DNA from: Pleodorina starrii | Lineage: Eukaryota; Chlorophyta; Chlorophyceae; Chlamydomonadales; Volvocaceae | Length of the DNA stretch: 64,000 nucleotides | Direction: 5' to 3' | Assembly: GCA_030267565.1 (NCBI GenBank) | Contig: BRXU01000074.1 | Coordinates: forward strand, 1 to 64,000 | Part shown: positions 1-64,000 of the stretch, piece after piece | Layout: each line of letters starts with the position of its first letter | Position numbering within the stretch: position 1 is the first letter of the stretch | Notes under the pieces: model-generated | Database searches by the model: none | Told to the model about the DNA's origin: nothing | The model's input: the letters and a program-made list of their open reading frames with translations, nothing else | Program-made: the position numbers and the translations under genes

Positions 1-3000
1 GCGCCCCCCCAAATCCCAACCAAAACTCGGAAAGAGTTCAAACTTGATGCACGACAATTTTGTTCATAGTCTCAGCTATCCATCCCCCAAAGAACGGGGT
101 CAAAACTCGAAAGCAATTTTTTAAGTCGATGACAGGATTTCACGCAAAACCCCCTCTACTATCAGTGCATAGCCCATCTGCACATGGGAAAGCTGTGCCT
201 GGGACTGGGTTGCAGCCAGCAGGGTTCGATGGGTGTACCCCAGTGGCGGCCGGCCTAAACAGGCATGTGGGGCCAGCCAAGTTACAAGTTCCGCCGCCCA
301 GTTGGTTCATTATAATCATATTAATTATTATAACTTATGGCACCGACACCATTCACATGGTCCAGCCCTGTAATGGGTCCATCCCTGCCCACACCATGCC
401 AGCAGGCCACCCCCCACCCGCACCCCCACAGGCCGCCCCCCCAAATCCCAACCAAAACTCGGAAAGAGTTCAAACTTGATGCACGACAATTTTGTTCATA
501 GTCTCAGCTATCCATCCCCCAAAGAACGGGGTCAAAACTCGAAAGCAATTTTTTAAGTCGATGACAGGATTTCACGCAAAACCCCCTCTACTATCAGTGC
601 ATAGCCCATCTGCACATGGGAAAGCTGTGCCTGGGACTGGGTTGCAGCCAGCAGGGTTCGATGGGTGTACCCCAGTGGCGGCCGGCCTAAACAGGCATGT
701 GGGGCCAGCCAAGTTACAAGTTCCGCCGCCCAGTTGGTTCATTATAATCATATTAATTATTATAACTTATGGCACCGACACCATTCACATGGTCCAGCCC
801 TGTAATGGGTCCATCCCTGCCCACACCATGCCAGCAGGCCACCCCCCACCCGCACCCCCACAGGCCGCCCCCCCAAATCCCAACCAAAACTCGGAAAGAG
901 TTCAAACTTGATGCACGACAATTTTGTTCATAGTCTCAGCTATCCATCCCCCAAAGAACGGGGTCAAAACTCGAAAGCAATTTTTTAAGTCGATGACAGG
1001 ATTTCACGCAAAACCCCCTCTACTATCAGTGCATAGCCCATCTGCACATGGGAAAGCTGTGCCTGGGACTGGGTTGCAGCCAGCAGGGTTCGATGGGTGT
1101 ACCCCAGTGGCGGCCGGCCTAAACAGGCATGTGGGGCCAGCCAAGTTACAAGTTCCGCCGCCCAGTTGGTTCATTATAATCATATTAATTATTATAACTT
1201 ATGGCACCGACACCATTCACATGGTCCAGCCCTGTAATGGGTCCATCCCTGCCCACACCATGCCAGCAGGCCACCCCCCACCCGCACCCCCACAGGCCGC
1301 CCCCCCAAATCCCAACCAAAACTCGGAAAGAGTTCAAACTTGATGCACGACAATTTTGTTCATAGTCTCAGCTATCCATCCCCCAAAGAACGGGGTCAAA
1401 ACTCGAAAGCAATTTTTTAAGTCGATGACAGGATTTCACGCAAAACCCCCTCTACTATCAGTGCATAGCCCATCTGCACATGGGAAAGCTGTGCCTGGGA
1501 CTGGGTTGCAGCCAGCAGGGTTCGATGGGTGTACCCCAGTGGCGGCCGGCCTAAACAGGCATGTGGGGCCAGCCAAGTTACAAGTTCCGCCGCCCAGTTG
1601 GTTCATTATAATCATATTAATTATTATAACTTATGGCACCGACACCATTCACATGGTCCAGCCCTGTAATGGGTCCATCCCTGCCCACACCATGCCAGCA
1701 GGCCACCCCCCACCCGCACCCCCACAGGCCGCCCCCCCAAATCCCAACCAAAACTCGGAAAGAGTTCAAACTTGATGCACGACAATTTTGTTCATAGTCT
1801 CAGCTATCCATCCCCCAAAGAACGGGGTCAAAACTCGAAAGCAATTTTTTAAGTCGATGACAGGATTTCACGCAAAACCCCCTCTACTATCAGTGCATAG
1901 CCCATCTGCACATGGGAAAGCTGTGCCTGGGACTGGGTTGCAGCCAGCAGGGTTCGATGGGTGTACCCCAGTGGCGGCCGGCCTAAACAGGCATGTGGGG
2001 CCAGCCAAGTTACAAGTTCCGCCGCCCAGTTGGTTCATTATAATCATATTAATTATTATAACTTATGGCACCGACACCATTCACATGGTCCAGCCCTGTA
2101 ATGGGTCCATCCCTGCCCACACCATGCCAGCAGGCCACCCCCCACCCGCACCCCCACAGGCCGCCCCCCCAAATCCCAACCAAAACTCGGAAAGAGTTCA
2201 AACTTGATGCACGACAATTTTGTTCATAGTCTCAGCTATCCATCCCCCAAAGAACGGGGTCAAAACTCGAAAGCAATTTTTTAAGTCGATGACAGGATTT
2301 CACGCAAAACCCCCTCTACTATCAGTGCATAGCCCATCTGCACATGGGAAAGCTGTGCCTGGGACTGGGTTGCAGCCAGCAGGGTTCGATGGGTGTACCC
2401 CAGTGGCGGCCGGCCTAAACAGGCATGTGGGGCCAGCCAAGTTACAAGTTCCGCCGCCCAGTTGGTTCATTATAATCATATTAATTATTATAACTTATGG
2501 CACCGACACCATTCACATGGTCCAGCCCTGTAATGGGTCCATCCCTGCCCACACCATGCCAGCAGGCCACCCCCCACCCGCACCCCCACAGGCCGCCCCC
2601 CCAAATCCCAACCAAAACTCGGAAAGAGTTCAAACTTGATGCACGACAATTTTGTTCATAGTCTCAGCTATCCATCCCCCAAAGAACGGGGTCAAAACTC
2701 GAAAGCAATTTTTTAAGTCGATGACAGGATTTCACGCAAAACCCCCTCTACTATCAGTGCATAGCCCATCTGCACATGGGAAAGCTGTGCCTGGGACTGG
2801 GTTGCAGCCAGCAGGGTTCGATGGGTGTACCCCAGTGGCGGCCGGCCTAAACAGGCATGTGGGGCCAGCCAAGTTACAAGTTCCGCCGCCCAGTTGGTTC
2901 ATTATAATCATATTAATTATTATAACTTATGGCACCGACACCATTCACATGGTCCAGCCCTGTAATGGGTCCATCCCTGCCCACACCATGCCAGCAGGCC

Positions 3001-6000
3001 ACCCCCCACCCGCACCCCCACAGGCCGCCCCCCCAAATCCCAACCAAAACTCGGAAAGAGTTCAAACTTGATGCACGACAATTTTGTTCATAGTCTCAGC
3101 TATCCATCCCCCAAAGAACGGGGTCAAAACTCGAAAGCAATTTTTTAAGTCGATGACAGGATTTCACGCAAAACCCCCTCTACTATCAGTGCATAGCCCA
3201 TCTGCACATGGGAAAGCTGTGCCTGGGACTGGGTTGCAGCCAGCAGGGTTCGATGGGTGTACCCCAGTGGCGGCCGGCCTAAACAGGCATGTGGGGCCAG
3301 CCAAGTTACAAGTTCCGCCGCCCAGTTGGTTCATTATAATCATATTAATTATTATAACTTATGGCACCGACACCATTCACATGGTCCAGCCCTGTAATGG
3401 GTCCATCCCTGCCCACACCATGCCAGCAGGCCACCCCCCACCCGCACCCCCACAGGCCGCCCCCCCAAATCCCAACCAAAACTCGGAAAGAGTTCAAACT
3501 TGATGCACGACAATTTTGTTCATAGTCTCAGCTATCCATCCCCCAAAGAACGGGGTCAAAACTCGAAAGCAATTTTTTAAGTCGATGACAGGATTTCACG
3601 CAAAACCCCCTCTACTATCAGTGCATAGCCCATCTGCACATGGGAAAGCTGTGCCTGGGACTGGGTTGCAGCCAGCAGGGTTCGATGGGTGTACCCCAGT
3701 GGCGGCCGGCCTAAACAGGCATGTGGGGCCAGCCAAGTTACAAGTTCCGCCGCCCAGTTGGTTCATTATAATCATATTAATTATTATAACTTATGGCACC
3801 GACACCATTCACATGGTCCAGCCCTGTAATGGGTCCATCCCTGCCCACACCATGCCAGCAGGCCACCCCCCACCCGCACCCCCACAGGCCGCCCCCCCAA
3901 ATCCCAACCAAAACTCGGAAAGAGTTCAAACTTGATGCACGACAATTTTGTTCATAGTCTCAGCTATCCATCCCCCAAAGAACGGGGTCAAAACTCGAAA
4001 GCAATTTTTTAAGTCGATGACAGGATTTCACGCAAAACCCCCTCTACTATCAGTGCATAGCCCATCTGCACATGGGAAAGCTGTGCCTGGGACTGGGTTG
4101 CAGCCAGCAGGGTTCGATGGGTGTACCCCAGTGGCGGCCGGCCTAAACAGGCATGTGGGGCCAGCCAAGTTACAAGTTCCGCCGCCCAGTTGGTTCATTA
4201 TAATCATATTAATTATTATAACTTATGGCACCGACACCATTCACATGGTCCAGCCCTGTAATGGGTCCATCCCTGCCCACACCATGCCAGCAGGCCACCC
4301 CCCACCCGCACCCCCACAGGCCGCCCCCCCAAATCCCAACCAAAACTCGGAAAGAGTTCAAACTTGATGCACGACAATTTTGTTCATAGTCTCAGCTATC
4401 CATCCCCCAAAGAACGGGGTCAAAACTCGAAAGCAATTTTTTAAGTCGATGACAGGATTTCACGCAAAACCCCCTCTACTATCAGTGCATAGCCCATCTG
4501 CACATGGGAAAGCTGTGCCTGGGACTGGGTTGCAGCCAGCAGGGTTCGATGGGTGTACCCCAGTGGCGGCCGGCCTAAACAGGCATGTGGGGCCAGCCAA
4601 GTTACAAGTTCCGCCGCCCAGTTGGTTCATTATAATCATATTAATTATTATAACTTATGGCACCGACACCATTCACATGGTCCAGCCCTGTAATGGGTCC
4701 ATCCCTGCCCACACCATGCCAGCAGGCCACCCCCCACCCGCACCCCCACAGGCCGCCCCCCCAAATCCCAACCAAAACTCGGAAAGAGTTCAAACTTGAT
4801 GCACGACAATTTTGTTCATAGTCTCAGCTATCCATCCCCCAAAGAACGGGGTCAAAACTCGAAAGCAATTTTTTAAGTCGATGACAGGATTTCACGCAAA
4901 ACCCCCTCTACTATCAGTGCATAGCCCATCTGCACATGGGAAAGCTGTGCCTGGGACTGGGTTGCAGCCAGCAGGGTTCGATGGGTGTACCCCAGTGGCG
5001 GCCGGCCTAAACAGGCATGTGGGGCCAGCCAAGTTACAAGTTCCGCCGCCCAGTTGGTTCATTATAATCATATTAATTATTATAACTTATGGCACCGACA
5101 CCATTCACATGGTCCAGCCCTGTAATGGGTCCATCCCTGCCCACACCATGCCAGCAGGCCACCCCCCACCCGCACCCCCACAGGCCGCCCCCCCAAATCC
5201 CAACCAAAACTCGGAAAGAGTTCAAACTTGATGCACGACAATTTTGTTCATAGTCTCAGCTATCCATCCCCCAAAGAACGGGGTCAAAACTCGAAAGCAA
5301 TTTTTTAAGTCGATGACAGGATTTCACGCAAAACCCCCTCTACTATCAGTGCATAGCCCATCTGCACATGGGAAAGCTGTGCCTGGGACTGGGTTGCAGC
5401 CAGCAGGGTTCGATGGGTGTACCCCAGTGGCGGCCGGCCTAAACAGGCATGTGGGGCCAGCCAAGTTACAAGTTCCGCCGCCCAGTTGGTTCATTATAAT
5501 CATATTAATTATTATAACTTATGGCACCGACACCATTCACATGGTCCAGCCCTGTAATGGGTCCATCCCTGCCCACACCATGCCAGCAGGCCACCCCCCA
5601 CCCGCACCCCCACAGGCCGCCCCCCCAAATCCCAACCAAAACTCGGAAAGAGTTCAAACTTGATGCACGACAATTTTGTTCATAGTCTCAGCTATCCATC
5701 CCCCAAAGAACGGGGTCAAAACTCGAAAGCAATTTTTTAAGTCGATGACAGGATTTCACGCAAAACCCCCTCTACTATCAGTGCATAGCCCATCTGCACA
5801 TGGGAAAGCTGTGCCTGGGACTGGGTTGCAGCCAGCAGGGTTCGATGGGTGTACCCCAGTGGCGGCCGGCCTAAACAGGCATGTGGGGCCAGCCAAGTTA
5901 CAAGTTCCGCCGCCCAGTTGGTTCATTATAATCATATTAATTATTATAACTTATGGCACCGACACCATTCACATGGTCCAGCCCTGTAATGGGTCCATCC

Positions 6001-9000
6001 CTGCCCACACCATGCCAGCAGGCCACCCCCCACCCGCACCCCCACAGGCCGCCCCCCCAAATCCCAACCAAAACTCGGAAAGAGTTCAAACTTGATGCAC
6101 GACAATTTTGTTCATAGTCTCAGCTATCCATCCCCCAAAGAACGGGGTCAAAACTCGAAAGCAATTTTTTAAGTCGATGACAGGATTTCACGCAAAACCC
6201 CCTCTACTATCAGTGCATAGCCCATCTGCACATGGGAAAGCTGTGCCTGGGACTGGGTTGCAGCCAGCAGGGTTCGATGGGTGTACCCCAGTGGCGGCCG
6301 GCCTAAACAGGCATGTGGGGCCAGCCAAGTTACAAGTTCCGCCGCCCAGTTGGTTCATTATAATCATATTAATTATTATAACTTATGGCACCGACACCAT
6401 TCACATGGTCCAGCCCTGTAATGGGTCCATCCCTGCCCACACCATGCCAGCAGGCCACCCCCCACCCGCACCCCCACAGGCCGCCCCCCCAAATCCCAAC
6501 CAAAACTCGGAAAGAGTTCAAACTTGATGCACGACAATTTTGTTCATAGTCTCAGCTATCCATCCCCCAAAGAACGGGGTCAAAACTCGAAAGCAATTTT
6601 TTAAGTCGATGACAGGATTTCACGCAAAACCCCCTCTACTATCAGTGCATAGCCCATCTGCACATGGGAAAGCTGTGCCTGGGACTGGGTTGCAGCCAGC
6701 AGGGTTCGATGGGTGTACCCCAGTGGCGGCCGGCCTAAACAGGCATGTGGGGCCAGCCAAGTTACAAGTTCCGCCGCCCAGTTGGTTCATTATAATCATA
6801 TTAATTATTATAACTTATGGCACCGACACCATTCACATGGTCCAGCCCTGTAATGGGTCCATCCCTGCCCACACCATGCCAGCAGGCCACCCCCCACCCG
6901 CACCCCCACAGGCCGCCCCCCCAAATCCCAACCAAAACTCGGAAAGAGTTCAAACTTGATGCACGACAATTTTGTTCATAGTCTCAGCTATCCATCCCCC
7001 AAAGAACGGGGTCAAAACTCGAAAGCAATTTTTTAAGTCGATGACAGGATTTCACGCAAAACCCCCTCTACTATCAGTGCATAGCCCATCTGCACATGGG
7101 AAAGCTGTGCCTGGGACTGGGTTGCAGCCAGCAGGGTTCGATGGGTGTACCCCAGTGGCGGCCGGCCTAAACAGGCATGTGGGGCCAGCCAAGTTACAAG
7201 TTCCGCCGCCCAGTTGGTTCATTATAATCATATTAATTATTATAACTTATGGCACCGACACCATTCACATGGTCCAGCCCTGTAATGGGTCCATCCCTGC
7301 CCACACCATGCCAGCAGGCCACCCCCCACCCGCACCCCCACAGGCCGCCCCCCCAAATCCCAACCAAAACTCGGAAAGAGTTCAAACTTGATGCACGACA
7401 ATTTTGTTCATAGTCTCAGCTATCCATCCCCCAAAGAACGGGGTCAAAACTCGAAAGCAATTTTTTAAGTCGATGACAGGATTTCACGCAAAACCCCCTC
7501 TACTATCAGTGCATAGCCCATCTGCACATGGGAAAGCTGTGCCTGGGACTGGGTTGCAGCCAGCAGGGTTCGATGGGTGTACCCCAGTGGCGGCCGGCCT
7601 AAACAGGCATGTGGGGCCAGCCAAGTTACAAGTTCCGCCGCCCAGTTGGTTCATTATAATCATATTAATTATTATAACTTATGGCACCGACACCATTCAC
7701 ATGGTCCAGCCCTGTAATGGGTCCATCCCTGCCCACACCATGCCAGCAGGCCACCCCCCACCCGCACCCCCACAGGCCGCCCCCCCAAATCCCAACCAAA
7801 ACTCGGAAAGAGTTCAAACTTGATGCACGACAATTTTGTTCATAGTCTCAGCTATCCATCCCCCAAAGAACGGGGTCAAAACTCGAAAGCAATTTTTTAA
7901 GTCGATGACAGGATTTCACGCAAAACCCCCTCTACTATCAGTGCATAGCCCATCTGCACATGGGAAAGCTGTGCCTGGGACTGGGTTGCAGCCAGCAGGG
8001 TTCGATGGGTGTACCCCAGTGGCGGCCGGCCTAAACAGGCATGTGGGGCCAGCCAAGTTACAAGTTCCGCCGCCCAGTTGGTTCATTATAATCATATTAA
8101 TTATTATAACTTATGGCACCGACACCATTCACATGGTCCAGCCCTGTAATGGGTCCATCCCTGCCCACACCATGCCAGCAGGCCACCCCCCACCCGCACC
8201 CCCACAGGCCGCCCCCCCAAATCCCAACCAAAACTCGGAAAGAGTTCAAACTTGATGCACGACAATTTTGTTCATAGTCTCAGCTATCCATCCCCCAAAG
8301 AACGGGGTCAAAACTCGAAAGCAATTTTTTAAGTCGATGACAGGATTTCACGCAAAACCCCCTCTACTATCAGTGCATAGCCCATCTGCACATGGGAAAG
8401 CTGTGCCTGGGACTGGGTTGCAGCCAGCAGGGTTCGATGGGTGTACCCCAGTGGCGGCCGGCCTAAACAGGCATGTGGGGCCAGCCAAGTTACAAGTTCC
8501 GCCGCCCAGTTGGTTCATTATAATCATATTAATTATTATAACTTATGGCACCGACACCATTCACATGGTCCAGCCCTGTAATGGGTCCATCCCTGCCCAC
8601 ACCATGCCAGCAGGCCACCCCCCACCCGCACCCCCACAGGCCGCCCCCCCAAATCCCAACCAAAACTCGGAAAGAGTTCAAACTTGATGCACGACAATTT
8701 TGTTCATAGTCTCAGCTATCCATCCCCCAAAGAACGGGGTCAAAACTCGAAAGCAATTTTTTAAGTCGATGACAGGATTTCACGCAAAACCCCCTCTACT
8801 ATCAGTGCATAGCCCATCTGCACATGGGAAAGCTGTGCCTGGGACTGGGTTGCAGCCAGCAGGGTTCGATGGGTGTACCCCAGTGGCGGCCGGCCTAAAC
8901 AGGCATGTGGGGCCAGCCAAGTTACAAGTTCCGCCGCCCAGTTGGTTCATTATAATCATATTAATTATTATAACTTATGGCACCGACACCATTCACATGG

Positions 9001-11934
9001 TCCAGCCCTGTAATGGGTCCATCCCTGCCCACACCATGCCAGCAGGCCACCCCCCACCCGCACCCCCACAGGCCGCCCCCCCAAATCCCAACCAAAACTC
9101 GGAAAGAGTTCAAACTTGATGCACGACAATTTTGTTCATAGTCTCAGCTATCCATCCCCCAAAGAACGGGGTCAAAACTCGAAAGCAATTTTTTAAGTCG
9201 ATGACAGGATTTCACGCAAAACCCCCTCTACTATCAGTGCATAGCCCATCTGCACATGGGAAAGCTGTGCCTGGGACTGGGTTGCAGCCAGCAGGGTTCG
9301 ATGGGTGTACCCCAGTGGCGGCCGGCCTAAACAGGCATGTGGGGCCAGCCAAGTTACAAGTTCCGCCGCCCAGTTGGTTCATTATAATCATATTAATTAT
9401 TATAACTTATGGCACCGACACCATTCACATGGTCCAGCCCTGTAATGGGTCCATCCCTGCCCACACCATGCCAGCAGGCCACCCCCCACCCGCACCCCCA
9501 CAGGCCGCCCCCCCAAATCCCAACCAAAACTCGGAAAGAGTTCAAACTTGATGCACGACAATTTTGTTCATAGTCTCAGCTATCCATCCCCCAAAGAACG
9601 GGGTCAAAACTCGAAAGCAATTTTTTAAGTCGATGACAGGATTTCACGCAAAACCCCCTCTACTATCAGTGCATAGCCCATCTGCACATGGGAAAGCTGT
9701 GCCTGGGACTGGGTTGCAGCCAGCAGGGTTCGATGGGTGTACCCCAGTGGCGGCCGGCCTAAACAGGCATGTGGGGCCAGCCAAGTTACAAGTTCCGCCG
9801 CCCAGTTGGTTCATTATAATCATATTAATTATTATAACTTATGGCACCGACACCATTCACATGGTCCAGCCCTGTAATGGGTCCATCCCTGCCCACACCA
9901 TGCCAGCAGGCCACCCCCCACCCGCACCCCCACAGGCCGCCCCCCCAAATCCCAACCAAAACTCGGAAAGAGTTCAAACTTGATGCACGACAATTTTGTT
10001 CATAGTCTCAGCTATCCATCCCCCAAAGAACGGGGTCAAAACTCGAAAGCAATTTTTTAAGTCGATGACAGGATTTCACGCAAAACCCCCTCTACTATCA
10101 GTGCATAGCCCATCTGCACATGGGAAAGCTGTGCCTGGGACTGGGTTGCAGCCAGCAGGGTTCGATGGGTGTACCCCAGTGGCGGCCGGCCTAAACAGGC
10201 ATGTGGGGCCAGCCAAGTTACAAGTTCCGCCGCCCAGTTGGTTCATTATAATCATATTAATTATTATAACTTATGGCACCGACACCATTCACATGGTCCA
10301 GCCCTGTAATGGGTCCATCCCTGCCCACACCATGCCAGCAGGCCACCCCCCACCCGCACCCCCACAGGCCGCCCCCCCAAATCCCAACCAAAACTCGGAA
10401 AGAGTTCAAACTTGATGCACGACAATTTTGTTCATAGTCTCAGCTATCCATCCCCCAAAGAACGGGGTCAAAACTCGAAAGCAATTTTTTAAGTCGATGA
10501 CAGGATTTCACGCAAAACCCCCTCTACTATCAGTGCATAGCCCATCTGCACATGGGAAAGCTGTGCCTGGGACTGGGTTGCAGCCAGCAGGGTTCGATGG
10601 GTGTACCCCAGTGGCGGCCGGCCTAAACAGGCATGTGGGGCCAGCCAAGTTACAAGTTCCGCCGCCCAGTTGGTTCATTATAATCATATTAATTATTATA
10701 ACTTATGGCACCGACACCATTCACATGGTCCAGCCCTGTAATGGGTCCATCCCTGCCCACACCATGCCAGCAGGCCACCCCCCACCCGCACCCCCACAGG
10801 CCGCCCCCCCAAATCCCAACCAAAACTCGGAAAGAGTTCAAACTTGATGCACGACAATTTTGTTCATAGTCTCAGCTATCCATCCCCCAAAGAACGGGGT
10901 CAAAACTCGAAAGCAATTTTTTAAGTCGATGACAGGATTTCACGCAAAACCCCCTCTACTATCAGTGCATAGCCCATCTGCACATGGGAAAGCTGTGCCT
11001 GGGACTGGGTTGCAGCCAGCAGGGTTCGATGGGTGTACCCCAGTGGCGGCCGGCCTAAACAGGCATGTGGGGCCAGCCAAGTTACAAGTTCCGCCGCCCA
11101 GTTGGTTCATTATAATCATATTAATTATTATAACTTATGGCACCGACACCATTCACATGGTCCAGCCCTGTAATGGGTCCATCCCTGCCCACACCATGCC
11201 AGCAGGCCACCCCCCACCCGCACCCCCACAGGCCGCCCCCCCAAATCCCAACCAAAACTCGGAAAGAGTTCAAACTTGATGCACGACAATTTTGTTCATA
11301 GTCTCAGCTATCCATCCCCCAAAGAACGGGGTCAAAACTCGAAAGCAATTTTTTAAGTCGATGACAGGATTTCACGCAAAACCCCCTCTACTATCAGTGC
11401 ATAGCCCATCTGCACATGGGAAAGCTGTGCCTGGGACTGGGTTGCAGCCAGCAGGGTTCGATGGGTGTACCCCAGTGGCGGCCGGCCTAAACAGGCATGT
11501 GGGGCCAGCCAAGTTACAAGTTCCGCCGCCCAGTTGGTTCATTATAATCATATTAATTATTATAACTTATGGCACCGACACCATTCACATGGTCCAGCCC
11601 TGTAATGGGTCCATCCCTGCCCACACCATGCCAGCAGGCCACCCCCCACCCGCACCCCCACAGGCCGCCCCCCCAAATCCCAACCAAAACTCGGAAAGAG
11701 TTCAAACTTGATGCACGACAATTTTGTTCATAGTCTCAGCTATCCATCCCCCAAAGAACGGGGTCAAAACTCGAAAGCAATTTTTTAAGTCGATGACAGG
11801 ATTTCACGCAAAACCCCCTCTACTATCAGTGCATAGCCCATCTGCACATGGGAAAGCTGTGCCTGGGACTGGGTTGCAGCCAGCAGGGTTCGATGGGTGT
11901 ACCCCAGTGGCGGCCGGCCTAAACAGGCATGTGT
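1..11934. repeat. Satellite array A, 432-bp unit, about 27.6 copies
   Basis: The same 432-bp sequence recurs head to tail at a constant period, with equivalent points at 60, 492, 924 and on to 11724. I saw no difference between units in this array. The left end is cut by the window and the last unit breaks off after about half its length near 11934. Each unit has an AT-rich island of about 35 bp (for example 310-345) in otherwise GC-balanced DNA, and several C runs. Because 432 is divisible by three, one frame stays open for 139 codons in each unit, but it starts at TTG and shows no sign of selection as a gene. The position beside telomere-like repeats suggests a subtelomeric satellite, comparable in role to (but not recognisably the same as) the long subtelomeric tandem repeats described in Chlamydomonas reinhardtii. 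Confidence 0.97.
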
Positions 11935-12232
11935 AAAAAGGTCGCTTCTCCTGCAGGGGGGGTGCGCGGGCGCGGGGGTGGCACATATGCCGATTTGGCT
12001 AAGGTAAACACCATACCCATGCCGTACCCGGATCCATACAAACCCAAGGTACTAGATGACAGTACTCATCGAGTGCGTCATGATGGTACCCGAGCCAATG
12101 GAAACGGCCCAGTGGGTAGTGAGATATTCACGTTTTTAGCATCTGAAACCCTAGAACAATAACACTCCGAAACCCTAAGACCCCAAAACCCCGGAACCCT
12201 ACAACCCTAACACCTCAAAACCCTAAAACCCT
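11935..12232. repeat. 298-bp subtelomeric module, copy at the end of array A
   Basis: This segment is not part of the 432-bp unit but is nearly identical to the module found ten more times between 49380 and 57112. It starts with a G-rich block (11956-11978; runs of 7, 3 and 5 G) with quadruplex potential, continues as unique sequence, and ends in CCCTA-type repeats, including two tandem AAAACCCT units near 12216-12232. The first few bases differ from the other copies because the preceding 432-bp unit is broken at a different point. The short open frames across it are not convincing as genes. Confidence 0.9.
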
Positions 12233-12660
12233 AAAACCAAACTGAAAACCCTAGAACCACAACTGAAAAACCCTAGAACCACAACTGAAAAACCCTACAA
12301 CCACAACTGAAAAACCCTAGAACCACAACTTGAAACCCTAGAACCACAACTGAAAAACCCTAGAGCCACAACTTGAAACCCTAGAACCATAACTGAAAAA
12401 CTCTACAACCACATCTTGAAACCCTAGAACCACAACTGAAACCCTGGCAGAAACCCTATTACCACAACAGAAATCCTAGACCCACAACAGAAACCCTAGA
12501 CCCGCAACGGAAACCCTAGAACCACAACTATAACAACCCTAGAATGCTAACTGTAACCCTTAGGGCATAACTCGAAAACCTAGAACCACAACTTGAACCC
12601 TAGAAACACAACTCGAAACCCTACAACCACAACTATAACCCTAGAACCACAACTGAAGGG
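12140..12660. repeat. Degenerate telomere-like minisatellite
   Basis: Imperfect repeats of roughly 14-25 bp carry a CCCTAGAACC or CCCTAC core followed by ACAACTGAAA-like spacers, more than 20 times. The core matches the C-rich strand of plant and algal telomere repeats, so this is probably old telomeric or subtelomeric DNA that has decayed and re-amplified. A copy lies at 57020-57540. No gene is seen. Confidence 0.85.
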
Positions 12661-13176
12661 TTCTTGGGTTGCCTAGGTTGGTTTGGCCTATGGAGTCTTC
12701 TGATTCATCATAAAGAGCTCAGAAAATGTTTTGACAATATAACTTGCTGCACACCATGGCCCTGGTTATATCCAGGCAAACCATGCCTAGGGCTTTATAC
12801 CATGCACATAATGTGATGCCCTACAAATGCACCAGGAACATAGAGCCCAGAGGTATACTGGGTGCACCATGACCTGGTTGTACCTAGCCTTGCTGTTTTT
12901 TTTATCATTGTGTTATGTATTCTACCTAGTCACACTTTAGAGTTTCGTGTTTTGGGATCTGGATGGGACCCTTATAAATGTCACTTACCCTTCTACTAAC
13001 AGTGTAAACAGATCCAGCATGACCCGCACCACAGCGTCCTCCAACCAGAGTGGGCTCTGTCGGACAGCTCCTCTGGATGATCCATGGCTCCACAGTGTTG
13101 CCTGAGGGAACACCAGAAACCAGAATGGCCTAAGCATCACACACATCCTCTTTGGGTACTAAGCAAGGGTCGCCAT
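12661..13176. other. Low-copy spacer, no gene recognised
   Basis: No convincing open frame, RNA gene or repeat was found in this stretch of about 0.5 kb. It is moderately AT-rich, contains an 11-base T run near 12895-12903, and is duplicated at 57541-58056 with one substitution noticed (C at 13088, G at 57968). Confidence 0.5.
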
Positions 13177-14116
13177 CTACAAATGGGTCATCATCAGCAC
13201 TGTAAACCCCAAGCAACAACACAACCAACTTGTCATCTCATCTACCTGACACAAAAAATCTGAACATCCTATCTGGTTGAATGGGAATGCAATGTCATCA
13301 CTAAAGGGGCCAATAGCACTATACACCACAAACGGTTTCCACCCAAGCAAGGCATTGCACAAGTATGAATCCCCTACCAACACACGCACCCTCTCACCCG
13401 CCCTGAAATGAAAGTAGCTGCAGAATGGAGCCCCACTGAGTCATCATCACTGGCCTCACAGGACACCATGGAGGCTGAGACCCCAGTTGAATATAAATGA
13501 CACATGATCACCACTTGACGGAATGGCAACAGTAACACATATGGGATGCCGGATGCCTCAAGGTGACCCAATAACAATGCCTCCTGAGGCAGTACATTGA
13601 AATCAACATGTAACCGGGTATGTAACCACGACTTGAACAACCACCCTCCAGGGTGATACATTATCCGGATTGGCAGACCCACAGGGCTCACACTGTTAAT
13701 TACCATGGGATGGAAGCCAGGACATACCTGAAGGAGTGCAAGCCATCGGGCTGGCAATAGTGTATGCTCCCCAATGTTACTGTGCGAGCCACATGCTGGC
13801 CAGCCTCCTCTGCAGCCTGCTGTGGCTGAGGTACCCCCACAGGAAACACCTGGATGAGCACTCTTGGACTGCAGCTTTTGGTGTCTTCGATTGTGAAGGA
13901 TGCTGCACATCTCCTCCATCCTGCCTGTGATATCAGGATTGCAAGGGCACAGGGGTGCAACCAAGAAAGGTAACTCAAAGGGGAGCCTGATGATTCATTG
14001 ATGACATGTCTTATGAACATGCATGCTGGGGGGTGCTTTGAATCCCCCTGTACATTGTCAGCGACATCACACCCGCATGTGCCTACTGCACATGCTACCG
14101 TACCGTACCGATGCAA
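13177..14116 (-). CDS. Possible intron-containing gene of unknown function
   Basis: Three minus-strand open stretches (13700-14116, 13374-13964, 13177-13389) overlap in different frames and read as ordinary protein rather than as shadows of another gene. A GT-AG intron of 35 bp (13693-13727) would join the first to the second in frame, giving ...HSF followed by SVSPVGLPIR. A second frame change near 13390-13405 would lead into a stretch containing GERVRVLVGDS and ending in a stop at 13177. The domain is not recognised and the 5' end is not defined. An intron of 35 bp is short for an alga, so this may instead be a decayed gene or transposon remnant with frameshifts. A copy with the same predicted protein sequence lies at 58057-58996, which says only that the duplication is recent. 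Confidence 0.3.
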
Positions 14117-14343
14117 TCTTTTTGTGACATGGTTCTTTTGCGAGGCCAGAAATATTTTTAAATTTAGATATGTAAACGCTGATATTTTACGGCGCCGGTA
14201 GGAGTTTATTTCTGAACTTTTGAAAATTGCGAGCCCATGAGCTGTATATACACGTTTGTGAACTCACATCTCACTGTCAGTGCAAAGGCATCGCATTCTA
14301 CTAAAAGAAGTTGGACATACCGGGTGCCATACCTGCTTCACAC

Positions 14344-14697
14344 TGTAAGACTCTACTAGTCTTCCCAGGATCTTTCTAAGGTAACTCACCGAGGATCGGG
14401 TTAGAGTTCGGTTCTTATTATGCGGAAGCGTAGATTGTTTACCGAATAGCGTGTTATAGATAAGATACATATCACAGTAGGTGGTATCAACAGATACCGT
14501 GTAAGAACATTGAAGAGTAATTCTCTGTCGTCTCCACGTAGAGCGACGCCTTAATGCGTACTCCAGATGCGTACCATTCCGCAGTACAACTGCTAACGGA
14601 AAGGTAACAGGTACTTTATTGGCTCGTTCCTCCGCCAGGACGTGAGACCAATATAACACTATTAAAATAGCGTTAAGTTCGTGCAAGCAAGCTTACA
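14344..14697 (-). repeat. Chromovirus 3' LTR
   Basis: A 354-bp direct repeat of 27078-27431, beginning TGTAAG and ending CTTACA (TG...CA ends, 6-bp inverted termini). The CACAC target duplication abuts it on the left and a polypurine tract on its inner side. Small minus-strand frames inside it overlap the LTR and are not genes. A third copy is at 59224-59577. Confidence 0.95.
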
Positions 14698-14710
14698 CTC
14701 CCCCCCTTTG
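14698..14710 (-). other. Polypurine tract of the chromovirus
   Basis: Read on the minus strand, a CAAAGGGGGGGAG tract ends directly at the 3' LTR. This is the expected position and composition of the RNase H-resistant primer for plus-strand DNA synthesis in LTR retrotransposons. The truncated fragment at 31967 has one more G. Confidence 0.88.
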
Positions 14711-14773
14711 AAGCGAACCGTCCCCGGGAGCAGCGTGCCACTTGTGAAAGTGGAACGTCATAATCTCGCAGGT

Positions 14774-15010
14774 AACTGAAGGTTTTCTGAGTGAAACGAA
14801 GAAAACCAAGGTTTTCTGTGTATTTGCCGAGAGCGTTCTCGGCTGTTCGTTGGCGGTACGGCCTGGCCGTACCGGTGAGAGCGAAGTGCAAGTCGCGCTG
14901 AGCGCGACGGAAAGAGCAATTTCGCGAGTTCATTTAGTCAGTACTGACAGGTTTCCGCTGCGTCTTCTGCCCATTACACCGCCCCGCGGCAGATAGCGCA
15001 GTCGGTTACC
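14774..15010 (+). repeat. Left direct repeat (A1) of the DIRS element, hairpin-rich
   Basis: 237 bp repeated at 19647-19883 with no difference that I could see. It contains a run of short inverted repeats: 14781-14807 (GGTTTTC/GAAAACC), 14826-14843 (GCCGAGA/TCTCGGC, 4-nt loop), 14854-14874 (10-bp arms, 1-nt loop), 14892-14908 (GTCGCGC/GCGCGAC) and a 12-bp palindrome at 14937-14948. It ends in GGTTACC directly before the ATG of the first ORF, so it also serves as the leader of that ORF. Confidence 0.9.
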
Positions 15011-16071
15011 ATGTTGCCCCTTTTCGGCCTAGAGGTCGCCCTAGTGGCAATGCTCGCTGGCGTACTTATGATGCCAGCTAAGAGAAAACTTAGTGACCAG
15101 CTGGTAGAACTACAGAAGGTCTACACAGACCTTCAGGCCCAGTTGACCGCCATTGAGCGGTCCGACGACTACCAGAAGGCCGCCTCCCTGCTGGCGGCTG
15201 ACCCTGGTGCTCGTGCAGATAAAAAGAAGTTCACAGCGGCGGTGAGCTCCGCGTATGACACCTGCGTCGCCTTGAAGAATCAAATGGCCAGCGTCAGCGC
15301 TAATATCGCCCAGCTGGAGATGGCCATGGAGCAGCCGGCGTTGAAAGTTCTCGTATCCGATAAGTCGGGTCGCGTCATGGAGCGCCCATTCAAGGACCTG
15401 GACTACGTCAACGACAGCTGGGTCAACAAGGCCGGCAAGGAGCACAAGGCGCTCAAGCGTGAGAACCGTGAGCTGAACCAACTCTACCACGCGTTCCAGA
15501 AGGTCAACCGCAGCCTGGAGGACGAACGCGAGGCGCGCCGCGACGATGCTCCGCCGGAGCAGATGGAGGAGTTGGAGAAGGCAACCAACGACGCCATTAC
15601 GGACGGTGAGAACTTGCTCACGGACCTGAACATGCGGCTGCGCAAGGCCATGTTAGTGGGCTGGGAGGCGGTTGAGTCGTTGGATCTGCCGGACTGCTGC
15701 AAGTCCGAGGAGGAGCGTAGTAAGCTGTTTTCCGCGCACAAGCGAGTCGCCGCGGAGAGGGAATGTGAGCGTAGGGGTGCCAAGCCCGGGGTGCAGAAGC
15801 AGGGGGGCGCGGGTTTCCGTCAGCGGCAGCTCGTGGCGCCTGGTGCCGGCTTTGGCCAGGCCCAGGTCGGGTTCGGCCCCGGGCAGGGTGGTTTGCTACC
15901 GCACCAGGCGCTCCCCTTCGTGTCGGGGTGCAGTTTGGTGGCGTGGTCGCGGGTGCCGGTCAAGGCGGCGGCAAGCCCCCGCGTGTCCCTAAGCCGACGG
16001 ATCAGTGTTATAAGTGCAAGTTGTTCGGGCACTTCGCGAACATGTGCCCGAATCCGCCCGCAGCGCGGTGA
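15011..16071 (+). pseudogene. DIRS Gag-like protein with CCHC zinc knuckle, frameshifted
   Basis: The ATG is directly after the terminal repeat. The first frame runs 358 codons to 16087. Residues about 25-60 and 90-250 are charged and helical with coiled-coil character, and the tail from about 255 is Gly/Gln-rich. The nucleocapsid motif is not in this frame. At 16006-16047 a different frame encodes C-X2-C-X4-H-X4-C (CYKCKLFGHFANMC), followed by a stop at 16069-16071. The two frames would join if the T run at about 15892-15894 had one more base, so I infer a one-base loss. The second copy (59891-60951) has the same break, so it predates the duplication. The role by family is a capsid and RNA-binding protein. 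A sequencing error is unlikely because both copies agree, although one assembly could have copied it. Confidence 0.75.
16006..16047 (+). other. CCHC zinc-knuckle motif of the DIRS Gag
   Basis: Codons in this frame give C-X2-C-X4-H-X4-C, the retroviral and retrotransposon nucleocapsid knuckle that binds genomic RNA. It lies in the frame used by the downstream RT ORF, not in the frame of the ATG-started Gag ORF. Confidence 0.85.
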
Positions 16072-16287
16072 GAGTGACGGTCCGTGAGGGAGAGTTGTGG
16101 ACGGCCCCGCCGGGGGGACTTGATCCGGCTCGCGTGGAGCCATGTCGTGAACGTGAACGCCCCGCAGCGGCGTAGCCCATCGGCGGGCTGGAGGCAGGCC
16201 CGTGCGCCGCCTTGGTGTGTGAGGGCGTCCCGGTGTGACGCAGATCCCCTCGCGGAGGGTGAGATCGAACTTTCGAAGGCCCGGTGA

Positions 16288-18360
16288 GCCTTACGTGACT
16301 GTGCCCCGGCTGGTGGCCGGCTTCCCTTGTGTAACGTGCGTTCAGATTGGGCCGAGTCCCGGGAGGGTGGTGACGTCGTTCAAGGCGCCGCGCCGCCTGC
16401 CGCGTCCGGCAACATCAATGTGAACGCCAGCTGGTGGCTTTCGGTCTGCTCCAGCTCGTGGACAAAGCAATGGGTGCAGCAAGGGTTCCCGTTGTGGTGG
16501 AAACAGGCGGGTGTCACACCGCCACCGAAGGTCATGCGAAACCACCAAGGGGCGCTGGAGCAGCGTGCCTTCGTCACCGAATCTGTCGAGGCGCTTCTGG
16601 CAGCAGGGGCCGTACGGCAGGTTAGCGCGCGCCCACGAGTCGTTAACCCGTTAAATGCGATACCGAAGCCCCGGCAGCCTGGCAAATTCCGCCTCCTCCT
16701 TGACTTGCGGTACGTCAATCAGTACGTATACTGCCCCAAGTTCAAATTCGAGAAGCTGACTGATTTGGAGCAAATCTTCCAGCCGAACGACTTGCTTATT
16801 AGCGCCGACCTTACTAACTCCTATTGGCAGCTCCGAATGCGCGAAGACGCCTGCGATTACCTAGGCTTCGAATGGGATGGCCGGTTTTACGTGTTTACCG
16901 TATTGCCCTTCGGGCTTGTGTCCGCCCCGTGGGCATTCTCGAAACTTATGCGGGAGTTTTCAGCGTACCTGAGGGGCAAGGGTTTTCGCCTTATCAACTA
17001 TCTAGACGACTTTCTGTTCTTGTTGGGGCCAGATCGCGCCACGGCCTCTAAGCGGCGAGGCGAGATTGTCCGCGAATTTGAGCGGGCGGGTGTCGCCCTG
17101 AATAAAGAAAAGAGCGTGCTGTCGCCCACATCGGTGGTGCGCTGTCTGGGGTATTTGGTCGATAGCGCGAAAGGGGTGTTCGCTATCCCGCAAGACCGTT
17201 GGGAGTCCTTCCAGAGGGTGGTGGATGAGGCCTTGGCACGGCCTAGCATCCCGGCCAGGACCCTGGCTCGTGTCGTGGGGCACGCTGTGAGCATGTACGT
17301 CGTTATAGGGCGCTTGGGGCGTCTCTTCACGCGGGCATCGACTGCCCTACTGCCCGACCGTTGGGGATGGTCGAGTGAGGTCACGGTTACCCCGGCGGTA
17401 CGAGAAGAGCTGCGCTTCTGGCAGTCGCTGGACTGGGAGCGGCTGACGAGCCCGATCCGGCGGCCCCCGGAAGTCAACACGCTCGAGGTTAACACCGACG
17501 CCAGCGCCACCGGCTGGGCGGGTGTTGTGTCGGGCCCCGGGTTGCGCACGGTGCACCCGGTCGCGCGAGGTTACTTGTCTGGGGACATGCGTCGCACGTC
17601 GTCGGGTAACCGTGAGCTGGCTGCTATCTTCTTCTCTCTTGAGTCCCTCAAGGATGAGCTGAATGGGCGGCGAGTGCATCTGCTGACGGATAGCCAGAAT
17701 GCGGAGCGTATCGTTGATCACGGCAGCCGGAAGGCACATTTGCAGGAGTGGGCGCTGAAGATTTTCTGGTGGTGCAAGGAGCACCAGGTGCAGTTGAGCG
17801 TGTCGTGGATCCCTCGTGAGTTAAATGAGGTTGCTGACTACTTCAGCAAGCTGAAGGACGGGGATGACTGGAAGCTGAACCCAGTCTGGTTTGGGGTCCT
17901 CGACCGAAAGTGGGGCCCACACACGGTGGACCGATTTGCGTCGGCCGGGAACGCCCAGCTAAAGCGGTTCAACTCCTTGTACCGGTGCCCCGGCGCAGAG
18001 GCAGTGAACTGCTTCTCGCAAATGTGGGGGAAAGAAAACAACTGGTGTAACCCACCGTTTGCTTTGGTGGGCAGAGTGCTGGAGTTTATGAAGAGCCAGG
18101 CGGCAACTGGTACGGTCGTTCTACCAGTCTGGAAGTCGGCGGTGTGGTGGCCGGTGCTGTGCCCCCGTGAGGGCGAGTTCGCGCAGTGTGTCACAGCGTG
18201 CGTGGAATTGCCACATCAGCAACGGGATCTGTTCCTGCCGGGAGAAACCGCTGCAAATGAGTATGGGGTTGGGGCACCCAGGTGGCGGGTGTGGGCGGTG
18301 CGGGTCTCCTTTGAGGGCCGGTGGCGATGGCGCGCCCCGTTGGCAACCCCTTGCAAGTAG
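16288..18360 (+). CDS. DIRS polyprotein: reverse transcriptase, RNase H, methyltransferase-like domain
   Basis: The frame is open from the codon after TGA 16285-16287 to TAG 18358-18360. No ATG is near the start; the first convenient codon, 16327, is TTG, so the true start (or fusion to Gag) is unknown. Counting from 16327: RT at about 95-300, with KFRLLLDLR, the first catalytic Asp in SADLTNSYWQL (D161), LPFGLVSAPWAF and YLDD at 225-228; RNase H at about 385-510, with acidic residues D391, E430, D455 and D504. A C-terminal domain at about 530-612 contains VDRF...NNWCNPPF (NPPF 575-578) and VLPVWKSAVWW, matching the DNA adenine methyltransferase-like domain typical of DIRS and PAT elements. 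The role is to copy element RNA to DNA; that of the methyltransferase-like domain is unknown. An identical protein is encoded at 61168-63240. Confidence 0.92.
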   Translation, partial: ALRDCAPAGGRLPLCNVRSDWAESREGGDVVQGAAPPAASGNINVNASWWLSVCSSSWTKQWVQQGFPLWWKQAGVTPPPKVMRNHQGALEQRAFVTESVEALLAAGAVRQVSARPRVVNPLNAIPKPRQPGKFRLLLDLRYVNQYVYCPKFKFEKLTDLEQIFQPNDLLISADLTNSYWQLRMREDACDYLGFEWDGRFYVFTVLPFGLVSAPWAFSKLMREFSAYLRGKGFRLINYLDDFLFLLGPDRATASKRRGEIVREFERAGVALNKEKSVLSPTSVVRCLGYLVDSAKGVFAIPQDRWESFQRVVDEALARPSIPARTLARVVGHAVSMYVVIGRLGRLFTRASTALLPDRWGWSSEVTVTPAVREELRFWQSLDWERLTSPIRRPPEVNTLEVNTDASATGWAGVVSGPGLRTVHPVARGYLSGDMRRTSSGNRELAAIFFSLESLKDELNGRRVHLLTDSQNAERIVDHGSRKAHLQEWALKIFWWCKEHQVQLSVSWIPRELNEVADYFSKLKDGDDWKLNPVWFGVLDRKWGPHTVDRFASAGNAQLKRFNSLYRCPGAEAVNCFSQMWGKENNWCNPPFALVGRVLEFMKSQAATGTVVLPVWKSAVWWPVLCPREGEFAQCVTACVELPHQQRDLFLPGETAANEYGVGAPRWRVWAVRVSFEGRWRWRAPLATPCK

Positions 18361-18366
18361 AGTTGA

Positions 18367-19446
18367 ACTGACAGGGGCCCGGGCGTACCCCCTTCTGCCC
18401 ATGCGTTGTGCCGCTCAGACGCCTTTGCCGCGTCCTTCTGGGAGCGAGCGGGAAAGCTGGTGGCGCCAAATCACCGGGAGCTACTGGCGGAAAGTCAGGC
18501 ATTTGCCGCGTCGTCGAGGGCGGTCTCCACGAAGAAGGTGTACGCGAACCCGTGGGAGAGTTTTAAGGCTTGGTGCCGCGCGGGCGGTTACAGCTGCCTA
18601 CCGGCAAGCCCAGTCGTGGTGGGCATGTATTTAACAACGGTGGCCAAATCGGCCTCGAGCTACGCTACCGTGAAGCTGGCAAGTGCTGCGATTTTCATGC
18701 AGCACGACTTGGCGTGTGACGGGACGAACCCGACGAAGCACCCCTTTTGCAAGGCGGTGCGGGCGGCGGCCAAGCGCTCACTAGGGACAGCCGTGGTGAA
18801 TCGTAAGGAGCCCCTGACCCTCGAGGCAATCGTGTGAGTTGTCCGGTTGTTGGCCTTTGCTGGCGCCCCCGTGTGGAGCGTCATGCTCGCAGCGTACACG
18901 GCCCTGTGTTTCGCTGGCTTCTTCCGGTACGATGACGCGGCAGGGTTGCTAGTGCGAGACGTGCAGTTGCACGCTACGCATGCAGCCGTCTTTATTGCCA
19001 AGCGCAAGAATGACCAGTTCCGGGAAGGTAACGTGGTGCACATTGCTCGGGGTGAGAGCGTGGCCTGCCCGGTGGGCCTTCTGGAGAGGTACCTGAAGCT
19101 GTCGGGCCTGCAGGCTAACCAGCCGCTTTTTCAGGGTTTTAACGGTCAAGCCGCCCGCGCCGGGAAGACCTCGGCGCTGGATGGGCGCGCGATCGGCTAT
19201 TCGCAGGCACGGTATCACGTGCTGAAAGCCGTGGCGAAGGTGATGGGTGTCACGCACGGGGAAGCGCAGGCCATGTTTGGCCTGCACAGCTTACGGTCGG
19301 GTGGCGCGACGGCGGCTGCCGAGCAGGGTGTGGATGAGCGGTTATTTCAAGCCCACGGGGGCTGGCGGTCACGTGAGGCCATGCTGGTATACCTGGCCGA
19401 TAGCGTAGGCACGAAGCTCAAGGTATCGAAGGCCCTGGGGTACTAG
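18367..19446 (+). pseudogene. DIRS tyrosine recombinase, interrupted by an in-frame TGA
   Basis: The frame is open from after TGA 18364-18366 to TAG 19444-19446 except for a TGA at 18835-18837. It is the same frame as the RT ORF. The C-terminal part after the stop has the tyrosine recombinase signature: R in GFFRYDD, HSLR, HGGW and the nucleophile Y in AMLVYLAD (residues about 27, 147-150, 170-173 and 182 counted from 18847). The N-terminal part (18406-18834) is the core-binding region. The enzyme would integrate a circular DNA copy by site-specific recombination, replacing a DDE integrase. The TGA falls between the two domains, so neither piece is complete. The second copy has the same TGA at 63715-63717 and differs by one codon (GCG to ACG at 63423-63425). 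No ATG is well placed; reinitiation, read-through or decay cannot be told apart here. Confidence 0.88.
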
Positions 19447-19482
19447 CGGGACCCCGCGCCTCCCCTCTCTCCCACCCCAACA

Positions 19483-19487
19483 TGTAA
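19483..19487 (+). terminator. Candidate polyadenylation signal TGTAA
   Basis: TGTAA lies 37 bases after the recombinase stop codon. TGTAA is the common poly(A) signal in Chlamydomonas and Volvox. The five-base motif is short and could occur by chance. Confidence 0.4.
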
Positions 19488-19646
19488 TCATGGAGCGAGG
19501 CTGTTTCCCTCTCCGCTTGCCCCTGCGGCGATTATTGAAGTATCGGTTACCAGGCTCGCCTCCTCCCACGGAAGCAAGCATACTCTTCTGCTCGCAGGTA
19601 CCCGACTCCATCCCCGTCTTCAAGCGGTAAGGCAACTACTCATGAA

Positions 19647-19883
19647 AACTGAAGGTTTTCTGAGTGAAACGAAGAAAACCAAGGTTTTCTGTGTATTTGC
19701 CGAGAGCGTTCTCGGCTGTTCGTTGGCGGTACGGCCTGGCCGTACCGGTGAGAGCGAAGTGCAAGTCGCGCTGAGCGCGACGGAAAGAGCAATTTCGCGA
19801 GTTCATTTAGTCAGTACTGACAGGTTTCCGCTGCGTCTTCTGCCCATTACACCGCCCCGCGGCAGATAGCGCAGTCGGTTACC
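19647..19883 (+). repeat. Right internal direct repeat (A2) of the DIRS element
   Basis: The same 237 bp as 14774-15010, with all five inverted repeats retained. It is bracketed by the short sequence CTACTCA on both sides (19636-19642 and 19883-19889), which gives a B1-A2-B2 arrangement as in split direct repeats, though with a very short B. Confidence 0.88.
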
Positions 19884-19896
19884 TACTCAGGTAACC
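19877..19896 (+). other. Candidate tyrosine-recombinase core site at the DIRS right junction
   Basis: GGTTACC, a 6-bp spacer TACTCA, and GGTAACC form perfect 7-bp inverted arms across the right insertion boundary. Inverted arms around a 6-8 bp spacer is the usual form of a tyrosine-recombinase crossover site. The right arm belongs to the target (the GGTAACC present in the empty site at 32041-32047). Confidence 0.55.
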
Positions 19897-20127
19897 AATA
19901 TTAAGCAACATGCCTTGGCATTACGTGTGTGATTGAGCGATCAAGCCAGATAGAACTCGCTCATTTTGGCAAGGGTGGGTTTCACAAGGGTCCACTTGCC
20001 GTTTCCCGTGGTCCGTGCACAGTCACGTATGCCAGGTATTTCGCGTGGTCTTTTCCCGTGGTCCAGGCATGTGCTTGTTTTTCGCATAGGGACATGTCCC
20101 GCGAACGGTCGCAAGCAGCACCAGGCG

Positions 20128-20375
20128 TACTTTAGGCGGTGTTAACCGCTTAATTTCGGTCCTCTGTCACGAGACACGTGACAGGCTGCTGTTGAGGCAC
20201 GTACGACAATGATAGGTGTACTTTAGGCGGTTGCTTAATTTCCATCCTCATTCACGAGACACGTGAAAGATTGTGCGTACGAGTACGGCAACGATAGGCT
20301 TACTTTAGGCGGTGGACCGCTGAATTTCGGACCTCATCCATGAGACACATGGAAGGTTGCACGTACCGGGGTTGC
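20128..20375 (-). repeat. Three-fold hairpin repeat in the chromovirus 3' non-coding region
   Basis: Three imperfect repeats start at 20128, 20219 and 20301 with TACTTTAGGCGG. Each contains a hairpin with an invariant AGACA loop on the plus strand: 20164-20184 (8-bp stem), 20251-20267 (6-bp) and 20337-20353 (6-bp). The stem bases differ but remain paired. Copies 1 and 3 also have a GCGGT/ACCGC hairpin. The region lies between the pol stop and the DIRS insertion, so it is 3' untranslated sequence of the element RNA. It is repeated in the fragment at 32279-32526. Confidence 0.8.
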
Positions 20376-20391
20376 GTTAGGGAGCCGCAAA

Positions 20392-23286
20392 TCAGCGCAT
20401 GATCTGTTTGCGTGTGCGCTTGGAGCGCCGGATTTGTTGCGGTGGTTTGACCGCGAGGGCGTCCAAGTACTGGTCGACGAGTTCCTCCACGAGGGAGTCC
20501 TCCCGGAGGGATTTCTCGGGTTCCCACGAGTTGTGCTCGGGGCCGTAACCCTCCCACTTGACCAGGAAGTCGCGAACCGTGTGGTTGCCAACTTTCCGAT
20601 CACGGTGGTCGATAATAGCTTGCACTGTCCAGTAGGCGTTGCCACCATCGTCGATGAATTGCGGTGGTGGTGGTTGGTATACGCCTGAACTTCGGTAGGG
20701 TTTCAGTAAGGATACGTGAAACACCGGATGTATTTTGTACCCTGGAGGAAGCGTTAACCGATAGGCGACCTTTCCCACGGTTGCCTCGACCGTGAAAGGG
20801 CCTATGAACTTGGGGTAAAGCTTCTTCGCTCCGGGACCTTTGAGCGCAATGTTCTTTGTGCTTAACAGAACGGAGTCACCCACGGTGAAGGTTGCATCCT
20901 GCCGGGATTTGTCAGCGGCGTTCTTTTGCCTGTCCTGGGCCTTTTGAAGGGCGGCACGAGCTCTCTGAAGCCTTTCTGACATATCCTTAGCAAAGGATGC
21001 CGCCTGAGGAACCTTGGAGCCGAGAACAGAGATGTTTCCGGGCTCCCGTGGCGTGTGCGGCGTCCATAGTTTAAAGGGCGCCGTGCCAATCGACTTGTTC
21101 ATCGAGTTGTTGATTGCGAACTCGATCAACGGTAAATGTTGGTCCCAATCGTCTTGTTTGGGATTCACATAGTGTCGAAGGGTTTCCTCTAACAAACGGT
21201 TCATGCGTTCCGTTTGGCCGTCAGTTTGCGGGTGGTAAGCGGTACTGAGTCGTACCTTCGTACCGAGCAGACGTTGAATCTCAGCCCAGAATTTTCCCGC
21301 GAATTGGGAACCTCTGTCTGAGACGATATCGTCTGGTAACCCGTGATGGCGGAAGACGTTCTGTATATAGAGGTGGGCCACACCCTCTGCGTCAACCGTG
21401 GTGTGTGTGGGAGCAAAGTGGGTCATTTTGCTCAGCCGATCCACAAACACAACAATTGCGTCGTAACCAGAGGTTGTGGTGGGGGGCTGGGTGATCAAGT
21501 CCAGTGTGACACTTCCCCATACCCGTTTGGGTACTGGTAAAGGTTGCAGCAGCCCACGCGGCTTCGTGGTGGAGGCTTTGTTACGCTGGCACTGCGGGCA
21601 ACGGTTTACGTACTGTGATACGTCTGCGTCCAGACGCGGCCACCAGTACACCCGTTTAAGCGCCTCCTGAGTGCGTTCAGGCCCTCGATGCCCGCTGGCA
21701 GCACCGTCGTGATGCTCAGCTATAAGCAGGCGGCGTAACGCGTCAACGTTGGGGACCACCACCTGGTCACCCCTGTAGTACAGTCCGTTGACTTTTTGCA
21801 ACCATTTTACGTTGGTCTTGTTCCGGAACCATGAGTCGTACCGGTAACCAGCGCTGATTCGCTTACGGATATCAGTACTGATTGCAGACCGAGAGAGTAA
21901 TGCGACCATAGGCTGACCCAGGGGTTGAGACATGTCCGCTGTGGACATCTCCGGTGCCCCTTCATAAATGCGGCTAAGAGGGTCGGCCACGTTGATCCTG
22001 CCTGGCTTGTAGGACCAATGAATCTTCTGGTCCTGTAGGAACGAGATCCACCGAGCTTGACGGCGTGAGAGCAAGCCGTTAGCCTTCAGTGAGTCCAGGT
22101 AAGTCAAGGGCTGGTGGTCAGTCACGACTGTCACATCAGGCGCGCCCTCGAGATAGCAACACCACTCTTGTAACGCGTGAATGACACCCAAGGCCTCCTG
22201 GTCGGTGGTTGTGTAATTGCGCTCTGCCGGCGTGAACCGGTGAGAAAGGTATGCAATTGCTCTGTTGTCTTGCAATAAGACGGCTCCCGTTCCGTAAATG
22301 GAAGCATCTGACCAAACTTCGAAGGGTTTGTTCAGGTCAGGCAGGGCCAAAACTGGCGCATTGATCAGTGCACGCTTGACGCCATCAAACGCTGTTTGGC
22401 AATCGTCACACCAATGCCAGGCGCGTTTTTCGCTCGTGATAGCTGTAAGCGGGGCCACCAGGGAGGAATATCCCTGAACGAATCGCCGAAAGTAGTTGGC
22501 GAGACCTAAGAAGCTGCGAAGCTGCTTCAGGTTGGTGGGCGTCGGCCAGTCACGAATGACTTGGATTTTACTTTCATCCACTTTAAGGCCGTCTCTGCCC
22601 ACAATGTGGCCAAGAAACTTCAACTCAGGCTTGTTGAAGGCGCACTTAGTAAGCTTAGCCTTGAACCCTTGCTTTTGGAGGATAGTAAGTACGGTTTGGA
22701 GATGTACTACATGTTCCTCAGGTGTTTTGGAAAACACAAGCAAGTCGTCCAAATAAACGAGGACGAACTTTCCGAGATGTTCGCGAAACATTGCGTTCAT
22801 CGTAGCTTGGAAAGTGGCCGGTGCGTTGGTTAAACCAAAGCACAACACCTTGAAGGCGAATTGCCCTTCGGGTGTGATGAAGGACGTTTTAGGAATGTCC
22901 TCTTTAGTGATCCGCAGTTGGTGATACCCAGACTGGAGATCAATGGAGCTGAAGATGCGCGCGCCGGAAAGCTGATCGAACAGTTCCTGGATATTCGGCA
23001 TTGGATAACGCCGTTTAACAGTAATTTTGTTGAGCTCACGGTAATCGAGTACCATGCGCAATTTGAATCCGGTTGGAGAGTCGGGGTCTCGTTTACGGAC
23101 AAAAATTACTGGCGCGCCGAAAGGAGAGTTAGAAGGCTCGATGAAACCCTTCTGCAGCAAGTCGGCAATTTGCCGTTTGCACTCGGCCCTTTCGTCTGGT
23201 GACAGGCGATATGCGCGTTTTGCTGGAGGATTCGCGCCGGGAACAAGAGGAATGGTCCTGCTCGCGAATGCCTGTAATTTCTGCAA
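20392..23286 (-). CDS. Chromovirus pol: reverse transcriptase, RNase H, integrase, chromodomain
   Basis: A frame of 964 codons read from 23286 down to 20392. RT at about 25-250 has D116 in SSIDLQSGYHQL, CFGLTNAPATFQ and VYLDD at 177-181. RNase H at about 320-440 has D327, E364, D390 and D435. Integrase: H526-X6-H533-X29-C563-X2-C566 zinc finger, then catalytic D596, D657 and E693, with 35 residues between the last two, followed by a GPF-type segment at 828-866 (KFIGPF...HPVFHVSLLKPY). A chromodomain lies at about 885-945 (FLVKWEGYGPEHNSWEP). Chromodomains of this family bind methylated histone H3 and direct insertion to heterochromatin, which fits a subtelomeric site. The frame differs from the protease ORF, which overlaps it at 23129-23286. 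The initial codon at 23286 is TTG, so the product is presumably made by frame change or is broken. Confidence 0.95.
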   Translation of the reverse strand: MQKLQAFASRTIPLVPGANPPAKRAYRLSPDERAECKRQIADLLQKGFIEPSNSPFGAPVIFVRKRDPDSPTGFKLRMVLDYRELNKITVKRRYPMPNIQELFDQLSGARIFSSIDLQSGYHQLRITKEDIPKTSFITPEGQFAFKVLCFGLTNAPATFQATMNAMFREHLGKFVLVYLDDLLVFSKTPEEHVVHLQTVLTILQKQGFKAKLTKCAFNKPELKFLGHIVGRDGLKVDESKIQVIRDWPTPTNLKQLRSFLGLANYFRRFVQGYSSLVAPLTAITSEKRAWHWCDDCQTAFDGVKRALINAPVLALPDLNKPFEVWSDASIYGTGAVLLQDNRAIAYLSHRFTPAERNYTTTDQEALGVIHALQEWCCYLEGAPDVTVVTDHQPLTYLDSLKANGLLSRRQARWISFLQDQKIHWSYKPGRINVADPLSRIYEGAPEMSTADMSQPLGQPMVALLSRSAISTDIRKRISAGYRYDSWFRNKTNVKWLQKVNGLYYRGDQVVVPNVDALRRLLIAEHHDGAASGHRGPERTQEALKRVYWWPRLDADVSQYVNRCPQCQRNKASTTKPRGLLQPLPVPKRVWGSVTLDLITQPPTTTSGYDAIVVFVDRLSKMTHFAPTHTTVDAEGVAHLYIQNVFRHHGLPDDIVSDRGSQFAGKFWAEIQRLLGTKVRLSTAYHPQTDGQTERMNRLLEETLRHYVNPKQDDWDQHLPLIEFAINNSMNKSIGTAPFKLWTPHTPREPGNISVLGSKVPQAASFAKDMSERLQRARAALQKAQDRQKNAADKSRQDATFTVGDSVLLSTKNIALKGPGAKKLYPKFIGPFTVEATVGKVAYRLTLPPGYKIHPVFHVSLLKPYRSSGVYQPPPPQFIDDGGNAYWTVQAIIDHRDRKVGNHTVRDFLVKWEGYGPEHNSWEPEKSLREDSLVEELVDQYLDALAVKPPQQIRRSKRTRKQIMR

Positions 23287-24730
23287 AGACGTCCTTGTAT
23301 TTCGAAAGGAGTGCTTGCAGCTGGTGATCGGGCACCAGGTCGGGTGGCTGTGGTCCTGAAACGGACCCGCCGACTGCAGTCGTTGCCACCTCAGGTGTTG
23401 GTTGTGCTGTCCCGCCAGCGTCGGGGTACTCGTCGGTTTCAGGCCGTACGAGCATCAAGAACGCGTCCGCGCCCTTGCGGATCGACTTGGCTGCTTGTTT
23501 CGCAGTCAGAAGGTCGACCGACGTCGCTGCAAACAGGGTGGTGGTGACCCAATTCATGAGTCGTGCCGGCTCCGAGAGCCCCTGTGCGTATTTAGGCCGC
23601 AACACGATTGACCTGCTGCCTTTGACCAAGGTGAGGGTATCCGTGTTCCAACACATGCGAGCCTTGCGACGTTTCAACCAATCCGTGCCGAGAATGATAC
23701 CGGCGGGGCCGATACCATCCTTCATGACCAACAGGCGAACTGAGTCCCTGAAGGCGCCGATTTTGATGGGCATGTTGATTTCCCCGAGAAGCGGATGTGG
23801 CTTCCCGTCGGCGAGGCGAACGGAGGTTGTGTTGGACGGTTGTGCTGTGATCCCTAGAGCGGAAATGAACGCCTTGGGAACAAACCCGTCAGCGGTGCCT
23901 TTCGTGTTGGCGCCGCTATCCACTAGTACGGTCGCCGGCTTCGAGGAAGCGAGGCAGTCGAACGTCATGGAGTGCGTAGTGTCACTGCCGTCGAAGGACT
24001 GAAGTGACGCCACGGTTGCTGGAGAATCGTACCACAGCTGTACGGGGTAAGGGGTTGGGGGCATAGGAAGGCGCCCAACACCACCTTTGCCGTTTGCTGA
24101 TACTAGCAACTGAGTACCAGCTGGCAGTTCTTCAACGAGCTTGTAGCGAAGCTGTTGAAAGTAGCGCGTCAAGTGTGGGAACTTGGGGACCACGAACAGT
24201 GCACACGTGTGCTGTGGGTCCTGGCGCTTGCAACGTTCGTAGTGCTGCTGATAGGAACGCACGTTTTGGGGTGCTACACAGCACCAGAGGGCTTCACCAG
24301 CGACATTTTGCAAGTAAAACGTTTCTGGTGTGGCAAAGCGTGAGCACAGAGCATTCGTGCCGTGGGGATTACATGCGGCGTCGTACGACAATACGACACC
24401 CAGCAAGGTCTGCAGTCTGGTGAAAATGGACGGAGCCACCATGCGATCAGGTGCGTTCAGTAAAAACGACGACGACCTGGCAGCCTTCTCAGTCACACTA
24501 ACACCATTCCGCTGGACAGCCGCGATGGCTGGGCCTGACTCACCAACAGCAGGCATTTCTGCCGCTGCTACGTTGGAATCGTCCGGAATCTCCGAGGCAG
24601 GTCCAGAGGCAAGTGCCGAAACAAGGACACCATGAATTGCCTCAGCTGTCCACCCATGGCCGCCATGACATGCGAAAAGGTTAGGCTCTTGCGGCATTGC
24701 AGCCGCGCCCTCAGCCCACGCGCCAACCAC
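23129..24730 (-). CDS. Chromovirus protease ORF with an N-terminal methyltransferase-like domain
   Basis: 533 codons, directly continuous with Gag in the same frame after a TAG at 24731-24733. The aspartic protease motif VLVDSGAN is at about 268-275 (catalytic D271), with the flap and ILGTDWL at 346-352. Residues 85-215 are unusual: LSYDAACN, NALCSRFATPETF, AGEALWC and LFVVPKF occur in the same order and spacing as pieces of the methyltransferase-like domain of the DIRS pol here (DRFAS, N...RF, ENNWCNPPF, VVLPVW). The catalytic NPPF position is replaced by CVAPQN, so activity is unlikely. The C-terminal SKYKDVFAEITG is the usual start of Gypsy RT, after which this frame loses the family match near 23230-23260 and pol continues in another frame. 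Protease would mature Gag-Pol. Confidence 0.85.
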   Translation of the reverse strand: MVGAWAEGAAAMPQEPNLFACHGGHGWTAEAIHGVLVSALASGPASEIPDDSNVAAAEMPAVGESGPAIAAVQRNGVSVTEKAARSSSFLLNAPDRMVAPSIFTRLQTLLGVVLSYDAACNPHGTNALCSRFATPETFYLQNVAGEALWCCVAPQNVRSYQQHYERCKRQDPQHTCALFVVPKFPHLTRYFQQLRYKLVEELPAGTQLLVSANGKGGVGRLPMPPTPYPVQLWYDSPATVASLQSFDGSDTTHSMTFDCLASSKPATVLVDSGANTKGTADGFVPKAFISALGITAQPSNTTSVRLADGKPHPLLGEINMPIKIGAFRDSVRLLVMKDGIGPAGIILGTDWLKRRKARMCWNTDTLTLVKGSRSIVLRPKYAQGLSEPARLMNWVTTTLFAATSVDLLTAKQAAKSIRKGADAFLMLVRPETDEYPDAGGTAQPTPEVATTAVGGSVSGPQPPDLVPDHQLQALLSKYKDVFAEITGIREQDHSSCSRRESSSKTRISPVTRRKGRVQTANCRLAAEGFHRAF

Positions 24731-26602
24731 CTATTTGGACTGGTACTTCTGGAAAACGGCCTGCAACTCCGCCTGCAGCTGGGCGGCGTCCCCCTTCTTG
24801 CGGCCGCCGTGCGCGTCACGCTTCTTGGGCTTTCCGCCGTGGTTGCCGCGCTTGTTGCCGCCCTTGCCCTGGGATGGCCGGTTGTTGCCACCACCGCCGC
24901 CACCGTTGTTCTTGTGGATGCCACCCTTCACGGACAAGCGGGGCGGATCAGAGTGGGCAGCGTTCAGGTCAGCGGATTTGGTGGTGGTGTACTTGCTTTC
25001 CGCGAGTGCCACCCCCAGAGTGTACTTGATGAGGGCCTCGACATCAGTCCAAGGTGCACCAGACACTGGCTGGAAATCCACTTTTTTCCTGAGCGCGGGT
25101 TGCAGGCCCATTTTGAACCAAGAAATGCGGTCGTACATGCTCATTTCGCCCACGTGTTGCATCACGAGGCGGTACGAAGCGACATATGCCTGGATGGTGC
25201 TGGTCTGCTTAACTTCTCCGTTATGCAGGCGCTTGCGTGCGTCTTCCGGTGTGTCACGGTACGGGTGATCCCACTGAATGAGGAAATCGGTGCGCAACTC
25301 TTCGACAGTGGGGTTGCGTCCCTTTGCGCGCCAGTCGCGCATGTACACCATGCACCACTGCTGCGCGTCACCCGCTAGGTGGAAGATGAAGTGTGTCACC
25401 GGGTCGACACCACGCATCACCAAGTACGTCACCAGGACATCGAACCAGGTCCGCACACACGTGATGTGTTTGTCCATGACCCCCGTGAAATGCTTGAAGG
25501 GAATGCGGTCCTCACGTGTGGGGCCCGATGGCGCGGCCGTCCCTGCCGTGGGTGTTGGGATAGGAGGTGGCGGTGGCACCAAGCCCGTGTGTGGATGTGG
25601 CACCACGCCCTCCTGCCCCGCTGCAAGGGAACCCTGGCCCTGGGTGTGTTCGACTCCTCCCACACTAGGTCGCAGTGGTTCCGGGTTGCTTACCCCGGCC
25701 TGGTTGAGGATGGGCGCCAGGAAGTCTGGCGTCGGTCGGCTGAGCTTCCACTCAGCAATGCCCTCGTACAGGCGCTTCAGCTCAGGCGTCGTCAGGAGGG
25801 GATGACTCCCCTTGGCCAGCTCGTGGTTTATGAACATGGCCGCCGAGTTGGTGAGGCCCGGCGCCTCGAAGCAGCAGACGTACTTCTGTACAAAAGGCTG
25901 GTGCGCCCACGCGTGAAGGTGCTCCTTCAGGGGCTGCTCCCGGTCGGCCGCTGAGGTACCCGCCATTCCGGCGAGACCGGCCGCACCCGCCAGCGCATCA
26001 GCGAAGGTGCGCTGAGTCGGCTGCTGCTGGCCCTCCGGCGTCTTCGCGAAGCGGACGGTGGGCGACTCGCGCCGAGCCGCGTGCTGCACGCCAAAAGCCG
26101 GCAGCTCCTCCTTCTGCACCTGGCCGTCTTCCATTTCCGCGTCGTCCTCATCGGAGCTGGAGCCGGCGTCCTCGGTGGCCGCCCGCTTGGCGCCGGCTTG
26201 CGCTTGCGCTACGACCGCGATTGCGGCAGCCGCAGCATCCGCGGCTTGCTGCCTCGCGATGTGGAGTTCCGACTTCGTGTTGTTATGCTCCTCCTGCAGC
26301 TGAGCAAGCTTTTGCTGCATTAGGTTTTGCTGTTGCAGCAACTGCTCAACCTGCTGCTGCGTTATGGGAGGCGTGTTGGACTCCATTTGCTTAGCAGACA
26401 AGGAAGTCTCCAGAGCGTCGACGCGCTCCTGCGCTTCCTCTGCAGTGCTCGGAAGGGAGTCGATGCCAACGGCCGTCGCCGCGTCACGCAGCTGCGCAGC
26501 CGTGAGGCCCTTCGTCTGTGGAGGGGCCACATCATTAAGAACGGCAGTTTGTTGAATGATCTGGCGCCAGAGTTTTTTGAGGTTTGTGCTGATTTTAGCC
26601 AT
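24731..26602 (-). CDS. Chromovirus Gag
   Basis: 623 codons from an ATG at 26600-26602 to TAG 24731-24733. Residues 55-125 are Gln/Leu/Glu-rich with coiled-coil character (QQQVEQLLQQQNLMQQKLAQ), followed by an Ala-rich and acidic linker. The retrotransposon Gag core is at about 365-535 (HFTGVMDKHI, HLAGDAQQW, DTPEDARKRL, SMYDRISWFKMGL). There is no CCHC knuckle; instead a Gly/Lys/Arg/Asn-rich tail at 559-604 probably binds RNA. Proline-rich stretches lie around 340-360. The protein should assemble the particle that packages element RNA. The TAG is followed in the same frame by the protease ORF with no overlap, so Gag-Pol by stop-codon read-through is possible. Confidence 0.88.
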   Translation of the reverse strand: MAKISTNLKKLWRQIIQQTAVLNDVAPPQTKGLTAAQLRDAATAVGIDSLPSTAEEAQERVDALETSLSAKQMESNTPPITQQQVEQLLQQQNLMQQKLAQLQEEHNNTKSELHIARQQAADAAAAAIAVVAQAQAGAKRAATEDAGSSSDEDDAEMEDGQVQKEELPAFGVQHAARRESPTVRFAKTPEGQQQPTQRTFADALAGAAGLAGMAGTSAADREQPLKEHLHAWAHQPFVQKYVCCFEAPGLTNSAAMFINHELAKGSHPLLTTPELKRLYEGIAEWKLSRPTPDFLAPILNQAGVSNPEPLRPSVGGVEHTQGQGSLAAGQEGVVPHPHTGLVPPPPPIPTPTAGTAAPSGPTREDRIPFKHFTGVMDKHITCVRTWFDVLVTYLVMRGVDPVTHFIFHLAGDAQQWCMVYMRDWRAKGRNPTVEELRTDFLIQWDHPYRDTPEDARKRLHNGEVKQTSTIQAYVASYRLVMQHVGEMSMYDRISWFKMGLQPALRKKVDFQPVSGAPWTDVEALIKYTLGVALAESKYTTTKSADLNAAHSDPPRLSVKGGIHKNNGGGGGGNNRPSQGKGGNKRGNHGGKPKKRDAHGGRKKGDAAQLQAELQAVFQKYQSK

Positions 26603-26705
26603 GATGGCCGCGGTCTAGACGACGCGGAAGGTCGAAGCAAGATCGCAAAATCAGACAGATAACAATACTCTATAGCTTTTATGTTAGCTATATGGCGCGA
26701 TAAAA

Positions 26706-27008
26706 GCGACCGTCGCTAGAAGTGCTTTACGAGTCGCTGATGCGGCGGCGAGGAAGCAAAGCTTCTCAGCCAACGTCGCAAAATGCGCCGTTATAAAGGC
26801 AGCCGTAAATGCGTAGAAGCCGAGGCTTCGTAGCAGGCACCAGGCGCGGCTCACGAAGAGCACAGGCGCAGCTCACAAGGAGCGCAGCCGGGGCGCAGCT
26901 CGCGAAGAGCGCAGCCCAAGGCGCAGCTACTCGGGTAGCAAGCTTCCAAAGGAAGCGTAGCTACAAGTGGCAGGGCCACTTGCCGCCGAAGCGGGAAGCG
27001 AAGCTTCC
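26706..27008 (-). other. Hairpin-rich 5' leader of the chromovirus
   Basis: Between the Gag ATG and the primer-binding site lies a ladder of at least nine short perfect hairpins, including 26706-26716 (GCGAC/GTCGC), 26753-26765 (GAAGC/GCTTC), 26849-26861, 26871-26883 and 26898-26910 (each GCTC/GAGC with a 5-nt loop), 26926-26939, 26942-26956, 26965-26981 (AAGTGGC/GCCACTT, 3-nt loop) and 26994-27008. No convincing gene is present. It is the packaging and translation leader by position. Confidence 0.75.
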
Positions 27009-27062
27009 GCTCGGGGCGCCGCCGAGAGCGCAGCCGATCCTACTACTATGAGTCCTTAGTTA

Positions 27063-27075
27063 GAACTCGATACCA
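27063..27075 (-). other. Primer-binding site of the chromovirus
   Basis: On the minus strand TGGTATCGAGTTC begins two bases inside the 5' LTR. TGG pairs with a tRNA CCA end, and TGGTATC equals the start of the initiator-methionine tRNA site used by many LTR elements. The bases after that do not follow the plant initiator consensus, so the tRNA is not certain. Confidence 0.65.
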
Positions 27076-27077
27076 CT

Positions 27078-27431
27078 TGTAAGACTCTACTAGTCTTCCC
27101 AGGATCTTTCTAAGGTAACTCACCGAGGATCGGGTTAGAGTTCGGTTCTTATTATGCGGAAGCGTAGATTGTTTACCGAATAGCGTGTTATAGATAAGAT
27201 ACATATCACAGTAGGTGGTATCAACAGATACCGTGTAAGAACATTGAAGAGTAATTCTCTGTCGTCTCCACGTAGAGCGACGCCTTAATGCGTACTCCAG
27301 ATGCGTACCATTCCGCAGTACAACTGCTAACGGAAAGGTAACAGGTACTTTATTGGCTCGTTCCTCCGCCAGGACGTGAGACCAATATAACACTATTAAA
27401 ATAGCGTTAAGTTCGTGCAAGCAAGCTTACA
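27078..27431 (-). repeat. Chromovirus 5' LTR
   Basis: 354 bp, identical by eye to 14344-14697. It is flanked on the outside by the second CACAC target duplication (27432-27436) and on the inside by the primer-binding site. It should carry the promoter for minus-strand transcription; no particular element was assigned. Confidence 0.95.
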
Positions 27432-27436
27432 CACAC

Positions 27437-27849
27437 CACCCATTCACCCCACAGCCACGGCCTTGGCCTTGAGCTGCTTGCCTTTCACAGCAGCCTTCCC
27501 GTGTTCCCGGCCCCCCTCACCCGTGCAGCAGTCTGCCCACCCGCTCCCCCTGCTGCCCCTCCTCCCCGCCTGCCACGTTCCCTTGCCGGTTGAGACGGGC
27601 CGGCCCCCGTTGGCTCCACCGCCGTCACCTCCTCTACTCCCCGACCGGTCGTGTCCACCATAGCCCCGGTAGCCCCCTCCCCGCCGGCCCCTACAGCAGC
27701 ACCCCCACCACCCGCGGCTCGCGGCAAATAAAATATATATTCGTGAGAAGATTTTGCGAGATGCCTTGGAGTTTTTATTGAAACTTTAAAAATTTGCGAG
27801 GGACCCTTTCGAGTTTTGTTTGACACTTTGCGAGGTCCCAAACAGTTAA
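27437..27849. other. Low-copy flank, possible Gly/Ala-rich minus-strand coding remnant
   Basis: The CT-rich plus strand at 27437-27720 reads on the minus strand as low-complexity Gly/Ala/Arg sequence, with a possible C-terminus rich in Lys/Ala (KAAVKGKQLKAKAVAVG then stop) near 27445-27500 in another frame. This may be the end of an Ala/Lys-rich gene or chance low complexity. From 27720 it becomes AT-rich and carries three TTGCGAG motifs (27754, 27793, 27827), the same motif found at 14138 and 14227 on the other side of the chromovirus. Confidence 0.3.
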
Positions 27850-28173
27850 TTATTTATTCGCAAAAAGATTGCGTCGGTACGGTATTCTGAAAGTCAGCTT
27901 TTCGGTGCCAACCATGATACATACTCGCAAGCATTCACTGGCCTGTCTATCACACACTCTATCTGTGCGCTAGCCTATGCCAGAGCATACCTTGGCTGGG
28001 TGGACACGGCATGGAGCATGGATAACCCCATCCACTACTACCCTATTCCTGCTGCCCATGTTATCCCACATGGTGCTGTACATCCGCTACCTCCCCCACC
28101 CGCTGGTCAATTAATCCTTAAAATAGATACACTGTCAGGAATGGAGGACCTGTTCAGTGAAGTAAGCGAGTGA
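27850..28173 (+). CDS. Possible last exon of an unknown gene
   Basis: An open stretch of 107 codons follows TAA 27847-27849 and ends in TGA 28171-28173. It has no early ATG; the first in-frame ATG is near the middle (MDNPIHYYPIPAAH). The translation has balanced composition, ordinary residue use and no low-complexity bias before a short proline run (HPLPPPPAGQ), and ends GMEDLFSEVSE. It is not recognised. It could be a 3' exon, since AG acceptor sites lie upstream (for example at 27867 and 27893), or a transposon remnant. Confidence 0.3.
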   Translation, partial: LFIRKKIASVRYSESQLFGANHDTYSQAFTGLSITHSICALAYARAYLGWVDTAWSMDNPIHYYPIPAAHVIPHGAVHPLPPPPAGQLILKIDTLSGMEDLFSEVSE

Positions 28174-29987
28174 AGCCATTCCCCAACCCTACCCAGTCGA
28201 ACTTACCATACTGATGGATGGTTAGCAATGAAACCAAAGAGTTCCTGGTTATTGACCGCCAGCCCCGACTGGTAAACCGTGTCCTGCTTGGCGAACGGAG
28301 CGGGCGGGGTAGCCCGCAGCCGCCCGCCGGAGATCCGAGCCAGGCGGCCGCTCGCCACACCCAAGGGTGGCACCATCTGCACAGTGTTGTGGTTGGGGCC
28401 GGTGCCGAGAGGTTAAGGATGCGAAGGGAGACGAGACAAGGAAATCTGCAACGGTGTACAGGAGACACATACACCACCTCACACTACCCCGTTCACAAAA
28501 AACCCGCTTCACACCTGGCCAGTGGGGCCGAGCTGTGGAAGACCGGCGGAGAAGCTCAGATTGAGCAGGGGAAATGCTGAGGCGCCAATCGGTCGAACTG
28601 GCGGCATGGCAGGTACAAACCCTGGGGAACCAGACAAGAACAAGCGTAGAGCGGTTAGCACCTGAGCTAGACCCCGACAGAAAACGCCGGCCCCGAGGAC
28701 AGCTCATCGGGCTGCAGATGGGAACCGGGACCTCGGCACATAAACAAGGTGCGTAGCGGAGTGGCCAAGACTGTGGATGTGCAACACTCACCGAAAAGAG
28801 AGGCCCTGGAGCACCCGGAACACCTGGGAAGAGGCCGCGAGCGGGGCCAAGCTCGGGGGCGCCAAAGGCCCGAAGTTGGCGCCAAGAGCCTGCAACCGAG
28901 CACAAAGTAGGGTCGGTCCAGATTGATAAGGTGCCGACCCGGCCCAGCATGGGCTAACGCACCGGCGGCAGGAGTGGCGACGCCCCGACAGAGAACCCTG
29001 GCCAGCCGCTGGCGGGGAACGGCGACTGCAGCAACACATTAGCGCCGAAGGTCATTAGCAGCCCCGGGGTAAAGCGGTGCCCGATCACCTAAGGGTGTAC
29101 CTGTAGCGGAGACAGATGCGGGAAGCAGAAAAGCACCTGCCAAGGCGGGAACGCCAAAAAACGGGAAAACCTGTGGGACCGACAGGCAACCACCACCCGG
29201 CCGTATGGCCGGATGCGTGAGAGAGAGAGAAACTAGCAGAGTCGGCAGCGGCACGAAACGCAATAGCAGAGACGCGCGCGATCCGATCCAAGCAAAGGGA
29301 GTCGGCCCATCCATGAAATGACATGCGTTACATCCAGGCCAGGCCGCCACCCAGGCCGCCACGCGGGCTGCACCGAACACCGGGTCACACAGACTCTGAG
29401 TAAACGAAGTTAAGGATGTCACGCACCGTTGCTCCGAACACAAGGCTCTGAGCTTATGTGCCAGCTGTGGAGTCCTTGATACGACGGCGGCCCTTCGCAT
29501 CCCAACTGGCACCGCCCTCTCCTGGACATCTCTCTAATGGGTGCGCAAGCGGGTGCACAGTATGACTGTCAAACCACCCGCCACGGTGGTTCCCTACTGT
29601 GAGTAGTGCGACAGCCGCTCCATGGCCGAGCGAAGCGCCACTTCCCTGGCATTTCCTGTTTTCCTCCAAATATGCTCTGTAATACAACGCCAATTGCGCC
29701 ATCAAAAACGTCGGGTCAGTGCAAAAGATAAATAACTCATGGCGTCGAGGAAAGGCAGGCAGACGGAAAGGCAGGAAAACCCGATCGAAGGGCCGCGACC
29801 AGCCGCGACCTACAACTCACTAACCACCACAACGCTAGCTCCAAATATATGTGGTTGAGGGCCATCAGCATCGCTGTTAAACTACTACACGATGCACACT
29901 ATCAATCAGTGCAACCTATCCATCAGCAGGGACTCTACATGCCCAGAGGAATGCATGCTGCACGAAGAAGCGAATTATTTCGTCGTC
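28174..29987. other. Intergenic or decayed sequence, nothing assigned
   Basis: A 1.8-kb GC-rich stretch. Several open frames occur on both strands (the longest on the minus strand is 28249-28950) but their composition is Ser/Arg/Cys/Pro-rich and shows no domain. A TRGYNNARNNG-like box near 28757 has no matching downstream B box, so no tRNA is called. Confidence 0.4.
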
Positions 29988-30439
29988 TTATGCTGTGGCA
30001 TTACAAACAAGGGGTTGGTGTCGGCTTCCTTGAAGCCGGAAAGAGGGCGGGGCCCCGTTCAATCCGTACGGGTTAAGTTGAGTGCGAAGGCGAAAGTGTG
30101 GGCAGTCCTGCTGATATATAGCCAGAGCTTTATCCCCGAAATGCCTGCTTGCGGAGTCGTCAGCAAGGCCTGCCGGCGCCGCACGAATCACGTCATCCCG
30201 CCGGGTGCATGAGCGCATGGATCGAAATACGGCATCATTTCCAAAGCGAGCGGCGAGGGCGTCAAGTGTGAGAGTGTCCTGAAAGTCCTGCTGATAGACA
30301 GCCAGAGCTTTATATCCGAAATGCCTGCGGCTTGAGCAATCCACCCATGTTCAGCATCGCGCTCCGTCTCGGCACTGTGCAACTCTTCCCGCGAGCGCAT
30401 TGGCTTAAGTAACATGACAGTAGACGTGGAGTGTATCAT
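29988..30439 (-). pseudogene. Decayed coding fragment with an internal 45-bp repeat, function unknown
   Basis: On the minus strand two copies of a coding-like segment, RHFGYKALAVYQQD and RHFGDKALAIYQQD, are about 183 bp apart (DNA copies at about 30102-30150 and 30285-30330). The stretch between them reads FQDTLTLDALAARFGNDAVF. A frame change near 30325 leads into SREELHSAETERDAEHGWIAQ upstream. The substitutions between copies include conservative ones (V to I, Y to D), which suggests an old coding duplication. I do not recognise the family; a transposon-derived or host pseudogene is possible. Confidence 0.3.
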
Positions 30440-31475
30440 TCACATATCACGCAGGCTGACTTGCCAATAGAAGGACAGCGGAACTGTTTGCGAGGGTCGC
30501 GACGACGTGCAGTTACCGACGAGAGTGCACAGGCTTCGCTACCGAGGTATCCACCGTATCGTAGAGCAGGCTTGACAACTTTAACATTAGGACAGGACTG
30601 TAGAAGTCCCCTAGGTTGCCGACTGGACTTGTCGGGCGGCCCGCAGAAGAGCGCCGCCGCATCGTGCGTGCATTGGCGGCTTGCCCCTCATGGTTTGCTC
30701 CTTGCAACCTTTGTAATAGTAATATGCGTCAAGACGATCGGACCGGCTAGCAGAGCTGCTGTGGTGTGGTCGCGGGAAGAATGTTCGCAATGCAAACATA
30801 GTTGGTTGCTTGCCGAAACGAAAGATTCATTTCACGCCGTCATGTCAGAATTCCACTTTAAGGAACGATGAATCTTCTGGAATTAATTATAGGCCGAGAG
30901 GTGTTGGTTTGACCTCGGCCTCGGTCCATGCATGGAGACTGCCAAACTGGTTTGTACTCATGCGATGTTGGGTTCCAATAATAAATTTACCGTGCAATAA
31001 AGAATGTAATCTTTTACTTATGCAGCCTTTCCGTTGGCCGAAAGTCTGCACTTGTCCAATTACTTCCATCCCAGATCCCAGAACCCAGACACGGACATGG
31101 GCAATCCTACAGGGCGGGGCCCCCCTGGGCGCTTCGCGCTGGGGCCCCGCCCAAAAAGGTGATAAACAACCCACATAAGCTTCAGCTCATCAAACATAAG
31201 AAGCTGCTCGATATGATCATAATGTAATCTGTAACCTACGAGCGACTTGCTATCTGAAGAGATGTTTGCTTACAGTAAAAGCTTACAGTGGGGTAACGTA
31301 CAAAAAAAGGGGATGCAGTGGACGAAGCAGCCGCCGTACGGGCCGCGCGAGGACGTTCCAAGCTTGATCAAGACGTGCTGAGCGCACCCAAAACCTACTG
31401 AGAAGAGAAGATCATGACGGAAAGTCCGGCACAAAAACTGGCAGTGCGGCGGAGTTAAAATTGTAATTTTCGAAA

Positions 31476-31493
31476 CCTAACCTAACCTAACCT
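31476..31493. repeat. Short CCTAA tract
   Basis: Three CCTAA units and a partial fourth, equal to the C strand of the five-base repeat TTAGG. It is too short to be read as a telomere. Confidence 0.6.
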
Positions 31494-31914
31494 CGCTATC
31501 TGTAAGGATAAAGTCGTAAGATAGTACCTGCACAGAAGGAGTCAGACCTAGGGTTTGTCATCCGCCTGCTGCCCACCTCCGCAAGCGAGTGCCTGCAATA
31601 CGGTGCAACCGAGTGCAACCGAAAGCAACCCCCCGAGCCTCGGACCCCTTTCAAAAACATTGGTGCCGCGAGGCCTACACAGCACCATAACTGAAGCAAA
31701 TTTTATCAAAAAATTTGTCAGCGCACAAGCAATCTATATGTAAAAGATCAATCCACACGCTGCATCCAAGCCTGGCTGGTAGCCGCCCCAGCCCGTTTAA
31801 ATGCCATGCCGGCCAAGCAAGCACCGTCCACACCCATGCTTGACCATGTCCGTTCTTCACATGACTCCGCACTTCAGCCCGAGCGTTCAGCATGACCAAA
31901 CGCTCACTTTGCAT

Positions 31915-31955
31915 GGGGTGAGGGCTGGTGAGGGCTGGTGAGGGCTGGTGAGGGC
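31915..31955. repeat. 10-bp tandem repeat, about four copies
   Basis: AGGGCTGGTG occurs three times exactly from 31921 to 31950, with partial copies on each side. It ends in AGGGCGGCCG directly before the truncated chromovirus fragment. Confidence 0.85.
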
Positions 31956-31960
31956 GGCCG

Positions 31961-33082
31961 CTTACACTCCCCCCCCTTTGAAGCGAACCGTCCCCGGGAG
32001 CAGCGTGCCACTTGTGAAAGTGGAACGTCATAATCTCGCAGGTAACCAATATTAAGCAACATGCCTTGGCATTACGTGTGTGATTGAGCGATCAAGCCAG
32101 ATAGAACTCGCTCATTTTGGCAAGGGTGGGTTTCACAAGGGTCCACTTGCCGTTTCCCGTGGTCCGTGCACAGTCACGTATGCCAGGTATTTCGCGTGGT
32201 CTTTTCCCGTGGTCCAGGCATGTGCTTGTTTTTCGCATAGGGACATGTCCCGCGAACGGTCGCAAGCAGCACCAGGCGTACTTTAGGCGGTGTTAACCGC
32301 TTAATTTCGGTCCTCTGTCACGAGACACGTGACAGGCTGCTGTTGAGGCACGTACGACAATGATAGGTGTACTTTAGGCGGTTGCTTAATTTCCATCCTC
32401 ATTCACGAGACACGTGAAAGATTGTGCGTACGAGTACGGCAACGATAGGCTTACTTTAGGCGGTGGACCGCTGAATTTCGGACCTCATCCATGAGACACA
32501 TGGAAGGTTGCACGTACCGGGGTTGCGTTAGGGAGCCGCAAATCAGCGCATGATCTGTTTGCGTGTGCGCTTGGAGCGCCGGATTTGTTGCGGTGGTTTG
32601 ACCGCGAGGGCGTCCAAGTACTGGTCGACGAGTTCCTCCACGAGGGAGTCCTCCCGGAGGGATTTCTCGGGTTCCCACGAGTTGTGCTCGGGGCCGTAAC
32701 CCTCCCACTTGACCAGGAAGTCGCGAACCGTGTGGTTGCCAACTTTCCGATCACGGTGGTCGATAATAGCTTGCACTGTCCAGTAGGCGTTGCCACCATC
32801 GTCGATGAATTGCGGTGGTGGTGGTTGGTATACGCCTGAACTTCGGTAGGGTTTCAGTAAGGATACGTGAAACACCGGATGTATTTTGTACCCTGGAGGA
32901 AGCGTTAACCGATAGGCGACCTTTCCCACGGTTGCCTCGACCGTGAAAGGGCCTATGAACTTGGGGTAAAGCTTCTTCGCTCCGGGACCTTTGAGCGCAA
33001 TGTTCTTTGTGCTTAACAGAACGGAGTCACCCACGGTGAAGGTTGCATCCTGCCGGGATTTGTCAGCGGCGTTCTTTTGCCT
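31961..33082 (-). mobile_element. Truncated 3' fragment of the same chromovirus, without the DIRS insertion
   Basis: The fragment matches 14692-14776 followed directly by 19896-20931 of the full element: the last six bases of the LTR, polypurine tract, 3' hairpin repeats and the last 163 or so codons of pol, including the chromodomain (32543-33034). The only difference seen is one more C in the polypurine run. At 32041-32047 the intact GGTAACC shows the site before DIRS insertion. The LTR body is missing at the left. At the right the pol sequence stops at 33082 and telomere repeats follow. No functional product is expected. Confidence 0.93.
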
Positions 33083-33101
33083 AAAACCCTAAAACCCTAA
33101 A
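33083..33101. repeat. Interstitial telomere repeat tract (AAAACCCT)n at a fusion point
   Basis: Two perfect AAAACCCT units and AAA lie between the broken chromovirus and satellite array B. This equals CCCTAAAA, the C strand of the Chlamydomonas-type TTTTAGGG telomere, oriented as the left end of a chromosome whose interior is to the right. CCT is shared with the chromovirus end and CCTAAA with the satellite unit, so both junctions have microhomology. Confidence 0.75.
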
Positions 33102-36100
33102 CAGGCATGTGGGGCCAGCCAAGTTACAAGTTCCGCCGCCCAGTTGGTTCATTATAATCATATTAATTATTATAACTTATGGCACCGACACCATTCACAT
33201 GGTCCAGCCCTGTAATGGGTCCATCCCTGCCCACACCATGCCAGCAGGCCACCCCCCACCCGCACCCCCACAGGCCGCCCCCCCAAATCCCAACCAAAAC
33301 TCGGAAAGAGTTCAAACTTGATGCACGACAATTTTGTTCATAGTCTCAGCTATCCATCCCCCAAAGAACGGGGTCAAAACTCGAAAGCAATTTTTTAAGT
33401 CGATGACAGGATTTCACGCAAAACCCCCTCTACTATCAGTGCATAGCCCATCTGCACATGGGAAAGCTGTGCCTGGGACTGGGTTGCAGCCAGCAGGGTT
33501 CGATGGGTGTACCCCAGTGGCGGCCGGCCTAAACAGGCATGTGGGGCCAGCCAAGTTACAAGTTCCGCCGCCCAGTTGGTTCATTATAATCATATTAATT
33601 ATTATAACTTATGGCACCGACACCATTCACATGGTCCAGCCCTGTAATGGGTCCATCCCTGCCCACACCATGCCAGCAGGCCACCCCCCACCCGCACCCC
33701 CACAGGCCGCCCCCCCAAATCCCAACCAAAACTCGGAAAGAGTTCAAACTTGATGCACGACAATTTTGTTCATAGTCTCAGCTATCCATCCCCCAAAGAA
33801 CGGGGTCAAAACTCGAAAGCAATTTTTTAAGTCGATGACAGGATTTCACGCAAAACCCCCTCTACTATCAGTGCATAGCCCATCTGCACATGGGAAAGCT
33901 GTGCCTGGGACTGGGTTGCAGCCAGCAGGGTTCGATGGGTGTACCCCAGTGGCGGCCGGCCTAAACAGGCATGTGGGGCCAGCCAAGTTACAAGTTCCGC
34001 CGCCCAGTTGGTTCATTGTAATCATATTAATTATTATAACTTATGGCACCGACACCATTCACATGGTCCAGCCCTGTAATGGGTCCATCCCTGCCCACAC
34101 CATGCCAGCAGGCCACCCCCCACCCGCACCCCCACAGGCCGCCCCCCCAAATCCCAACCAAAACTCGGAAAGAGTTCAAACTTGATGCACGACAATTTTG
34201 TTCATAGTCTCAGCTATCCATCCCCCAAAGAACGGGGTCAAAACTCGAAAGCAATTTTTTAAGTCGATGACAGGATTTCACGCAAAACCCCCTCTACTAT
34301 CAGTGCATAGCCCATCTGCACATGGGAAAGCTGTGCCTGGGACTGGGTTGCAGCCAGCAGGGTTCGATGGGTGTACCCCAGTGGCGGCCGGCCTAAACAG
34401 GCATGTGGGGCCAGCCAAGTTACAAGTTCCGCCGCCCAGTTGGTTCATTATAATCATATTAATTATTATAACTTATGGCACCGACACCATTCACATGGTC
34501 CAGCCCTGTAATGGGTCCATCCCTGCCCACACCATGCCAGCAGGCCACCCCCCACCCGCACCCCCACAGGCCGCCCCCCCAAATCCCAACCAAAACTCGG
34601 AAAGAGTTCAAACTTGATGCACGACAATTTTGTTCATAGTCTCAGCTATCCATCCCCCAAAGAACGGGGTCAAAACTCGAAAGCAATTTTTTAAGTCGAT
34701 GACAGGATTTCACGCAAAACCCCCTCTACTATCAGTGCATAGCCCATCTGCACATGGGAAAGCTGTGCCTGGGACTGGGTTGCAGCCAGCAGGGTTCGAT
34801 GGGTGTACCCCAGTGGCGGCCGGCCTAAACAGGCATGTGGGGCCAGCCAAGTTACAAGTTCCGCCGCCCAGTTGGTTCATTATAATCATATTAATTATTA
34901 TAACTTATGGCACCGACACCATTCACATGGTCCAGCCCTGTAATGGGTCCATCCCTGCCCACACCATGCCAGCAGGCCACCCCCCACCCGCACCCCCACA
35001 GGCCGCCCCCCCAAATCCCAACCAAAACTCGGAAAGAGTTCAAACTTGATGCACGACAATTTTGTTCATAGTCTCAGCTATCCATCCCCCAAAGAACGGG
35101 GTCAAAACTCGAAAGCAATTTTTTAAGTCGATGACAGGATTTCACGCAAAACCCCCTCTACTATCAGTGCATAGCCCATCTGCACATGGGAAAGCTGTGC
35201 CTGGGACTGGGTTGCAGCCAGCAGGGTTCGATGGGTGTACCCCAGTGGCGGCCGGCCTAAACAGGCATGTGGGGCCAGCCAAGTTACAAGTTCCGCCGCC
35301 CAGTTGGTTCATTATAATCATATTAATTATTATAACTTATGGCACCGACACCATTCACATGGTCCAGCCCTGTAATGGGTCCATCCCTGCCCACACCATG
35401 CCAGCAGGCCACCCCCCACCCGCACCCCCACAGGCCGCCCCCCCAAATCCCAACCAAAACTCGGAAAGAGTTCAAACTTGATGCACGACAATTTTGTTCA
35501 TAGTCTCAGCTATCCATCCCCCAAAGAACGGGGTCAAAACTCGAAAGCAATTTTTTAAGTCGATGACAGGATTTCACGCAAAACCCCCTCTACTATCAGT
35601 GCATAGCCCATCTGCACATGGGAAAGCTGTGCCTGGGACTGGGTTGCAGCCAGCAGGGTTCGATGGGTGTACCCCAGTGGCGGCCGGCCTAAACAGGCAT
35701 GTGGGGCCAGCCAAGTTACAAGTTCCGCCGCCCAGTTGGTTCATTATAATCATATTAATTATTATAACTTATGGCACCGACACCATTCACATGGTCCAGC
35801 CCTGTAATGGGTCCATCCCTGCCCACACCATGCCAGCAGGCCACCCCCCACCCGCACCCCCACAGGCCGCCCCCCCAAATCCCAACCAAAACTCGGAAAG
35901 AGTTCAAACTTGATGCACGACAATTTTGTTCATAGTCTCAGCTATCCATCCCCCAAAGAACGGGGTCAAAACTCGAAAGCAATTTTTTAAGTCGATGACA
36001 GGATTTCACGCAAAACCCCCTCTACTATCAGTGCATAGCCCATCTGCACATGGGAAAGCTGTGCCTGGGACTGGGTTGCAGCCAGCAGGGTTCGATGGGT

Positions 36101-39100
36101 GTACCCCAGTGGCGGCCGGCCTAAACAGGCATGTGGGGCCAGCCAAGTTACAAGTTCCGCCGCCCAGTTGGTTCATTATAATCATATTAATTATTATAAC
36201 TTATGGCACCGACACCATTCACATGGTCCAGCCCTGTAATGGGTCCATCCCTGCCCACACCATGCCAGCAGGCCACCCCCCACCCGCACCCCCACAGGCC
36301 GCCCCCCCAAATCCCAACCAAAACTCGGAAAGAGTTCAAACTTGATGCACGACAATTTTGTTCATAGTCTCAGCTATCCATCCCCCAAAGAACGGGGTCA
36401 AAACTCGAAAGCAATTTTTTAAGTCGATGACAGGATTTCACGCAAAACCCCCTCTACTTTCAGTGCATAGCCCATCTGCACATGGGAAAGCTGTGCCTGG
36501 GACTGGGTTGCAGCCAGCAGGGTTCGATGGGTGTACCCCAGTGGCGGCCGGCCTAAACAGGCATGTGGGGCCAGCCAAGTTACAAGTTCCGCCGCCCAGT
36601 TGGTTCATTATAATCATATTAATTATTATAACTTATGGCACCGACACCATTCACATGGTCCAGCCCTGTAATGGGTCCATCCCTGCCCACACCATGCCAG
36701 CAGGCCACCCCCCACCCGCACCCCCACAGGCCGCCCCCCCAAATCCCAACCAAAACTCGGAAAGAGTTCAAACTTGATGCACGACAATTTTGTTCATAGT
36801 CTCAGCTATCCATCCCCCAAAGAACGGGGTCAAAACTCGAAAGCAATTTTTTAAGTCGATGACAGGATTTCACGCAAAACCCCCTCTACTATCAGTGCAT
36901 AGCCCATCTGCACATGGGAAAGCTGTGCCTGGGACTGGGTTGCAGCCAGCAGGGTTCGATGGGTGTACCCCAGTGGCGGCCGGCCTAAACAGGCATGTGG
37001 GGCCAGCCAAGTTACAAGTTCCGCCGCCCAGTTGGTTCATTATAATCATATTAATTATTATAACTTATGGCACCGACACCATTCACATGGTCCAGCCCTG
37101 TAATGGGTCCATCCCTGCCCACACCATGCCAGCAGGCCACCCCCCACCCGCACCCCCACAGGCCGCCCCCCCAAATCCCAACCAAAACTCGGAAAGAGTT
37201 CAAACTTGATGCACGACAATTTTGTTCATAGTCTCAGCTATCCATCCCCCAAAGAACGGGGTCAAAACTCGAAAGCAATTTTTTAAGTCGATGACAGGAT
37301 TTCACGCAAAACCCCCTCTACTATCAGTGCATAGCCCATCTGCACATGGGAAAGCTGTGCCTGGGACTGGGTTGCAGCCAGCAGGGTTCGATGGGTGTAC
37401 CCCAGTGGCGGCCGGCCTAAACAGGCATGTGGGGCCAGCCAAGTTACAAGTTCCGCCGCCCAGTTGGTTCATTATAATCATATTAATTATTATAACTTAT
37501 GGCACCGACACCATTCACATGGTCCAGCCCTGTAATGGGTCCATCCCTGCCCACACCATGCCAGCAGGCCACCCCCCACCCGCACCCCCACAGGCCGCCC
37601 CCCCAAATCCCAACCAAAACTCGGAAAGAGTTCAAACTTGATGCACGACAATTTTGTTCATAGTCTCAGCTATCCATCCCCCAAAGAACGGGGTCAAAAC
37701 TCGAAAGCAATTTTTTAAGTCGATGACAGGATTTCACGCAAAACCCCCTCTACTATCAGTGCATAGCCCATCTGCACATGGGAAAGCTGTGCCTGGGACT
37801 GGGTTGCAGCCAGCAGGGTTCGATGGGTGTACCCCAGTGGCGGCCGGCCTAAACAGGCATGTGGGGCCAGCCAAGTTACAAGTTCCGCCGCCCAGTTGGT
37901 TCATTATAATCATATTAATTATTATAACTTATGGCACCGACACCATTCACATGGTCCAGCCCTGTAATGGGTCCATCCCTGCCCACACCATGCCAGCAGG
38001 CCACCCCCCACCCGCACCCCCACAGGCCGCCCCCCCAAATCCCAACCAAAACTCGGAAAGAGTTCAAACTTGATGCACGACAATTTTGTTCATAGTCTCA
38101 GCTATCCATCCCCCAAAGAACGGGGTCAAAACTCGAAAGCAATTTTTTAAGTCGATGACAGGATTTCACGCAAAACCCCCTCTACTATCAGTGCATAGCC
38201 CATCTGCACATGGGAAAGCTGTGCCTGGGACTGGGTTGCAGCCAGCAGGGTTCGATGGGTGTACCCCAGTGGCGGCCGGCCTAAACAGGCATGTGGGGCC
38301 AGCCAAGTTACAAGTTCCGCCGCCCAGTTGGTTCATTATAATCATATTAATTATTATAACTTATGGCACCGACACCATTCACATGGTCCAGCCCTGTAAT
38401 GGGTCCATCCCTGCCCACACCATGCCAGCAGGCCACCCCCCACCCGCACCCCCACAGGCCGCCCCCCCAAATCCCAACCAAAACTCGGAAAGAGTTCAAA
38501 CTTGATGCACGACAATTTTGTTCATAGTCTCAGCTATCCATCCCCCAAAGAACGGGGTCAAAACTCGAAAGCAATTTTTTAAGTCGATGACAGGATTTCA
38601 CGCAAAACCCCCTCTACTATCAGTGCATAGCCCATCTGCACATGGGAAAGCTGTGCCTGGGACTGGGTTGCAGCCAGCAGGGTTCGATGGGTGTACCCCA
38701 GTGGCGGCCGGCCTAAACAGGCATGTGGGGCCAGCCAAGTTACAAGTTCCGCCGCCCAGTTGGTTCATTATAATCATATTAATTATTATAACTTATGGCA
38801 CCGACACCATTCACATGGTCCAGCCCTGTAATGGGTCCATCCCTGCCCACACCATGCCAGCAGGCCACCCCCCACCCGCACCCCCACAGGCCGCCCCCCC
38901 AAATCCCAACCAAAACTCGGAAAGAGTTCAAACTTGATGCACGACAATTTTGTTCATAGTCTCAGCTATCCATCCCCCAAAGAACGGGGTCAAAACTCGA
39001 AAGCAATTTTTTAAGTCGATGACAGGATTTCACGCAAAACCCCCTCTACTATCAGTGCATAGCCCATCTGCACATGGGAAAGCTGTGCCTGGGACTGGGT

Positions 39101-42100
39101 TGCAGCCAGCAGGGTTCGATGGGTGTACCCCAGTGGCGGCCGGCCTAAACAGGCATGTGGGGCCAGCCAAGTTACAAGTTCCGCCGCCCAGTTGGTTCAT
39201 TATAATCATATTAATTATTATAACTTATGGCACCGACACCATTCACATGGTCCAGCCCTGTAATGGGTCCATCCCTGCCCACACCATGCCAGCAGGCCAC
39301 CCCCCACCCGCACCCCCACAGGCCGCCCCCCCAAATCCCAACCAAAACTCGGAAAGAGTTCAAACTTGATGCACGACAATTTTGTTCATAGTCTCAGCTA
39401 TCCATCCCCCAAAGAACGGGGTCAAAACTCGAAAGCAATTTTTTAAGTCGATGACAGGATTTCACGCAAAACCCCCTCTACTATCAGTGCATAGCCCATC
39501 TGCACATGGGAAAGCTGTGCCTGGGACTGGGTTGCAGCCAGCAGGGTTCGATGGGTGTACCCCAGTGGCGGCCGGCCTAAACAGGCATGTGGGGCCAGCC
39601 AAGTTACAAGTTCCGCCGCCCAGTTGGTTCATTATAATCATATTAATTATTATAACTTATGGCACCGACACCATTCACATGGTCCAGCCCTGTAATGGGT
39701 CCATCCCTGCCCACACCATGCCAGCAGGCCACCCCCCACCCGCACCCCCACAGGCCGCCCCCCCAAATCCCAACCAAAACTCGGAAAGAGTTCAAACTTG
39801 ATGCACGACAATTTTGTTCATAGTCTCAGCTATCCATCCCCCAAAGAACGGGGTCAAAACTCGAAAGCAATTTTTTAAGTCGATGACAGGATTTCACGCA
39901 AAACCCCCTCTACTATCAGTGCATAGCCCATCTGCACATGGGAAAGCTGTGCCTGGGACTGGGTTGCAGCCAGCAGGGTTCGATGGGTGTACCCCAGTGG
40001 CGGCCGGCCTAAACAGGCATGTGGGGCCAGCCAAGTTACAAGTTCCGCCGCCCAGTTGGTTCATTATAATCATATTAATTATTATAACTTATGGCACCGA
40101 CACCATTCACATGGTCCAGCCCTGTAATGGGTCCATCCCTGCCCACACCATGCCAGCAGGCCACCCCCCACCCGCACCCCCACAGGCCGCCCCCCCAAAT
40201 CCCAACCAAAACTCGGAAAGAGTTCAAACTTGATGCACGACAATTTTGTTCATAGTCTCAGCTATCCATCCCCCAAAGAACGGGGTCAAAACTCGAAAGC
40301 AATTTTTTAAGTCGATGACAGGATTTCACGCAAAACCCCCTCTACTATCAGTGCATAGCCCATCTGCACATGGGAAAGCTGTGCCTGGGACTGGGTTGCA
40401 GCCAGCAGGGTTCGATGGGTGTACCCCAGTGGCGGCCGGCCTAAACAGGCATGTGGGGCCAGCCAAGTTACAAGTTCCGCCGCCCAGTTGGTTCATTATA
40501 ATCATATTAATTATTATAACTTATGGCACCGACACCATTCACATGGTCCAGCCCTGTAATGGGTCCATCCCTGCCCACACCATGCCAGCAGGCCACCCCC
40601 CACCCGCACCCCCACAGGCCGCCCCCCCAAATCCCAACCAAAACTCGGAAAGAGTTCAAACTTGATGCACGACAATTTTGTTCATAGTCTCAGCTATCCA
40701 TCCCCCAAAGAACGGGGTCAAAACTCGAAAGCAATTTTTTAAGTCGATGACAGGATTTCACGCAAAACCCCCTCTACTATCAGTGCATAGCCCATCTGCA
40801 CATGGGAAAGCTGTGCCTGGGACTGGGTTGCAGCCAGCAGGGTTCGATGGGTGTACCCCAGTGGCGGCCGGCCTAAACAGGCATGTGGGGCCAGCCAAGT
40901 TACAAGTTCCGCCGCCCAGTTGGTTCATTATAATCATATTAATTATTATAACTTATGGCACCGACACCATTCACATGGTCCAGCCCTGTAATGGGTCCAT
41001 CCCTGCCCACACCATGCCAGCAGGCCACCCCCCACCCGCACCCCCACAGGCCGCCCCCCCAAATCCCAACCAAAACTCGGAAAGAGTTCAAACTTGATGC
41101 ACGACAATTTTGTTCATAGTCTCAGCTATCCATCCCCCAAAGAACGGGGTCAAAACTCGAAAGCAATTTTTTAAGTCGATGACAGGATTTCACGCAAAAC
41201 CCCCTCTACTATCAGTGCATAGCCCATCTGCACATGGGAAAGCTGTGCCTGGGACTGGGTTGCAGCCAGCAGGGTTCGATGGGTGTACCCCAGTGGCGGC
41301 CGGCCTAAACAGGCATGTGGGGCCAGCCAAGTTACAAGTTCCGCCGCCCAGTTGGTTCATTATAATCATATTAATTATTATAACTTATGGCACCGACACC
41401 ATTCACATGGTCCAGCCCTGTAATGGGTCCATCCCTGCCCACACCATGCCAGCAGGCCACCCCCCACCCGCACCCCCACAGGCCGCCCCCCCAAATCCCA
41501 ACCAAAACTCGGAAAGAGTTCAAACTTGATGCACGACAATTTTGTTCATAGTCTCAGCTATCCATCCCCCAAAGAACGGGGTCAAAACTCGAAAGCAATT
41601 TTTTAAGTCGATGACAGGATTTCACGCAAAACCCCCTCTACTATCAGTGCATAGCCCATCTGCACATGGGAAAGCTGTGCCTGGGACTGGGTTGCAGCCA
41701 GCAGGGTTCGATGGGTGTACCCCAGTGGCGGCCGGCCTAAACAGGCATGTGGGGCCAGCCAAGTTACAAGTTCCGCCGCCCAGTTGGTTCATTATAATCA
41801 TATTAATTATTATAACTTATGGCACCGACACCATTCACATGGTCCAGCCCTGTAATGGGTCCATCCCTGCCCACACCATGCCAGCAGGCCACCCCCCACC
41901 CGCACCCCCACAGGCCGCCCCCCCAAATCCCAACCAAAACTCGGAAAGAGTTCAAACTTGATGCACGACAATTTTGTTCATAGTCTCAGCTATCCATCCC
42001 CCAAAGAACGGGGTCAAAACTCGAAAGCAATTTTTTAAGTCGATGACAGGATTTCACGCAAAACCCCCTCTACTATCAGTGCATAGCCCATCTGCACATG

Positions 42101-45100
42101 GGAAAGCTGTGCCTGGGACTGGGTTGCAGCCAGCAGGGTTCGATGGGTGTACCCCAGTGGCGGCCGGCCTAAACAGGCATGTGGGGCCAGCCAAGTTACA
42201 AGTTCCGCCGCCCAGTTGGTTCATTATAATCATATTAATTATTATAACTTATGGCACCGACACCATTCACATGGTCCAGCCCTGTAATGGGTCCATCCCT
42301 GCCCACACCATGCCAGCAGGCCACCCCCCACCCGCACCCCCACAGGCCGCCCCCCCAAATCCCAACCAAAACTCGGAAAGAGTTCAAACTTGATGCACGA
42401 CAATTTTGTTCATAGTCTCAGCTATCCATCCCCCAAAGAACGGGGTCAAAACTCGAAAGCAATTTTTTAAGTCGATGACAGGATTTCACGCAAAACCCCC
42501 TCTACTATCAGTGCATAGCCCATCTGCACATGGGAAAGCTGTGCCTGGGACTGGGTTGCAGCCAGCAGGGTTCGATGGGTGTACCCCAGTGGCGGCCGGC
42601 CTAAACAGGCATGTGGGGCCAGCCAAGTTACAAGTTCCGCCGCCCAGTTGGTTCATTATAATCATATTAATTATTATAACTTATGGCACCGACACCATTC
42701 ACATGGTCCAGCCCTGTAATGGGTCCATCCCTGCCCACACCATGCCAGCAGGCCACCCCCCACCCGCACCCCCACAGGCCGCCCCCCCAAATCCCAACCA
42801 AAACTCGGAAAGAGTTCAAACTTGATGCACGACAATTTTGTTCATAGTCTCAGCTATCCATCCCCCAAAGAACGGGGTCAAAACTCGAAAGCAATTTTTT
42901 AAGTCGATGACAGGATTTCACGCAAAACCCCCTCTACTATCAGTGCATAGCCCATCTGCACATGGGAAAGCTGTGCCTGGGACTGGGTTGCAGCCAGCAG
43001 GGTTCGATGGGTGTACCCCAGTGGCGGCCGGCCTAAACAGGCATGTGGGGCCAGCCAAGTTACAAGTTCCGCCGCCCAGTTGGTTCATTATAATCATATT
43101 AATTATTATAACTTATGGCACCGACACCATTCACATGGTCCAGCCCTGTAATGGGTCCATCCCTGCCCACACCATGCCAGCAGGCCACCCCCCACCCGCA
43201 CCCCCACAGGCCGCCCCCCCAAATCCCAACCAAAACTCGGAAAGAGTTCAAACTTGATGCACGACAATTTTGTTCATAGTCTCAGCTATCCATCCCCCAA
43301 AGAACGGGGTCAAAACTCGAAAGCAATTTTTTAAGTCGATGACAGGATTTCACGCAAGGGGGGGGGGGGGGGGGGGGCATAGCCCATCTGCACATGGGAA
43401 AGCTGTGCCTGGGACTGGGTTGCAGCCAGCAGGGTTCGATGGGTGTACCCCAGTGGCGGCCGGCCTAAACAGGCATGTGGGGCCAGCCAAGTTACAAGTT
43501 CCGCCGCCCAGTTGGTTCATTATAATCATATTAATTATTATAACTTATGGCACCGACACCATTCACATGGTCCAGCCCTGTAATGGGTCCATCCCTGCCC
43601 ACACCATGCCAGCAGGCCACCCCCCACCCGCACCCCCACAGGCCGCCCCCCCAAATCCCAACCAAAACTCGGAAAGAGTTCAAACTTGATGCACGACAAT
43701 TTTGTTCATAGTCTCAGCTATCCATCCCCCAAAGAACGGGGTCAAAACTCGAAAGCAATTTTTTAAGTCGATGACAGGATTTCACGCAAAACCCCCTCTA
43801 CTATCAGTGCATAGCCCATCTGCACATGGGAAAGCTGTGCCTGGGACTGGGTTGCAGCCAGCAGGGTTCGATGGGTGTACCCCAGTGGCGGCCGGCCTAA
43901 ACAGGCATGTGGGGCCAGCCAAGTTACAAGTTCCGCCGCCCAGTTGGTTCATTATAATCATATTAATTATTATAACTTATGGCACCGACACCATTCACAT
44001 GGTCCAGCCCTGTAATGGGTCCATCCCTGCCCACACCATGCCAGCAGGCCACCCCCCACCCGCACCCCCACAGGCCGCCCCCCCAAATCCCAACCAAAAC
44101 TCGGAAAGAGTTCAAACTTGATGCACGACAATTTTGTTCATAGTCTCAGCTATCCATCCCCCAAAGAACGGGGTCAAAACTCGAAAGCAATTTTTAACGT
44201 CGATGACAGGATTTCACGCAAAACCCCCTCTACTATCAGTGCATAGCCCATCTGCACATGGGAAAGCTGTGCCTGGGACTGGGTTGCAGCCAGCAGGGTT
44301 CGATGGGTGTACCCCAGTGGCGGCCGGCCTAAACAGGCATGTGGGGCCAGCCAAGTTACAAGTTCCGCCGCCCAGTTGGTTCATTATAATCATATTAATT
44401 ATTATAACTTATGGCACCGACACCATTCACATGGTCCAGCCCTGTAATGGGTCCATCCCTGCCCACACCATGCCAGCAGGCCACCCCCCACCCGCACCCC
44501 CACAGGCCGCCCCCCCAAATCCCAACCAAAACTCGGAAAGAGTTCAAACTTGATGCACGACAATTTTGTTCATAGTCTCAGCTATCCATCCCCCAAAGAA
44601 CGGGGTCAAAACTCGAAAGCAATTTTTTAAGTCGATGACAGGATTTCACGCAAAACCCCCTCTACTATCAGTGCATAGCCCATCTGCACATGGGAAAGCT
44701 GTGCCTGGGACTGGGTTGCAGCCAGCAGGGTTCGATGGGTGTACCCCAGTGGCGGCCGGCCTAAACAGGCATGTGGGGCCAGCCAAGTTACAAGTTCCGC
44801 CGCCCAGTTGGTTCATTATAATCATATTAATTATTATAACTTATGGCACCGACACCATTCACATGGTCCAGCCCTGTAATGGGTCCATCCCTGCCCACAC
44901 CATGCCAGCAGGCCACCCCCCACCCGCACCCCCACAGGCCGCCCCCCCAAATCCCAACCAAAACTCGGAAAGAGTTCAAACTTGATGCACGACAATTTTG
45001 TTCATAGTCTCAGCTATCCATCCCCCAAAGAACGGGGTCAAAACTCGAAAGCAATTTTTTAAGTCGATGACAGGATTTCACGCAAAACCCCCTCTACTAT

Positions 45101-48100
45101 CAGTGCATAGCCCATCTGCACATGGGAAAGCTGTGCCTGGGACTGGGTTGCAGCCAGCAGGGTTCGATGGGTGTACCCCAGTGGCGGCCGGCCTAAACAG
45201 GCATGTGGGGCCAGCCAAGTTACAAGTTCCGCCGCCCAGTTGGTTCATTATAATCATATTAATTATTATAACTTATGGCACCGACACCATTCACATGGTC
45301 CAGCCCTGTAATGGGTCCATCCCTGCCCACACCATGCCAGCAGGCCACCCCCCACCCGCACCCCCACAGGCCGCCCCCCCAAATCCCAACCAAAACTCGG
45401 AAAGAGTTCAAACTTGATGCACGACAATTTTGTTCATAGTCTCAGCTATCCATCCCCCAAAGAACGGGGTCAAAACTCGAAAGCAATTTTTTAAGTCGAT
45501 GACAGGATTTCACGCAAAACCCCCTCTACTATCAGTGCATAGCCCATCTGCACATGGGAAAGCTGTGCCTGGGACTGGGTTGCAGCCAGCAGGGTTCGAT
45601 GGGTGTACCCCAGTGGCGGCCGGCCTAAACAGGCATGTGGGGCCAGCCAAGTTACAAGTTCCGCCGCCCAGTTGGTTCATTATAATCATATTAATTATTA
45701 TAACTTATGGCACCGACACCATTCACATGGTCCAGCCCTGTAATGGGTCCATCCCTGCCCACACCATGCCAGCAGGCCACCCCCCACCCGCACCCCCACA
45801 GGCCGCCCCCCCAAATCCCAACCAAAACTCGGAAAGAGTTCAAACTTGATGCACGACAATTTTGTTCATAGTCTCAGCTATCCATCCCCCAAAGAACGGG
45901 GTCAAAACTCGAAAGCAATTTTTTAAGTCGATGACAGGATTTCACGCAAAACCCCCTCTACTATCAGTGCATAGCCCATCTGCACATGGGAAAGCTGTGC
46001 CTGGGACTGGGTTGCAGCCAGCAGGGTTCGATGGGTGTACCCCAGTGGCGGCCGGCCTAAACAGGCATGTGGGGCCAGCCAAGTTACAAGTTCCGCCGCC
46101 CAGTTGGTTCATTATAATCATATTAATTATTATAACTTATGGCACCGACACCATTCACATGGTCCAGCCCTGTAATGGGTCCATCCCTGCCCACACCATG
46201 CCAGCAGGCCACCCCCCACCCGCACCCCCACAGGCCGCCCCCCCAAATCCCAACCAAAACTCGGAAAGAGTTCAAACTTGATGCACGACAATTTTGTTCA
46301 TAGTCTCAGCTATCCATCCCCCAAAGAACGGGGTCAAAACTCGAAAGCAATTTTTTAAGTCGATGACAGGATTTCACGCAAAACCCCCTCTACTATCAGT
46401 GCATAGCCCATCTGCACATGGGAAAGCTGTGCCTGGGACTGGGTTGCAGCCAGCAGGGTTCGATGGGTGTACCCCAGTGGCGGCCGGCCTAAACAGGCAT
46501 GTGGGGCCAGCCAAGTTACAAGTTCCGCCGCCCAGTTGGTTCATTATAATCATATTAATTATTATAACTTATGGCACCGACACCATTCACATGGTCCAGC
46601 CCTGTAATGGGTCCATCCCTGCCCACACCATGCCAGCAGGCCACCCCCCACCCGCACCCCCACAGGCCGCCCCCCCAAATCCCAACCAAAACTCGGAAAG
46701 AGTTCAAACTTGATGCACGACAATTTTGTTCATAGTCTCAGCTATCCATCCCCCAAAGAACGGGGTCAAAACTCGAAAGCAATTTTTTAAGTCGATGACA
46801 GGATTTCACGCAAAACCCCCTCTACTATCAGTGCATAGCCCATCTGCACATGGGAAAGCTGTGCCTGGGACTGGGTTGCAGCCAGCAGGGTTCGATGGGT
46901 GTACCCCAGTGGCGGCCGGCCTAAACAGGCATGTGGGGCCAGCCAAGTTACAAGTTCCGCCGCCCAGTTGGTTCATTATAATCATATTAATTATTATAAC
47001 TTATGGCACCGACACCATTCACATGGTCCAGCCCTGTAATGGGTCCATCCCTGCCCACACCATGCCAGCAGGCCACCCCCCACCCGCACCCCCACAGGCC
47101 GCCCCCCCAAATCCCAACCAAAACTCGGAAAGAGTTCAAACTTGATGCACGACAATTTTGTTCATAGTCTCAGCTATCCATCCCCCAAAGAACGGGGTCA
47201 AAACTCGAAAGCAATTTTTTAAGTCGATGACAGGATTTCACGCAAAACCCCCTCTACTATCAGTGCATAGCCCATCTGCACATGGGAAAGCTGTGCCTGG
47301 GACTGGGTTGCAGCCAGCAGGGTTCGATGGGTGTACCCCAGTGGCGGCCGGCCTAAACAGGCATGTGGGGCCAGCCAAGTTACAAGTTCCGCCGCCCAGT
47401 TGGTTCATTATAATCATATTAATTATTATAACTTATGGCACCGACACCATTCACATGGTCCAGCCCTGTAATGGGTCCATCCCTGCCCACACCATGCCAG
47501 CAGGCCACCCCCCACCCGCACCCCCACAGGCCGCCCCCCCAAATCCCAACCAAAACTCGGAAAGAGTTCAAACTTGATGCACGACAATTTTGTTCATAGT
47601 CTCAGCTATCCATCCCCCAAAGAACGGGGTCAAAACTCGAAAGCAATTTTTTAAGTCGATGACAGGATTTCACGCAAAACCCCCTCTACTATCAGTGCAT
47701 AGCCCATCTGCACATGGGAAAGCTGTGCCTGGGACTGGGTTGCAGCCAGCAGGGTTCGATGGGTGTACCCCAGTGGCGGCCGGCCTAAACAGGCATGTGG
47801 GGCCAGCCAAGTTACAAGTTCCGCCGCCCAGTTGGTTCATTATAATCATATTAATTATTATAACTTATGGCACCGACACCATTCACATGGTCCAGCCCTG
47901 TAATGGGTCCATCCCTGCCCACACCATGCCAGCAGGCCACCCCCCACCCGCACCCCCACAGGCCGCCCCCCCAAATCCCAACCAAAACTCGGAAAGAGTT
48001 CAAACTTGATGCACGACAATTTTGTTCATAGTCTCAGCTATCCATCCCCCAAAGAACGGGGTCAAAACTCGAAAGCAATTTTTTAAGTCGATGACAGGAT

Positions 48101-49317
48101 TTCACGCAAAACCCCCTCTACTATCAGTGCATAGCCCATCTGCACATGGGAAAGCTGTGCCTGGGACTGGGTTGCAGCCAGCAGGGTTCGATGGGTGTAC
48201 CCCAGTGGCGGCCGGCCTAAACAGGCATGTGGGGCCAGCCAAGTTACAAGTTCCGCCGCCCAGTTGGTTCATTATAATCATATTAATTATTATAACTTAT
48301 GGCACCGACACCATTCACATGGTCCAGCCCTGTAATGGGTCCATCCCTGCCCACACCATGCCAGCAGGCCACCCCCCACCCGCACCCCCACAGGCCGCCC
48401 CCCCAAATCCCAACCAAAACTCGGAAAGAGTTCAAACTTGATGCACGACAATTTTGTTCATAGTCTCAGCTATCCATCCCCCAAAGAACGGGGTCAAAAC
48501 TCGAAAGCAATTTTTTAAGTCGATGACAGGATTTCACGCAAAACCCCCTCTACTATCAGTGCATAGCCCATCTGCACATGGGAAAGCTGTGCCTGGGACT
48601 GGGTTGCAGCCAGCAGGGTTCGATGGGTGTACCCCAGTGGCGGCCGGCCTAAACAGGCATGTGGGGCCAGCCAAGTTACAAGTTCCGCCGCCCAGTTGGT
48701 TCATTATAATCATATTAATTATTATAACTTATGGCACCGACACCATTCACATGGTCCAGCCCTGTAATGGGTCCATCCCTGCCCACACCATGCCAGCAGG
48801 CCACCCCCCACCCGCACCCCCACAGGCCGCCCCCCCAAATCCCAACCAAAACTCGGAAAGAGTTCAAACTTGATGCACGACAATTTTGTTCATAGTCTCA
48901 GCTATCCATCCCCCAAAGAACGGGGTCAAAACTCGAAAGCAATTTTTTAAGTCGATGACAGGATTTCACGCAAAACCCCCTCTACTATCAGTGCATAGCC
49001 CATCTGCACATGGGAAAGCTGTGCCTGGGACTGGGTTGCAGCCAGCAGGGTTCGATGGGTGTACCCCAGTGGCGGCCGGCCTAAACAGGCATGTGGGGCC
49101 AGCCAAGTTACAAGTTCCGCCGCCCAGTTGGTTCATTATAATCATATTAATTATTATAACTTATGGCACCGACACCATTCACATGGTCCAGCCCTGTAAT
49201 GGGTCCATCCCTGCCCACACCATGCCAGCAGGCCACCCCCCACCCGCACCCCCACAGGCCGCCCCCCCAAATCCCAACCAAAACTCGGAAAGAGTTCAAA
49301 CTTGATGCACGACAATT
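33096..49317. repeat. Satellite array B, 432-bp unit, 37 full copies plus a partial first
   Basis: The same unit and orientation as array A. Units start at equivalent points from 33334 to 48886 at exactly 432 bp. Only a few units differ: A to G at 34018, A to T at 36459, a two-position change at 44196-44198, and a block of 20 Gs at 43358-43377. The first unit is partial, joined to telomere repeats at CCTAAAC. Confidence 0.97.
43358..43377. other. Run of 20 G replacing unit sequence
   Basis: In one unit, 20 bases of normal sequence are replaced by exactly 20 Gs with no change in unit length. Real mutation would rarely keep length and change every base to G, so a base-calling, polishing or gap-filling artefact is the likely cause. 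Confidence 0.85.
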
Positions 49318-52300
49318 TTGTTCATAGTCTCAGCTATCCATCCCCCAAAGAACGGGGTCAAAACTCGAAAGCAATTTTTGTGGAAGGTCGCTTCTCCTGC
49401 AGGGGGGGTGCGCGGGCGCGGGGGTGGCACATATGCCGATTTGGCTAAGGTAAACACCATACCCATGCCGTACCCGGATCCATACAAACCCAAGGTACTA
49501 GATGACAGTACTCATCGAGTGCGTCATGATGGTACCCGAGCCAATGGAAACGGCCCAGTGGGTAGTGAGATATTCACGTTTTTAGCATCTGAAACCCTAG
49601 AACCCTAACACTCCGAAACCCTAAGACCCCAAAACCCCGGAACCCTACAACCCTAACACCTCAATACCCTAAGACCCTAAGTCGATGACAGGATTTCACG
49701 CAAAACCCCCTCTACTATCAGTGCATAGCCCATCTGCACATGGGAAAGCTGTGCCTGGGACTGGGTTGCAGCCAGCAGGGTTCGATGGGTGTACCCCAGT
49801 GGCGGCCGGCCTAAACAGGCATGTGGGGCCAGCCAAGTTACAAGTTCCGCCGCCCAGTTGGTTCATTATAATCATATTAATTATTATAACTTATGGCACC
49901 GACACCATTCACATGGTCCAGCCCTGTAATGGGTCCATCCCTGCCCACACCATGCCAGCAGGCCACCCCCCACCCGCACCCCCACAGGCCGCCCCCCCAA
50001 ATCCCAACCAAAACTCGGAAAGAGTTCAAACTTGATGCACGACAATTTTGTTCATAGTCTCAGCTATCCATCCCCCAAAGAACGGGGTCAAAACTCGAAA
50101 GCAATTTTTGTGGAAGGTCGCTTCTCCTGCAGGGGGGGTGCGCGGGCGCGGGGGTGGCACATATGCCGATTTGGCTAAGGTAAACACCATACCCATGCCG
50201 TACCCGGATCCATACAAACCCAAGGTACTAGATGACAGTACTCATCGAGTGCGTCATGATGGTACCCGAGCCAATGGAAACGGCCCAGTGGGTAGTGAGA
50301 TATTCACGTTTTTAGCATCTGAAACCCTAGAACCCTAACACTCCGAAACCCTAAGACCCCAAAACCCCGGAACCCTACAACCCTAACACCTCAATACCCT
50401 AAGACCCTAAGTCGATGACAGGATTTCACGCAAAACCCCCTCTACTATCAGTGCATAGCCCATCTGCACATGGGAAAGCTGTGCCTGGGACTGGGTTGCA
50501 GCCAGCAGGGTTCGATGGGTGTACCCCAGTGGCGGCCGGCCTAAACAGGCATGTGGGGCCAGCCAAGTTACAAGTTCCGCCGCCCAGTTGGTTCATTATA
50601 ATCATATTAATTATTATAACTTATGGCACCGACACCATTCACATGGTCCAGCCCTGTAATGGGTCCATCCCTGCCCACACCATGCCAGCAGGCCACCCCC
50701 CACCCGCACCCCCACAGGCCGCCCCCCCAAATCCCAACCAAAACTCGGAAAGAGTTCAAACTTGATGCACGACAATTTTGTTCATAGTCTCAGCTATCCA
50801 TCCCCCAAAGAACGGGGTCAAAACTCGAAAGCAATTTTTGTGGAAGGTCGCTTCTCCTGCAGGGGGGGTGCGCGGGCGCGGGGGTGGCACATATGCCGAT
50901 TTGGCTAAGGTAAACACCATACCCATGCCGTACCCGGATCCATACAAACCCAAGGTACTAGATGACAGTACTCATCGAGTGCGTCATGATGGTACCCGAG
51001 CCAATGGAAACGGCCCAGTGGGTAGTGAGATATTCACGTTTTTAGCATCTGAAACCCTAGAACCCTAACACTCCGAAACCCTAAGACCCCAAAACCCCGG
51101 AACCCTACAACCCTAACACCTCAATACCCTAAGACCCTAAGTCGATGACAGGATTTCACGCAAAACCCCCTCTACTATCAGTGCATAGCCCATCTGCACA
51201 TGGGAAAGCTGTGCCTGGGACTGGGTTGCAGCCAGCAGGGTTCGATGGGTGTACCCCAGTGGCGGCCGGCCTAAACAGGCATGTGGGGCCAGCCAAGTTA
51301 CAAGTTCCGCCGCCCAGTTGGTTCATTATAATCATATTAATTATTATAACTTATGGCACCGACACCATTCACATGGTCCAGCCCTGTAATGGGTCCATCC
51401 CTGCCCACACCATGCCAGCAGGCCACCCCCCACCCGCACCCCCACAGGCCGCCCCCCCAAATCCCAACCAAAACTCGGAAAGAGTTCAAACTTGATGCAC
51501 GACAATTTTGTTCATAGTCTCAGCTATCCATCCCCCAAAGAACGGGGTCAAAACTCGAAAGCAATTTTTGTGGAAGGTCGCTTCTCCTGCAGGGGGGGTG
51601 CGCGGGCGCGGGGGTGGCACATATGCCGATTTGGCTAAGGTAAACACCATACCCATGCCGTACCCGGATCCATACAAACCCAAGGTACTAGATGACAGTA
51701 CTCATCGAGTGCGTCATGATGGTACCCGAGCCAATGGAAACGGCCCAGTGGGTAGTGAGATATTCACGTTTTTAGCATCTGAAACCCTAGAACCCTAACA
51801 CTCCGAAACCCTAAGACCCCAAAACCCCGGAACCCTACAACCCTAACACCTCAATACCCTAAGACCCTAAGTCGATGACAGGATTTCACGCAAAACCCCC
51901 TCTACTATCAGTGCATAGCCCATCTGCACATGGGAAAGCTGTGCCTGGGACTGGGTTGCAGCCAGCAGGGTTCGATGGGTGTACCCCAGTGGCGGCCGGC
52001 CTAAACAGGCATGTGGGGCCAGCCAAGTTACAAGTTCCGCCGCCCAGTTGGTTCATTATAATCATATTAATTATTATAACTTATGGCACCGACACCATTC
52101 ACATGGTCCAGCCCTGTAATGGGTCCATCCCTGCCCACACCATGCCAGCAGGCCACCCCCCACCCGCACCCCCACAGGCCGCCCCCCCAAATCCCAACCA
52201 AAACTCGGAAAGAGTTCAAACTTGATGCACGACAATTTTGTTCATAGTCTCAGCTATCCATCCCCCAAAGAACGGGGTCAAAACTCGAAAGCAATTTTTG

Positions 52301-55157
52301 TGGAAGGTCGCTTCTCCTGCAGGGGGGGTGCGCGGGCGCGGGGGTGGCACATATGCCGATTTGGCTAAGGTAAACACCATACCCATGCCGTACCCGGATC
52401 CATACAAACCCAAGGTACTAGATGACAGTACTCATCGAGTGCGTCATGATGGTACCCGAGCCAATGGAAACGGCCCAGTGGGTAGTGAGATATTCACGTT
52501 TTTAGCATCTGAAACCCTAGAACCCTAACACTCCGAAACCCTAAGACCCCAAAACCCCGGAACCCTACAACCCTAACACCTCAATACCCTAAGACCCTAA
52601 GTCGATGACAGGATTTCACGCAAAACCCCCTCTACTATCAGTGCATAGCCCATCTGCACATGGGAAAGCTGTGCCTGGGACTGGGTTGCAGCCAGCAGGG
52701 TTCGATGGGTGTACCCCAGTGGCGGCCGGCCTAAACAGGCATGTGGGGCCAGCCAAGTTACAAGTTCCGCCGCCCAGTTGGTTCATTATAATCATATTAA
52801 TTATTATAACTTATGGCACCGACACCATTCACATGGTCCAGCCCTGTAATGGGTCCATCCCTGCCCACACCATGCCAGCAGGCCACCCCCCACCCGCACC
52901 CCCACAGGCCGCCCCCCCAAATCCCAACCAAAACTCGGAAAGAGTTCAAACTTGATGCACGACAATTTTGTTCATAGTCTCAGCTATCCATCCCCCAAAG
53001 AACGGGGTCAAAACTCGAAAGCAATTTTTGTGGAAGGTCGCTTCTCCTGCAGGGGGGGTGCGCGGGCGCGGGGGTGGCACATATGCCGATTTGGCTAAGG
53101 TAAACACCATACCCATGCCGTACCCGGATCCATACAAACCCAAGGTACTAGATGACAGTACTCATCGAGTGCGTCATGATGGTACCCGAGCCAATGGAAA
53201 CGGCCCAGTGGGTAGTGAGATATTCACGTTTTTAGCATCTGAAACCCTAGAACCCTAACACTCCGAAACCCTAAGACCCCAAAACCCCGGAACCCTACAA
53301 CCCTAACACCTCAATACCCTAAGACCCTAAGTCGATGACAGGATTTCACGCAAAACCCCCTCTACTATCAGTGCATAGCCCATCTGCACATGGGAAAGCT
53401 GTGCCTGGGACTGGGTTGCAGCCAGCAGGGTTCGATGGGTGTACCCCAGTGGCGGCCGGCCTAAACAGGCATGTGGGGCCAGCCAAGTTACAAGTTCCGC
53501 CGCCCAGTTGGTTCATTATAATCATATTAATTATTATAACTTATGGCACCGACACCATTCACATGGTCCAGCCCTGTAATGGGTCCATCCCTGCCCACAC
53601 CATGCCAGCAGGCCACCCCCCACCCGCACCCCCACAGGCCGCCCCCCCAAATCCCAACCAAAACTCGGAAAGAGTTCAAACTTGATGCACGACAATTTTG
53701 TTCATAGTCTCAGCTATCCATCCCCCAAAGAACGGGGTCAAAACTCGAAAGCAATTTTTGTGGAAGGTCGCTTCTCCTGCAGGGGGGGTGCGCGGGCGCG
53801 GGGGTGGCACATATGCCGATTTGGCTAAGGTAAACACCATACCCATGCCGTACCCGGATCCATACAAACCCAAGGTACTAGATGACAGTACTCATCGAGT
53901 GCGTCATGATGGTACCCGAGCCAATGGAAACGGCCCAGTGGGTAGTGAGATATTCACGTTTTTAGCATCTGAAACCCTAGAACCCTAACACTCCGAAACC
54001 CTAAGACCCCAAAACCCCGGAACCCTACAACCCTAACACCTCAATACCCTAAGACCCTAAGTCGATGACAGGATTTCACGCAAAACCCCCTCTACTATCA
54101 GTGCATAGCCCATCTGCACATGGGAAAGCTGTGCCTGGGACTGGGTTGCAGCCAGCAGGGTTCGATGGGTGTACCCCAGTGGCGGCCGGCCTAAACAGGC
54201 ATGTGGGGCCAGCCAAGTTACAAGTTCCGCCGCCCAGTTGGTTCATTATAATCATATTAATTATTATAACTTATGGCACCGACACCATTCACATGGTCCA
54301 GCCCTGTAATGGGTCCATCCCTGCCCACACCATGCCAGCAGGCCACCCCCCACCCGCACCCCCACAGGCCGCCCCCCCAAATCCCAACCAAAACTCGGAA
54401 AGAGTTCAAACTTGATGCACGACAATTTTGTTCATAGTCTCAGCTATCCATCCCCCAAAGAACGGGGTCAAAACTCGAAAGCAATTTTTGTGGAAGGTCG
54501 CTTCTCCTGCAGGGGGGGTGCGCGGGCGCGGGGGTGGCACATATGCCGATTTGGCTAAGGTAAACACCATACCCATGCCGTACCCGGATCCATACAAACC
54601 CAAGGTACTAGATGACAGTACTCATCGAGTGCGTCATGATGGTACCCGAGCCAATGGAAACGGCCCAGTGGGTAGTGAGATATTCACGTTTTTAGCATCT
54701 GAAACCCTAGAACCCTAACACTCCGAAACCCTAAGACCCCAAAACCCCGGAACCCTACAACCCTAACACCTCAATACCCTAAGACCCTAAGTCGATGACA
54801 GGATTTCACGCAAAACCCCCTCTACTATCAGTGCATAGCCCATCTGCACATGGGAAAGCTGTGCCTGGGACTGGGTTGCAGCCAGCAGGGTTCGATGGGT
54901 GTACCCCAGTGGCGGCCGGCCTAAACAGGCATGTGGGGCCAGCCAAGTTACAAGTTCCGCCGCCCAGTTGGTTCATTATAATCATATTAATTATTATAAC
55001 TTATGGCACCGACACCATTCACATGGTCCAGCCCTGTAATGGGTCCATCCCTGCCCACACCATGCCAGCAGGCCACCCCCCACCCGCACCCCCACAGGCC
55101 GCCCCCCCAAATCCCAACCAAAACTCGGAAAGAGTTCAAACTTGATGCACGACAATT
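49318..55157. repeat. Higher-order repeat, eight 730-bp units
   Basis: Each unit is the 432-bp satellite with the 298-bp module placed inside the T run before TAAGTCGATG. Modules lie at 49380-49677 and then every 730 bp (50110, 50840, 51570, 52300, 53030, 53760, 54490). All eight look identical. The right junction uses TAAG common to the CCCTAAG end of the module and the satellite, which suggests that unequal exchange between an array end and the module built the unit. Two small open frames per unit start at non-ATG codons or have no support as genes. Confidence 0.95.
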
Positions 55158-56021
55158 TTGTTCATAGTCTCAGCTATCCATCCCCCAAAGAACGGGGTCA
55201 AAACTCGAAAGCAATTTTTTAAGTCGATGACAGGATTTCACGCAAAACCCCCTCTACTATCAGTGCATAGCCCATCTGCACATGGGAAAGCTGTGCCTGG
55301 GACTGGGTTGCAGCCAGCAGGGTTCGATGGGTGTACCCCAGTGGCGGCCGGCCTAAACAGGCATGTGGGGCCAGCCAAGTTACAAGTTCCGCCGCCCAGT
55401 TGGTTCATTATAATCATATTAATTATTATAACTTATGGCACCGACACCATTCACATGGTCCAGCCCTGTAATGGGTCCATCCCTGCCCACACCATGCCAG
55501 CAGGCCACCCCCCACCCGCACCCCCACAGGCCGCCCCCCCAAATCCCAACCAAAACTCGGAAAGAGTTCAAACTTGATGCACGACAATTTTGTTCATAGT
55601 CTCAGCTATCCATCCCCCAAAGAACGGGGTCAAAACTCGAAAGCAATTTTTTAAGTCGATGACAGGATTTCACGCAAAACCCCCTCTACTATCAGTGCAT
55701 AGCCCATCTGCACATGGGAAAGCTGTGCCTGGGACTGGGTTGCAGCCAGCAGGGTTCGATGGGTGTACCCCAGTGGCGGCCGGCCTAAACAGGCATGTGG
55801 GGCCAGCCAAGTTACAAGTTCCGCCGCCCAGTTGGTTCATTATAATCATATTAATTATTATAACTTATGGCACCGACACCATTCACATGGTCCAGCCCTG
55901 TAATGGGTCCATCCCTGCCCACACCATGCCAGCAGGCCACCCCCCACCCGCACCCCCACAGGCCGCCCCCCCAAATCCCAACCAAAACTCGGAAAGAGTT
56001 CAAACTTGATGCACGACAATT
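55158..56021. repeat. Two plain 432-bp units inside the higher-order array
   Basis: Two satellite units without module interrupt the 730-bp series. This shows that exchange between the two repeat types has happened inside the array. Confidence 0.95.
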
Positions 56022-57112
56022 TTGTTCATAGTCTCAGCTATCCATCCCCCAAAGAACGGGGTCAAAACTCGAAAGCAATTTTTGTGGAAGGTCGCTTCTC
56101 CTGCAGGGGGGGTGCGCGGGCGCGGGGGTGGCACATATGCCGATTTGGCTAAGGTAAACACCATACCCATGCCGTACCCGGATCCATACAAACCCAAGGT
56201 ACTAGATGACAGTACTCATCGAGTGCGTCATGATGGTACCCGAGCCAATGGAAACGGCCCAGTGGGTAGTGAGATATTCACGTTTTTAGCATCTGAAACC
56301 CTAGAACCCTAACACTCCGAAACCCTAAGACCCCAAAACCCCGGAACCCTACAACCCTAACACCTCAATACCCTAAGACCCTAAGTCGATGACAGGATTT
56401 CACGCAAAACCCCCTCTACTATCAGTGCATAGCCCATCTGCACATGGGAAAGCTGTGCCTGGGACTGGGTTGCAGCCAGCAGGGTTCGATGGGTGTACCC
56501 CAGTGGCGGCCGGCCTAAACAGGCATGTGGGGCCAGCCAAGTTACAAGTTCCGCCGCCCAGTTGGTTCATTATAATCATATTAATTATTATAACTTATGG
56601 CACCGACACCATTCACATGGTCCAGCCCTGTAATGGGTCCATCCCTGCCCACACCATGCCAGCAGGCCACCCCCCACCCGCACCCCCACAGGCCGCCCCC
56701 CCAAATCCCAACCAAAACTCGGAAAGAGTTCAAACTTGATGCACGACAATTTTGTTCATAGTCTCAGCTATCCATCCCCCAAAGAACGGGGTCAAAACTC
56801 GAAAGCAATTTTTGTGGAAGGTCGCTTCTCCTGCAGGGGGGGTGCGCGGGCGCGGGGGTGGCACATATGCCGATTTGGCTAAGGTAAACACCATACCCAT
56901 GCCGTACCCGGATCCATACAAACCCAAGGTACTAGATGACAGTACTCATCGAGTGCGTCATGATGGTACCCGAGCCAATGGAAACGGCCCAGTGGGTAGT
57001 GAGATATTCACGTTTTTAGCATCTGAAACCCTAGAACCCTAACACTCCGAAACCCTAAGACCCCAAAACCCCGGAACCCTACAACCCTAACACCTCAATA
57101 CCCTAAGACCCT
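56022..57112. repeat. Last 730-bp unit and the terminal module
   Basis: One complete 730-bp unit (module 56084-56381) is followed by a partial satellite unit and a final module (56814-57112). This last module does not return to satellite but runs on into the degenerate telomere-like minisatellite, as the module at 11935 does. Confidence 0.92.
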
Positions 57113-57540
57113 AAAACCAAACTGAAAACCCTAGAACCACAACTGAAAAACCCTAGAACCACAACTGAAAAACCCTACAACCACAACTGAAAAACCCTAG
57201 AACCACAACTTGAAACCCTAGAACCACAACTGAAAAACCCTAGAGCCACAACTTGAAACCCTAGAACCATAACTGAAAAACTCTACAACCACATCTTGAA
57301 ACCCTAGAACCACAACTGAAACCCTGGCAGAAACCCTATTACCACAACAGAAATCCTAGACCCACAACAGAAACCCTAGACCCGCAACGGAAACCCTAGA
57401 ACCACAACTATAACAACCCTAGAATGCTAACTGTAACCCTTAGGGCATAACTCGAAAACCTAGAACCACAACTTGAACCCTAGAAACACAACTCGAAACC
57501 CTACAACCACAACTATAACCCTAGAACCACAACTGAAGGG
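57113..57540. repeat. Degenerate telomere-like minisatellite, second copy
   Basis: CCCTAGAACCACAACTG-type repeats equal to 12233-12660. No gene. Confidence 0.85.
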
Positions 57541-58056
57541 TTCTTGGGTTGCCTAGGTTGGTTTGGCCTATGGAGTCTTCTGATTCATCATAAAGAGCTC
57601 AGAAAATGTTTTGACAATATAACTTGCTGCACACCATGGCCCTGGTTATATCCAGGCAAACCATGCCTAGGGCTTTATACCATGCACATAATGTGATGCC
57701 CTACAAATGCACCAGGAACATAGAGCCCAGAGGTATACTGGGTGCACCATGACCTGGTTGTACCTAGCCTTGCTGTTTTTTTTATCATTGTGTTATGTAT
57801 TCTACCTAGTCACACTTTAGAGTTTCGTGTTTTGGGATCTGGATGGGACCCTTATAAATGTCACTTACCCTTCTACTAACAGTGTAAACAGATCCAGCAT
57901 GACCCGCACCACAGCGTCCTCCAACCAGAGTGGGCTCTGTCGGACAGCTCCTCTGGATGATCCATGGGTCCACAGTGTTGCCTGAGGGAACACCAGAAAC
58001 CAGAATGGCCTAAGCATCACACACATCCTCTTTGGGTACTAAGCAAGGGTCGCCAT

Positions 58057-58996
58057 CTACAAATGGGTCATCATCAGCACTGTAAACCCCAAGCAACAAC
58101 ACAACCAACTTGTCATCTCATCTACCTGACACAAAAAATCTGAACATCCTATCTGGTTGAATGGGAATGCAATGTCATCACTAAAGGGGCCAATAGCACT
58201 ATACACCACAAACGGTTTCCACCCAAGCAAGGCATTGCACAAGTATGAATCCCCTACCAACACACGCACCCTCTCACCCGCCCTGAAATGAAAGTAGCTG
58301 CAGAATGGAGCCCCACTGAGTCATCATCACTGGCCTCACAGGACACCATGGAGGCTGAGACCCCAGTTGAATATAAATGACACATGATCACCACTTGACG
58401 GAATGGCAACAGTAACACATATGGGATGCCGGATGCCTCAAGGTGACCCAATAACAATGCCTCCTGAGGCAGTACATTGAAATCAACATGTAACCGGGTA
58501 TGTAACCACGACTTGAACAACCACCCTCCAGGGTGATACATTATCCGGATTGGCAGACCCACAGGGCTCACACTGTTAATTACCATGGGATGGAAGCCAG
58601 GACATACCTGAAGGAGTGCAAGCCATCGGGCTGGCAATAGTGTATGCTCCCCAATGTTACTGTGCGAGCCACATGCTGGCCAGCCTCCTCTGCAGCCTGC
58701 TGTGGCTGAGGTACCCCCACAGGAAACACCTGGATGAGCACTCTTGGACTGCAGCTTTTGGTGTCTTCGATTGTGAAGGATGCTGCACATCTCCTCCATC
58801 CTGCCTGTGATATCAGGATTGCAAGGGCACAGGGGTGCAACCAAGAAAGGTAACTCAAAGGGGAGCCTGATGATTCATTGATGACATGTCTTATGAACAT
58901 GCATGCTGGGGGGTGCTTTGAATCCCCCTGTACATTGTCAGCGACATCACACCCGCATGTGCCTACTGCACATGCTACCGTACCGTACCGATGCAA
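58057..58996 (-). CDS. Second copy of the possible intron-containing gene
   Basis: The predicted sequence is the same as at 13177-14116, including the candidate 35-bp GT-AG intron (58573-58607). The function is not recognised. The perfect match reflects the recent duplication and does not by itself show that the locus is a functional gene. Confidence 0.3.
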
Positions 58997-59223
58997 TCTT
59001 TTTGTGACATGGTTCTTTTGCGAGGCCAGAAATATTTTTAAATTTAGATATGTAAACGCTGATATTTTACGGCGCCGGTAGGAGTTTATTTCTGAACTTT
59101 TGAAAATTGCGAGCCCATGAGCTGTATATACACGTTTGTGAACTCACATCTCACTGTCAGTGCAAAGGCATCGCATTCTACTAAAAGAAGTTGGACATAC
59201 CGGGTGCCATACCTGCTTCACAC

Positions 59224-59577
59224 TGTAAGACTCTACTAGTCTTCCCAGGATCTTTCTAAGGTAACTCACCGAGGATCGGGTTAGAGTTCGGTTCTTATTA
59301 TGCGGAAGCGTAGATTGTTTACCGAATAGCGTGTTATAGATAAGATACATATCACAGTAGGTGGTATCAACAGATACCGTGTAAGAACATTGAAGAGTAA
59401 TTCTCTGTCGTCTCCACGTAGAGCGACGCCTTAATGCGTACTCCAGATGCGTACCATTCCGCAGTACAACTGCTAACGGAAAGGTAACAGGTACTTTATT
59501 GGCTCGTTCCTCCGCCAGGACGTGAGACCAATATAACACTATTAAAATAGCGTTAAGTTCGTGCAAGCAAGCTTACA
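59224..59577 (-). repeat. Chromovirus 3' LTR, duplicated copy
   Basis: 354 bp, TGTAAG...CTTACA, identical by eye to the LTRs at 14344 and 27078. Confidence 0.93.
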
Positions 59578-59653
59578 CTCCCCCCCTTTGAAGCGAACCG
59601 TCCCCGGGAGCAGCGTGCCACTTGTGAAAGTGGAACGTCATAATCTCGCAGGT

Positions 59654-59890
59654 AACTGAAGGTTTTCTGAGTGAAACGAAGAAAACCAAGGTTTTCTGTG
59701 TATTTGCCGAGAGCGTTCTCGGCTGTTCGTTGGCGGTACGGCCTGGCCGTACCGGTGAGAGCGAAGTGCAAGTCGCGCTGAGCGCGACGGAAAGAGCAAT
59801 TTCGCGAGTTCATTTAGTCAGTACTGACAGGTTTCCGCTGCGTCTTCTGCCCATTACACCGCCCCGCGGCAGATAGCGCAGTCGGTTACC
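59654..59890 (+). repeat. Left direct repeat of the second DIRS element
   Basis: The 237-bp hairpin-rich repeat, as at 14774-15010, ending in GGTTACC before the Gag ATG at 59891. Confidence 0.88.
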
Positions 59891-60951
59891 ATGTTGCCCC
59901 TTTTCGGCCTAGAGGTCGCCCTAGTGGCAATGCTCGCTGGCGTACTTATGATGCCAGCTAAGAGAAAACTTAGTGACCAGCTGGTAGAACTACAGAAGGT
60001 CTACACAGACCTTCAGGCCCAGTTGACCGCCATTGAGCGGTCCGACGACTACCAGAAGGCCGCCTCCCTGCTGGCGGCTGACCCTGGTGCTCGTGCAGAT
60101 AAAAAGAAGTTCACAGCGGCGGTGAGCTCCGCGTATGACACCTGCGTCGCCTTGAAGAATCAAATGGCCAGCGTCAGCGCTAATATCGCCCAGCTGGAGA
60201 TGGCCATGGAGCAGCCGGCGTTGAAAGTTCTCGTATCCGATAAGTCGGGTCGCGTCATGGAGCGCCCATTCAAGGACCTGGACTACGTCAACGACAGCTG
60301 GGTCAACAAGGCCGGCAAGGAGCACAAGGCGCTCAAGCGTGAGAACCGTGAGCTGAACCAAATCTACCACGCGTTCCAGAAGGTCAACCGCAGCCTGGAG
60401 GACGAACGCGAGGCGCGCCGCGACGATGCTCCGCCGGAGCAGATGGAGGAGTTGGAGAAGGCAACCAACGACGCCATTACGGACGGTGAGAACTTGCTCA
60501 CGGACCTGAACATGCGGCTGCGCAAGGCCATGTTAGTGGGCTGGGAGGCGGTTGAGTCGTTGGATCTGCCGGACTGCTGCAAGTCCGAGGAGGAGCGTAG
60601 TAAGCTGTTTTCCGCGCACAAGCGAGTCGCCGCGGAGAGGGAATGTGAGCGTAGGGGTGCCAAGCCCGGGGTGCAGAAGCAGGGGGGCGCGGGTTTCCGT
60701 CAGCGGCAGCTCGTGGCGCCTGGTGCCGGCTTTGGCCAGGCCCAGGTCGGGTTCGGCCCCGGGCAGGGTGGTTTGCTACCGCACCAGGCGCTCCCCTTCG
60801 TGTCGGGGTGCAGTTTGGTGGCGTGGTCGCGGGTGCCGGTCAAGGCGGCGGCAAGCCCCCGCGTGTCCCTAAGCCGACGGATCAGTGTTATAAGTGCAAG
60901 TTGTTCGGGCACTTCGCGAACATGTGCCCGAATCCGCCCGCAGCGCGGTGA
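59891..60951 (+). pseudogene. DIRS Gag-like protein, second copy, frameshifted
   Basis: Starts with ATG at 59891. The coiled-coil-like region and Gly-rich tail are as in the first copy, with Leu to Ile near residue 157 (base 60362). The CCHC knuckle (60886-60927) is again in the frame of the RT ORF and not in the frame of the ATG, because of the same short T run near 60772. The stop of the knuckle frame is at 60949-60951; the first frame runs on to 60967. Confidence 0.75.
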
Positions 60952-61167
60952 GAGTGACGGTCCGTGAGGGAGAGTTGTGGACGGCCCCGCCGGGGGGACT
61001 TGATCCGGCTCGCGTGGAGCCATGTCGTGAACGTGAACGCCCCGCAGCGGCGTAGCCCATCGGCGGGCTGGAGGCAGGCCCGTGCGCCGCCTTGGTGTGT
61101 GAGGGCGTCCCGGTGTGACGCAGATCCCCTCGCGGAGGGTGAGATCGAACTTTCGAAGGCCCGGTGA

Positions 61168-63240
61168 GCCTTACGTGACTGTGCCCCGGCTGGTGGCCGG
61201 CTTCCCTTGTGTAACGTGCGTTCAGATTGGGCCGAGTCCCGGGAGGGTGGTGACGTCGTTCAAGGCGCCGCGCCGCCTGCCGCGTCCGGCAACATCAATG
61301 TGAACGCCAGCTGGTGGCTTTCGGTCTGCTCCAGCTCGTGGACAAAGCAATGGGTGCAGCAAGGGTTCCCGTTGTGGTGGAAACAGGCGGGTGTCACACC
61401 GCCACCGAAGGTCATGCGAAACCACCAAGGGGCGCTGGAGCAGCGTGCCTTCGTCACCGAATCTGTCGAGGCGCTTCTGGCAGCAGGGGCCGTACGGCAG
61501 GTTAGCGCGCGCCCACGAGTCGTTAACCCGTTAAATGCGATACCGAAGCCCCGGCAGCCTGGCAAATTCCGCCTCCTCCTTGACTTGCGGTACGTCAATC
61601 AGTACGTATACTGCCCCAAGTTCAAATTCGAGAAGCTGACTGATTTGGAGCAAATCTTCCAGCCGAACGACTTGCTTATTAGCGCCGACCTTACTAACTC
61701 CTATTGGCAGCTCCGAATGCGCGAAGACGCCTGCGATTACCTAGGCTTCGAATGGGATGGCCGGTTTTACGTGTTTACCGTATTGCCCTTCGGGCTTGTG
61801 TCCGCCCCGTGGGCATTCTCGAAACTTATGCGGGAGTTTTCAGCGTACCTGAGGGGCAAGGGTTTTCGCCTTATCAACTATCTAGACGACTTTCTGTTCT
61901 TGTTGGGGCCAGATCGCGCCACGGCCTCTAAGCGGCGAGGCGAGATTGTCCGCGAATTTGAGCGGGCGGGTGTCGCCCTGAATAAAGAAAAGAGCGTGCT
62001 GTCGCCCACATCGGTGGTGCGCTGTCTGGGGTATTTGGTCGATAGCGCGAAAGGGGTGTTCGCTATCCCGCAAGACCGTTGGGAGTCCTTCCAGAGGGTG
62101 GTGGATGAGGCCTTGGCACGGCCTAGCATCCCGGCCAGGACCCTGGCTCGTGTCGTGGGGCACGCTGTGAGCATGTACGTCGTTATAGGGCGCTTGGGGC
62201 GTCTCTTCACGCGGGCATCGACTGCCCTACTGCCCGACCGTTGGGGATGGTCGAGTGAGGTCACGGTTACCCCGGCGGTACGAGAAGAGCTGCGCTTCTG
62301 GCAGTCGCTGGACTGGGAGCGGCTGACGAGCCCGATCCGGCGGCCCCCGGAAGTCAACACGCTCGAGGTTAACACCGACGCCAGCGCCACCGGCTGGGCG
62401 GGTGTTGTGTCGGGCCCCGGGTTGCGCACGGTGCACCCGGTCGCGCGAGGTTACTTGTCTGGGGACATGCGTCGCACGTCGTCGGGTAACCGTGAGCTGG
62501 CTGCTATCTTCTTCTCTCTTGAGTCCCTCAAGGATGAGCTGAATGGGCGGCGAGTGCATCTGCTGACGGATAGCCAGAATGCGGAGCGTATCGTTGATCA
62601 CGGCAGCCGGAAGGCACATTTGCAGGAGTGGGCGCTGAAGATTTTCTGGTGGTGCAAGGAGCACCAGGTGCAGTTGAGCGTGTCGTGGATCCCTCGTGAG
62701 TTAAATGAGGTTGCTGACTACTTCAGCAAGCTGAAGGACGGGGATGACTGGAAGCTGAACCCAGTCTGGTTTGGGGTCCTCGACCGAAAGTGGGGCCCAC
62801 ACACGGTGGACCGATTTGCGTCGGCCGGGAACGCCCAGCTAAAGCGGTTCAACTCCTTGTACCGGTGCCCCGGCGCAGAGGCAGTGAACTGCTTCTCGCA
62901 AATGTGGGGGAAAGAAAACAACTGGTGTAACCCACCGTTTGCTTTGGTGGGCAGAGTGCTGGAGTTTATGAAGAGCCAGGCGGCAACTGGTACGGTCGTT
63001 CTACCAGTCTGGAAGTCGGCGGTGTGGTGGCCGGTGCTGTGCCCCCGTGAGGGCGAGTTCGCGCAGTGTGTCACAGCGTGCGTGGAATTGCCACATCAGC
63101 AACGGGATCTGTTCCTGCCGGGAGAAACCGCTGCAAATGAGTATGGGGTTGGGGCACCCAGGTGGCGGGTGTGGGCGGTGCGGGTCTCCTTTGAGGGCCG
63201 GTGGCGATGGCGCGCCCCGTTGGCAACCCCTTGCAAGTAG
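61168..63240 (+). CDS. DIRS reverse transcriptase, RNase H, methyltransferase-like polyprotein, second copy
   Basis: Same frame, limits and protein as 16288-18360: YLDD RT core, RNase H acidic residues and the NPPF-containing C-terminal domain. It is bounded by TGA 61165-61167 and TAG 63238-63240. No difference from the first copy was seen in the translated product, so the two cannot be told apart at the protein level. Confidence 0.92.
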   Translation, partial: ALRDCAPAGGRLPLCNVRSDWAESREGGDVVQGAAPPAASGNINVNASWWLSVCSSSWTKQWVQQGFPLWWKQAGVTPPPKVMRNHQGALEQRAFVTESVEALLAAGAVRQVSARPRVVNPLNAIPKPRQPGKFRLLLDLRYVNQYVYCPKFKFEKLTDLEQIFQPNDLLISADLTNSYWQLRMREDACDYLGFEWDGRFYVFTVLPFGLVSAPWAFSKLMREFSAYLRGKGFRLINYLDDFLFLLGPDRATASKRRGEIVREFERAGVALNKEKSVLSPTSVVRCLGYLVDSAKGVFAIPQDRWESFQRVVDEALARPSIPARTLARVVGHAVSMYVVIGRLGRLFTRASTALLPDRWGWSSEVTVTPAVREELRFWQSLDWERLTSPIRRPPEVNTLEVNTDASATGWAGVVSGPGLRTVHPVARGYLSGDMRRTSSGNRELAAIFFSLESLKDELNGRRVHLLTDSQNAERIVDHGSRKAHLQEWALKIFWWCKEHQVQLSVSWIPRELNEVADYFSKLKDGDDWKLNPVWFGVLDRKWGPHTVDRFASAGNAQLKRFNSLYRCPGAEAVNCFSQMWGKENNWCNPPFALVGRVLEFMKSQAATGTVVLPVWKSAVWWPVLCPREGEFAQCVTACVELPHQQRDLFLPGETAANEYGVGAPRWRVWAVRVSFEGRWRWRAPLATPCK

Positions 63241-63246
63241 AGTTGA

Positions 63247-64000
63247 ACTGACAGGGGCCCGGGCGTACCCCCTTCTGCCCATGCGTTGTGCCGCTCAGAC
63301 GCCTTTGCCGCGTCCTTCTGGGAGCGAGCGGGAAAGCTGGTGGCGCCAAATCACCGGGAGCTACTGGCGGAAAGTCAGGCATTTGCCGCGTCGTCGAGGG
63401 CGGTCTCCACGAAGAAGGTGTACACGAACCCGTGGGAGAGTTTTAAGGCTTGGTGCCGCGCGGGCGGTTACAGCTGCCTACCGGCAAGCCCAGTCGTGGT
63501 GGGCATGTATTTAACAACGGTGGCCAAATCGGCCTCGAGCTACGCTACCGTGAAGCTGGCAAGTGCTGCGATTTTCATGCAGCACGACTTGGCGTGTGAC
63601 GGGACGAACCCGACGAAGCACCCCTTTTGCAAGGCGGTGCGGGCGGCGGCCAAGCGCTCACTAGGGACAGCCGTGGTGAATCGTAAGGAGCCCCTGACCC
63701 TCGAGGCAATCGTGTGAGTTGTCCGGTTGTTGGCCTTTGCTGGCGCCCCCGTGTGGAGCGTCATGCTCGCAGCGTACACGGCCCTGTGTTTCGCTGGCTT
63801 CTTCCGGTACGATGACGCGGCAGGGTTGCTAGTGCGAGACGTGCAGTTGCACGCTACGCATGCAGCCGTCTTTATTGCCAAGCGCAAGAATGACCAGTTC
63901 CGGGAAGGTAACGTGGTGCACATTGCTCGGGGTGAGAGCGTGGCCTGCCCGGTGGGCCTTCTGGAGAGGTACCTGAAGCTGTCGGGCCTGCAGGCTAACC
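63247..64000 (+). pseudogene. DIRS tyrosine recombinase, second copy, partial and interrupted
   Basis: The N-terminal core-binding part is followed by the same TGA (63715-63717), then the start of the catalytic domain with GFFRYDD. The HxxR, HGGW and Tyr motifs lie past the window end. It has one substitution against the first copy, GCG to ACG (63424). Confidence 0.85.

What the first reader, a model, noticed from the sequence alone, without database searches (positions are those of the whole stretch)
33079..33110. Telomere repeat caught between a broken chromovirus and a subtelomeric satellite
A chromovirus fragment stops mid-gene at 33082, is followed by about 2.4 telomere repeats of the TTTTAGGG type in left-end orientation, then by the 432-bp array. 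Both junctions have microhomology (CCT, CCTAAA). The order telomere, array, module, unique DNA to the right is that of a chromosome end. This looks like fusion of a worn chromosome end to a broken chromosome, placing two similar subtelomeres head to tail.
Basis: partly seen in the sequence, partly recalled or inferred. Interest (0 to 1): 0.75.

Follow-up and report, generated by a model that had tools for sequence, protein, structure and literature searches.

The report
Algal chromosome end duplicated onto itself
In a colonial green alga, the last stretch of a chromosome appears to have been copied and attached in front of its own worn end, and a 22-base scrap of the old telomere still marks the seam; this kind of event is known in human, worm and yeast chromosomes, and here the seam can be read base by base.

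Summary
Window 33080-33101 reads CCTAAAACCCTAAAACCCTAAA: 22 bases in exact telomere register, of which only 33083-33095 is not supplied by the chromovirus (CCT) or the 432-bp unit (CCTAAA). The decisive new fact: everything left of the seam back to 11938 is a direct copy (99.943%, 12 substitutions, no gaps in 21,145 bp) of C74:56818-77962 on the same contig. So this is a head-to-tail duplication of one chromosome end, not a join of unrelated ends. Of 9 polarised substitutions, 6 are derived in the left copy and 3 in the right, so both copies look like real DNA. Telomere polarity says the array side was the free end. Real telomeres abut the related module on C17 and C33, and a long-unit relative of the array on C49, in the same orientation. 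Best mechanism: an end with almost no telomere was re-capped by copying, or capturing, the terminal part of the same arm from inside a chromovirus. Rivals: telomerase-made filler at an ordinary repair (short telomere tracts are common here), and an assembly join; no reads could be checked. The genome matches Pleodorina starrii NIES-4479 by contig count and length. New member of a known kind (compare human 15q, C. elegans VR).

The parts
1..11933 (+). Subtelomeric 432-bp array of the left (outer) copy, cut by the contig start; 27 of 27 full units checked are identical
11934..11937 (.). TAAA at the array-module boundary of the left copy; looks like a deletion derivative of the right copy's boundary (CATGTG+TAAA+AAGGTCGC versus TTTTTGTGG+AAGGTCGC)
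11938..33082 (+). Left copy of the duplicated terminal segment; 12 substitutions, 0 gaps against C74:56818-77962
12145..12657 (+). Subtelomeric module: degenerate telomere repeats (12145-12238) then 22-bp ACCCTAGAACCACAACTGAAAA-type repeats; relatives of the 22-bp repeats abut a real telomere at the C17 start (93% over 147 bp) and near the C33 end (about 79-86%)
14774..19883 (+). 5.1-kb retroelement (RT, RNase H, Dam-like domain) with identical 237-bp direct repeats at its ends, nested in the chromovirus; in both C74 copies, absent at this place in C76
   Evidence: coordinates from the right copy minus 44880
20392..26602 (-). Coding part of the longer chromovirus copy in the left copy (gag-like, below Pfam's cut-off; protease; RT; RNase H; integrase; SH3; chromodomain)
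31960..33082 (-). Broken chromovirus: 3' part only (SH3 and chromodomain, ORF 32543-33034); its counterpart in the right copy runs on past 77962
33080..33082 (.). CCT shared by chromovirus and telomere: 3-bp microhomology at the seam
33083..33095 (.). 13 nt of telomere sequence belonging to neither flank (AAAACCCTAAAAC)
33096..33101 (.). CCTAAA, part of the 432-bp unit and in telomere register (TTTAGG on the other strand): likely telomerase priming site
33096..49379 (+). 432-bp array of the right (inner, once terminal) copy; 37 full units checked, 33 identical; consensus identical to the left array
49380..56817 (+). Mixed 730-bp units (432 + 298-bp module with telomere-like tail) and 432-bp units; not present in the left copy
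56818..64000 (+). Right copy of the duplicated segment (continues to C74:77962 beyond the window)

Best explanation
This is a terminal tandem duplication of one chromosome end. Shown: two direct copies of the same about 21-kb subtelomeric segment, each with a 432-bp array on its left; the outer copy stops inside a chromovirus and is joined through 22 bases of telomere sequence to the array of the inner copy; the telomere polarity is that of an end lying on the array side. Inferred: the inner copy was once the end of the chromosome. A break in its 432-bp array was primed by telomerase at CCTAAA, or its telomere wore down, leaving about 2.5 repeats. That uncapped end was then rescued either by its 3' G-strand (...TTTTAGG) priming on AGG in the chromovirus of a sister or homologous copy of the same arm and copying out to that arm's tip (microhomology-mediated break-induced replication; favoured), or by ligation to a terminal fragment broken in the chromovirus. 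Either route gives the chromosome a new subtelomere and telomere and traps the old telomere stub inside. Inferred order of events: internal 12.15-kb duplication, then nested retroelement insertion, then terminal duplication, then a few substitutions and array reshuffling.
For: Left 11938-33082 versus C74:56818-77962: 99.943%, 12 substitutions, 0 gaps. The intact chromovirus continues TTTTGCCTGTCC, the seam reads TTTTGCCTAAAACCC. The seam string occurs once in the genome. CCTAAA start: 3 of 432 array offsets match as well or better. Polarity: AACCCTA 89 on + against 3 on - in the window, most of them in repeated units and so not independent. Of six contigs with a long telomere, C17 and C33 have relatives of the 22-bp module directly beside it, and C49 has, 15 bp from its telomere, 220 bp that are 98.2% identical to part of the 1.24-kb C48 unit, the long relative of the 432-bp unit; all in the same orientation. 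Homologues of 12660-14700 also lie within a few kb of the C49 (81%) and C33 (69%) telomeres, same orientation. Both copies are real: 9 of 12 substitutions polarised with C76, 6 derived left and 3 derived right; 3 not covered. Relative ages: internal 12.15-kb duplication 18 mismatches in an 11,637-bp alignment; nested element with identical 237-bp ends; terminal duplication 12 in 21,145. Precedent: human 15q extended by a 4 times duplication of its own 11-kb terminus including telomere sequence (PMC6226469, passages).
Against: No read evidence. C74 is only 134 kb, begins inside the array and shows no assembled telomere on its left, so 'terminal' is inferred. The left copy is not a plain copy of the present right copy: its array-module boundary differs and it lacks the 730-bp units, so either later reshuffling or a slightly different donor end is needed. 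Four of the six telomere-bearing contigs (C2, C20, C42, C49) show no match to window-type module sequence in the 1.2-2.1 kb held beside the telomere, and none of the six abuts the 432-bp unit itself. Short telomere tracts with abrupt edges are common in this genome (the string GCCTAAAACCCTAAAACC occurs 32 times), so the tract could be repair filler. A 3-bp microhomology occurs by chance at 8.2% of positions examined.
Confidence: 0.6

Rival explanations
1. Ordinary break repair with telomerase-made filler. A tandem duplication arose between a break in the chromovirus on one chromatid and a break in the 432-bp array on another; telomerase added about two repeats to the array end before end-joining. 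The array was never the chromosome tip.
For: Short telomere tracts are frequent in this genome: 1710 two-repeat matches, 27 places in the first 3.59 Mb of C1 (and its listing), 32 copies of the abrupt-edge string of the seam. A review attributes most short interstitial telomeres to insertion during break repair with possible telomerase recruitment (PMC6410037, passage). The CCTAAA priming site fits.
Against: The polarity, the start in register on the array, and the fact that the inner copy is a whole subtelomere in a layout related to real ends (C17, C33, C49) are expected if the array was terminal and need coincidence otherwise. The duplicated block runs up to and into a terminal-type array.
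Confidence: 0.2
2. Assembly join: two near-identical chromosome ends (or the same end twice) were joined by the pipeline or by a chimeric read, and the seam does not exist in cells.
For: The matching assembly was made by merging Flye and NextDenovo contigs with quickmerge and closing gaps with TGS-GapCloser (PMC10256686, passages). Read-level artefacts do exist in it: C42 starts with a 93.5% inverted foldback through a telomere, and the C33 telomere runs into what I recall as SMRTbell adapter sequence. C74 is small and begins in a tandem array.
Against: Those two artefacts sit at contig ends and the one tested (C42) is inverted; this seam is direct and internal. Overlap-based joining needs far more than the 3 shared bases (general knowledge of assemblers). 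The assembled telomeres of C2, C17, C20, C33, C42 and C49 span 421-672 bp, so a chimeric read through a natural end would more likely carry hundreds of bases of telomere than 22. Both copies carry their own derived substitutions and no indels, unlike a duplicated misassembly.
Confidence: 0.17
3. The telomere stub was an older interstitial tract already inside the array, and the duplication used it only by accident.
For: Telomere-like stretches occur at other boundaries of these arrays: degenerate ones in the 730-bp units (49591-57118), and at C76 28682-28694 an exact 13-nt CCTAAAACCCTAA between other sequence and a 432-type unit.
Against: In C74 the other stretches are degenerate and join the unit at a different point (AGTCGATG); the junction of the seam with CAGGCATG is unique in the genome.
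Confidence: 0.03

Closest known systems
Human chromosome end extension at 15q (NA12878; PMC6226469, abstract and passages read)
   Same: The extension is a repeat of the chromosome's own terminal 11 kb and the telomere sequence of the reference end is inside the repeat
   Different: Described as a 4 times duplication, supported by nanopore reads and seen in mother and daughter; here two copies of at least 33 kb, not read-validated, with a base-resolved stub of 22 nt
C. elegans CB4856/DL226 chromosome V right end, short telomere repeats plus TALT1 in tandem (PMC9066243, whole text; PMC4595603, abstract)
   Same: Tandem blocks separated by short telomere repeats, ascribed by the authors to repair of telomere damage
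   Different: There the block is a small internal genomic piece used as a template; here it is the subtelomere itself, cut inside a retrotransposon
Yeast terminal duplications after transient telomere uncapping (PMC13022453, abstract and passages)
   Same: Terminal duplication ascribed to break-induced replication after loss of end protection
   Different: Yeast junctions lie in hundreds to thousands of bp of homology; here 3 bp
Chlamydomonas reinhardtii Sultan subtelomeric repeats (existence: PMC10030371, passages; structure recalled, the primary paper is not held)
   Same: Subtelomeric repeats in a volvocine relative; the C48 units of about 1.24 kb that I looked at include a telomere-like stretch
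   Different: No sequence relation tested; unit sizes 432, 730 and about 1240 bp
Short interstitial telomeric sequences from break repair (PMC6410037, passages)
   Same: A few exact repeats with sharp edges
   Different: Here on the breakpoint of a terminal-segment duplication and in end orientation

Membership tests
Terminal tandem duplication with telomere remnant | Outer block is a direct copy of the inner terminal block | tested here: met
   99.943% over 21,145 bp, direct
Terminal tandem duplication with telomere remnant | Telomere repeats at the seam, G-strand pointing to the chromosome end | tested here: met
   22-nt tract, C-strand on +; end orientation from C17, C33, C49
Terminal tandem duplication with telomere remnant | Outer copy ends in a functional telomere | tested here: inconclusive
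   contig begins inside the 432-bp array
Terminal tandem duplication with telomere remnant | Seam spanned by single molecules | not testable with these tools
   no reads held; raw reads are DRA015329
Head-to-head telomere fusion (human 2q13 type, recalled) | TTTTAGGG run meeting CCCTAAAA run | tested here: not met
   single orientation at the seam
Short interstitial telomere from break repair | Few exact repeats, sharp edges, microhomology | tested here: met
   similar tracts are common in the genome
Sultan-type subtelomeric array | Sequence similarity to C. reinhardtii Sultan units | not tested
   I had no Sultan sequence; the primary paper is not held
TALT-type block | Block copied from an internal genomic template and spread to other ends | tested here: inconclusive
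   C76 carries the same module and segment at about 99.4-99.7% or more, so sharing between contigs occurs; whether C76 is a chromosome end and the direction of copying are unknown (no telomere in its first 4 kb)

The most novel reading that the evidence does not exclude
Subtelomeres in this alga grow outward in layers. Each 432-bp satellite unit carries a telomerase-priming hexamer (CCTAAA), so an end that breaks in the array is quickly re-seeded; an under-capped end then copies the arm's own tip onto itself from any nearby sequence, retrotransposon included. Telomere scraps of rising degeneracy inward (33083 fresh; the degenerate stretch at 57025-57118, beside the module that still abuts a telomere on C17) would record successive former ends, like growth rings.
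Probability: 0.2. Interest if true: 0.72.

Novelty: new member of a known kind. Interest (0 to 1): 0.5.

Why it matters
The terminal tandem duplications with trapped telomere scraps that I found or know of come from yeast survivors, wild worms and human optical maps. If real, this gives a base-resolved natural case in a multicellular volvocine alga, with internal clocks (nested element, older internal duplication, polarised substitutions) that order the event and suggest that it is not a culture accident. It offers a directly testable route by which an end that has lost its telomere is rescued, and a reason why these subtelomeres hold stacked arrays.

Tried and rejected
Rejected: head-to-head telomere fusion (polarity). 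Rejected: telomere healing of the chromovirus end (a right-hand broken end would carry TTTTAGGG on +, the opposite of what is seen). Rejected: homologous unequal exchange as the origin of the seam (only CCT is shared). Rejected: the two copies as one locus assembled twice (derived substitutions on both sides, different array boundaries). Looked at and put aside: C1:5634163-5638726, a 95-96% internal relative of parts of the segment without the chromovirus; the 5.2 kb on its left shows no telomere repeat, so it does not look like a trapped end. Led nowhere: one search's exact-flank polarisation reached 5 of 12 sites and was replaced by the alignment (9 of 12). L085 (C6) was fetched and only its contig length was seen. 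A check of species identity by the HAP2/GCS1 family (PF10699) did not complete. Paper searches for closer precedents returned no paper. No claim is made that nothing is in print: the C. reinhardtii subtelomere and survivor papers and the C. elegans new-subtelomere paper that I know of are not held.
Full report
Where it is. The window is bases 1-64000 of contig C74 (134,094 bp) of a 136,057,477-bp, 95-contig genome. A published assembly has these figures: Pleodorina starrii NIES-4479, bisexual strain, 95 contigs, 136.1 Mbp, BRXU01000001-95, built from PacBio reads with Flye and NextDenovo, merged with quickmerge, gap-filled with TGS-GapCloser; raw reads DRA015329; sister strains BRXT and BRXV (PMC10256686, passages read). 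I did not confirm the identity by a second route; the family search meant for that did not complete. The abstract places the species among haploid organisms (listing).

The seam. The + strand reads ...GGCGTTCTTTTGCCTAAAACCCTAAAACCCTAAACAGGCATG.... Intact chromovirus copies, including the counterpart at C74:77962, read ...TTCTTTTGCCTGTCCTGG, so the element is cut after CCT at 33082. Interior units of the 432-bp array read ...GCCGGCCTAAACAGGCATG, so the array begins in register at CCTAAA, 33096. The 13 bases 33083-33095 belong to neither flank and complete an exact telomere register of 22 bases. The telomere is TTTTAGGG: 20-repeat exact runs lie at or close to one end of contigs C2, C17, C20, C33, C42 and C49 and nowhere else (96 matches; spans 421-672 bp). 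In the 432-bp unit only 3 of 432 offsets (at two sites) begin with 6 or more telomere-matching bases, and the seam uses one of them. On the chromovirus side, 8.2% of positions in the 2.1-kb stretch examined would show 3 or more matching bases.

What lies on both sides. Window 11938-33082 aligns directly and without gaps to C74:56818-77962 with 12 substitutions in 21,145 bp. The seam therefore joins two copies of one subtelomere head to tail. The arrays have the same consensus (0 differences); 27 of 27 full left units and 33 of 37 full right units checked are identical to it. With C76 as outgroup, 9 of the 12 substitutions can be polarised: 6 derived in the left copy (12158, 12159, 12219, 13088, 23542, 24664) and 3 in the right (12227, 20723, 24680); the other 3 (15482, 18544, 30183) lie outside the stretches aligned to C76. 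The two copies also differ at the array-module boundary: the right copy reads TTTTT-GTGG-AAGGTCGC, the left CATGTG-TAAA-AAGGTCGC, as if deleted, and the left lacks the 730-bp units found at 49380-56817. These differences argue that both copies are real, and that the array has reshuffled or that the donor differed slightly from the present right copy.

Which side was the end. Of 92 AACCCTA/TAGGGTT heptamers in the window 89 have the C-strand on +; most lie in repeated units, so they are not independent. Six telomere-bearing contig ends give the yardstick. On C17 and C33 the telomere runs straight into relatives of the window's 22-bp module (93% over 147 bp; about 79-86%). On C49, 15 bp from the telomere, 220 bp are 98.2% identical to part of the 1.24-kb unit of C48, which is the long relative of the 432-bp unit. 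In these three the telomere lies on the side where C74 has its array. C2, C20 and C42 show neither in the 1.2-2.1 kb held, and none of the six abuts the 432-bp unit itself. Homologues of window 12660-14700 also lie within a few kb of the telomeres of C49 (81%) and C33 (69%), in the matching orientation. A right-hand broken chromovirus end healed by telomerase would show TTTTAGGG on +; the opposite is seen. So the array side was the end that carried telomere.

History read from the contig. Inside the right copy there is an older direct duplication of about 12.15 kb, 64768-76387 against 76919-88554, 18 mismatches and 2 gap openings in an 11,637-bp alignment; its boundary near 76,830 shows no telomere repeat. 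A 5.1-kb retroelement with identical 237-bp ends sits in one of its halves, in both terminal copies but not at the same place in C76. By divergence and by content the terminal duplication is younger than both. With a mutation rate near 1e-9 per base per generation (recalled, from Chlamydomonas), about 4,000 generations of culture (assumed) would give about 0.17 differences between the copies, against the 12 seen, or 8 outside the telomere-like stretch; if the outer copy came from the same end, the event predates culture.

Mechanism. An end holding about 2.5 telomere repeats was either nearly worn out or freshly seeded at CCTAAA; the sequence cannot tell these apart. It was re-capped with the terminal at least 33 kb of the same arm. 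Microhomology-primed copying (3' ...TTTTAGG pairing at AGG of the element, then synthesis to the tip) needs one invading end and yields a stable chromosome directly; capture of a broken terminal fragment needs two damaged molecules. I favour the first at about 60:40, as inference.

Against this reading. No read was checked. C74 begins inside an array, so the outer telomere is not seen. Short exact telomere tracts are common in this genome (887+823 two-repeat matches; the seam's own edge string GCCTAAAACCCTAAAACC has 32 places; three of them, in C20, lie in repeats spaced 8609 bp with 0-1 differences over 1183 bp compared). Telomerase filler at an ordinary repair is therefore a serious rival. 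The assembly shows artefacts at two telomeres (C42 foldback; C33 adapter-like sequence), both at contig ends.

Known relatives. Human 15q in NA12878 is extended by a 4 times duplication of its own 11-kb terminus with the telomere sequence included (PMC6226469). The right end of C. elegans chromosome V in CB4856 and DL226 holds tandem short telomere repeats with TALT1, ascribed to telomere damage repair (PMC9066243). Yeast cells surviving telomere uncapping show terminal duplications ascribed to break-induced replication (PMC13022453). The C74 seam is a new member of this kind. It is distinctive in the 3-bp junction in a retrotransposon and in the priming hexamer carried by the satellite unit.

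Changes on checking. The claim that real telomeres share the module is now given as 2 of 6 contigs, with C49 added through the long unit; telomere spans are restated as 421-672 bp; the C76 tract is exact, not degenerate; the C48 hits fall in two stretches.

Noticed in passing
G000:C42:1-2378: Head-to-head telomere runs near the contig start are flanked by a 93.5% inverted repeat with many gaps: it looks like a foldback read artefact rather than a fusion
   Followed up: yes
G000:C33:1177237-1181025: The telomere runs into what looks like SMRTbell adapter sequence (recalled) and the contig goes on for about 3.8 kb, possibly an uncorrected foldback (the rest was not fetched)
   Followed up: partly
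G000:C20:2399786, 2408395, 2417004: Three copies of a telomere tract spaced exactly 8609 bp, flanks nearly identical (0-1 differences in 1183 bp), in right-end orientation on a contig ending in telomere
   Followed up: partly
G000:C76:28682-28694: Exact 13-nt telomere tract CCTAAAACCCTAA between other sequence and a 432-type unit joined at a different point of the unit than in C74: a second possible trapped end
   Followed up: partly
G000:C49, beside the telomere at the contig end (about 516,110-516,350): Real telomere sits 15 bp from sequence 98.2% identical over 220 bp to part of the 1.24-kb unit of C48
   Followed up: yes
G000:C1:3588968-3594355: Repeated interstitial telomere tracts about 0.8-0.9 kb apart, deep inside a 10.3-Mb contig (listing, cut at 100 rows)
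   Followed up: no
G000:C1:5634163-5638726: Internal 95-96% relative of parts of the subtelomeric segment, lacking the chromovirus; no telomere repeat in the 5.2 kb to its left
   Followed up: partly
window 43032-43463: One 432-bp unit has a stretch of about 18 bases replaced by a run of G: likely a sequencing or polishing error
   Followed up: no
C74:64768-76387 and 76919-88554: Older 12.15-kb tandem duplication holding the chromovirus, without telomere at its boundary
   Followed up: yes
G000:C48:471771-495973 and 546910-567278: Hits to 1.24-1.25-kb relatives of the 432-bp unit in two stretches near one end of the contig (capped list); units looked at hold a telomere-like stretch; a 188-bp satellite lies at the contig end and, by eye, the same satellite is in C76
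   Followed up: partly
G000:C74:128095-134094: The other end of the contig stops in a GC-rich minisatellite (GACCCATGGGCCCAGCCTC-like), so C74 is open at both ends
   Followed up: no
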